Shown here: piece after piece, positions 1 through 32,116 of the stretch
Numbering within the stretch: the stretch's first letter is position 1
Layout of the letters: the number at the start of each line of letters is the position of its first letter
The notes under the pieces: model-generated
Told to the model about the DNA's origin: nothing
What the model saw: only the letters and a program-made list of their open reading frames with translations
Databases searched by the model: none
IMG/VR virus record: IMGVR_UViG_3300044527_000317
Span: 1-32,116 of that record
DNA: 32,116 nt
Reading direction: 5' to 3' (one strand)
DNA from: a virus
Made by a program: the position numbers and the translations under genes

Positions 1-146
1 AGGGCGAGGAGATGGGCAGCTCGCCGCTGGCGCGACTGCTGGCGCGACCGAACGCGATGCACTCGCAGCGCGAGTTCTGGACGCTGCTGGCGGTGTACGC
101 TGCGGTCGGCGGCAGCGCCTACATCCACGTCGTGCGCGATCGGCGC
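1..146. repeat. Terminal direct repeat, left copy (genome closure overlap)
   Basis: Bases 1-146 match 31971-32116 except for positions 18-20 (AGC here, GCA at 31988-31990). The repeat ends exactly at the last base of the window and the portal reading frame continues across it. This is what a circular or circularly permuted molecule looks like when assembled as a linear contig with an overlap. A true short terminal redundancy cannot be excluded from sequence alone. Confidence 0.9.
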
Positions 147-1271
147 GGCACGCCGGTCGAGCTGTGGCCGTACCACGCCGGGCAGATGGTGCCGGTGCCC
201 GCCAGTGACCCCAATGCGCGCATGTGGATCGCGCGCTACGACTACGTCAACGCGGACGGCACGGAGCTGCCGGTGCCGGTCGAGGACGTCATCCAGATCC
301 GCTGGCCGTCGGTCGACCTCGAGCAGCCGTGGGTCGCGCTGCCGCCGCTCGTCGCCGTCGCCGCGGAGGTCGACGCCACCAACGAGGCGATGCGCTACGT
401 CCGGGCGCTGCTGAAGAACGACGCGATGCCGCGCGTGGTGCTGACCACGCCGGTCGGCACGATCCTCGACGACACGGCCGTGAACCGCATGAAGGGTCAG
501 TGGGGCGAGCGCTACGGCGGCGACCAGCGCGGCGGCGTCGCGGTGCTCGAGGAGGGCGTGACGGTGTCGCGCATCGGCATGTCGATGGCCGAGCTGGCGT
601 TCGACGCGCTGATGCGCGTGCCCGAGGCGCACATCGCCGCGGCGTTCCGCGTGCCGGCGATCGTCGCCGGGCTCGGCATCGGCCTCGACCGCTCGACGTA
701 CAGCAACTACGCCGAGGCGCGCATCAGCTACACGCAGCAGACGCTGGTGCCGCTGTGGCGCATGTGGGAAGGCGAGATCCAGACGGCGCTGGGTGACCTC
801 TTCGGCGTCGTGGTGCGCTACGACCTGTCGACGGTCGCCGCGCTGCAGGAGGACCAGGCGGCGCGCGTCGAGCGCACCATCAACGCGTGGAACGCGGGCA
901 TCATGACGCGCAACGAGGCGCGCAAGGCGCTGGCGCTGCCGATCGATGATGCCGGCGACGTGTATGCGCTGCCGACGAGCGTGCAGCTGCTCGACGCGCA
1001 GCACAGCCCGGTCATCGGCATGCCGACGCTGGCGCCGACGCCCGCCGCGGCACCGGCGGACGACACGCCAGTCGAGACGCGCGCGCTGAAGGCGCCGGCG
1101 CGCTCGCCGCATCCGGTGGCCGACTACGTGCCACCGCCGATCGACGACGTGGCCGAGTCGATGTTCCGGCGGCTGCGCCGCTACGTCAACGATCAGTACC
1201 GCACGGCAGCGCAGGAGATCGACGCGATCGCCGAGCGCCGCGCTGCCGAGGAGCAGGCGCGCAACGTATGA
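3..1271 (+). CDS. Portal protein, HK97 family (3' part; 5' part at the window's right end)
   Basis: This is the dodecameric portal at the capsid vertex through which DNA is packaged and to which the terminase docks. The frame is open from base 3. The true start is the ATG at 31754, which supplies 76 N-terminal codons before the repeat, giving about 495 residues, a normal length for the family. Family-like segments include NEAMRYVRALLKNDAMP, a central RVPAIVAG followed by STYSNYAEAR, then a helical WRMWEGEIQTAL region. The C-terminal 80 residues are Pro/Ala-rich and then charged. It follows the large terminase and overlaps the MuF-like gene by ATGA (1268-1271), the standard packaging-to-head order. 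The HK97/SPP1-like fold is inferred from family resemblance. Confidence 0.93.
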   Translation, partial: GEEMGSSPLARLLARPNAMHSQREFWTLLAVYAAVGGSAYIHVVRDRRGTPVELWPYHAGQMVPVPASDPNARMWIARYDYVNADGTELPVPVEDVIQIRWPSVDLEQPWVALPPLVAVAAEVDATNEAMRYVRALLKNDAMPRVVLTTPVGTILDDTAVNRMKGQWGERYGGDQRGGVAVLEEGVTVSRIGMSMAELAFDALMRVPEAHIAAAFRVPAIVAGLGIGLDRSTYSNYAEARISYTQQTLVPLWRMWEGEIQTALGDLFGVVVRYDLSTVAALQEDQAARVERTINAWNAGIMTRNEARKALALPIDDAGDVYALPTSVQLLDAQHSPVIGMPTLAPTPAAAPADDTPVETRALKAPARSPHPVADYVPPPIDDVAESMFRRLRRYVNDQYRTAAQEIDAIAERRAAEEQARNV

Positions 1272-1888
1272 GCGACGACTACACGCCACCGACGCCGGCG
1301 CAGGTCGAGACCGTGGTCGGCGCGCTCGACGACGGCACGGAGATCAGCATCATCATGCGGGCGTTCTACCCGCTGCTGCTCGAGCGCGCCTGGGAGCGCG
1401 CCGGGGAGCAGGTGCAGCTGGGCACGGCGTTCGACCTGCGCAACCCGCGCGTGCAGGAGACGATCGCCGGACTGGCGCAGAAGGTGCGCCGCGTGGCCGA
1501 CACGACGCGCGACGACGTGCGGCGCGTGATGGCGCTCGTCGATGCCGAGGGCATCAGCTACAACCAAGCGGCGCAGCTGCTGCGCGGCGTGACCGAGACG
1601 CTGCCCGACGGCACGACGGTGCGGCCGTTCGATGCGCCGTACCGCGCCTTCATGGTCGCGGTGACGGAGGCGGCGTACGCGTACAGCCGCGGCCAGGTGC
1701 TGGCGTGGCAGGAGAGCGGGGACGTCGACCGGATGCAGTGGGTCGCCGAGACGACGGCCTGCCCCGTGTGCAACGCGCTGAACGGGCGCATCGTCGCGCT
1801 CGGTTCGCCATTCGAGAACGGCATCGAGGTGCCGGCGCATCCCAACTGTCGGTGTACGCTCAGCCCGGTGCTGAGCGATGGGCTGTAG
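1268..1888 (+). CDS. MuF-like head morphogenesis protein
   Basis: A 206-residue minor head protein related to Mu gpF / SPP1 gp7, thought to sit at the portal and affect DNA ejection or head assembly. The C-terminus carries the family signature: CPVC, then NGRIV, then a PAHPNCRCTL segment near residues 194-201, with cysteine pairs that may bind metal or form a structural cluster. The N-terminal 150 residues are helical, with DAEGISYNQAAQLLRG near the centre. The start overlaps the portal stop (ATGA), indicating translational coupling. Its place between portal and protease matches many HK97-like phages. It lacks the toxin or ADP-ribosyltransferase extensions seen on some MuF proteins. Confidence 0.88.
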   Translation: MSDDYTPPTPAQVETVVGALDDGTEISIIMRAFYPLLLERAWERAGEQVQLGTAFDLRNPRVQETIAGLAQKVRRVADTTRDDVRRVMALVDAEGISYNQAAQLLRGVTETLPDGTTVRPFDAPYRAFMVAVTEAAYAYSRGQVLAWQESGDVDRMQWVAETTACPVCNALNGRIVALGSPFENGIEVPAHPNCRCTLSPVLSDGL

Positions 1889-1918
1889 TGTATACTGTCA
1901 CGCAGCAGGAGGTGCGAC

Positions 1919-3448
1919 ATGGCATGGGTCATCGGCGCAGACACGGATCTGCCACTGAACGAGACGCTGCGCTGGGACGGCCCGGGCGCGGCGCGGCGCG
2001 TCTTCGAGCTGGCCATGTTCGACAGCGACGAGCCCGACTATGAGCTGGCGCGGCGGGCGTTCCTCGTGTACGACGACGAGCGGCCCGAGCTGCGCGGCAG
2101 CTATAAGCTCGGCATCGCCGACGTGATCGACGGCGAGCTGTACGTGCTGTCGAGCGGCCTGCGCGCCGCGGCGTCGCGCCTGCCACAGACCGCTGACCTC
2201 GACGAGGACATCGTCAACGAGGCGCGGGCCATCATCGACTCCTACGTGGCCGAGATGGACGACGACGACGAGGAGCGACGCAAGGTCGCGCCGCCCGTGC
2301 CCGAGACGAAGGTCGACGCGCCGGCCTGGCTGCGCGCGAACGCGCGGCGGGGCCTCGAGTGGCACCGCGACGGCCTGTCGGGCGACGGCGTGGTCGAGCG
2401 CACGATCCGCGAGGCGCGGCAGATGGCCGACGGGTTCGTGAGCGAGGACAAGGCCGTCCGGATGGCGGCGTGGTTCGCGCGGCACATGGCCGACCTCGAC
2501 GCGCCGGCGGCGAACCCGGACCACGAGGACTACCCGTCGCCGGGCGTCGTCGCGCACGCGCTGTGGGGCGGTGGCACGCGGCGCCAGTCGGAGCGGGCGC
2601 AGCGCTGGGCGGAGGAGCAGGTGGCCAGCATGGAACGATCGCAGCGGTCCCGCGCGTCGCGCCACGAGCGCAAGGCGGGCTTCCTGATGCCGTCGTCGAT
2701 CAATGATCGCACGGTGACCGGCATCTTCTCGGTGTTCGGCAACATGGACAGCTACGCCGACATCATCCACAACGGCGCGTTCTCGAAGACGCTGTCGGAG
2801 CGTGCCGGGCGCGTGCTGCATCTGTGGCAGCACGACATGGACGCGCCGCCGATCGCGCTGATCGACTCGATCCGCGAGGTGCCGCGCCAGGCGCTGCCGG
2901 CGGAGGTGCTGATGCGCGCCCCGACGGCGACGGGCGGCGCCGAGGTGACGCGGACGTACCTCGACACGCCGCGCGCCAACGAGGTGCTGACGGCGATCCG
3001 CAGCGGCGCGCCGCTCGAGATGAGCTTCGCCTTCGACGCCGTGCGGTTCGACTTCGAGGAGAACGCCAGCAGCCCGCTCGGCGTGATCCGCAACCTGCGC
3101 GAGCTGAAGCTCTACGAGACCAGCGACGTCAACTGGGGCGCGAACAGCGCCACGGTCGCGGCGAAGGCGCGGAGCACGACGATGCCGCTGGGCACACTGC
3201 TGCACGCGCTGCGGGCGGCGATGAAGGCCGGGGCACGGCACTCGACGCGCGACACACAGCTTATCAACCAGATCGCCGAGGCGGCGATCGAGCTCGGCGC
3301 CACCAGTGTGCGCCTGATCAATCAGCCTGATCCCGACGAGGAGCGCGCCGCGCGTGTCGCACCCGCTCTGCCGGTGGATGGTCGAGAACGCCAACTGCGG
3401 GTAGCAGCGGCGGCACTGGCGCTGCTGCGGAGTGGGAGAACCTCATGA
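1919..3448 (+). CDS. Prohead maturation protease with N-terminal extra domains
   Basis: A serine protease that processes the capsid shell during maturation. The protease core covers about residues 245-430: FSVFGNMDSYADIIHNGAF, the catalytic-His segment LWQHD (His305), the catalytic-Ser segment EMSFAF (Ser369) and then ETSDVNWGANSATV. At 509 residues it is over twice the usual length of about 200. Residues 1-115 resemble a domain often found ahead of phage proteases (SYKLGIADVIDGELYV), and about 135-235 hold a second module ending PSPGVVAHALWGGG plus a Trp/Arg-rich helix. The C-terminal 80 residues are helical and may act as scaffold. A strong AGGAGG lies 6 nt before the ATG. A TATACT at 1891 might be a weak internal promoter, but no good -35 was found. 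Confidence 0.9.
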   Translation: MAWVIGADTDLPLNETLRWDGPGAARRVFELAMFDSDEPDYELARRAFLVYDDERPELRGSYKLGIADVIDGELYVLSSGLRAAASRLPQTADLDEDIVNEARAIIDSYVAEMDDDDEERRKVAPPVPETKVDAPAWLRANARRGLEWHRDGLSGDGVVERTIREARQMADGFVSEDKAVRMAAWFARHMADLDAPAANPDHEDYPSPGVVAHALWGGGTRRQSERAQRWAEEQVASMERSQRSRASRHERKAGFLMPSSINDRTVTGIFSVFGNMDSYADIIHNGAFSKTLSERAGRVLHLWQHDMDAPPIALIDSIREVPRQALPAEVLMRAPTATGGAEVTRTYLDTPRANEVLTAIRSGAPLEMSFAFDAVRFDFEENASSPLGVIRNLRELKLYETSDVNWGANSATVAAKARSTTMPLGTLLHALRAAMKAGARHSTRDTQLINQIAEAAIELGATSVRLINQPDPDEERAARVAPALPVDGRERQLRVAAAALALLRSGRTS

Positions 3449-4668
3449 ACACCCAGAGCCTGTACAACGAGGCGACGGAGCTCTACGGCCGCGCGCGATC
3501 GCTGCTGGAGAACCCGAAGGGGCTGAGCGCGGATGACTCGGCCCAGTACGACCGCATCATGGAGCAGTTCGACGCCAAGATGGCCGACGCCAAGCGCCTG
3601 GAGCGCGATGCGGCGGCAGCGTCGGCGATGGCCCAGCTGAGCGCGCCGCAGCAGCGCCTCGGCATCGGCGGCGCCGCGTCGGGTAGCGACGTGGAGCAGC
3701 GCCAGCTGCAGCTCGTGCGCAACTGGTTCAAGGGCGGCATGCTGAGCGCCGCCGAGCGCAAGGACCTCTCCGCCGGCGTCGATGCGCAGGGCGGCTACCT
3801 CGTCGCTCCGGCGGTGCTGGCCAACGGCATCATCAAGTTCATCGACGACGAGGTGTTTCTGCGCCGTCTGGCAACGGTGATCCCGATGGACGTCGGCACC
3901 GAGCTGATCGCCCCGACGTGGGACGCCGATCCGGCTGACGCCGACTGGCTCACCGAGGTGGCGAGCGTGACCACCGACACGGCGATGCGCACCGGCCTCC
4001 GCACGCTGCGGCCCACGCGGCTCAGCAAGGAAGTCAAGATCAGCCGCACGCTGGTGAACCAGTCGCGCGTCAACATCGAGCAGTGGGTGCAGGCCCGGCT
4101 CGCCTACAAGTTCGGCATCACCGAGGAGAAGGCGTTCCTGACCGGCACCGGGGCCAGCGGCCAGCCGCTCGGCGTGTTCACCGCGTCGGTGCAGGGCATC
4201 CCGACCTCGCGTGACACCACGGCGTCGGCGAGTACGTCGTTCACCGCGGACAACATCCTTGACACCAAGCACGCGCTGAAGGCGGCCTACTGGTCGCGCC
4301 CGGCGACGCGCTGGGTGATGCACCGCGACACCATCGCGCGGATCCGCAAGCTGAAGGACGGCTCGGGCAACTACCTGTGGTCGCCGGGGCTTGGACCGGG
4401 CGGTGGCATCACGCAGGGCCTGCCGGCGACCATCGCGGACGTGCCGTACCTGGTCAGCGAGTACGCGCCGAACACCTACACCGCCGGCCTGTATGTCGCC
4501 ATCATCGGTGACTTCTCGTACTACTACATCGCCGAGACGGGGCGCTACGAGCTGCAGGTGCTCGCCGAGCTCTACGCCAGCACCGATCAGATCGGCTACA
4601 TCGGTCGCACGTACGTCGACGGGCAGCCCGTGCTCGCCGAGGCATTCCAGCGCCTGAAGCTGGCCTGA
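3445..4668 (+). CDS. Major capsid protein, HK97 fold
   Basis: A 407-residue shell subunit. The first 70 residues are a charged helical delta/scaffold-like region that is probably cleaved off by the upstream protease. The mature part begins around the segment AERKDLSAGVDAQGGYLVAP, a hallmark start of HK97-type capsids, followed by an RLATVIPM strand, the E-loop-like WLTEVASVT region, KISRTLVNQS, and a G-rich A-domain segment with QPLGVF. Near the end come RYELQVLAELYA and a DGQPVLAEAFQRLKLA terminus. The gene overlaps the protease by ATGA at 3445-3448. It needs no separate scaffold gene, and none is visible. Neighbours on both sides are head genes, so the assignment is firm. Confidence 0.95.
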   Translation: MNTQSLYNEATELYGRARSLLENPKGLSADDSAQYDRIMEQFDAKMADAKRLERDAAAASAMAQLSAPQQRLGIGGAASGSDVEQRQLQLVRNWFKGGMLSAAERKDLSAGVDAQGGYLVAPAVLANGIIKFIDDEVFLRRLATVIPMDVGTELIAPTWDADPADADWLTEVASVTTDTAMRTGLRTLRPTRLSKEVKISRTLVNQSRVNIEQWVQARLAYKFGITEEKAFLTGTGASGQPLGVFTASVQGIPTSRDTTASASTSFTADNILDTKHALKAAYWSRPATRWVMHRDTIARIRKLKDGSGNYLWSPGLGPGGGITQGLPATIADVPYLVSEYAPNTYTAGLYVAIIGDFSYYYIAETGRYELQVLAELYASTDQIGYIGRTYVDGQPVLAEAFQRLKLA

Positions 4669-4678
4669 GGAGGAACCC

Positions 4679-5131
4679 ATGGCACACATCGGGCAGCTCA
4701 ACGAGAACGTCGAGGTCGCGTACGTCGGCGCGGCGATCTCCAACGCGAACAACACCGACAGCAACTCGACCCGGCTGGACATGCAGGGCTGGGACGGCGT
4801 CCTGTTCGTCACCACGATCACCGACAGCGCAGCGACGGGCGTCGCGACGCTGAAGGTCGAGCAGAACACCGCGGACAGCGACACCGGCATGGCGCTGATC
4901 ACCGGCGCATCGGCGGCGGTCACCTGCGCGGTGAACGACGACGTCAACGGCAAGATCCTGATCGTCGATGTGCGCGAGCCGCGCCAGCGGTACGTGCAGG
5001 CGGTGCGCACCAGCGCCACGGCCAACATCGCGTTCGGGGAGGTCATCGCGATCCGGTACGGCCCGCGCCTGGCCCCGGCGGCGCTCTCGAGCACGGCGGC
5101 GGCGGCGGCTGAGGTCGTCAGCGGCGCGTAA
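4679..5131 (+). CDS. Capsid-associated small beta protein (decoration candidate)
   Basis: A 150-residue protein directly after the capsid gene with a good ribosome site (GAGGAACCC before ATG). It is predicted beta-rich: DMQGWDGVLFVTTITDSA, then VATLKVEQNTADSDTGM and a KILIVDVREPRQRYVQAV strand. This pattern (a strand, a gap, then DVxxPRxRYV) is common in small proteins encoded next to phage capsid genes that decorate or cement the shell. I do not recognise a named family with certainty. The C-terminus is an alanine-rich tail. Position and size support a virion role; the decoration function is inferred. Confidence 0.6.
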   Translation: MAHIGQLNENVEVAYVGAAISNANNTDSNSTRLDMQGWDGVLFVTTITDSAATGVATLKVEQNTADSDTGMALITGASAAVTCAVNDDVNGKILIVDVREPRQRYVQAVRTSATANIAFGEVIAIRYGPRLAPAALSSTAAAAAEVVSGA

Positions 5132-5142
5132 GGAGGACTACG

Positions 5143-5637
5143 ATGACCTACAACAGCTCCAACTACCAGGAGCAGGGCGGGGAGTCGTGGGTCGTCGGTG
5201 GCAGCCAGACGGTGAGTGGTACGCTCACCGTCTCCGGCACACTGGCGGCCAGCGGCGCGACGCTCAACGGACTGATCCGCGTCGACAAGGTCGCGCTGGC
5301 GGCCGTCGACACCGCGGGCGGCGTCTTCGCGTGGGCGAACCCGGCGGGCGCGGCGATCATCGTGCACTCGGTGATCCTCGACGTGACGACGTTCACCACC
5401 GGCGCATGCACCATCGATGTCGGCGTCGCGGCGAACGCCACCACGCTGAACGACACGCTGCTTGACGGGCAGTCGCTGGCCACGGCGGCGAAGGTGCTGA
5501 ACAGCGCCACCAACGCCGGCACCAACGGCTCGATGTCACGCAAGGTCACGTCGACGCAGTTCGTCACCGGCTCGGTGGCCAGCGGCGCATCGGCGGGGCT
5601 GGTCGGCAACGCGTACATCAGCTGGTCGCTGGTCTGA
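5143..5637 (+). CDS. Capsid-associated protein, low-complexity N-terminus (decoration or head-fibre candidate)
   Basis: A 164-residue protein starting NYQEQGGESWVVGG, followed by alternating TVSGTLTVSGTLAASGATLNG-type Ser/Gly/Thr beta repeats and then a compact beta domain (residues about 45-164). The opening NYQEQGG...WVVGG and a short beta-repeat spacer occur in many phage proteins encoded just after the capsid gene. AAGGAGG precedes the ATG closely. The repeat spacer may project the domain from the shell. No enzymatic motif is visible. The exact function is inferred only from position and composition. Confidence 0.55.
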   Translation: MTYNSSNYQEQGGESWVVGGSQTVSGTLTVSGTLAASGATLNGLIRVDKVALAAVDTAGGVFAWANPAGAAIIVHSVILDVTTFTTGACTIDVGVAANATTLNDTLLDGQSLATAAKVLNSATNAGTNGSMSRKVTSTQFVTGSVASGASAGLVGNAYISWSLV

Positions 5638-5648
5638 CGGAGGGCGCC

Positions 5649-5918
5649 ATGCCGATCACGGCGAAGTCGGTCACGATCACCACGAGCCCGACAGCGATCC
5701 ACACGGCGGCCAGCAATGGCTGCCACATCCACCTGTTCAGCGACAGCGGCGGGCAGGACGTGACGCTCGGCCCGGCAACCGTCGTGGCCGGCGCCGGGTT
5801 CACGCTGACCTCGTCATCGAAGGTCATGACGGAGATCCAGATCCCGCCCGGCGAGACGCTGTACGGCATTGTGCCGTCGTCGACGCACGTCGTCCGCGTC
5901 ACGATCATGGAGTTCTGA
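5649..5918 (+). CDS. Small beta-rich virion protein of unknown function
   Basis: 89 residues, mostly alternating hydrophobic/polar strands (VTITTSPTAIHTA, CHIHLFSDSGGQDVTLG, TEIQIPPGETLYGIVPSST) ending in a VVRVTIMEF strand. No signal peptide or membrane segment. The ribosome site GACGGAGGGCGCC precedes the ATG. It sits between two decoration candidates and the connector gene, so a capsid-surface or neck role is likely, but I recognise no family. The stop at 5916-5918 lies one base before the next start codon. Confidence 0.6.
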   Translation: MPITAKSVTITTSPTAIHTAASNGCHIHLFSDSGGQDVTLGPATVVAGAGFTLTSSSKVMTEIQIPPGETLYGIVPSSTHVVRVTIMEF

Positions 5919-5919
5919 C

Positions 5920-6798
5920 ATGGCACTCGGACTGACCGTGACGGACTTGCGCGAGTATCTCGACCAGGTGCCGGATCGCGCCGCGCAGCGCGTCACGGTC
6001 ACCGGGGCGCCGACGGGCGGCACCTACACGCTGGTCTACCAGGGCACGGCCACAGTCGCGATCGCATACAACGCCACGCCGGCGACGGTGCAGGCGGCGA
6101 TCACGACGGTGGCCGCGACGTCCGGCGATGCGGCACCGGTCACGGTGTACGGCTCGGCGGGCGGGCCCTACCTGGTGGTGTGGTCGGCGCGATCTGCCCG
6201 GATCGCGTCGCCGCTCACGCTGGGCACCAACAGCCTCACCGGCGGCACCACGCCGTCGGTCACCGTCGCGGTGGCGCTCGATGCGCTGCTGCAGGATATC
6301 CTCGATCGGGCCTGCGCGATGGTTGAGAGCGCGCTGCTGCCCGTCGAGTACGCAGCGTACGGCGCGGCCTCCGCCGAGGTCGTGCGCAGCGAGCCGTATC
6401 GCACGACCTACATGCGCCTGCCGGCGCACCAGCACGGCAGCGTCACGGCCGTCGTCGAGGTGGCCAAGCTCACGTCGACGACCGGCACGACCATCGATCC
6501 CGACGACTACGTGCAGAAGGCCGGCTACCTGATCGCCGCCGACGCCGAGACACGGTGGCGCGCGCATGCGGCGTATCGCATCACGGCAGTGTGGGGCTAC
6601 GGCCCGGCGCCGGCAGACGTGCAGCAGGTCGCGCTCGAGCTGGCCGTCAACGCGTGGCGCCAGCGCGACCGCGGGCTGTACAGCGAGGTGCAGGGCGTCG
6701 AGGGCGGCGGCGCTGTCAGCTACGTGGGCGGCATCAACGCGACGCAGCGCATGGTCATCCACCGTGCGCGGGCGCAGTGGCGCGAGGTGGTGACGTGA
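5920..6798 (+). CDS. Head-tail connector (gp6-like adaptor) with an inserted Ig-like domain
   Basis: 292 residues. The adaptor part is residues about 118-292: LDALLQDILDRACAMVESAL, then a LPAHQHGSVTAVVEV strand, DDYVQKAGYLIAAD and VWGYGPAPADVQQVALELA, a layout typical of phage DNA-packaging/neck adaptors that build the ring below the portal. Between a short N-terminal helix (LTVTDLREYLDQVPD) and that part lies a beta module (about 23-118) opening QRVTVTGAPTGGTYTL and continuing IAYNATPATVQAAI, a repeat type seen in phage structural proteins. The ATG at 5920 was chosen because the open frame upstream encodes Arg/Ser-rich shadow sequence and 5920 follows the preceding stop. The next gene overlaps the end by four bases. 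Confidence 0.75.
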   Translation: MALGLTVTDLREYLDQVPDRAAQRVTVTGAPTGGTYTLVYQGTATVAIAYNATPATVQAAITTVAATSGDAAPVTVYGSAGGPYLVVWSARSARIASPLTLGTNSLTGGTTPSVTVAVALDALLQDILDRACAMVESALLPVEYAAYGAASAEVVRSEPYRTTYMRLPAHQHGSVTAVVEVAKLTSTTGTTIDPDDYVQKAGYLIAADAETRWRAHAAYRITAVWGYGPAPADVQQVALELAVNAWRQRDRGLYSEVQGVEGGGAVSYVGGINATQRMVIHRARAQWREVVT

Positions 6799-7214
6799 CC
6801 GCCGATCGCATCACCATCGACGGGCTCGATCGCCTGCTGGCCAACCTCGATCCGGCGCGGCAGGAGGAGATCCTGACCCGCCTGCTCACGCGCGCCACAG
6901 CGCTCGTGCTGGCGCGCACGAAGGAGGCTGGGCCGCGCACTGCCAGACCACGCCCGATCCGGTACGCTGGCGGGCGCGTCTCGCGCGACATGACGTCGGG
7001 GCGCTACACGCCGGTGCTCACCGGCAACCTGCGGCGATCGATCACCAGCCAGGTGCAGCGCTCGGAGCAGCGCGGCATCGTGGGCACCAACGTGGTCTAT
7101 GGCAAGTACGTGCACAAGCATCGCCCGTTCCTCGTGTGGGCGCTCGAGGACAGCCAGGACAAGATCCGCGGCGAGATCGACAAGGCCGGCAAGGCCATCG
7201 TGGGTGGCGCATGA
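6795..7214 (+). CDS. HK97 gp10-like neck / minor tail protein
   Basis: 139 residues from a GTG start that overlaps the previous stop (GTGA at 6795-6798). The sequence is family-like: an N-terminal DGLDRLLANLD helix, a helix TRATALVLARTKEAGPR, then TPVLTGNLRRSITSQV, IVGTNVVYGKYVHKHRPFL and a C-terminal helix. The order 'helix, ...TGNLRRSI..., ...GTNVVYGKYVE/H...RPFL' marks the HK97-gp10/tail-completion family, which joins the tail to the connector. Gene order (adaptor, gp10-like, tail terminator) agrees. A GTG start is needed because no ATG falls in frame near the junction. Confidence 0.85.
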   Translation: MTADRITIDGLDRLLANLDPARQEEILTRLLTRATALVLARTKEAGPRTARPRPIRYAGGRVSRDMTSGRYTPVLTGNLRRSITSQVQRSEQRGIVGTNVVYGKYVHKHRPFLVWALEDSQDKIRGEIDKAGKAIVGGA

Positions 7215-7657
7215 GCTATCGCCTCGAGGACATCGTCGCCAATCTGAACCACGTGTGGTCGACGATGACGGGCATCACGGCGACGCTGGCCTACGAGCCA
7301 CGCGCCGTGCAGGCGCCGCCGATGCTGTACACCCTGCTGGACAGCGTCGAGCGCACCGACGCAACGACCAGCGCGGGCAGCAACACGCGCCTCGTGGCCG
7401 TGCGGTATCGTCTGATCACCCGTATAATGCTGTCGTGGCGCGACACTGAGCAGGCCGAGCGCGATGTGCGGTACTACGTGAGCGCGGCGCTCGATCTGAT
7501 GGACGTCGACACCAACCGGACGCTGGCCGGGCTGATCACTGCCGGCAGCGGCGCGACCATCGACACGATCACGACCGGCTGGATCGTCGCCGACGGCAGC
7601 GAGTATCGCACCGTCGACATCGCCACCAACGTGCATGACAAGCGGCTGAGGGGATAG
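7211..7657 (+). CDS. Tail terminator / tail completion-like protein
   Basis: 148 residues, overlapping the gp10-like gene by ATGA (7211-7214). It opens with a helix (YRLEDIVANLNHVW), has strands around LVAVRYRLITRIMLSW, a helical DTEQAERDVRYYVSAALDLM and a beta end. This is the general shape and gene position of tail terminators, which cap the growing tail tube and dock to the connector. No single diagnostic motif is visible, so the assignment leans on synteny: adaptor, gp10-like, this gene, one accessory gene, then the tube protein. Confidence 0.6.
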   Translation: MSYRLEDIVANLNHVWSTMTGITATLAYEPRAVQAPPMLYTLLDSVERTDATTSAGSNTRLVAVRYRLITRIMLSWRDTEQAERDVRYYVSAALDLMDVDTNRTLAGLITAGSGATIDTITTGWIVADGSEYRTVDIATNVHDKRLRG

Positions 7658-7658
7658 C

Positions 7659-8360
7659 ATGGCAGACAACTACGACATCCTGGAACCCACGTCGGCCCCG
7701 TCGGGCACGACCACACGCACGGTGCGGGCCATCGACGTGGGCAGCGGCAACCTCGCCGGGGCGGCGGTGCTGGTCGATACCAGTGGCAATCCACTGATTG
7801 GCGTGCAGAACCGTAGCGACTCGCTGCCGGTGACCATCGCGAACGAGGATACACTCGCGCTGGCACGATACCGCGTCAGCACGTATAACACCACGAATCC
7901 CACCGGGACACATATTCCGCCACTGCCGAGCGGCGAAGTCAACGACGTGCTGAATAATGGTGCGACGCAGGGCGTCGCAAATGATTTCCTGTTCACTTCG
8001 GGTGCCGGCGGAGCGCGAACCATCTTCTGGGAGATCCCAGTGGTCAATGCTGGATACAACACGGTCGCGGTCCTGATCCAATGGCTGATAGCCCCAGCTA
8101 CTAGTGGAGTCGAAATCAGCTACCTACCCAATGGTTCGGTCATTCAGGCGACGTTCACCAATGCCGCCGGCGCAAGTCGTGTGCTCTCAATGGTCAACAG
8201 CGAAGGCGCGGCATACACTGCCAGCGTCAGTATGGCTGCAAACACGATTGCGCGATTGGCCATGGAGTACGGATCGCTGCGCACCGCATATCTGCAGTTT
8301 ACGGGTCTGTCTGGTATCACAGGCGGATCGTATCAGTTCACCGTCATCCGATCGCGATAA
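7659..8360 (+). CDS. Unknown protein inserted in the tail module (lower GC)
   Basis: 233 residues. It opens NYDILEPTSAPSGTTTRTVRA, then repeated beta strands rich in Asn, Thr and Gly (STYNTTNPTGTHIPPLPSG, GGARTIFWEIPVVNAG, LQFTGLSGITGGSYQFTV). No membrane segment or catalytic motif. From about 7850 to 8350 the DNA is clearly richer in A/T than its neighbours, with codons such as AAT, ATA, ACT and GGA that are rare elsewhere here. It lies between the tail terminator and tube genes, where many phages carry nothing. It may be a tail-surface or virion accessory protein acquired separately. I do not recognise the family. Confidence 0.7.
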   Translation: MADNYDILEPTSAPSGTTTRTVRAIDVGSGNLAGAAVLVDTSGNPLIGVQNRSDSLPVTIANEDTLALARYRVSTYNTTNPTGTHIPPLPSGEVNDVLNNGATQGVANDFLFTSGAGGARTIFWEIPVVNAGYNTVAVLIQWLIAPATSGVEISYLPNGSVIQATFTNAAGASRVLSMVNSEGAAYTASVSMAANTIARLAMEYGSLRTAYLQFTGLSGITGGSYQFTVIRSR

Positions 8361-8376
8361 CCTAGGGAGGGCTTCA

Positions 8377-9387
8377 ATGGCCGTCGAGCTAGCCTTTGAG
8401 ACGCTGCTGGCGTCGATCGAATCCACGCGGGGCACGGCGATCGCAGCGCCGACGCACCTGATTCACCTGGGCGGCTCGGTGACGCCCACGAAGAGCCTCA
8501 ACCGTCCGGCGGAGTCGCGCGGCGTCCTCGCCGAGGCGTTCCGCACCGTCATGACGCGCACCGGCGCCACGTTCGAGATCACCGAGGGCCCCATCGACAC
8601 GTCGATGCTGCCGTTCCTGCTCAACGGGATCCTCGACGGCAACGTCACGGCGGCGACCACCCCAAGCGGCGCAACGAACACGCGAGACTGGGCCTTTGTG
8701 CGCACCATGGCCAGCGACAATCTGGAGTCGTACACGCTCTGGTTCGGTGACAGCGCGGTACGGCAGCTCATCGGCGCCTACGCGATGTTCCTCGAGGCGA
8801 CGCTGTCCAACGACGCGTCCGCCGAGGACGGCGTCTTGACCTTCAGCGGCAACGGCGAGTGCCGCAAGTTGGCGACGAACAGCCCGGCGGACTCGGCCCC
8901 GGCGGCGATCGCCGGGGCGATGCTCCCGGGCCAGATGATGTCGCTGTGGATCGACACCAGCTCGGCGTTCGGCACCACGGCCGTCACCGGGCGACTGGTG
9001 AGCGCGTCGCACACGCTGCGCACCGGCGTCACCTTCAAGTACCTCGGCGGCGGCGATGCCGCGACGCTCGACTTCTCGCGCACCGGGCGCAGCCGCGTCA
9101 TCGGCATCACCACCACGATCGTGATGGAGCTGCCCGACTTCACGCAGTACGACCAGTGGCTGGCCCACGACACCGTGAAGGTGCGCGTCCGGCACAACGG
9201 CGCGGTGATCGAGAGCGGCTTTAACCACTACGTCCAGGTCGACACCGCCGGTCCGTTCGAGGCGCTGAGCTGGGGCACCAACGCCGACAGCAACCGCACG
9301 GTCGAGCTGACCATCGAGGGCACCTACGACTCCACACTGACCAGCGACTGCCAGATCGTGGTGCGCAACGCGCGGACCGCACTGTAA
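8377..9387 (+). CDS. Major tail tube protein
   Basis: 336 residues starting AVELAFETLLASIESTRGTAI; the opening 'E..F..L....E...GTA..PT' is common in siphovirus tail-tube subunits. It is beta-rich with no membrane segments: SVTPTKSLNRPAESRGVL, FEITEGPIDTSMLPFLLNG, YTLWFGDSAVRQLIGAYAM, SHTLRTGVTFKYLGGG, and closes with RTVELTIEGTYDSTLTS. The ATG at 8377 follows GGGAGGGCTTCA, a strong ribosome site; the longer open frame upstream lies inside the previous gene. It comes directly before the frameshifted chaperone pair and the tape measure, the fixed order tube - chaperones - tape measure. Confidence 0.85.
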   Translation: MAVELAFETLLASIESTRGTAIAAPTHLIHLGGSVTPTKSLNRPAESRGVLAEAFRTVMTRTGATFEITEGPIDTSMLPFLLNGILDGNVTAATTPSGATNTRDWAFVRTMASDNLESYTLWFGDSAVRQLIGAYAMFLEATLSNDASAEDGVLTFSGNGECRKLATNSPADSAPAAIAGAMLPGQMMSLWIDTSSAFGTTAVTGRLVSASHTLRTGVTFKYLGGGDAATLDFSRTGRSRVIGITTTIVMELPDFTQYDQWLAHDTVKVRVRHNGAVIESGFNHYVQVDTAGPFEALSWGTNADSNRTVELTIEGTYDSTLTSDCQIVVRNARTAL

Positions 9388-9398
9388 GGAGTTTCGCC

Positions 9399-9779
9399 AT
9401 GTTCGCTCGAGGGAAGTCGGCGATCACTCAGCACGGAGAGATCGCCGAGGCCGCTATCACCCCCGACATGGACGTGATCTGGATCCGCTCGCGCATGAGC
9501 GTCGCCGTGCAGCAGGCGGTGCAGAGCGAGGCCACCAGTGTCTCGACCAGCCGCGTCAACGGTCGCACAGGAACGCCGGATGTCGAGATCGACGTCGGCC
9601 TCTACCAGATCGCGCTGCTGCGGCAGAACATCCTGTCGTGGCAGGGTCCGGCGTTCGCCGGCGTGCCCTGCACTGCCGAGAACGTCGGCGACCTCGACCC
9701 GCTGGAGCCGCTGGTGCAGCGCGTGCTGCAGGAGATCAGCGATCGCAACAGCCGCCGAAGCCCAAACGCCGGGAGCTGA
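9399..9779 (+). CDS. Tail assembly chaperone, short form (gpG-like)
   Basis: 126 residues from an ATG preceded by AAGGAGTTTCGCC. It is helical and acidic, with WIRSRMSVAVQQAVQSEA, LYQIALLRQNILSWQGPAF and a LEPLVQRVLQEISDRNSR end. Position between tube and tape measure, size and the slippery site near the end all fit the lambda gpG equivalent, which coats the tape measure during tail assembly. The last codons run over a CCCAAAC heptamer at 9761-9767, where a fraction of ribosomes would move to the -1 frame and make the longer gpG-T-like product. Sequence itself is not conserved enough to call it alone. Confidence 0.8.
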   Translation: MFARGKSAITQHGEIAEAAITPDMDVIWIRSRMSVAVQQAVQSEATSVSTSRVNGRTGTPDVEIDVGLYQIALLRQNILSWQGPAFAGVPCTAENVGDLDPLEPLVQRVLQEISDRNSRRSPNAGS

Positions 9780-9991
9780 CCACGCGATGGCGCAGCCGGA
9801 TCAAGGGCCGCGCGGTCAGCGCCGGGCAGTATGATGCCCACATCTCGCTGCTGCTGATGGACGTGGCCAGGCTGAACCTGGCCGACGTCGACGATCTCGA
9901 TCCCGACGCGCTCGACGAGATCATGGCAGCATACGAGGCACGTCACGAGGAGCGCGAGGCCGAGCAGAAGCGCGCAGAGCGGAGACGATAG
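9399..9991 (+). CDS. Tail assembly chaperone, -1 frameshift product (gpGT-like)
   Basis: Predicted 197-residue fusion: 123 residues from the first frame, then 74 from the -1 frame (9767-9988) starting RRELTTRWRS and ending in a charged helix rich in Glu and Arg. The second frame has no plausible own start at its beginning, and the sequence stays protein-like up to a stop at 9989, which overlaps the tape measure start by one base. The segment DVARLNLADVDDLDPDALDEI resembles T-domain helices. This is the usual siphovirus arrangement in which the fusion recruits tape measure and tube protein. Frameshifting is inferred from the slippery site and frames. Confidence 0.78.
9761..9767 (+). promoter_or_regulatory. 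Programmed -1 frameshift slippery heptamer CCCAAAC
   Basis: The heptamer is read C CCA AAC in the gpG-like frame and CCC AAA after slipping back one base, so it fits the X XXY YYZ rule exactly. The frame starting at 9399 has codon boundaries at 9762 and 9765. The zero-frame stop follows at 9777 and the -1 frame runs open to 9989. GC-rich sequence downstream could form a stimulatory structure, but I did not identify a definite one. Confidence 0.8.
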
Positions 9992-12936
9992 TGGCCTTCA
10001 ATCTCGAAATCATCGTCAAGCTCCGCAACGAGGCCCAGAAGGCGCTCGGCGATCTGAACACCGGGCTCGTCGGGCTGGGCAAGGGCGCGGCGGCGGCGGC
10101 GGTGGGCGGCATCGCTGCGATCGGCGCGGGGCTGATCAACATCGGCGATCAGGCCAGTAACGCACGCACGGTGCTGCAGGGCCTGAACGATGTCGACCTC
10201 ACGGCCGTCCTCGACGACGCGCAGCTGCTGGCGCGACGATACGGCACGGACGTGACATCTGTGATCGCTGCCACGCGCACGCTCATGGACGAGTTCGGCC
10301 TCACCAGCGCGGAGGCCACGGACGTGATCGCGTCCGGCTTCGCTCGAGGCCTCGATGCGAGCGGCGACTTCCTGGACTCCATCGGCGAGTACAGCAATCT
10401 GTTCGCCGACAATGGCGCCAGCGCGACCGAGTTTTTCTCGATGCTGGAGAGCGGTATGGCTGGCGGCGTGCTGGGCACCGACAAGGCGGCCGATGCCTTC
10501 AAGGAGTTCGGAATCAGGCTCAGCGAGCTGACAACTGGCGAGGGCGACGTCGTGCTCAAGCCGGTGATCGGTGGCGAGCCGGGCCAGATGGCCGAGCGGT
10601 TCGTCAGTGATCTGGAGGACGCGCTGTACTTCACCGACCTCACCGACGAGGTCAAGGTCAACCTGTATGAGGGCCTGCAGAGCGGGGCGATCGACACAGC
10701 GGACGCGTTCAAGATCATCATGCCCGCGTTGGCCGGCATCGAGAGCGAGGTCGAGCGCAACGCCGCCGGGGTCCAGCTGTTCGGCACGCAGTGGGAGGAC
10801 CTCGGCCCCGAGGCCATGACCGCCCTGACCATGGCCGGCGACAGCCTGAGCACACTGGGCGACGTGGCCGACACCGAGCGCGCGACGATCCAGTCGCTCG
10901 GCGAAGTCCCGGCGATGATCTTCGACAAGTTCTCGCTGGCGCTGCTGCCGGTCAGCGATCTGATTCTCGGCGTCGTCAATGCGGTCATGAGCGCCGAGGA
11001 TCCGCTCGCCACGCTCATCGACAAGGTGGTCGAGCTCATCCCGGGCTTCGAGCAGTTCGCCGGCCAGGGCGCCGAGATCTCGCGCCAGCTGCAGCCGTTC
11101 ATCCAGCTGGTCAAAGACAATCTGGTACCGATCGTCATTGCGCTGGCCGCCGTGATCGGCGTGGCACTGGTCGCGGCGTTCGTGGCGATCGCCGCGCCAA
11201 TCGCCAAGATCGTGCTGGTGACGTCGCTCTTTGTGGCCGGGCTGTTTGCCGCCGTGATGGCGGCCCAGAAGTTCTGGCAGGAGATCAGCACCAGGTTCCC
11301 ACAGGTGCAGGCCGTGGTCGACATGGCGATGATCGAGGTGCAGGCCACCATCCAGACGGTGATGCACGGCATCAGCGTCATCGTCAGCGAGACGCTCAAG
11401 GCGTTACAGCAGTTCTGGGCTGACAACGGCGACGGCATCATGAAGACGGTCGTCGCCGCGTTTGGCGTCATCGGTAAGCTCTTCCAGAACGCGATGCAGA
11501 TGATCCGTGCGGTGGTCGACACCGCGCTCGCGCTGATCCGTGGCGACTGGACTGCATTCAGCGATGGGCTGAAGAAGATCACCAATCTGTTCGTCAAGGG
11601 TCAGGAGCTCGGCTTCAAGCTGCTGTGGACCATCGTAGGCCCGATCATCAACGTCATCAAGAACGGCATCGTGGGCGGACTGACTGCGGCATGGAACGGG
11701 ATCAAGCCACATCTCGACAGCATCAGGACCGGCATCATCAATGCGCTGACCAACGCGTGGAACGGTATCACCGGCAACCTCGCCAACATCAAGAACGGCA
11801 TCGTCAACGCGATCAACGATGCGTGGAACGGTATCACCGGGTATCTCGCGAACATCCGGGATCGCATCACCAGCACGATCAGAGACGCCTGGAATGGCAT
11901 CACCGGCAACCTCGCCAACATCAAGAATGGGATCGTCAGCGCGATCAACGATGCGTGGAATAACATCACCGGCAACCTCGCCAACATCAAGAATGGGATC
12001 GTCAGCGCGATCAACGATGCGTGGAATAACATCACCGGCAACCTCGCCAACATCAAGAATGGGATCGTCAACGCGATCAACGATGCGTGGAATGGCATCA
12101 CCGGCAACCTCGCCAACATCAAGAATGGGATCGTCAACGCGATCGGTGATGCGTGGAACGGCATCACCGGGTATCTCGCCAACATCCGGGATCGCATCAC
12201 CAGCACGATCAGAGACGCCTGGAATGGCATCACCGGTAACCTCGCCAACATCCGGAACGGGATCATCAACGCGATCAACGATGCGTGGAACGGCATCACC
12301 GGGTATCTCGCGAACATCCGGGATCGCATCACCAGCACGATCAAAGACGCGTGGAATGGCATCACCGGCAACCTTGCCAACATCAAGACCGGCATCATCA
12401 ACGCGATCAAGGACGCCGCGAGCGGCATCACCGCACCACTGGGGAACATCTACACGAGCGTGGTGAATGCGATGGAAGGCGTCAAGACGTGGCTGCAAAA
12501 GACGTTTAGCTGGGGCAGTATTCCAGGCGACCTTGGAAAGTCCATCGTCGATGGGATCGGCAAAGGCATTAGCGCCGGAGTCAAAGCTGTTGGCGATGCG
12601 CTCAATGCCGTCATCGCTGCCGCCTCCGCCGCGCTGCCGCAGTGGATTCGAGACGGCCTGAAGCTACCGAGTCCAGCGAAGCCGCCACCGAAGCCACCGA
12701 AGCCGCCGGCGCCGCCGCCAGCGCTGGGCCCAGGCAGTGTGATGCCACCGGGCGGTCGCGCAGGCATCTCCACCCTGGGCGAGCTGCCAGGGCGTACCGG
12801 CGTTACGATCAACATCACCATCGGCTCGGTGCGTGACCAGCGCGACATCGACGCCATCGAGCGCGCCGTAACGCGTGGCATGGACGAGGCGGCGCGACGC
12901 GGCATCGTGCAGTCGCAGCTCCCACGAGGTATCTGA
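9991..12936 (+). CDS. Tape measure protein
   Basis: 981 residues from a GTG that overlaps the chaperone stop by one base. It sets tail length and is ejected ahead of the DNA. N-terminal helices (NLEIIVKLRNEAQKALGDLN) lead into a glycine/alanine stretch, then the recurrent tape-measure region ARRYGTDVTSVIAATRTLMD ... EFFSMLESGMAGG. A long hydrophobic block lies at about 381-425 (ALAAVIGVALVAAFVAIAA). Residues 567-830 are twelve tandem 22-residue repeats. A proline-rich linker (about 890-920) precedes a C-terminal helix. Scaled by the usual 1.5 angstrom per residue, the tail would be of the order of 150 nm, if the repeats are helical. Confidence 0.95.
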   Translation: MAFNLEIIVKLRNEAQKALGDLNTGLVGLGKGAAAAAVGGIAAIGAGLINIGDQASNARTVLQGLNDVDLTAVLDDAQLLARRYGTDVTSVIAATRTLMDEFGLTSAEATDVIASGFARGLDASGDFLDSIGEYSNLFADNGASATEFFSMLESGMAGGVLGTDKAADAFKEFGIRLSELTTGEGDVVLKPVIGGEPGQMAERFVSDLEDALYFTDLTDEVKVNLYEGLQSGAIDTADAFKIIMPALAGIESEVERNAAGVQLFGTQWEDLGPEAMTALTMAGDSLSTLGDVADTERATIQSLGEVPAMIFDKFSLALLPVSDLILGVVNAVMSAEDPLATLIDKVVELIPGFEQFAGQGAEISRQLQPFIQLVKDNLVPIVIALAAVIGVALVAAFVAIAAPIAKIVLVTSLFVAGLFAAVMAAQKFWQEISTRFPQVQAVVDMAMIEVQATIQTVMHGISVIVSETLKALQQFWADNGDGIMKTVVAAFGVIGKLFQNAMQMIRAVVDTALALIRGDWTAFSDGLKKITNLFVKGQELGFKLLWTIVGPIINVIKNGIVGGLTAAWNGIKPHLDSIRTGIINALTNAWNGITGNLANIKNGIVNAINDAWNGITGYLANIRDRITSTIRDAWNGITGNLANIKNGIVSAINDAWNNITGNLANIKNGIVSAINDAWNNITGNLANIKNGIVNAINDAWNGITGNLANIKNGIVNAIGDAWNGITGYLANIRDRITSTIRDAWNGITGNLANIRNGIINAINDAWNGITGYLANIRDRITSTIKDAWNGITGNLANIKTGIINAIKDAASGITAPLGNIYTSVVNAMEGVKTWLQKTFSWGSIPGDLGKSIVDGIGKGISAGVKAVGDALNAVIAAASAALPQWIRDGLKLPSPAKPPPKPPKPPAPPPALGPGSVMPPGGRAGISTLGELPGRTGVTINITIGSVRDQRDIDAIERAVTRGMDEAARRGIVQSQLPRGI
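11689..12480 (+). repeat. Twelve tandem 66-bp repeats inside the tape measure gene
   Basis: Exactly 12 units of 66 bp (22 codons). The consensus unit is AWNGITGNLANIKNGIVNAI plus ND. Units 3, 8 and 10 carry a second type, with GYLANIRDRITSTI in place of GNLANIKNGIVNAI. The first and last units are the most diverged (the last begins AASGITAPLGNI). 22 residues are two 11-residue hendecads, suiting a long helical coiled-coil. Near-identical DNA in units 4-7 (for example around 11941-12130) points to recent duplication or gene conversion. Confidence 0.93.
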
Positions 12937-14357
12937 TGCAGACGCTCCAGATCTCCGACGGCACGACGACAGTCTCACTGATCAGCGGCAACGCGCTGTA
13001 CCTGGCGGCGAGTGGCTGGCCACTGGCCGTCTCGCCGCCGCAGATCAGCGACCTCGGCGGACGTGGCCCGTACGATGACGTGACCGAGACCATCACGGTG
13101 ACCGCGACCGGCGCCAACGCAATCCCCGACCTGCGCAACACGCTGCGGCTGCTCGACCAGGCGCGGCGCTGGGCACGCGGCGAGGACGTGACGGCCGTGA
13201 CGCTGCGCATCCGCATCGATGGCAGCACGCTGACGGCGGGCGTCGTGCTGCATGCGGCGATCCTCGGCCCCGACGGCGGCGGCGGTGGCCTGCCGGCAGA
13301 CTGGGCCGACCTGCTGCTGATCAACGAGATCTCGGCGATCACGATCGCATTCCGCCGGCGCGGCCTGTGGCTGAACCCGACCAGCACGGCGGTGACGGCG
13401 TCGAACGTGGCGGCGCGCACCACGACGGCGTTTGCGCTCGGCTCGCACCACACGCCATCGCCGATCGAGGTCGCGCTGACGCCCGTCACCGGCCCGGAGC
13501 CGCGCGTGCGTGGCCTGCTGCTGATGCACGCCGCGACGGCGGATCTGGTCACGATCGACGCCTCGACGTTCGGAGCGGCGACTGGCACAGACGGGGACTT
13601 CACCACGGGCAGCACGGCGATCTACACCGCGCTGCCGCCCGGCATGGCGATGGGCACCGTGGCCATCGGCACCTACGCGTTCCCGCCGGGCATCTCGATC
13701 AATTTCCTGCGCTTCACGCAGACCAGCGCCAGCGTGGCCAGCGACAGCACCACGCTCACGCTCGGCAGTTCTCTGGCCGGGAACTTCGATCTGTACCTGA
13801 CGATCGCCACGGCGCTGGTGTCGACCAGCACGGAGCCGTGGACGCTGCAGGTGACAATGCTCGGGCCGAGCGGCACCACGTGGGAGGTCGAGGGTCCGCC
13901 GGTGCCGATCGAGATCGCGGCGATCTCGACTGAGCAGGTCTACGTGGTGCACATGGGGTATTTTCCGCTGCGCGGGAACTTCACGCGCATACGTCTGACG
14001 ATCTCGCGCGGCACGAGCACCATCGGCGACATCATCGACATCGCGGCGCTGTATGCGTTCTACCCGCGCCAGTACAACGCGGCGATCTACCTCGACGGCT
14101 ACACCACCGGCTACAGCGGGGACAGCGTGGTCACGTACCACCGCCCCACCGTGACGCCACGGCCGACGGCGGACATCCGCACCAGCGCTGACGCGCTGCA
14201 GTACCCAGCGACGCTCGCCTACGGCGACCTCGCCGTCCACCAGGCGCCGGCGACGGGCAGCATCTACGGCACGTTTATCTCCAGCTCCATCCAGTATGTC
14301 GCCGTCACGCAGAACTGGTCGGTGCGGCGACGCGCAGCCTACGTGGTGCCAGAATGA
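12936..14357 (+). CDS. Distal tail-like structural protein
   Basis: 473 residues, overlapping the tape measure stop in TGATG. The first 150 residues form a beta domain (LQISDGTTTVSLISGNALYLA, VTETITVTATG, LRNTLRLLDQARRWARGED, TAGVVLHAAILGPDGG). They resemble the tube-like N-terminal domain of distal tail proteins that follow tape measure genes. The rest is beta-rich, possibly lectin-like: FPPGISINFLRFTQTS, SSLAGNFDLYLTIATALV, YFPLRGNFTRIRLTIS. It has no enzyme motif. It probably forms the ring at the tail end and may help receptor binding. Family assignment is by position and general shape only. Confidence 0.65.
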   Translation: MQTLQISDGTTTVSLISGNALYLAASGWPLAVSPPQISDLGGRGPYDDVTETITVTATGANAIPDLRNTLRLLDQARRWARGEDVTAVTLRIRIDGSTLTAGVVLHAAILGPDGGGGGLPADWADLLLINEISAITIAFRRRGLWLNPTSTAVTASNVAARTTTAFALGSHHTPSPIEVALTPVTGPEPRVRGLLLMHAATADLVTIDASTFGAATGTDGDFTTGSTAIYTALPPGMAMGTVAIGTYAFPPGISINFLRFTQTSASVASDSTTLTLGSSLAGNFDLYLTIATALVSTSTEPWTLQVTMLGPSGTTWEVEGPPVPIEIAAISTEQVYVVHMGYFPLRGNFTRIRLTISRGTSTIGDIIDIAALYAFYPRQYNAAIYLDGYTTGYSGDSVVTYHRPTVTPRPTADIRTSADALQYPATLAYGDLAVHQAPATGSIYGTFISSSIQYVAVTQNWSVRRRAAYVVPE

Positions 14358-15865
14358 ACTACCAGGTTGGCCTCTACGAGTCACCGACGGGCGCGCTGGT
14401 CGCCGACCACACGGCGATGATCACGCAGCTGCAGTGGGCGACAGACACCGGTGGAGACAAGGACCTGACCTACACGGCGCTGGTGGCGCCGCGCGACGCG
14501 ATGAGCCTGTTCGACCGGCGCGACATCCTGCACGTGCGGGTATCGCGGGGCGGCGAGGTCCTATGGCAGGGACGCGTCACCGGCGCTGGCGTCAGCGTCG
14601 AGAGCGCGACGAGCGTGCGCATACAGGCGCTGGGCTACCGTACGGCGATGTACGACACGCTGTACACGGCAATGTGGCTAGACCAGCGGCTTACCGAATG
14701 GGTACCGCTGGACGGCGGCAGCGGCGAGCGCATGGATCTGTACAATCGCATCAGCAACGACGCCGAGATTGGCGTCTCGATGCAGGCGCGACGCTACACC
14801 ACGTCCATGCGCGGACGCTGGCGCTACGTGACGCCGAGCCGATCCTCGCGCTCGATCACTGAGGCGCGCGTGATTCTCGAGTACAACATACCAGCGGGCA
14901 TCAGTGTGCGCGTCAGTCATGCGCAGAGCGTCGGTGGCGTCGAGACGACGGTTACGACCATTGCCGGGCCTGCCACTGATGTGAGCGTCATCTCGCTGTT
15001 CACCGTGCTGCCATCCGATGGCGTGACGGTGGTCTATGCCGGGCTGGTGCCGACGAGCACCGTCACCGTCGCCAGCACCGACGAGTTTTACGTGCGCATG
15101 TCGGGGGTTTTTGCCGTGTCGTGGGCTCAGGGCGGTGCGAACCCCATCGAGATCCCGACGGATCTGATCGCCAGCATCAACGCGCTGAACCCGGGCCAGC
15201 TGGTGCCGAGCGCCGATCAGATGGACATCATCAGCGAGGTGGGGTACCCCGACACCATTGTGTATCTCGATCAACGCCCCGGCGACATCATGGACGAGCT
15301 GACACGGCCAGGCAATGGGATTGTGCCGTTCGTGTGGGGCGTCGACCATCAGCGCGTCGTGTTCATTCGCGATGCCACCGAGGTGCAGCGCACGTGGCAG
15401 ATCGAGCTCGACACCATGACCATGGATCGGCTGAACACCAACGTGTTCAACAGCGGCTACGCACTGCAGACCGCCATTGATGGCCGCCAGACGCGCAGCA
15501 CCACGCTCACGAACGCCGATAGTGTCAGACAGCTCGACCTGACGAGGCAGACATTCATCGAGTCGCCCGCCAGTACGTTCATCGATGACGTGGTCAGGAC
15601 CGAGCTCGACAACGCATCAACACCGATCCCGGAGATCGCCATCGTGCCATCGCGCGTGACGCTGCTCGGCGCGATCGTCGAGCCCTATCGCGTGCGCGCC
15701 GGCGACGCCGTGCAGCTCCTCAGCTTGCCCTTCATCGGCGTCGACGGCCTGGCGCGGCTGCGCCAGTTCCGCGTGATCGAGACCCGCTACGACGCGATCG
15801 CCGATCGCATCGAGATCGTGCCCGAGAAGGCGCCGCCCCGGCTGCAGGACGTGGTGCGGCCATGA
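14354..15865 (+). CDS. Tail hub / baseplate protein (tail-associated, possible receptor-binding platform)
   Basis: 503 residues, overlapping the previous gene by ATGA (14354-14357). The N-terminus (NYQVGLYESPTGALVADHTA, then ILHVRVSRGGEVLWQGRVTG and VRIQALGYRTAMYDTLYT) is typical of gp27-like hub proteins, which read '...v.r.g..lW.GrV.....'. Residues about 175-255 form an inserted beta domain. The C-terminal part (YLDQRPGDIMDELTRPGNG, FVWGVDHQRVVFIRD, IEPYRVRAGDAVQLLSLP as IVEPYRVRAGDAV, FRVIETRYDAIADRIEIVPE) repeats the hub pattern of two split beta domains. No peptidase or lysozyme domain is attached. No separate long tail fibre gene is visible, so this or the preceding protein probably contacts the host. 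Confidence 0.7.
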   Translation: MNYQVGLYESPTGALVADHTAMITQLQWATDTGGDKDLTYTALVAPRDAMSLFDRRDILHVRVSRGGEVLWQGRVTGAGVSVESATSVRIQALGYRTAMYDTLYTAMWLDQRLTEWVPLDGGSGERMDLYNRISNDAEIGVSMQARRYTTSMRGRWRYVTPSRSSRSITEARVILEYNIPAGISVRVSHAQSVGGVETTVTTIAGPATDVSVISLFTVLPSDGVTVVYAGLVPTSTVTVASTDEFYVRMSGVFAVSWAQGGANPIEIPTDLIASINALNPGQLVPSADQMDIISEVGYPDTIVYLDQRPGDIMDELTRPGNGIVPFVWGVDHQRVVFIRDATEVQRTWQIELDTMTMDRLNTNVFNSGYALQTAIDGRQTRSTTLTNADSVRQLDLTRQTFIESPASTFIDDVVRTELDNASTPIPEIAIVPSRVTLLGAIVEPYRVRAGDAVQLLSLPFIGVDGLARLRQFRVIETRYDAIADRIEIVPEKAPPRLQDVVRP

Positions 15866-16095
15866 GGCGGCTGGTGGTGTGTGCGATACTGCTGACGGCG
15901 GCGCTGTGGCTGGCGACGGCGCGCGCGACTTATTCGCCAGCAGTGTACCGGCAGCATCTGCCGATCGTCGCCGCGCCGACGCTGACCCCGCTGCCGACGC
16001 CGGCCACCGCCCCCCAGTGGCCGGCGCAGGGCAGCCTGACGCCATCAGCGGGCCACTGGGACGGCCCGGAGTGCATCACCTGCGATCTGCCGTGA
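15862..16095 (+). CDS. Small exported protein of unknown function, last gene of the rightward unit
   Basis: 77 residues, overlapping the hub gene stop (ATGA at 15862-15865). Residues 1-22 form a signal peptide or membrane anchor (MRR, then VVCAILLTAALWLATARA). The mature part is short and proline-rich with HLPIVAAPTLTPLPTPATAP and two late cysteines (CITC). A run 'Y...HLPIV' followed by PTLTPLPTP recalls the linker and LP(I/L)V segments of exported proteins in Chloroflexota, a possible host hint but far from proof. A spanin or envelope-contact role is conceivable by position. Its last 51 bp overlap the oppositely oriented gene ending at 16045. Confidence 0.65.
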   Translation: MRRLVVCAILLTAALWLATARATYSPAVYRQHLPIVAAPTLTPLPTPATAPQWPAQGSLTPSAGHWDGPECITCDLP

Positions 16096-17190
16096 TCGCC
16101 GCCGGTTCTGATAGGCGCCGAGGTTGGTGTTGCTCGTGCCATACCGCGTGGCGTTGCGCGGCACGGTCGGGGCCACGATGACACGGCCGTCGTGCTGCAG
16201 GGCGTGGGCGACGACGTCCTCGCTCCACAGCCACCTGGTGGAGCGCATCGTCAGGACGCGGCCCGTGTAGCGTCTGTCGGTGACCCGTCGCGCAGCGCCG
16301 GAGCGCGCCAGTCCCCAGAGGCTCGCGGCCACGCCGATCGGCAGCCAGCCGGGGCTGCCCGGTGGCCGGGCCGCGAGCGCGATGGCCCGCCACCAGTCGT
16401 CCACGATGTCGTCCATGTCCCACAGCACCCACGAGTTGCGATCCTGAATCCACGTCTCCAGATCGTCCTCGTGGATCACCCACATGTACGCCTGCCCGCT
16501 GGCATGATCCGTGCCGTAGCGGCGCATCGGGAATCCGTAGCTGCGCCACATCGCCACGCGCATGACCGTGGCGTGCTCGAAGATCCGGATCAGCTCCTTC
16601 TGGGTCAACCACTCCGACCATGACGACCCATCGGATCTACCCTTCAGTGACACGGCGGCACCACGTCGCACGACGTGACGCACGCGCAGGACGTTGAGGC
16701 GAAGCTTGGCGGCGACCTGCCGCTGCGTCAGGCCGCTGTCGAGCAGCGCCGCGATGCGCGTGCGCTCGGCGTCGGTCTGATGGCGATACACCGGCAGCGT
16801 CCGCGGCGCCTTGATCCCGGCGCTCTTGCGCAGCTCGTAGCGCTGGCGCTGGTAGGGGCGCTGGGTGCGCATGGCGCAGTCGTAGCAGCGCGCGATCGAG
16901 CGCTTCGGGTTCAGCGGAACGGTGGTGTCCCGCCGCAGCACGCCGATCTGGCCGCAGGTGCGGCAGTAGACGCGGTTCTGCGCCCGCAGACGCTCGTGGC
17001 ACGGCCCGCAGACCACGCGCTGCGGACACTTCTGCCGGTAGAGCGGCGTGTCGCACACGCGACAGCGGCGCAGGGGCTTGTAGCGGTTCCTGCAGCCGGC
17101 GCAGCGCACGCCGTTGCGCGCGCGTGGCGTGAACTGCACGCCGCAGCGGATACACTGCCGCGGCGCGATCGTCGGCGACTTACTGGGCAT
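16045..17190 (-). CDS. Zinc-ribbon and HTH protein of unknown function
   Basis: 381 residues from the ATG at 17190; the open frame upstream overlaps the nuclease gene and is shadow. Thirteen cysteines are packed into residues 13-105, with CxxC pairs at 13/16, 30/33, 43/46, 61/64, 76/79 and 102/105, which would make three zinc ribbons. A helix-turn-helix follows at about 142-176 (TDAERTRIAALLDSGLTQRQ, then VAAKLRLNVLRVRHVV). The C-terminal 190 residues hold WLTQKELIRIFEHATVMRVA, WVIHEDDLETWIQDRN and GVAASLWGLARSGAARRVTD, possibly two further DNA-binding modules. It is the last gene of the leftward unit and its start overlaps the nuclease stop by 11 nt. A DNA-binding or regulatory role is likely; I recognise no named family. 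Confidence 0.7.
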   Translation of the reverse strand: MPSKSPTIAPRQCIRCGVQFTPRARNGVRCAGCRNRYKPLRRCRVCDTPLYRQKCPQRVVCGPCHERLRAQNRVYCRTCGQIGVLRRDTTVPLNPKRSIARCYDCAMRTQRPYQRQRYELRKSAGIKAPRTLPVYRHQTDAERTRIAALLDSGLTQRQVAAKLRLNVLRVRHVVRRGAAVSLKGRSDGSSWSEWLTQKELIRIFEHATVMRVAMWRSYGFPMRRYGTDHASGQAYMWVIHEDDLETWIQDRNSWVLWDMDDIVDDWWRAIALAARPPGSPGWLPIGVAASLWGLARSGAARRVTDRRYTGRVLTMRSTRWLWSEDVVAHALQHDGRVIVAPTVPRNATRYGTSNTNLGAYQNRRRSRQIAGDALRAVPVAR

Positions 17191-17551
17191 ACGTGCCTCC
17201 CAGGTAGGCGATGATGATCTCGATCGCCTCGTCGGCGCCACGCGCCACGGCGACGGCGTAGCCCTCGGCGCGCAGCGCGTCCATCCAGCCGTGCTGGTCG
17301 GCACTGACCTGGCCGCCCTTGCGGCGCTTCATCTCGATCCACAGGCCGTGGTACGGCGCCACGGCCACGGGCAGCAGCAGATCGGGCACGCCGGGGCGCA
17401 CGCCGAGGCGGCGCAGTCGCGCGGCCGTTGCGATGTGCCGCTGGCCGCCGTTCGGCACGTGCAGCAGCAGCCTGGCGCGCGCGTCGGCGAGCGCATATCC
17501 TTCGCACCACGCCACCACGGCGAGCTGCTCGGTGTCCTCGGTCGGGATCAT
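17180..17551 (-). CDS. VRR-NUC family nuclease
   Basis: 123 residues. The PD-(D/E)xK nuclease core is clear: HVPNGGQR (31-38), GVPDLLLPV (54-62, Asp57), WIEMKRRKGG (71-80, Glu73 and Lys75), then QHGWMDALRAEGYAVAVARG with Gln86. Stand-alone VRR-NUC proteins of this size are frequent in phages and are structure-specific endonucleases that cut branched DNA such as flaps and Holliday junctions, metal-dependent. The ATG at 17551 overlaps the preceding stop (4 bp), indicating coupling to the Mom-like gene. It probably resolves branched replication intermediates before packaging. The family is firm; the substrate is inferred. Confidence 0.88.
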   Translation of the reverse strand: MIPTEDTEQLAVVAWCEGYALADARARLLLHVPNGGQRHIATAARLRRLGVRPGVPDLLLPVAVAPYHGLWIEMKRRKGGQVSADQHGWMDALRAEGYAVAVARGADEAIEIIIAYLGGTYAQ

Positions 17552-18207
17552 AGCAGGGCTCCTTGCATGACTGCCGCGCGCGTGGCGCGGATGCGGATTG
17601 CACGCGGGTTGATGGCAGACAGTCGGCGGATGTGACTGTCCTGTGCCTCGGTCAGTGGCGCCAGGCGATGCGCGAACGTCTCGATGCCGCGCGCGTTGCG
17701 GCGCATCAGCTGGAACCGCGCGACGCGGTAGATATAGCCGCTGTGCACGCGAGTGTCGCAGTAGGACACGAGCATCCGCAGCTGGTAGGGCTGCGTGACA
17801 TCGATCGGCGGCAGGTGCTGCAGCCAGTCGTAGTGGACGCGCTGCATCAGGGCGCGGATCAGCGTGCTGGCGCCGCGCTCGACGTGATGCGTGCCGTCGC
17901 GCTGCACGCGCGGATCGAGCCACACGCGGGCGAGGTTCAGCAGCTCCCAGCGATCGTACTGCGCGCGCCCGCTGTCCACGTCGGCGGCGCTGCCGTACGT
18001 CAGGCGCGATGCCCGGTCATAGCACGCCGTCGACTCCAGCCGCGACACGATGAGCGTGCCGACCGGCTCCTCGATCGCCGCGTGACGCACGATGTAGGCC
18101 ATCGGCGAGCACGTGTCATGCACGCGCTGGTGCAGGTAGTGGTGCGCGACCACAGTGGCCTGCGCCCAGCGCTGCTCGGCGCGCGTGGCGAGGTGCAGCG
18201 TCAGCAT
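17548..18207 (-). CDS. Mom-like DNA base modification protein (GNAT-related)
   Basis: 219 residues, starting one base after the lysozyme-like gene stop. Three blocks match my memory of the Mu Mom family, a GNAT-fold group that modifies adenine in phage DNA: HHYLHQ at 22-27, ELLNLARVWLDP at 88-99, and LVSYCDTRVHSGYIYRVARF at 146-165 (family pattern 'hSyaD....H.G.iYra..F'). Between the last two lies a helix with ASTLIRALMQRV, matching the 'S..i..a...i' helix. In Mu, Mom converts adenine to N6-(methylcarbamoyl)adenine and blocks restriction. The chemistry here is not proven and could differ. Neighbours are a nuclease and DNA-binding proteins. A plain acetyltransferase acting on a protein or small molecule is the alternative. 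Confidence 0.75.
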   Translation of the reverse strand: MLTLHLATRAEQRWAQATVVAHHYLHQRVHDTCSPMAYIVRHAAIEEPVGTLIVSRLESTACYDRASRLTYGSAADVDSGRAQYDRWELLNLARVWLDPRVQRDGTHHVERGASTLIRALMQRVHYDWLQHLPPIDVTQPYQLRMLVSYCDTRVHSGYIYRVARFQLMRRNARGIETFAHRLAPLTEAQDSHIRRLSAINPRAIRIRATRAAVMQGALL

Positions 18208-18208
18208 C

Positions 18209-18532
18209 TCACCACCAGCCTTGTCGCTGCCATGCGCGCCACGCGGCGCACAGGTCGCCGTAGCGGCCATCGGCGTAGTCCATGAACCATCGGGTCTGGT
18301 CTGGCACCATCCACGGCCGTGGTGGTGCCCCGTGCGTCGGCATGTGGCGCTGCGCCAGGCCGACGCTGGCGCCGGCATCGCCGAGCGCCTGCGGCACCCA
18401 GCGCGACTCGCGCTCGATGATCGCGTCGAGGCACGGGTACTCGCTCTCGCGCCCGGCGATGGCCAGCGTCCACCACACGTCGAGCTGGTCGACGGTGCGG
18501 ACTTCGGCGGGCGGCGGCGGGGGTGGAACCAT
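18209..18532 (-). CDS. Small lytic-transglycosylase / lysozyme-like protein
   Basis: 107 residues from the ATG at 18532. After MVPPPPPPAEV comes CLDAIIERESRWVPQA (Glu42 the likely catalytic acid), then GDAGASVGLAQRH (51-63), which follows the lysozyme-superfamily pattern 'E(S)xW.p.A....a.GL.Q'. The end, DYADGRYGDLCAAWRAWQRQ, matches the closing helix of phage transglycosylase-like proteins. It has no signal peptide or membrane segment. Its place in the leftward, presumably early unit, away from the amidase and holin genes, is unusual; it may act in the cell or be packaged. The long open frame upstream is shadow of the neighbouring gene. Confidence 0.7.
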   Translation of the reverse strand: MVPPPPPPAEVRTVDQLDVWWTLAIAGRESEYPCLDAIIERESRWVPQALGDAGASVGLAQRHMPTHGAPPRPWMVPDQTRWFMDYADGRYGDLCAAWRAWQRQGWW

Positions 18533-18588
18533 GATGCACCTCCGGGCTGTAGGGCCGCTCAGACGGCCCAGGATCGACGAAACGGTGA

Positions 18589-18612
18589 AGCCCGGGCGAT
18601 GATGCCCGGGCT
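18589..18612. other. Perfect 9-bp hairpin between two leftward genes
   Basis: AGCCCGGGC (18589-18597), loop GATGAT, then GCCCGGGCT (18604-18612). A second hairpin, GGGCCG / CGGCCC, lies just below at 18552-18569. Neither is followed by a T-run on the minus strand, so they are not typical intrinsic terminators. They separate the 129-residue gene from the lysozyme-like gene and may tune expression or mRNA decay. Confidence 0.55.
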
Positions 18613-18627
18613 CTGGCAGCGTGGCGC

Positions 18628-19017
18628 TCACATCCGCACGGGGCGGCGCACGTGGATCTCGACGCGCCAGTTGAGCGGCACCGCGCGCAGCACCTCGTAC
18701 AGCGCCCGCGCCTCGGGCTCCGGCAGGCTCAGCGACACCGTGCGGATGTCGCCGCTGCGGGCGTTGCGCCAGCCGAGGATGCCCCAGCGCTCGCGCAGCA
18801 TGTCGCGGATCAGCGCCAGGCGCTGGCGCGGCAGCTCGACCACGACGCGGTCCCACGTCGCATCGCCCGGCATCGCGCCCAGGCAGGTGGCGAGGACGGC
18901 AGTGCTCATCGAATTGGCCTCGGCGTCGGTCCACGGGCGCCACGTGGTCACGGTGATGGTGGCGATCAGCTGCCAGTCCGGGACGATCTGCGTGCTGCTG
19001 GTGGTCGTGGTCGTCAT
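18628..19017 (-). CDS. Unknown 129-residue protein
   Basis: Starts MTTTTTSSTQIVPDW, then a beta segment LIATITVTTWRPWTDAEANS, a helical middle (ALIRDMLRERWGILGW), and ends VSLSLPEPEARALYEVLRAV with a basic strand IHVRRPVRM. No recognisable motif, signal or membrane segment. The start codon lies inside copy A of the 72-bp repeated cassette, which supplies its ribosome site GAGAGGAGC. The same cassette precedes two other leftward genes, so the three share one translation signal. Confidence 0.7.
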   Translation of the reverse strand: MTTTTTSSTQIVPDWQLIATITVTTWRPWTDAEANSMSTAVLATCLGAMPGDATWDRVVVELPRQRLALIRDMLRERWGILGWRNARSGDIRTVSLSLPEPEARALYEVLRAVPLNWRVEIHVRRPVRM

Positions 19018-19083
19018 GGCGGTGCTCCTCTCGTGGTGCGTGGGGCGCCACAGCGGCGCCCCTCTCGCGAAGGTGGTCAGCGG
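19012..19083 (-). repeat. 72-bp intercistronic cassette, copy A
   Basis: One of three near-identical 72-bp copies. Read leftward it holds the end of the 95-residue gene (stop at 19077-19079), a perfect hairpin GGGGCGCC / GGCGCCCC (arms 19055-19062 and 19042-19049, 5-nt loop), the ribosome site GAGAGGAGC and the start codon of the next gene. Copy A differs from B and C at a GAA instead of GGC near its distal end. No T-run follows the hairpin. Confidence 0.9.
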
Positions 19084-19364
19084 TTCAGGTACTGCAGATC
19101 GTTGCCGACCTGCCAGCGGTACTCGCGATCGTCATCGGCGACCGGGTCGGGATCGTTGTAGTCGCCCACGAGCCCGTGCCGCACGATGTCGATCGTCAGC
19201 CATGGCTTCAGGGTCCACGGCAGCTTCACCAGGTAGTCGACGATATACCGGCGCGGCACCAGGGTCGACTCCTCGAGCTCGTCGATGATGATCTCCATCG
19301 CGGCTCGATCCTCGGGGTCTGCCCACAGGCGGTACATGGCGTCCTGAACGATGTCTTGCGTCAT
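19077..19364 (-). CDS. Unknown acidic 95-residue protein
   Basis: Starts MTQDIVQDAMYRLWADPEDR; helical and acidic with EIIIDELEESTLVPRRYIVD and DYLVKLPWTLKPWLTIDIV, ending DDDREYRWQVGNDLQYLNR. No known motif. The ATG at 19364 lies in copy B of the 72-bp cassette, with the ribosome site GAGAGGAGCACCGCC. Small acidic proteins in early phage units often bind and inhibit host proteins or mimic DNA, but nothing in the sequence proves that here. Confidence 0.7.
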   Translation of the reverse strand: MTQDIVQDAMYRLWADPEDRAAMEIIIDELEESTLVPRRYIVDYLVKLPWTLKPWLTIDIVRHGLVGDYNDPDPVADDDREYRWQVGNDLQYLNR

Positions 19365-19430
19365 GGCGGTGCTCCTCTCGTGGTGCGCGGGGCGCCACAG
19401 CGGCGCCCCTCTCGCGGCGGTGGTCAGCGG
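19359..19430 (-). repeat. 72-bp intercistronic cassette, copy B
   Basis: Same layout as the other copies: stop codon of the 110-residue gene, perfect 8-bp hairpin (19389-19396 with 19402-19409, loop ACAGC on the plus strand), GAGAGGAGC ribosome site, start codon at 19364. It differs from copies A and C by a C for T substitution just before the hairpin (GTGCGCGG against GTGCGTGG). Confidence 0.9.
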
Positions 19431-19756
19431 GCGATGCGAGCGGTCAGGATGGCGTCGACCTCGTCGGCGTGCTCGGTGGCGATCGTCAGCAGGGACGCCA
19501 GGCGGGCGTGCAGCCGATCGATCTGGGCGCCGCTGCGCGCGTCGGTCGACCACTGCAGCAGGCGCAGCTCGCGGCAGATGTCGATCGCCTCCATCGACAG
19601 GTCCTCCGTGGCCTCGGCGAGCGCGTAGGCGGCATCGGCGTCGGCGCTATCGCTGTCATCGCACAGCTCGTAGACCTCGGCGCTCGCGTCGCTGGCGCGA
19701 TCGCACAGTTCGCGGATGACGTCACGGATGTCCTCGGGGTGCTGCATGGTCGTCAT
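19424..19756 (-). CDS. Unknown acidic helical 110-residue protein
   Basis: Starts MTTMQHPEDIRDVIRELCDR at 19756 (a second ATG at codon 4 is possible). Strongly acidic and almost all helical: ASAEVYELCDDSDSADADAA, YALAEATEDLSMEAIDICREL, RLHARLASLLTIATEHADEV. No domain recognised. Its translation start is in copy C of the 72-bp cassette. Content and company suggest a small early protein that may act through protein contacts. Confidence 0.7.
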   Translation of the reverse strand: MTTMQHPEDIRDVIRELCDRASDASAEVYELCDDSDSADADAAYALAEATEDLSMEAIDICRELRLLQWSTDARSGAQIDRLHARLASLLTIATEHADEVDAILTARIAR

Positions 19757-19822
19757 GGCGGTGCTCCTCTCGTGGTGCGTGGGGCGCCACAGCGGCGCCC
19801 CTCTCGCGGCGGTGGTCAGCGG
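19751..19822 (-). repeat. 72-bp intercistronic cassette, copy C
   Basis: Third copy, between the 158-residue gene (stop at 19816-19818) and the 110-residue gene (start at 19756). Hairpin arms are 19781-19788 and 19794-19801 around ACAGC. All three copies include both the last codon or two of the upstream gene and the first codons of the downstream one. Confidence 0.9.
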
Positions 19823-20292
19823 GCGGTGCGGCGGCGCGGCATCGGCGGGTTCGGCAGGCGGACATCGTAGGCGACCGGCGCGGCGACCGGGGCGGGAGCG
19901 CTGCGCTGCTCGCTGCTCACCACCGGGGCGACCGAGGCGCGGGCGGCGCGGCGCCGCGGCAGCGCCGGGCTCGGCAGGCGCACATCGTAGGCGACCGGCG
20001 CGGCGGCGACGACCGGCGCGGCGACCGTCTCGACGATCGGGGCGACCTTGACCTCCAGCTGCGCCAGCAGCTGCAGGTACGTCGCGGTGAGCTGCGTCTG
20101 CGCCAGGCGGGCGCGGCGCAGCTGGCGGTTCGCCTGGTCCATCGCGGCGCTGCGCGTCAGGCTGTCGGCGACGATCGCGGCGGCGCGCTCGATCGCGTAC
20201 AGCGCGTCCAGCTCGGCGGCGGATGCAGCGGCGAGTTCCTGTCGAACGATGTCCAGCGTGCCGTCGATGATCGTCTGCGTCGTGCTGCTCAT
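19816..20292 (-). CDS. Unknown 158-residue protein with C-terminal duplicate, first gene after the internal leftward promoter
   Basis: The N-terminal 85 residues are helical (IIDGTLDIVRQELAAASAAE, RQLRRARLAQTQLTATYLQL), probably coiled coil. The C-terminal half is Ala/Pro/Val-rich with a duplicated motif: APVAYDVRLPSPALPRRRAA at about 96-115 and APVAYDVRLPNPPMPRRRTA at the very end, each ending in a basic cluster. Such a disordered basic tail could bind nucleic acid. GGAGGGCACAGCC precedes the ATG. The promoter at 20343-20371 would start transcription about 44 nt upstream. No family recognised. Confidence 0.72.
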   Translation of the reverse strand: MSSTTQTIIDGTLDIVRQELAAASAAELDALYAIERAAAIVADSLTRSAAMDQANRQLRRARLAQTQLTATYLQLLAQLEVKVAPIVETVAAPVVAAAPVAYDVRLPSPALPRRRAARASVAPVVSSEQRSAPAPVAAPVAYDVRLPNPPMPRRRTAR

Positions 20293-20342
20293 GGCTGTGC
20301 CCTCCAGGTGCCCCGGGGTCTCTCTCTCGCCCCGACACCAGA

Positions 20343-20371
20343 AGAATACCAGACTGGTACACGATTGTCAA
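20343..20371 (-). promoter_or_regulatory. Leftward sigma70-type promoter
   Basis: On the minus strand TTGACA (20371-20366), a 17-bp spacer, then TATTCT (20348-20343). This is close to the bacterial consensus and is the best promoter in the window. It would drive the block from 20292 down to 16045. The transcript would begin with a GTGTCGGGGCGA segment that closely resembles the leader downstream of the leftward promoter near 24950, which suggests a duplicated promoter-leader unit. Confidence 0.85.
20347..20359. promoter_or_regulatory. Operator-like palindrome in the internal leftward promoter
   Basis: TACCAG A CTGGTA is a perfect 6-bp dyad with one central base. It covers part of the -10 element and most of the spacer of the promoter at 20343-20371, exactly where a repressor would block RNA polymerase. 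The half-site differs from the TTGTGC sites of the main divergent promoter, so a different regulator would be expected, for example one of the nearby HTH proteins. Confidence 0.6.
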
Positions 20372-20373
20372 TA

Positions 20374-20400
20374 GGGTTTAGGGGGTTTTTTGGGGGGATT
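20374..20400 (+). other. G/T-rich tract upstream of the internal leftward promoter
   Basis: The plus strand has runs of three, five and six G separated by T-rich spacers (AGGGTTTAGGGGG, T6, then G6 and ATTTT). It lies between the HTH gene's end and the -35 box. The minus strand is correspondingly C/A-rich and could act as an upstream promoter element or slow leftward polymerase. A palindrome ACGAGTTTT C AAAACTCGT (20405-20423) overlaps the HTH gene's stop beside it and might end leftward transcription. Confidence 0.45.
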
Positions 20401-20412
20401 TTCCACGAGTTT

Positions 20413-21018
20413 TCAAAACTCGTCGGATTCCTCCGCCAATTTGCCCCAGCGCTGGCACAGCAGCAGGACATTCTCGGGCTGGCAGCCATACTGGCGCGCG
20501 ATGTCGGACCACGTCGCGCCCTCCTCGCGCAGCGCCATCCACTGGCGCACGCGCTCGAGCGTCCCGTCGCGTGGGCCAATGCTGTGCTGGCGCTCCGCCT
20601 TCAGCCCCAGACGGCGCAGGGCGTGGTAAATCGTCGCCGGATGGCGCTGGACCTCCGCCGCGATGTCGACCACGCGCACGCCGTCGAGCGCCATCTGGCG
20701 AATCTGCTCCACCTGCGCGGCGGTCACGCGCGGTGTGCGTCCGCCCCGGTCGTTCGGCTGCCGTGGCGCGACTGGCCGGCGCCAGCGCTTGACCGTCGAG
20801 AACCCGATGCCCAGCGTTCGGGCGATCTCGGCGCAGCCGATGCCGTCGTCGGCCATCTGGGCGATCCGATCGCGCGTCGCCTGCGACAGCGGTGGCGCAC
20901 TGCGCCGCCGGCTCGGTGGCCGCACGCCTGCCGCCGCGGACTCGGCGCGCTCGACGGCCTCGGCGGCGTCCTTCTTGGCGCGGTAGCGCTGGTATGCGCT
21001 CGGCAGCTCCCACGTCAT
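20413..21018 (-). CDS. Protein with three helix-turn-helix modules
   Basis: 201 residues. Three HTH-like modules: about 44-80 (RIAQMADDGIGCAEIARTLG, then FSTVKRWRR), about 97-137 (QIRQMALDGVRVVDIAAEVQ, then PATIYHALRR) and about 155-192 (REEGATWSDIARQYGCQPEN). The first two resemble homeodomain-like modules of resolvases and transposases, but no catalytic domain is attached. The start overlaps the DUF1599-like gene by ATGA, with GGGAGG upstream. As the last gene before the internal promoter it could be the regulator that binds the palindrome there. A replication or packaging role is also possible. Confidence 0.75.
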   Translation of the reverse strand: MTWELPSAYQRYRAKKDAAEAVERAESAAAGVRPPSRRRSAPPLSQATRDRIAQMADDGIGCAEIARTLGIGFSTVKRWRRPVAPRQPNDRGGRTPRVTAAQVEQIRQMALDGVRVVDIAAEVQRHPATIYHALRRLGLKAERQHSIGPRDGTLERVRQWMALREEGATWSDIARQYGCQPENVLLLCQRWGKLAEESDEF

Positions 21019-21434
21019 ACGTCACCTCCCAGCATCATCGATCCCAGCACACAGTAGCCGACCAGGTCGCGCAGCGTGTCGACGATCGCGTCGTGCGTGA
21101 CGCGGCTGGGCTCGGCGCGGCTCAGCGTGTCGAGCCGCGCGGCCTTGTCGCTGATGCGCACGACGATCCCCAGCTGCCCGTGCCACTGCTGGTTCACGGG
21201 CCCGTACTGCGCCCGCCGCAGCAGCAGCAGATCGATCAGGCCCTGCCGATCCCACGCATCGACGCCGCGCAGCCTGGCGATGGCCCAGCGCCCGAGCACG
21301 TGGTAGCACTCGTCGAGCGTCCCGACGCTGGGCAGCTTCTGCCGGCGCAGCAGCGTCAGGGCGTCGGCGGGATCGCCGCGGCCCTTCCAGTCCTCCATGC
21401 CCATCAGGGCAATCTCGATGCGCTCATGATGCAC
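21015..21434 (-). CDS. DUF1599-like (nucleotide-modification-associated) protein
   Basis: 139 residues from a GTG at 21434, chosen because GGGGAGG lies 6 nt before it. The second half carries the pattern I associate with DUF1599 / nucleotide modification associated domain 1: AQYGPVNQQW (75-84), GIVVRISDKAARLDTLSRAE (89-108), and DTLRDLVGYCVLGSMML (119-135). The order 'YG..N..W, RI.DK..RL, D...Dl.gY' suggests an all-helical fold with an acidic metal site, perhaps acting on nucleotides. The biochemical role is not established. Its start overlaps the upstream HTH gene by 11 nt and its stop overlaps the next start by 4 nt. Confidence 0.65.
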   Translation of the reverse strand: MHHERIEIALMGMEDWKGRGDPADALTLLRRQKLPSVGTLDECYHVLGRWAIARLRGVDAWDRQGLIDLLLLRRAQYGPVNQQWHGQLGIVVRISDKAARLDTLSRAEPSRVTHDAIVDTLRDLVGYCVLGSMMLGGDV

Positions 21435-21753
21435 GGTCGACCTCCCCGAGCTGTCGCACGATCCGCACCACGGTGGCGCGGTGGATCTGCAGGTTCGCGG
21501 CGATGCGGCGCGTCGAGACGCCGAGGCGATGCTGGTGCAGCACGTCCTGCACCACCTCGGGCGACTGGCGCGTCGTCGAGACGCGCCGATCCTCGTACAC
21601 GTCGGCCCACGCAATGCCCGCGCGGAGCGACTCGCGCTGCATGCGGTACATGGTGGCCTGTCGGCTGATGCCCCAGGCCTGGGCGATGCGCTGCGCGGCG
21701 ATCCCGCCGCGATACAGGCGCAGCGCCTCGGCGTCGGTCATGTCACGATTCAC
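21424..21753 (-). CDS. Double HTH DNA-binding protein
   Basis: 109 residues from a GTG at 21753, with GAGGAG 4 nt upstream; an ATG at 21741 is the alternative start. Two HTH modules are visible: RLYRGGIAAQRIAQAWGISR followed by ATMYRMQRE, and VVQDVLHQHRLGVSTRRIAA followed by RATVVRIVRQ. There is no catalytic domain. Its start overlaps the zinc-ribbon gene by 11 nt, the same overlap length seen at 21424-21434 and 17180-17190. It may be a regulator of the phage units or a replication accessory protein. No specific family recognised. Confidence 0.7.
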   Translation of the reverse strand: MNRDMTDAEALRLYRGGIAAQRIAQAWGISRQATMYRMQRESLRAGIAWADVYEDRRVSTTRQSPEVVQDVLHQHRLGVSTRRIAANLQIHRATVVRIVRQLGEVDRAS

Positions 21754-22216
21754 GGTTCTCCTCCATCCAGTCATACGAGTCGATGATCCGGCGATAGCGC
21801 AGCAGGGCGTCGTCGTGGCGCTGCGTCATGGCCAGCCACGCGCGCAGGCCGTCGTAGTACGGGCGCAGCTCGACGTGCGCGCGCATCGTGGCGCGCAGCC
21901 GGGCCTCATCGGTGCCCAGCATCACGGCCGTCGTCACGCGCTGCCAGCGCTCGAGGTGCTCCTGCGGCAGCTCGGCGATCAGCGTCAGCCACCGCTGCGA
22001 CTGAAGCTCGATCTGCGCCACCAGCTCGGCCATGGCCTGCTGCGCGATGGCGCGCTGCGTGGTGTCCGCAGCGCACGGCTCGCACAGGTCGATGCCGTCG
22101 AGGAACACGCGCGGGCGCGCCTGGCCGCAGACCACGCAGCGCACGCGGTAGGCTGGGGGCGCTGGCGCCCCCATCGTCGGCGGAAACAGGTCCTCGTTCG
22201 TGTGTTTGCGGCGCAT
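21743..22216 (-). CDS. Zinc-ribbon helical protein of unknown function
   Basis: 157 residues. Cys27/Cys30 (CVVC) and Cys45/Cys48 (CEPC) form a likely zinc ribbon of the kind 'RCVVCGQ..P......LC.PC'. The rest is helical and acidic/basic mixed: AMAELVAQIELQSQRWLTLI, LERWQRVTTAVMLGTDEAR, RRIIDSYDWMEENRES. It starts 8 nt after the clamp stop. The zinc-ribbon-plus-helix layout would suit a small replication or transcription factor, but nothing more specific is visible. Confidence 0.7.
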   Translation of the reverse strand: MRRKHTNEDLFPPTMGAPAPPAYRVRCVVCGQARPRVFLDGIDLCEPCAADTTQRAIAQQAMAELVAQIELQSQRWLTLIAELPQEHLERWQRVTTAVMLGTDEARLRATMRAHVELRPYYDGLRAWLAMTQRHDDALLRYRRIIDSYDWMEENRES

Positions 22217-22223
22217 GATGCCC

Positions 22224-23399
22224 TCACCTCGTCATCGGCATGATCACGGCCTCGATGCACGCGCTGGCCCGCGGTTGTGCGTCAGCGTCCCACATGATCG
22301 CCGACAGGTACGGCGGCATGGTCGCCGTGCCCATCGTGAGCACCACGTCGCCGCCGCACGCCTTCAGCGCGTCGGCGACGTAGGCCAGGTTCAGCAGCGC
22401 CTCGCCGCTGCCTGCGCCGTCCTGCACGGCGATCGGCACGCTCACCTGCCGCCCTTCGTGCTGCGCGGTGACCAGCAGTCCGTCGGCGCCCAGCACGAAC
22501 CGCGCGCACGGCGTCGTCGACGCGCCCTTCGGCGCGCTGTACAGCTGCCCCAGACGCACAGCGCTCTGCAGCGTGGCCAGCGCGTCGCCGGTGATCCGGC
22601 AGCGGTTCGGCGACTCGCGCGACGGCTGCAGCACGCGCTCGAGCTGCGGGAACGCCCCGTGGATCGTGCGCGTCCACATCGTCACATCGCCGCCCACGGC
22701 GCACAGCACGCCGTCCATGACGCCGATCTGCTCGATCGGCAGCGTGGCCAGCACGACGCACGCCGCGCGCGGCACGATCACGTCCAGGCGATGGCCGACG
22801 ACATCGTCGCCGGTCTGCGTCAGGCTGGCGCGATGCGCGCGATACCCGTCGGACGACTCGAGCGTCACGTCGTCGTCGTCGACCACGACGTGCACGCCGG
22901 CCAGCGCCGGGCGTCCGGTGTCGGTCGCTGCCGACAGCAGCGTGGCCGCCAGTGCCCGCGACAGGAACGCCGCGGGCACGGGCGTCATGCCGTCCGGCGC
23001 CAGGCGCGCCTCCGGCCACTCGGCGGCCTCCATCATCGGCAGCGACGCCGTGACGCGTCCGGCGCTGATCGTCATCAGGCTGCCAGCCTCGACGGCGCGG
23101 TACGGCGGGGCGCTGATCTCGACCTCGATCTCCTGCACGCTCGCCGGCAGCGCCGCGATCGTCTTGCTCATGAGCTCGTGGTCGACCACCGTGCTGATGC
23201 CGGTGCCAACCTGGCCGCAGCGCACCGTCATGTCCAGGCTGGTGCACTCGGCATAGCGCAGCGACGCCGCGGCATCGGCGTTCTCATCCCACACCAGCAG
23301 CACGCCGGCGAGGATCGGGACTGGCGGCTTCTTCACTGCGACACGGCCGACGATGGCGAGGCGGTCGCGGAGCGTCTTGACGTTCGTGGTGATCCGCAT
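22224..23399 (-). CDS. dnaN: DNA polymerase III beta sliding clamp homologue
   Basis: 391 residues from the ATG at 23399; the frame upstream is not coding. It has the clamp three-domain layout: domain 1 with LRDRLAIVGRVAVKKPPVPI then LAGVLL, and LMTISAGRVTASLPMMEA; domain 2 with FLSRALAATLLSAATDTGRP then ALAGVHV, VTLESSDGYRAHRASL, and FPQLERVLQPS; domain 3 with LATLQSAVRLGQLYS, ARFVLGADGLLVTA and EALLNLAYVADALKACGG. Clamps encircle DNA and tether polymerases and repair enzymes. Length is slightly above the bacterial norm of about 370. No polymerase or clamp loader gene is visible in the window, so it probably works with host subunits. Phage-encoded bacterial-type clamps are uncommon. Confidence 0.9.
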   Translation of the reverse strand: MRITTNVKTLRDRLAIVGRVAVKKPPVPILAGVLLVWDENADAAASLRYAECTSLDMTVRCGQVGTGISTVVDHELMSKTIAALPASVQEIEVEISAPPYRAVEAGSLMTISAGRVTASLPMMEAAEWPEARLAPDGMTPVPAAFLSRALAATLLSAATDTGRPALAGVHVVVDDDDVTLESSDGYRAHRASLTQTGDDVVGHRLDVIVPRAACVVLATLPIEQIGVMDGVLCAVGGDVTMWTRTIHGAFPQLERVLQPSRESPNRCRITGDALATLQSAVRLGQLYSAPKGASTTPCARFVLGADGLLVTAQHEGRQVSVPIAVQDGAGSGEALLNLAYVADALKACGGDVVLTMGTATMPPYLSAIMWDADAQPRASACIEAVIMPMTR

Positions 23400-23459
23400 G
23401 GTCTGGTCTCCTCGTGTGCTCAGGCGCGCCTGGCACCGTGCTGGGCGCGCCACGATCGA

Positions 23460-24266
23460 CTAGAACGGCTCGGCGTAGGGGTCGTCCTCGGTGACCGGCG
23501 GCGTGGCCGGCGCTGCTGCCGGCGCCGCCGGCGTCTCGCGCAGCCACGCGTCGTACTGGGCGCGCAGCGCCTCGCCGCGCTCGAGCAGCGCCCTGCCGAC
23601 GTACAGCGCGCGCGCCATGGTGGCGACGTCGCCGTCGGGCAGGATCAGCTTCGGCGGCGTCACCGGCGAGCCCTTCGTCTTCTCGTAGACCGGCTGCTTG
23701 CGCGCATCGACCTCGCCGCGCACCGGCAGCCAGAACGCCCAGCTGGGCACGCCGGGGTTCTTGCGCTCCCGCCGGAACGGCTCCAGCAGTGCCGTGCGGT
23801 ACTCGCGCAGCATCGAGACCAGCCCCATGCTCGTCTTGATGCGCTTGCTGGCCCACACCACCGGCGTGTCGAGGCCCTGCGCCATCACCAGCACCTCGAC
23901 GTACAGCGACCACCCGGCGGGCTTCGGCGCGCCGCGTGGCGGGCGCGGGATGTACGTCATCACGCCGTCGGTGTCGATGGTCACGTCGTGCTGCCGCACG
24001 CCCAGCACGGCGACCTTCAGCGCCCGAGCCTCGTAGCCCGACTCGCTGCTGCCGCTGCGGAACGTCCGGTCGATCTCGCGCCACGGCGAGCCCTCGACCG
24101 TGACGCCGTGGTCCTCGATGCGCCGGCGCGTCACGAAGAATGCGCCGGGCGTCCTGCTGCCCGGGTCGCCGTTCAGCCAGTTGATGCGGCACAGCCCGTC
24201 GCCCTGCGGCGCGTTGTCCTGGTAGGCGGTGGCGAACGTGTTCAGATCGTTGATGTCGTGCGTCAT
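23460..24266 (-). CDS. Single-stranded DNA-binding-like protein with acidic C-terminal tip
   Basis: 268 residues. It opens DINDLNTFATAYQDNAPQGD, has strands with MTYIPRPPRGAPKPAGWSLY and VLVMAQGLDTPVVWASKRIK, and a basic helical middle. The last 40 residues are a flexible Ala/Pro linker ending in EDDPYAEPF. A linker plus an acidic tip ending in Pro-Phe is the hallmark of bacterial SSB (DDDIPF), used to dock replication partners. Position directly upstream of the clamp supports a replication role. The fold is not obvious from sequence, so SSB function is inferred. The start is in a 22-bp repeat shared with the next gene upstream. Confidence 0.6.
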   Translation of the reverse strand: MTHDINDLNTFATAYQDNAPQGDGLCRINWLNGDPGSRTPGAFFVTRRRIEDHGVTVEGSPWREIDRTFRSGSSESGYEARALKVAVLGVRQHDVTIDTDGVMTYIPRPPRGAPKPAGWSLYVEVLVMAQGLDTPVVWASKRIKTSMGLVSMLREYRTALLEPFRRERKNPGVPSWAFWLPVRGEVDARKQPVYEKTKGSPVTPPKLILPDGDVATMARALYVGRALLERGEALRAQYDAWLRETPAAPAAAPATPPVTEDDPYAEPF

Positions 24267-24284
24267 GATGCGGCTCCTGTCAGT
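24263..24284 (-). repeat. 22-bp start-site repeat, copy 1
   Basis: Matches 24690-24711 with one mismatch. Read leftward each copy carries the upstream gene's stop, the ribosome site GAGGAGCC (copy 1 has ACAGGAGCC) and a start codon in CATCATGA. It is a shorter relative of the 72-bp cassette, which has GAGAGGAGCACCGCC before its start codon. Confidence 0.8.
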
Positions 24285-24693
24285 TCACAGTCTGCGACGA
24301 GATAACACGAAAGTTCGAGATCACACCGCTCAGATCCGAGTCGGCAGTGCACAGCACCTCACGCCGTCCACCCTGGTTGGTGTGGCGAAAGCGCATGGTC
24401 AGGCTGATGGTATCGCCGGTGCCGAGCACAGTCGTCACGATATGCTCGAAGTCTTGCCCAAAGCCGATCCGCTTGACGTGATCGGCCAAGCCGATGTGCG
24501 AGCCATCGGCGGCCAGCAATGCGTTGACGGCGGTCTGCCGCAGCGTGGCAGCATCTGGCGTGCTGGTCGACACCACCACAGTGGCATCATCGGTGATCGT
24601 GCTCGACGTGCGCCCCATCGTGCCGATGGCGCAGCATCCACACACAGTGGCCAATGCGCCCAGACTGGTCATGATCATGGTGCGACGATTCAT
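24280..24693 (-). CDS. Exported or lipoprotein candidate
   Basis: 137 residues with an N-terminal signal: MNRRTMIMTSLGALATVCGC. A basic start is followed by a hydrophobic stretch (7-24) and cysteines at 18, 20 and 21; VCGC could serve as a lipobox with Cys20. The mature part is a small beta-helical domain with TDDATVVVSTSTPDAATLRQ, SLTMRFRHTNQGGRREVLC and a VISNFRVISS end. Secreted lipoproteins in phage early units often block superinfection, but that role is only a suggestion. Base composition is less GC-rich than the flanking genes, compatible with separate acquisition. Confidence 0.65.
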   Translation of the reverse strand: MNRRTMIMTSLGALATVCGCCAIGTMGRTSSTITDDATVVVSTSTPDAATLRQTAVNALLAADGSHIGLADHVKRIGFGQDFEHIVTTVLGTGDTISLTMRFRHTNQGGRREVLCTADSDLSGVISNFRVISSQTVN

Positions 24694-24711
24694 GATGCGG
24701 CTCCTCTCAGT
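24690..24711 (-). repeat. 22-bp start-site repeat, copy 2
   Basis: Near-identical to 24263-24284. It spans the stop of the 63-residue gene, the GAGAGGAGCC ribosome site and the start codon of the lipoprotein candidate at 24693. Confidence 0.8.
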
Positions 24712-24898
24712 CGACGTACAGTGACGGATACGTGGCGGTCAAAGGCGGCAGGTAGATCTGGACTGGCTCGGTGCTGATGCGGGCGAGGCCCCATGCCGCG
24801 CGGTAGGCGTCGTCCAGGCGCATGCTGTGCGTCAGCACGTCGCCGTCCACGCGCAGCGTGTAGCGTCCGTCGGACTGCAGTGTGATCTCGATGGTCAT
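24707..24898 (-). CDS. Tiny unknown protein, first gene of the leftward unit
   Basis: 63 residues from the ATG at 24898: TIEITLQSDGRYTLRVDGDV, then LTHSMRLDDAYRAAWGLARI and a strand-rich end with VQIYLPPLTATYPSLYVD. The longer frame upstream would run through the promoter region, so the internal ATG is preferred. The transcript from the main leftward promoter would carry a leader of about 40-50 nt before it. The beta-beta-alpha shape is compact, but no family is recognised. Confidence 0.65.
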   Translation of the reverse strand: MTIEITLQSDGRYTLRVDGDVLTHSMRLDDAYRAAWGLARISTEPVQIYLPPLTATYPSLYVD

Positions 24899-24947
24899 CG
24901 CGGTCTCATGGCTCGGCGGAGGTCTCTGATTCGCCCCCGACACCCGG

Positions 24948-25004
24948 AGTATAGCACAATGGCGCATTGTGCGCAAGTCTAGCTTGTGCGGATTGTGCTA
25001 TACT
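24948..25004. promoter_or_regulatory. Palindromic divergent promoter-operator region
   Basis: AGTATAGCACAAT (24948-24960) and ATTGTGCTATACT (24992-25004) form a perfect 13-bp inverted repeat about 24976. Each arm contains an extended -10 element (TGCTATACT), one facing left and one right. The leftward copy has TTGCGC 17 bp upstream; the rightward one lacks a good -35. Between the arms two 19-bp dyads with 5-bp centres can be read: GCACAAT...ATTGTGC (24954-24972 region) and GCGCAAG...CTTGTGC (24971-24989), plus the half-site in the right arm. The half-site (A/C)TTGTGC recurs four to five times, an operator array able to control both units. Confidence 0.8.
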
Positions 25005-25010
25005 ATGTGC

Positions 25011-25043
25011 ATGGCAAACGGAGAGAGCCAGGGGAGGGTATAA
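25011..25043 (+). CDS. Possible leader peptide of 10 residues before the regulator
   Basis: ATG at 25011, MANGESQGRV, stop TAA at 25041-25043 overlapping the regulator's ATG (TAATG). The ATG sits about 7 nt beyond the rightward -10 element, where transcription should begin, so it could be translated leaderless. The regulator has its own good ribosome site within this frame (GGGGAGG). Coupling is inferred; the ORF may be chance. Confidence 0.35.
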   Translation: MANGESQGRV

Positions 25044-25261
25044 TGGCGTCACCAATCGCTGATCCCGTGCTACGGGTCAACGTGCCAGTTCCTATGAGCA
25101 TGATGCCGGAGATCGAGGCCATGTCTGCGGCGCATGCGCTGAGCGTGCCGCAGTTCCTGCGCAGTATCGTGGTGCAGCACGTCGAGCACGCCCGCATCCG
25201 TCGCACCGCGCAGCAGATGCCCGTGCGCCGCCGTAAGGTTCGTGTCGATGACGCACAGTGA
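25043..25261 (+). CDS. Small ribbon-helix-helix-like regulator
   Basis: 72 residues. LRVNVPVPMSMM (10-21) would be the DNA-binding strand, followed by two helices, PEIEAMSAAHALSVPQFLRS and IVVQHVEHARIRR, the Arc/MetJ/CopG layout, then a basic tail with VRRRKVRVDD. The ATG at 25043 has GGGGAGG five to six bases upstream; a GTG at 24986 in the same frame lies inside the promoter and is unlikely. As the first rightward gene, next to the TTGTGC operator array, it is the obvious candidate to bind there and control both units. RHH assignment rests on pattern, not on a diagnostic residue. Confidence 0.7.
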   Translation: MASPIADPVLRVNVPVPMSMMPEIEAMSAAHALSVPQFLRSIVVQHVEHARIRRTAQQMPVRRRKVRVDDAQ

Positions 25262-25264
25262 ACA

Positions 25265-25299
25265 CAGCGCCCGCCATGTGTGGGGCATGGCGGGCGCTG
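25265..25299 (+). other. Perfect 14-bp hairpin between regulator and primase-helicase genes
   Basis: CAGCGCCCGCCATG (25265-25278), loop TGTGGGG, then CATGGCGGGCGCTG (25286-25299). No T-run follows, so it is not a standard intrinsic terminator. It begins four bases after the regulator's stop. It may act as an attenuator, protect the short regulator message, or limit read-through into the replication gene. Confidence 0.75.
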
Positions 25300-25318
25300 G
25301 GGCCGACAGGAGATTCTG

Positions 25319-25351
25319 ATGTCCGAGACCGAGTATAGGAGATGCCGATGA
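25319..25351 (+). CDS. Possible leader peptide of 10 residues before the primase-helicase
   Basis: ATG at 25319, MSETEYRRCR, stop TGA at 25349-25351 overlapping the next start as ATGA. CAGGAGATTCTG gives it a good ribosome site. It repeats the layout seen before the regulator gene: a 10-residue frame ending on the next start codon. It may couple translation of the initiator to passage of ribosomes, or be chance. Confidence 0.4.
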   Translation: MSETEYRRCR

Positions 25352-27330
25352 CGTCGTCAATTCGTGAGTTGCTGTGGCTGTTGCCGAGCGCATTGACCAG
25401 CCAGCCCGACCTGTGGCTGTCGTGGGATGCCGCGAACAAAAAGCCGGGCCTCGACGAGCGCTGGCAGAAGGACCCGTCCGTGCTGCGCGCCGCCTACCAG
25501 GTGTGCGATGCGATCGGCAAGCGCCAGCTGGGCATCGCGCGCGTCATGCGCGGCGACATCGTGGCGCTCGACCTCGACAAGGTGGTCAGCACGCCGCGCG
25601 ATCTGTCGACGCTGGTCGACTGGGCGCATCCGATCGTCGCCGCCGCGCTCGGCCACGGGTACATCGAGTGGTCGGCGTCCGGGCGCGGCATCCACGTCCT
25701 GCTGCGCGACGTGCCCGAGGGGTGGCAGCGCAAGACCGCGCACCGCCGGGACGATGGCAGTGGCTGGGACTGGATCATCGGCGACAATCTGTGCCACATC
25801 ACGCTCGATGTCATCAGCGACGAGAACAGCCGCCAGATGGTGCCGGCGGCGGACATCATCCCGATCCTCGAGCGCATGCTGCCGAAGCTCGCGCCAGCGC
25901 CGCGCCCCGTCGTGACGCCACCGACGACGACGGCCGTGATCGCCGACGCCGAGCGCCTGCACCGATATGGCGCGATGGCGATGGAGCAGGAGATCGCCGA
26001 GCTGTCGGCCACCATCGAGGGCGGGCGCAACCACGCGCTGAACAAGGCAGCGTTCGCCCTGGGGCAGCTCTCCGCCGGCGGATGCATCGCCGACGTCAAC
26101 GGCATGATGGACGCCGTGATGGGCATCGCCATCGCCATCGGGCTCGATCGCGGCGAAGTCGCGCGGACGTTCCAGAGCGGCTTCGTGGCGGGCCAGAACG
26201 TCCCGCGCGCCCCGCTCGATCGGCCCGAGCGCAGGCCGACGCTGCCGCCGCGCAGGACGCAACCAGCAGCCCCACAAGCCGCCAATGCGACGCCTCCGGT
26301 ATCATCGCCGCAGCCCGCACAGAAGCCCGCACAGAAGCCCGCTGGCGCAGCCGAGTACACCGGCCAGGACGAGACGACGTTCCGCGTCGCGCCGCCCCAC
26401 ACCGATGACGGCATCACGCTCGCCGAGCTGCAACACAAGCACTTCGAGGATCTGCGCTGGGTCATCGAGGACATCGCGCCGGAGGGCGCCCTGCTCATCG
26501 CCGCCAAGCCGAAGGCGAAGAAGTCGTGGCTGGCGCTCAACCTCGGCCTGGCCATCGCGATGGGCGGGCGCGCACTGGGGCGCTACAACGTCATGCAGGG
26601 CGACGTGCTGTACCTCGATCTCGAAGGCAACCAGCGCCGCATCCAGTCGCGCGTGCGCCAGATCCTCGGCGTGCAGGACGTGGCATGGCCGGCCAACTTC
26701 CACGTGCACACCGAGTGGGGCGTCGGCGATGCGTGCATCAACGAGCTGCGCGAGTGGCTGCTGCGCCATCCGACCACGACCGCCGTGGTGGTCGACCTGC
26801 TGCACGAGATCCGCCCGCCGCTCGACCCGCGCGAGGATCGGTACGCCTACGATCGCAACATGCTGGTCGCCCTGAACAAGCTGGCCGAAGAGCTCCACGT
26901 CTGCATCATGGTCATCCACCACACGCGCAAGATGAAGGGTGACGACGTCTTCGAGGAGATCAGCGGCACGCTCGGCATCACCGGCGCGGTGTCGACCATC
27001 TGGGTGCTGTCGAAGGCGCAGGACGGCACCGTGACGCTCAACGTGCAGGGACGTGACCTGGTGCACGACGAGCCGCTCGCGCTCGAGTGGGACACGATGC
27101 TGTGCGGGTTCCGCGTGTCGGGGCTGGCCAGCGAGGTCGCCGTCTCCGATACCCGCCGCCGCATCATCGAGTTCCTCGACGACGATCAGCAGCACAGCCC
27201 GCGCGAGATCGCCGAGGCTATCGAGGCCTCGGTCGGCAGCGTCGACCAGCAGCTGCGGCAGATGCTCAGCGCAGGCGTCGTCGAGAAGATCGGCTATGGC
27301 CGCTGGAGACTCATCCGCAGGGCTCAGTAA
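25348..27330 (+). CDS. Primase-helicase / replication initiator (AEP-like plus RepA-like ATPase)
   Basis: 660 residues. The ATG at 25348 is preferred over 25342 because AGGAG is 6 nt before it. Residues about 1-180 resemble an archaeo-eukaryotic-type primase: VALDLDK (Asp75, Asp77) and IEWSASGRGIHVLL (His116). Residues 225-290 (GGRNHALNKAAFALGQLSAG) are a helical linker domain seen after such primases. After a Pro/Gln linker, about 360-590 are a RepA-like RecA-fold ATPase: Walker A LIAAKPKAKKSWLAL, Walker B AVVVDLL (479-485) and MVIHHTRK (521-528). The C-terminus is a winged helix. The Walker A has Ala-Lys-Lys-Ser where Gly-Lys-Ser is usual. Directly upstream of the iterons, it fits an origin-binding initiator. 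Confidence 0.85.
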   Translation: MTSSIRELLWLLPSALTSQPDLWLSWDAANKKPGLDERWQKDPSVLRAAYQVCDAIGKRQLGIARVMRGDIVALDLDKVVSTPRDLSTLVDWAHPIVAAALGHGYIEWSASGRGIHVLLRDVPEGWQRKTAHRRDDGSGWDWIIGDNLCHITLDVISDENSRQMVPAADIIPILERMLPKLAPAPRPVVTPPTTTAVIADAERLHRYGAMAMEQEIAELSATIEGGRNHALNKAAFALGQLSAGGCIADVNGMMDAVMGIAIAIGLDRGEVARTFQSGFVAGQNVPRAPLDRPERRPTLPPRRTQPAAPQAANATPPVSSPQPAQKPAQKPAGAAEYTGQDETTFRVAPPHTDDGITLAELQHKHFEDLRWVIEDIAPEGALLIAAKPKAKKSWLALNLGLAIAMGGRALGRYNVMQGDVLYLDLEGNQRRIQSRVRQILGVQDVAWPANFHVHTEWGVGDACINELREWLLRHPTTTAVVVDLLHEIRPPLDPREDRYAYDRNMLVALNKLAEELHVCIMVIHHTRKMKGDDVFEEISGTLGITGAVSTIWVLSKAQDGTVTLNVQGRDLVHDEPLALEWDTMLCGFRVSGLASEVAVSDTRRRIIEFLDDDQQHSPREIAEAIEASVGSVDQQLRQMLSAGVVEKIGYGRWRLIRRAQ

Positions 27331-27331
27331 G

Positions 27332-27480
27332 ATTGCCCTAAGAGTCTAAGACTTAGGGCGCTTATGGCTTCACCAAGCCAAACAGCGCCCTAAGAGTTGC
27401 CCTAAGAGTGCCCTAAGACTAAGTCTTAGACTCTTAGGGGTCTTAGGGGTCTTAGGACTCTTAGGGGTCTTAGGGCAATT
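27332..27480. repeat. Iteron cluster, candidate replication origin
   Basis: About ten copies of CCCTAAGA or its complement TCTTAGGG lie in 150 bp. Forward copies start at 27336, 27388, 27400 and 27411; reverse copies lie at 27430-27439, 27441, 27450, 27457 and 27469. A perfect 21-bp inverted repeat joins 27336-27356 to 27419-27439, and ATTGCCCTAAGA / TCTTAGGGCAAT (27332-27343, 27468-27479) bounds the cluster. A central nested dyad has TTAGGGCGCT / AGCGCCCTAA (27353-27362, 27384-27393) outside TGGCTT / AAGCCA (27365-27380). It is non-coding, clearly more A/T-rich than the genome and immediately follows the initiator gene. Confidence 0.8.
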
Positions 27481-27512
27481 CTCTATGGTGACGGAGCACA
27501 AGGAGCCCCTAC

Positions 27513-27806
27513 GTGACAGACCTCATGTCGACGATCAGCGCGCACCTGGCTGCGCACGATCCCGAGCTGGCGCGATGGCTGTGCGCGGCCCCGCGCAGCC
27601 ATCGCGGCACCATCGTGCAGTTCTACCTCGAGGTGGTGCCTGCGCTGCAGCAGTACGTGGACAGCTGCGGCATGCTCTGGACGTCGTGGGCGTATCTGAC
27701 GTACTACCCAGTCGATGTGCTGCCCGTCGACATCGTGACGCGTGCAATGGTCGTGGCCTACGCTGACGTGACGGAGACGCTCGAAGGACAAGGAGTCATG
27801 CCATGA
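27513..27806 (+). CDS. Unknown 97-residue helical protein
   Basis: Starts at GTG 27513, with AAGGAG 7 nt upstream. MSTISAHLAAHDPELARWLC, then IVQFYLEVVPALQQYVDSCG and LYVDSCGMLWTSWAYLTYYP-like aromatic sequence (MLWTSWAYLTYYPVDVLP), and AYADVTETLEGQGVMP. Mostly helical and acidic, with no signal peptide or clear transmembrane helix. It overlaps the methyltransferase start by ATGA (27803-27806), so the two are probably co-translated. No family recognised. Confidence 0.65.
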   Translation: MTDLMSTISAHLAAHDPELARWLCAAPRSHRGTIVQFYLEVVPALQQYVDSCGMLWTSWAYLTYYPVDVLPVDIVTRAMVVAYADVTETLEGQGVMP

Positions 27807-29101
27807 TGAAGAACGTGGACAAGGCGCCGTTCCCATGGTTCGGTGGCAAGGCAAAAGCCGCCGACCTGGTGTGGCGGCTGATCGGTGACGTGCCGCACTA
27901 CGTCGAGCCGTTCTATGGGTCCGGCGCCGTGCTGCTCAATCGGCCACATCCGGCGAATCGCCCGTACTACAGCGAGACCGTCAACGATCTGGACGGGTTC
28001 GTGGTGAACTTCTGGCGGGCCGTGCAGTGGTATCCCGACGATGTGGCCCATGCCGCGTCGTGGCCGGTCAGTGAGGCCGACAAGTCGGCGCGGCAGATCG
28101 CCCTGCTGCGATGGCGCGACGGGGCGCTCGATCGCCTCGCCGGTGATGCGTGCTGGTGCGATCCGCTGATGGCCGGGTGGTGGGCGTGGGCCGTCTCTGT
28201 CCAGATCGGGGGGTTTGACGGCAAGAGCGGCTGGACTGCCGACCCCAGCACCGGCAAGATCTATGCCCAGCCGCGCGGTAGGACACGCGAGCCGGGCGTC
28301 GCGCGCGACCTGCCGCATCTCGCCAACGACGGCCAGGGCGTCAACCACGCGGGGACACGCGAGCCGGGCGTCGCGCGCGACCTGCCGCATCTCGCCAACA
28401 ACGGCCAAGGCGTCAACCACGCGGGGACACGCGAGCCGGGCGTCGCGCGCAACCGGCCGCATCTCATCGGCAACGGCCAGGGCGTCAATCATCCGGGGAC
28501 ACGCGAGCCGGGCGTGCTCGATGTGCCGACGGCGGAGCACGGGCGCAGCCGACTGGACACCGTGGACTGGGGCGCGGCGTATCATGATCTGACGATGCCG
28601 GAGCTGATCCGCTGGCTGCGTCATCTGGCGGCGCGGCTGCGGCACGTGCGCATCCTCAACGGCGACTGGTCGCGACTGGTCACGACAGGCGCAGCGCACA
28701 CGCTGCCGGTGCGGCAGGGGCACGGCCCATGCGGCGTGTTTCTCGATCCGCCCTATGCGGACAGTGCCGCCCGGAATGACTCGCTGTATGCGTGCGAGGA
28801 TCTGCAGGTGGCGCACGATGTTCGCGCATGGTGTCTGTCCAACGGCAACAATCCTCTCTTCCGCATCGTCCTCGCCGGGTTTGATGGCGAGCACGGCAGC
28901 GCGCTGGTCGATGCGGGCTGGACTGAGCACGAGTGGTTCACAGCCGGGTTCCTGAGCGGCGGCATGGGCAACGTCGGCAAGAACGGCAAGACACACCAGC
29001 AGCATCGCGAGCGGCTCTGGTCGTCGCCGCACTGCCTGCCGCTGACATCGCAGACTCCGATCAGTCATCAGATCACGATGTTCACGGAGGACGAATCATG
29101 A
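27803..29101 (+). CDS. DNA adenine N6-methyltransferase, D12 (Dam-like) class, with internal repeats
   Basis: 432 residues. The D12-class order is clear: FPWFGGK (10-16), EPFYGSGAVLL (35-45, the SAM-binding FxGxG type motif), ETVNDLD (58-64) and FLDPPYAD (about 312-319, the catalytic DPPY). It transfers a methyl group from SAM to adenine N6 in a short target. Between the N-terminal part and the DPPY half, in the target-recognition region, lie three 24-residue repeats (161-232) of the form TREPGVARDLPHLANDGQGV plus NHAG and a fourth partial copy. The gene overlaps both neighbours by four bases. It probably protects phage DNA and, with the Mom-like protein, may act in a layered modification scheme. 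Confidence 0.9.
   Translation: MMKNVDKAPFPWFGGKAKAADLVWRLIGDVPHYVEPFYGSGAVLLNRPHPANRPYYSETVNDLDGFVVNFWRAVQWYPDDVAHAASWPVSEADKSARQIALLRWRDGALDRLAGDACWCDPLMAGWWAWAVSVQIGGFDGKSGWTADPSTGKIYAQPRGRTREPGVARDLPHLANDGQGVNHAGTREPGVARDLPHLANNGQGVNHAGTREPGVARNRPHLIGNGQGVNHPGTREPGVLDVPTAEHGRSRLDTVDWGAAYHDLTMPELIRWLRHLAARLRHVRILNGDWSRLVTTGAAHTLPVRQGHGPCGVFLDPPYADSAARNDSLYACEDLQVAHDVRAWCLSNGNNPLFRIVLAGFDGEHGSALVDAGWTEHEWFTAGFLSGGMGNVGKNGKTHQQHRERLWSSPHCLPLTSQTPISHQITMFTEDES
28283..28516 (+). repeat. Three and a fraction 72-bp tandem repeats inside the methyltransferase gene
   Basis: Units start at 28283, 28355, 28427 and (partial) 28499, each beginning ACACGCGAGCCGGGCGT. The first two units differ at only a few bases; the third is more diverged (RNRPHLIGNGQGVNHPG). 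The 72-bp length keeps the frame, so units can be gained or lost without breaking the protein. The motif PHLxNxGQGVN recurs in each unit. Confidence 0.92.
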
Positions 29102-29628
29102 CCGTTCGATTCCGATCCGACATCCGCCAGTGGACTGACGGGGCGGCGCTCGCCGCCCACCTCTGGCGCCACGACGCCGCCCTGGGCGCGTGGTGGCGGG
29201 CGCTGGTGCTGCACCACACCGTCGCCCCGACGCTCGCCCAGTGGCGCGGCAGGCGCTCGATGGACGCCCTGCAGCGCTACTACACCGGGCTCGGCTGGGA
29301 CTCGGGGCCGCACCTGTTCATCGCCGTGGGCTCGCCGCGCGTCGAGGACGATGGCATCTGGCAGCTCACCGCGCTGTCCGAGCGCGGCATCCACGCCAAC
29401 CGCTGCAACGTGTACAGCGTCGGCATCGAGGTTGTGGGCTGGTACGATCGTGCGCCGTGGTCGGTGCCGATGCGCCGGATGGTGTATGATGTCCTTGTCC
29501 AGCTGCAGCGCTGGCAGCGACGGCCGATCACCATCATCGGCCACCGCGACTGTGGCTCGCCGAAGTCCTGCCCGGGGCGCGCCATCGACCTTGATGTGGT
29601 GCGGGCAGATGTGGCGAGGCTGCTGTGA
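29098..29628 (+). CDS. N-acetylmuramoyl-L-alanine amidase endolysin (PGRP / amidase_2 type)
   Basis: 176 residues from the ATG at 29098 (ATGA overlap with the methyltransferase stop). The zinc-amidase residues are in place: VLHHTV (His39/His40), GIEVVGW (Glu111), GHRDCGSPKSCPG (148-160; His149 and Cys158). SMDALQRYYTGLGWDSGPHL then FIA lies in the substrate-groove region. It cleaves the bond between muramic acid and the stem peptide to lyse the host. There is no signal peptide, so it needs a holin, and two membrane-protein genes follow at once. No cell-wall-binding domain is attached. Confidence 0.92.
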   Translation: MTVRFRSDIRQWTDGAALAAHLWRHDAALGAWWRALVLHHTVAPTLAQWRGRRSMDALQRYYTGLGWDSGPHLFIAVGSPRVEDDGIWQLTALSERGIHANRCNVYSVGIEVVGWYDRAPWSVPMRRMVYDVLVQLQRWQRRPITIIGHRDCGSPKSCPGRAIDLDVVRADVARLL

Positions 29629-29852
29629 CACAGGACAACGTGAACGCGATTCTGGTGACCCTGGCGCGCATCGAGGAGCGGCTGATCACGATGCAGAAGC
29701 GCCTCGACCAGGGCGATGCCGCGTTCGTCGAGATCGAGGATCGCCTGAGTGATCTCGAGCTGCGCATGGCCAAGATGGGCGCGATCGCGGCGCTGATCGC
29801 CGTGATCATGCCGATCGTCCTGACGGCGCTGCTGCGCTGGCTGATCCCGTAG
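29625..29852 (+). CDS. Small coiled-coil protein with C-terminal membrane helix (XhlA-like lysis accessory)
   Basis: 75 residues from a GTG overlapping the amidase stop (GTGA). Residues about 5-50 are coiled coil (ILVTLARIEERLITMQKRLD, EIEDRLSDLELRMAKM); 51-70 are one hydrophobic helix (AIAALIAVIMPIVLTALLRW). This is the haemolysin XhlA-like layout found in phage lysis cassettes, where it assists or acts as a holin partner. Family assignment is by shape and position. Confidence 0.75.
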   Translation: MTQDNVNAILVTLARIEERLITMQKRLDQGDAAFVEIEDRLSDLELRMAKMGAIAALIAVIMPIVLTALLRWLIP

Positions 29853-29861
29853 GAGGACGTC

Positions 29862-30158
29862 ATGGAGAGCGTGATCGCCGCCAGCAGCGCGGCGCTGGTC
29901 ACCGGGTATCTCGTTGAGCTCGCGAAGCTGGCCATCCCTGACATCGAACCCTGGCTGGTGGTGCTGGTGTCGCTGACTGCCGGTATCCTGTCGGCGTTCC
30001 TGATCGCGACGGCAAGCGGCGCGCCGCTCGACGCCGCCGGGATCGCCACGCGCATCCTCGAGGGCATCGCCGCAGCGGCAGCGGCGGCGGGCCTGACGCG
30101 CACCATGCAGCGCGCCGATCTGGCGCGCATCGACGCGACGCATCGCGCAGATCCGTGA
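29862..30158 (+). CDS. Holin candidate
   Basis: 98 residues, with GTAGGAGGACGTC before the ATG. Hydrophobic segments: about 5-24 (moderate), 29-51 (WLVVLVSLTAGILSAFLIAT) and 63-80 (ATRILEGIAAAAAAAGLT), with a charged C-terminus RADLARIDATHRADP. Two or three membrane helices in under 100 residues right after an endolysin fit a holin, which opens the membrane at a set time. No conserved holin family motif is visible. Confidence 0.7.
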   Translation: MESVIAASSAALVTGYLVELAKLAIPDIEPWLVVLVSLTAGILSAFLIATASGAPLDAAGIATRILEGIAAAAAAAGLTRTMQRADLARIDATHRADP

Positions 30159-30271
30159 GACCGTGCTCAACCAAGACCGCCCCGATCTCATGGCCGGGGA
30201 TATCGTGAGGACACGGCGCGGGCGTGCTCATCACTGCGCGCGTGGCATGGGATCAGGAACGCGAGGACATC

Positions 30272-30595
30272 ATGGCTCGACCACAAAAGCCCCGCAAACT
30301 GGACGAGGAGCAGGTGCAGCAGCTGGCATCGCTCGGCCACAGCGATAGCATCATCGCGGTGTTGGCCGGCGTGTCCGAGAGCACACTGAAGCGCCGTTTT
30401 GACCCTTACTTAAAGCAAGGCCGCGCCGAGCTGCACCAGCAGATCCGCACGCTGCAGCTGCAGCGCGCCCGCGACGGCAGCGACACGATGCTGATCTGGC
30501 TGGGCAAGTGCGTGCTCGGCCAGCGCGAGCACATCGAGCAGACGGTACACAGCGAGACGAAGATTGTCATCGACATCGGCGACGACACACCGTGA
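30272..30595 (+). CDS. Terminase small subunit-like protein
   Basis: 107 residues from ATG 30272 with GAGG 5 nt upstream; the GTG at 30224 in the same frame lacks a good ribosome site. An HTH (LASLGHSDSIIAVLAGVSES followed by TLKRRF, residues about 17-43) recognises DNA, and RDGSDTMLIWLGKCVLGQRE (about 70-89) matches the helix '.g....aiflgkn.LGq.d' typical of small terminases. The acidic beta end TKIVIDIGDDTP is also common there. It binds the packaging site and loads the large subunit, whose gene follows two bases after its stop. Confidence 0.82.
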   Translation: MARPQKPRKLDEEQVQQLASLGHSDSIIAVLAGVSESTLKRRFDPYLKQGRAELHQQIRTLQLQRARDGSDTMLIWLGKCVLGQREHIEQTVHSETKIVIDIGDDTP

Positions 30596-30596
30596 G

Positions 30597-31754
30597 GTGG
30601 TGCTGCGGCACAGCAGCGCCACCGGCCCGCAGCGGGAGTTCTGGCGATCGCCGGCGCGGTACCGCGCGTTCGTCGGCGGCGTGGGCAGCGGCAAGTCCCG
30701 CGCCGGCGCCGTCGAGGCGCTGCGCCAGCCGCCCGGCGTGGGCATGGTGCTGGCGCCGACCTACCCGATGCTGCGCGACGCGACGCTGCGCAGCGTCGCC
30801 GACCTGGCGCAGCGCGGGAACATCGTCAAGTCGTGGCATCGCACCGAGATGCGCATGGAGCTCATCAACGGGCTCACCATCCTGTTCCGCAGCGCCGATG
30901 ATCCCGACCGACTGCGCGGCCCCAACCTGTCGTGGTTCTGGCTCGACGAGGCGGCGATGATGCCGCACGACGTGTGGCTGATCATGCTGGGCCGACTGCG
31001 CGTCGCCCCCGGCCGTGCGTGGATCACCACGACGCCGCGCGGACGTAACTGGGTGTGGCAGACGTGGCAGGCGGCGGGCCCGGACTACGCGCTGATCCGC
31101 AGCAGCTCGCGCGATAACCCCTACCTGCCGTCGGACTTCGTGGCCACGCTCGAGGCGTCGTACACCAGCACCTTCGCGGCGCAGGAGATCGGCGGGGAGT
31201 TCGTCGAGCCCGACGGCGCGATGTTCCGCCGGGCGTGGTTCCGCGTGATCGACGCCGCGCCGCCGGGGCTGCGCTGGGTGCGGTACTGGGACCTCGCCGC
31301 GTCGACGAAGAGCAGCGCCGACTACACCGCCAGCGCTGCGGTGGCGATGGCCGACGACGGCACGCTGTACGTGCGCGACATGGTGCGGGGCCGCTGGGAG
31401 TGGCCCGACGCGCGCGGCGTGATGGTGCAGACCATGCTGCGCGAGCCGCAGACGATCCACGCCGTCGAGCAGGCCATGCACGGCCTGGCCGCGCTGCAGG
31501 AGCTGCGCCGCGATCGCGAGCTCGCGGGCGTCACGCTGCGCGGCGTCGCGCCTCGCGGCGACAAGATCCAGCGCGCGATGCCGTGGGCGGCGCGGGCCGA
31601 GGCCGGCAAGGTCGCGCTCGTCGCCGGGCCGTGGGTGCGGGAGTTCATCGACGAGGCCACAGCGTTCCCAGCTGGGCCACACGACGACCAGGTCGATAGC
31701 GTGAGTGGCGCAATCCCGCTGCTGCGGGCGGCGACCTATCAGGGGGTACGGTGA
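30597..31754 (+). CDS. Terminase large subunit
   Basis: 385 residues from GTG 30597, two bases after the small subunit stop; a TTG at 30564 is an alternative start. The ATPase has Walker A GGVGSGKS (27-34), Walker B WFWLDEA (113-119) and coupling motif TTTPRG (144-149). The C-terminal nuclease has RYWDLAAS (Asp232), a conserved Glu region AVEQAMHG (Glu291) and PHDDQVDS (361-368). It cuts concatemers and pumps DNA into the prohead. Length is slightly under the 400-450 usual. The lack of an apparent cos site and the circular assembly would fit headful packaging, but sequence alone does not decide this. Confidence 0.94.
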   Translation: MVLRHSSATGPQREFWRSPARYRAFVGGVGSGKSRAGAVEALRQPPGVGMVLAPTYPMLRDATLRSVADLAQRGNIVKSWHRTEMRMELINGLTILFRSADDPDRLRGPNLSWFWLDEAAMMPHDVWLIMLGRLRVAPGRAWITTTPRGRNWVWQTWQAAGPDYALIRSSSRDNPYLPSDFVATLEASYTSTFAAQEIGGEFVEPDGAMFRRAWFRVIDAAPPGLRWVRYWDLAASTKSSADYTASAAVAMADDGTLYVRDMVRGRWEWPDARGVMVQTMLREPQTIHAVEQAMHGLAALQELRRDRELAGVTLRGVAPRGDKIQRAMPWAARAEAGKVALVAGPWVREFIDEATAFPAGPHDDQVDSVSGAIPLLRAATYQGVR

Positions 31755-32116
31755 TGTCGATCACATCGAGAGTTCGCCACGGTCTGGCGCGGTGGCTGCT
31801 GCGCGCTGGCGGCCTGAGCATCGTCCCGCGCTGGCTGGACAGCACGGTGCTGGAGCCGACGTGGCGCGCGCTGTCGCGCGACGGCTACCGGCGCAACGCC
31901 GCGGTGTTCTCGTGCGTCTCGACGCTCGCCTTCGATCTCGTCGAGCCAGCGATGCGCTGCTACAACGCGCAGGGCGAGGAGATGGGCGCATCGCCGCTGG
32001 CGCGACTGCTGGCGCGACCGAACGCGATGCACTCGCAGCGCGAGTTCTGGACGCTGCTGGCGGTGTACGCTGCGGTCGGCGGCAGCGCCTACATCCACGT
32101 CGTGCGCGATCGGCGC
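31754..32116 (+). CDS. Portal protein (5' part)
   Basis: The ATG at 31754 overlaps the large terminase stop in TGATG. The first 76 codons (SITSRVRHGLARWLLRAGGL, RRNAAVFSCVSTLAFDLVEP) join in frame to the sequence at base 12. The N-terminal pattern 'nsav.aCv..la.d.a...' is typical of HK97 portals. The part from 31971 on is the repeat of the window's start. One residue differs between the two copies (Ala here, Ser at 18-20). Confidence 0.92.
   Translation, partial: MSITSRVRHGLARWLLRAGGLSIVPRWLDSTVLEPTWRALSRDGYRRNAAVFSCVSTLAFDLVEPAMRCYNAQGEEMGASPLARLLARPNAMHSQREFWTLLAVYAAVGGSAYIHVVRDRR
31971..32116. repeat. Terminal direct repeat, right copy
   Basis: The same 146 bp as at the left end, with GCA at 31988-31990 where the left copy has AGC. 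Removing it gives a circular molecule of about 31,970 bp. Confidence 0.9.

Follow-up and report, generated by a model that had tools for sequence, protein, structure and literature searches.

The boundary between two opposed gene blocks in a phage genome raises the question of how far the control of a single divergent promoter extends. The window, by which we mean the whole 32,116-nt stretch of viral DNA that was analysed, contains such a boundary, and a sequence-only reading had proposed that one palindromic promoter there controls the entire genome, with a small RHH-like regulator setting the balance of the two arms. The two-armed layout behind this proposal was borne out, as the third-codon-position GC and the identified homologous genes agreed that 1-16095 and 25043-32116 code on the plus strand and 16045-24898 on the minus strand. 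The two ends of the record matched each other over 146 bases with 3 differences, so a circular reading of the map is reasonable (a complete circular or terminally redundant genome). On the leftward arm, a 63-residue protein is followed by a sliding-clamp cluster, and on the rightward arm, the RHH protein is followed by a primase/helicase-like gene.

Several other features of the map were recorded. The arms meet tail to tail, where the ends of the genes at 15862-16095 (plus strand) and 16045-17304 (minus strand) overlap by about 51 bases, which leaves no room for a separate terminator. The gene at 17551-18378 (minus strand) weakly matched the Mom DNA-modification family (E 0.0004, below the Pfam cut-off), and a D12-class adenine methyltransferase is encoded at 27803-29098. 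An 80-nt repeat (19012-19091, 19359-19438, and 19751-19830; 89-98% identical) spans the starts of three successive small leftward genes and brings the same upstream region and start to each; part of it is also present in relatives. Directly after the primase/helicase-like gene, a CCCTAAGA / TCTTAGGG repeat array at 27336-27476 includes a perfect 21-bp inverted pair and direct copies spaced 9 bp, and is a possible replication origin.

The inverted repeat occupies the gap where the two gene blocks diverge. The features of this region are as follows.

24707..24898, minus strand: first leftward gene, 63 residues, function unknown, no family match
24948..25004, both strands: perfect 13-bp inverted repeat with a 31-nt gap
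24948..24956, minus strand: P_L1, leftward extended -10 TGCTATACT (relatives' counterpart TGGTATACT)
24954..24960, minus strand: half-site S1, ATTGTGC, which with S2 makes GCACAATG-gcg-CATTGTGC
24966..24972, plus strand: half-site S2, ATTGTGC (relatives have ATGTGC at the corresponding place)
24983..24989, plus strand: half-site S3, CTTGTGC (relatives again have ATGTGC at the corresponding place)
24992..24998, plus strand: half-site S4, ATTGTGC, merging with the rightward -10
24996..25004, plus strand: P_R1, rightward extended -10 TGCTATACT (relatives' counterpart TGTTATACT)
25011..25043, plus strand: 10-codon ORF MANGESQGRV, starting 6 nt past the -10, its stop overlapping the RHH start (TAATG)
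25043..25261, plus strand: 72-residue RHH-like protein, proposed autoregulator
25265..25299, plus strand: perfect 14-bp hairpin directly 3' of the RHH gene, possible attenuator

The inverted repeat with back-to-back extended -10 elements was found as described: its arms (24948-24960 and 24992-25004) were complementary at 13 of 13 positions and carried two outward-facing copies of TGCTATACT. The record of 32,116 bases contains exactly two copies of the string TTGTGCTATACT, both of them at 24948-25004. In 39 of 200 dinucleotide shuffles, one or more perfect 13-bp inverted repeats with loops of up to 60 nt were present (mean 0.3 per genome), and since about one in five shuffled genomes holds a comparable repeat, the dyad by itself is weak evidence and only mildly unusual. 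Eleven of the 13 bases of each arm are the string TGTGnTATACT, which is a strong extended -10. No good -35 box was present at P_L1 or P_R1, and both were therefore missing from the general promoter scan. When a sigma-70-type promoter was defined by a -10 with either a TG extension or a -35 at 16-18 bp, both -10s qualified through TGCTATACT.

The array of half-sites that had been placed between the two -10s stood in part. Four clustered sites were present, but only S2 and S3 lie between the -10s, while S1 and S4 are the arms themselves, fused to the -10s. The motif (A/C)TTGTGC was no commoner than chance genome-wide (8 observed, 6.65 expected), and four of the eight copies fell within 57 bp, a span in which 200 shuffles never exceeded two. 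The spacing of the sites was irregular, with centres 12, 17, and 9 bp apart.

Terminase relatives led to six related phages in IMG/VR (G002-G006 and G012). The full divergent region was present in G003, G005, G006, and G012, the right half only in G002, and in G004 the region carried a truncated RHH gene. The relatives share the layout AGTATACCACA ... TGTGTTATACT with two ATGTGC between and the RHH gene first; in G004, one internal site was lost and the other changed to ATGCGC. The RHH gene adjoined the promoter in all five relatives that extend that far, and where complete, its product was about 31-34% identical to the window protein. A small protein resembling the first leftward gene product was also found left of the promoter. 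The half-site spacing was not the same as in the window, and the promoter cores were 35 nt apart in the window and 58 nt apart in the relatives. A start codon lay exactly 6 nt past the rightward -10 in all records. The five near-identical relatives' records amount to about one independent observation. No alignable DNA was found by blastn across the promoter between the window and the relatives, yet the back-to-back TGTGnTATACT elements and the rest of the architecture were kept, which points to selection. Together, the sequence elements and their conservation in diverged relatives support a pair of putative divergent extended -10 promoters.

The search for further relatives gave little. No such promoter dyad was seen in the pieces read of the more distant terminase relatives G008-G011 (about 55% identity). 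Scans for close relatives that used the primase and RHH proteins as queries found none, the RHH alignment scan added none, and the primase alignment returned the same five only. The annotated phage collection held no close relatives of this phage group, and a terminase scan of genomes for the host gave distant matches only, all to uncultured bacteria, including one Chloroflexota MAG at 43%.

The 72-residue protein matched no Pfam family, and among PHROGs it matched only PHROG 13890, a family of unknown function, weakly (E 0.061). When the RHH profile was searched against PDB sequences, no match was significant. Profiles often miss short diverged RHH proteins, so an absent profile match does not exclude this fold. 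A single-chain AlphaFold2 model, built from a four-row alignment, placed helices at 18-30 and 35-57 after an extended N-terminal segment (mean pLDDT 73.7, core above 90). The N-terminal RHH strand was unassigned in this monomer model, and the extended segment followed by two helices was counted as the strand-then-two-helices order of RHH proteins. Almost all Foldseek matches in the PDB were RHH proteins (among them CopASO, Arc, ParG, and CopG), each with a weak E-value (best 0.34), and the viral matches included many proteins annotated RHH. The protein therefore likely has an RHH fold, as judged from the model. The predicted fold, the Foldseek list, and the conserved position all favor the view that an RHH-type protein comes first in the rightward unit.

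The 10-codon ORF overlapping the RHH start was present in the window and five closer records, and the relatives' peptide MGTAI[I/T]WRRL was unrelated in sequence; G004 has GTG at the start position of this ORF, in frame with RHH. The hairpin at 25265-25299 was very stable (-33.9 kcal/mol, z -4.7) and had no T-run, and a different, unrelated G+C-rich hairpin stood at the same place after the RHH gene in the relatives. It suggests attenuation, or may protect the RHH message. It is conceivable, though rather unlikely, that the rightward mRNA is leaderless, starting at the start codon of the 10-codon ORF, and that the repressor is made by termination-reinitiation. If that were true, the hairpin would complete a self-limiting repressor cassette, with control at the levels of transcription start, translation, and read-through.

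Two further observations concern this segment. In G012 (locus L036), the hairpin that follows the RHH gene has a loop whose orientation varied among close relatives (CCGGTGGACGAAACCGG vs CCGGTTTCGTCCACCGG on the same strand), as if the element had been flipped. A promoter-like TTGACG-17-TATACT at 25360-25332 (minus strand) lies within the start of the primase gene and is directed back across the RHH gene, with TATAAT at the matching place and orientation in relatives; an antisense transcript is possible from this motif.

The claim that one promoter controls the entire genome was not supported. It implied no other promoter within either arm, and two candidates were present there.

20343..20371, minus strand: P_L2, second leftward promoter, canonical TTGACA-17-TGGTATTCT (TATTCT) in which TGG precedes the -10, located in a conserved stretch between genes
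1891..1896, plus strand: P_R2, second rightward -10 TATACT, preceding the genes for the prohead protease and capsid

P_L2 lies where the GC content of the window is lowest, around 20361. Its intergenic stretch was 76-82% identical in three relatives (G003, G004, and G006), where the elements read TTGACA/TTGACG and TGGTATAGT or TGGTATATT. At P_R2, we estimate that roughly two TATACT are expected by chance in a genome of this composition, so the evidence is not the string but its conservation and position, as relatives carry TGCTATACT at the aligned place. No (A/C)TTGTGC half-sites were found at P_L2 or P_R2. Moreover, simple rightward read-through from the divergent promoter is made less likely by the very strong hairpin that immediately follows the RHH gene.

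In the window, the leaders downstream of the two leftward -10s (24948 and 20343, minus strand) have GGTGTCGGGG(G)CGA...AGAGACC in common, and only 2 of 2000 shuffles reached as high a score; this match was not seen between the corresponding two leaders of the relative G003. A 5' hairpin on the leftward transcripts was rejected, as it was significant in the relative that was folded (z -3.4 and -2.7) but not in the window (z +1.1 and +0.3).

We consider it probable that the RHH protein is an autorepressor acting on the compact divergent early-promoter pair P_L1/P_R1, as a local switch and not as genome-wide control. Host sigma-70-type RNA polymerase would recognise the two promoters through their extended -10s, without good -35 boxes; P_L1 would drive the 63-residue protein gene and then the sliding-clamp cluster, and P_R1 the RHH gene and then the primase/helicase-like gene. 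RHH proteins characteristically act as dimers that place a two-stranded sheet in the major groove of DNA; here such dimers would bind the half-sites overlapping and between both -10s, and repress their own and the opposite promoter together. The far left operon and the head genes would have separate conserved promoter-like sites of their own (P_L2 and P_R2, respectively), which makes the switch a local, early-gene one. The rightward unit opens with the proposed regulator gene, and its promoter overlaps a cluster of repeat half-sites; this arrangement is kept in the relatives. The elements, their conservation, and the predicted fold are read from the sequence itself; from these we infer promoter activity, start points, RHH binding, and repression as the sign of control.

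The main alternative is that the palindrome is simply two strong host promoters back to back, that TTGTGC belongs to the extended -10 consensus, and that the RHH protein acts elsewhere or another regulator is used. In IMG/VR, the pattern AGTATAnCACA-N30-60-TGTGnTATACT was found at 12 loci, four from relatives and eight (seven distinct sequences, two loci being identical) from other, unrelated phages, where the string also tends to sit between divergent reading frames, mostly without a recognisable adjoining RHH gene. At the dyads of L049 and L052, adjacent RHH genes were suspected by eye, with weak repressor matches in PHROGs (E 0.002-0.007) and none in Pfam. Because the same dyad recurs in unrelated phages and 11 of 13 arm bases are consensus, the palindrome is largely the appearance of two good divergent promoters, and promoter function alone can explain the conservation of the arms. 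However, S2 and S3 have no attached -10, the relatives hold two ATGTGC at matching places, and the RHH gene stays adjacent in them. By its sequence, the palindrome is mostly promoter consensus written twice, with the S2 and S3 pair as the part that this does not explain, and we regard this alternative as rather unlikely.

That P_L1/P_R1 transcribe essentially the whole genome, with the RHH protein setting the arm balance, would suit a gene map that is strictly two-armed from this point and the restriction of TTGTGCTATACT to this place. Nevertheless, it is highly improbable in view of the conserved P_L2 and P_R2 within the arms, the strong hairpin that follows the RHH gene, and the repeat array that separates the primase gene from the next gene. 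RHH proteins (ParG, omega) also bind plasmid centromeres, and with a primase/helicase-like gene next in line, the region could mainly be a replication origin or partition site bound by the RHH protein, with transcription secondary. But no ParA-like gene was noticed, the GC skew had no sharp switch at the promoter region, the CCCTAAGA array is a better origin candidate, and the conserved -10 elements and start codons fit promoters, which leaves this idea with very little probability. For an uncultivated phage group, the autoregulated local switch is a model of early regulation that can be tested, with four candidate promoters named. The case also cautions that an eye-catching palindrome between divergent genes may consist mostly of promoter consensus twice over, and that a two-armed gene map does not imply a single promoter.

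The plasmid RHH autorepressors CopG and omega act on clustered short half-sites over the repressor's own promoter. Short half-sites are likewise clustered over the promoter of the RHH gene here, but they are (A/C)TTGTGC with irregular spacing and not a regular array. The immunity I region of P22 (Arc/Mnt) also has a small RHH repressor of a tailed phage, and Arc is said to be autogenously regulated, a finding of 1982 ascribed to Youderian et al. In the fold comparison, the 72-residue protein was 11-16% identical in sequence to Arc. P22 immI is situated in the late-gene region and governs an antirepressor, and a second repressor as well as an antisense RNA take part (PMC2629481), whereas the studied phage has one RHH gene and no antirepressor was recognised in it. 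AvtR of Acidianus filamentous virus 6, likewise an RHH regulator, is a repressor of its own gene and protects a stretch of about 100 nt that lies between two promoters; it has two fused RHH motifs, works with archaeal transcription machinery, and is able to activate its neighbour as well (PMC5569661). The latter three traits set AvtR apart, and the likeness lies in a viral RHH regulator, here a proposed one, at two promoters. The best reading is that this region is a further case of the known kind of RHH-autoregulated divergent promoter, like P22 Arc and AvtR.

Follow-up and report, generated by a model that had tools for sequence, protein, structure and literature searches.

Opposed repeats behind a predicted primase-helicase gene: a probable replication origin in a tailed phage and a recurring position in the AAA_25 family

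An origin directly behind the gene of its own initiator is known from SaPI Rep and SCCmec Cch2, whose C-terminal domain binds short repeats immediately downstream of the gene (PMC7581432). The P4 alpha protein combines primase, helicase and winged-helix origin binding in one polypeptide, which binds origin repeats; in RSF1010, binding, unwinding and priming are carried out by RepC, RepA and RepB' together with hairpins; and in pRN1 a stem-loop downstream of the primase-helicase gene is required (PMC4234260 for all three). The repeats of an origin are located inside the initiator gene in the case of the TP901-1 and Tuc2009 replisome organisers (PMC8965321). Finally, a survey of AEP proteins described PrimQH-type proteins, which contain an AEP, a PriCT/ZnBD, a P-loop ATPase (including RepA-like ones) and a winged helix; the word "iteron" is absent from the main text of that survey (PMC5862659).

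In this study, we analyzed a viral genome in which a cluster of short repeats follows a gene of this general kind. The window, i.e., the whole stretch of DNA examined, is IMG/VR record IMGVR_UViG_3300044527_000317 (32,116 bases, ~69% GC). Its two ends share 146 bp at 98% identity (1-146 versus 31971-32116, inside the portal gene), with one three-base mismatch block at bases 18-20 of the overlap. The genome is therefore circular or circularly permuted, with a circle of ~31.97 kb, as the preliminary description had presumed in speaking of a circle. Genes for an HK97-type capsid, prohead protease, tape measure and terminase, identified with Pfam and PHROGs, define the virus as a tailed phage. The terminase-nearest cellular record with a similar initiator is a Chloroflexota bin; since the terminase identity is 43%, this bin may not show the host.

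Several other genes deserve mention. The phage encodes a DNA polymerase III beta-type sliding clamp (22224-23453, minus strand), and the scan of window proteins revealed no DNA polymerase. A weak Mom-like DNA modification match is located at 17551-18378 on the minus strand (Pfam E 4e-4, PHROG E 4e-5). The tape-measure gene carries a 66-bp tandem repeat (11713-12410, ~10.6 copies). An open reading frame for a D12-class adenine methyltransferase (27803-29101, plus strand), in which the family match is limited to the first ~85 residues, lies directly 3' of the candidate origin described below and has a 72-bp in-frame tandem repeat in its middle (28281-28515, 3.3 copies).

The gene preceding the repeat cluster, designated rep, codes for a predicted initiator composed of the following parts:

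25342..27330, plus strand: rep, predicted initiator, 662 aa, with primase-polymerase-like, RepA/AAA_25-type helicase and winged-helix parts
25381..25821, plus strand: primase-polymerase-like domain, aa ~14-160, carrying the motifs LDLDKV and SGRGIH
26431..26931, plus strand: AAA_25 / RepA-like helicase domain, aa 364-530 (Pfam AAA_25, E 3.5e-23)
27148..27288, plus strand: C-terminal winged helix-turn-helix, aa 603-649 (Pfam HTH_5, HTH_24 and HTH_20, E 1e-6 to 1e-7)

The N-terminal domain had no Pfam match. It matched PHROG 8643, DNA polymerase/primase (E 4e-6), and a profile of the rep N-terminus aligned with its relatives (A4) matched PDB chains named "Primase", i.e., 7rr4 (E 1e-4) and 6a9w (E 4e-4), the latter of which we take to be the NrS-1 phage primase-polymerase. 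LDLDKV and SGRGIH, which are kept in relatives, correspond to the DxD and sxH motifs of AEP primase-polymerases. The central part has the ATPase core of the AAA_25 / RSF1010 RepA-like family, and a wider-family profile (A3) matched the RSF1010 RepA structure 1g8y (E 2.6e-13). Its Walker A motif, KPKAKKS, lacks the usual glycine before the lysine and retains the lysine and serine. The domains are predicted from sequence profiles; the single AlphaFold model was poor (mean pLDDT 44), does not confirm the fold and was left out of the fold search.

The repeat cluster begins two bases past the rep stop codon, the place just after an initiator gene that the preliminary description had noted, and contains the following elements:

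27332..27343 (plus) and 27468..27479 (minus): arms of an exact 12-bp outer inverted repeat
27336..27356 (plus) and 27419..27439 (minus): arms of a perfect 21-bp inverted repeat
27336..27343, plus strand: unit CCCTAAGA
27351..27358, minus strand: variant unit CCCTAAGT, one mismatch
27352..27394, no strand assigned: 43-nt hairpin, CTTAGGGCGCT-TAT-GGCTT-CACC-AAGCC-AAAC-AGCGCCCTAAG, a possible priming site
27388..27395, plus strand: unit CCCTAAGA
27400..27407, plus strand: unit CCCTAAGA
27411..27418, plus strand: unit CCCTAAGA
27419..27429, no strand assigned: palindromic junction CTAAGTCTTAG, read off the sequence, where the two opposed blocks of units meet
27432..27439, minus strand: unit CCCTAAGA
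27441..27448, minus strand: unit CCCTAAGA
27450..27457, minus strand: unit TCCTAAGA
27459..27466, minus strand: unit CCCTAAGA
27468..27475, minus strand: unit CCCTAAGA

The word CCTAAGA occurs nine times exactly in the cluster, four times forward (starts at 27337, 27389, 27401 and 27412) and then five times in reverse (27432, 27441, 27450, 27459 and 27468), and nowhere else in the 32-kb window, in which 0.26 copies are expected; nine copies were reached by no shuffle. When one mismatch is allowed, CCCTAAGT at 27351-27358 (minus strand) brings the total to ten CCCTAAGA-type units, and thus the earlier count of about ten units of both orientations in 150 bp holds, as do the 21-bp and 12-bp inverted repeats, both of which are exact. 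The exact units form two opposed blocks, ++++ and then ----- (chance 0.016), the forward units being spaced by 11-12 bp and the reverse ones by 9 bp. In 300 trials with simulated sequences having the base steps of the cluster, the longest inverted repeat was 16 bp, versus 21 bp here. When two-way clusters of 8-mers were scanned for without regard to the word, 27332-27480 also ranked first in the window (score 41 versus 13). The hairpin at 27352-27394 pairs non-repeat bases too (52-nt fold, -18.4 kcal/mol, z -7.6), and a search for the exact hairpin elsewhere did not find it; nor did the cluster region have a DNA match in the phage collection. The letters GTG/CAC in the hairpin loop (27371-27373) were considered as a priming motif, since GTG has been reported for pRN1 and GTGA/GTGG for NrS-1, and were discarded as a match of three to four letters that chance makes too likely. 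In other viral contigs, the CCTAAGA word was scattered, and the best cases were one-directional arrays unrelated to rep; e.g., a contig (L236) without a rep homologue has a one-directional 9-bp CCTAAGACT array at 8320-8445, near a phage-type RNA polymerase-like open reading frame, in which the word occurs by chance.

With 49% GC, the cluster has the lowest GC content among all 150-bp stretches of the ~69% GC genome, which bears out the AT-richness claimed in the preliminary description. The locus has three features of an iteron origin, i.e., a short word clustered above chance, an adjacent gene for the predicted cognate initiator and an AT-rich region. These same repeats could instead be a control site that Rep binds for copy control, genome pairing or repression, with the true origin elsewhere. 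Iteron sites have control roles in many replicons, and P4 carries two repeat sites, ori and crr. However, no second CCTAAGA set exists anywhere in this genome, autorepression from behind a gene would be an odd placement, and no other 150-bp stretch of the genome is as AT-rich. We regard a control site as improbable.

Searches with the terminase identified five phages with the same gene order, whose Rep proteins are 40% identical to that of the phage over residues 13-406; no near relatives of the whole protein were found beyond these five in viral and genome contigs. In all five, the word-blind 8-mer scan gave its highest rank to a two-way cluster that immediately follows the winged helix and is still within the open rep frame; the words there are TTGTCCCC and GTCGCCA, unlike CCTAAGA. 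On comparison of these sequences, the place of the cluster is conserved across the relatives and its sequence is not. The primase half is 40% identical to the relatives, and the helicase, the winged helix and the repeats differ; since the helicase and winged helix differ along with the repeats, a helicase/winged-helix/repeat module appears to have been exchanged. The clusters of the TTGTCCCC relatives are not the most AT-rich part of their genomes (14th-17th percentile for GC).

The position within a coding frame in the relatives also bears on the idea that the cluster terminates transcription or acts as an RNA element ending the rep message. Its RNA fold is strong (z -8.3) and it contains one terminator-like match (27449-27476). 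Yet one such site is the shuffle level (1.1 expected), the downstream genes are co-directional and begin 180 bp further on, Rfam had no match for the cluster, and a terminator would not require ten copies of one word; together with the in-frame clusters of the relatives, these observations make a terminator or RNA element very improbable. A closer competitor is an origin of which the stem-loop or cruciform is recognized and the repeats merely form the stem, as proposed for pRN1, where the stem-loop is required and sequence-specific binding was not found. Consistent with this idea, the single-strand fold of 27325-27485 is far above shuffles (z -8.7) and the relatives retain a 31-pair hairpin. 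However, two-way repeats alone raise fold scores, and the hairpin of the relatives shows no compensatory changes, their sequences being too similar for a covariation test. Most units, moreover, are surplus one-direction tandem copies, in 9-bp reverse and 11-12-bp forward steps, that a stem does not need, and many members of the wider family have numerous units without a single dominant stem. Recognition of structure instead of the repeats is unlikely, if somewhat less so than a control site.

To examine the wider AAA_25 family, profile A3 was searched against ~300 genomes each of two phyla, Chloroflexota and Bacillota, and every locus was scored alike for its densest two-way cluster. Of 51 non-redundant loci, 33 had this cluster in the 3' zone of the AAA_25 gene, whereas 7.3 would be expected if every position in a locus were equally likely; the same assumption underlies the other expected locus counts, and most loci are only 3-4 kb long. 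Some of the 51 loci had prompted the hypothesis in the first place, and the unbiased figure is therefore that of a blind set of 39 non-redundant Chloroflexota and Bacillota loci, which were found by profile and uninspected beforehand. In this set, the cluster was at the 3' end of the gene in 24 loci (6.5 expected; none of 200,000 simulations) and, among loci with a full C-terminal domain, in 16 of 20 (3.0 expected). A control based on gene ends served as a safeguard against the equal-position assumption: scores of at least 10 were found at 41% of rep 3' ends, compared with 6% both for rep 5' sides and for the 3' ends of other long frames in the same loci. As in the phage, two-way units were grouped in opposed blocks beyond chance (95 runs versus 114 expected, P 0.0004). 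About 15 of the 39 independent members had no 3'-end cluster under this score, including some with a recognizable winged helix; among the gene tails scanned, a winged-helix/HTH match was present in ~15 of 20 with a cluster and ~4-5 of 10 without one. The preliminary description had considered opposed iterons able to form large cruciforms less common than simple direct ones, but in the AAA_25 initiator family two-way 3' repeats are the common state.

The repeat words differ between lineages. In the non-redundant set, repeat word and winged-helix similarity were not correlated (Mantel 0.023, p 0.33); significance was reached only when close relatives were included (Mantel 0.133, p 0.0005), and co-variation of word and winged helix, confined to fairly close relatives, was dropped as a general rule. 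Among phage and plasmid records that match the helicase/winged-helix half, inspection by eye revealed the word GTGACG at the matching place in elements of gut Bacillota, and two-way TTCACTCT words in the AAA family ATPase gene of Caldicellulosiruptor bescii plasmid pATHE01 (L164). In this plasmid, eleven GAGTGAA units in both directions, at 1721-1920, are in coding frame and directly follow the winged helix of the gene; the region is a candidate origin, and the thermophile that carries the plasmid is in culture. Rhizobium phage RHph_Y3_1 (L177) has two-way GGGAACG / CGTTCCC repeats (6031-6240 of L177) directly behind its DNA primase/helicase gene and, as an isolated phage, is a tractable test case for the layout. 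In the phage, this gene spans 10867-12933 and the repeats reach ~13.2 kb. In a Chloroflexota contig (L153), two-way TTGCGTACCC repeats and a hairpin (5081-5230) follow a Toprim-like primase/helicase/winged-helix fusion; as its primase is Toprim-like by eye and its helicase/winged helix is of the family's type, the primase half of these initiators appears to be exchangeable. A Clostridia contig (L160) has two-way GTGGGGAAA-type repeats (3320-3720) between an initiator-like open reading frame and a primase-like gene of 1206 aa, which appears to bear an intein.

Short-repeat clusters occur at partition sites also, and in one family member (L169) a ParB gene is located two genes downstream, so we considered whether the phage cluster might be a parS-like site. 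Against this, Pfam and PHROG scans of the window's proteins other than the small open reading frames matched neither ParA nor ParB, and family-wide the cluster follows the helicase gene rather than partition genes; a partition function is most unlikely. GC skew, which had been proposed earlier as a check, gave a divided answer: the minimum is 476 bp from the cluster in this phage, but ~3.4 kb off in three relatives, and in RHph_Y3_1 it is 6.8 kb from the cluster. With such equivocal distances across genomes, and with skew confounded by gene direction, it was not accepted as proof of an origin.

Of the readings considered, the candidate origin beside an initiator gene, proposed in the preliminary description, agrees best with the comparative data, i.e., the conserved place in the relatives and the recurrence at 3' ends in the family. 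The cluster is very probably the replication origin of the phage, predicted to be bound by the winged helix of its own Rep. In the mechanism we propose, the C-terminal winged helix would bind the CCCTAAGA units, and the two opposed blocks would seat two helicase assemblies, oriented toward or away from one another. The duplex may open at the most AT-rich stretch, the hairpin or the opened strands could offer a start to the primase-polymerase domain, and extension would be carried out by a host polymerase, perhaps aided by the phage sliding clamp. For every one of these steps, another system offers a precedent.

This arrangement resembles SaPI Rep/ori and SCCmec Cch2 in that a helicase initiator, predicted here, has its repeats just 3' of its gene. 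In those systems the primase is separate, whereas here primase, helicase and winged helix form one chain. The SaPI Rep and Cch2 helicases belong to a different family from RepA/AAA_25, and since the best Pfam match of the rep core is AAA_25, Rep would work like SaPI Rep without being a member of its family. The origin decamers of P4 run in both directions; its helicase is of the SF3 type, and P4 has a second repeat site. P4 alpha has a Toprim-type primase, in contrast to the single cluster, RepA-like helicase and AEP-like primase found here, the rep N-terminal profile matching AEP-type primases. The RSF1010 oriV/ssi system shares with the phage a RepA-like helicase, a primase, a repeat binder (predicted here), repeats and hairpins, but its three proteins are separate and here they are fused, and hairpin priming here is putative. 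By analogy, the best explanation is that Rep would unite in a single polypeptide the workings of SaPI Rep/ori, P4 alpha and RSF1010.

Other systems share part of the layout. The pRN1 ORF904 and the BIP-1/BPP-1 phage stem-loop systems likewise combine an AEP primase, a helicase and a winged helix with an origin just downstream (PMC4234260), but they have an SF3 helicase and an iteron-less stem-loop, in contrast to the RepA-like helicase and iteron array of this phage. TP901-1 and Tuc2009 have in-gene origin repeats, as do the clade of locus L130 and pATHE01; they differ in that the repeats are direct and the initiators are replisome organisers, which are not known to be primase-helicases. PrimQH-type proteins, compared by domain order only, have the same domain types in the same order as Rep (PMC5862659).

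An iteron origin beside its initiator is an already known kind, and the broader positional rule is the more interesting part of these data. We favor, with some reserve, the view that AAA_25 proteins with a C-terminal winged helix are widespread, largely unrecognized self-contained initiators that carry their own two-way origin repeats within or just past the 3' end of the gene, in a module that travels and swaps as a whole; that this class spans phages, plasmids and chromosomal elements seems likewise somewhat probable. A literature search, with most subscription journals outside its range, found no paper stating such a rule for AAA_25 proteins, which is weak evidence of novelty. As of 2022, AAA_25 proteins were described as having "no known function" (PMC8965321). 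The positional rule would give many of them a concrete and cheaply testable role, that of origin-binding initiator helicases. For uncultured phages, plasmids and integrated elements, it would also be a simple means of locating the origin, by a search for two-way repeats just past the gene end that encodes the winged helix, and the layout offers minimal one-protein replicons that may potentially be reconstituted in vitro.
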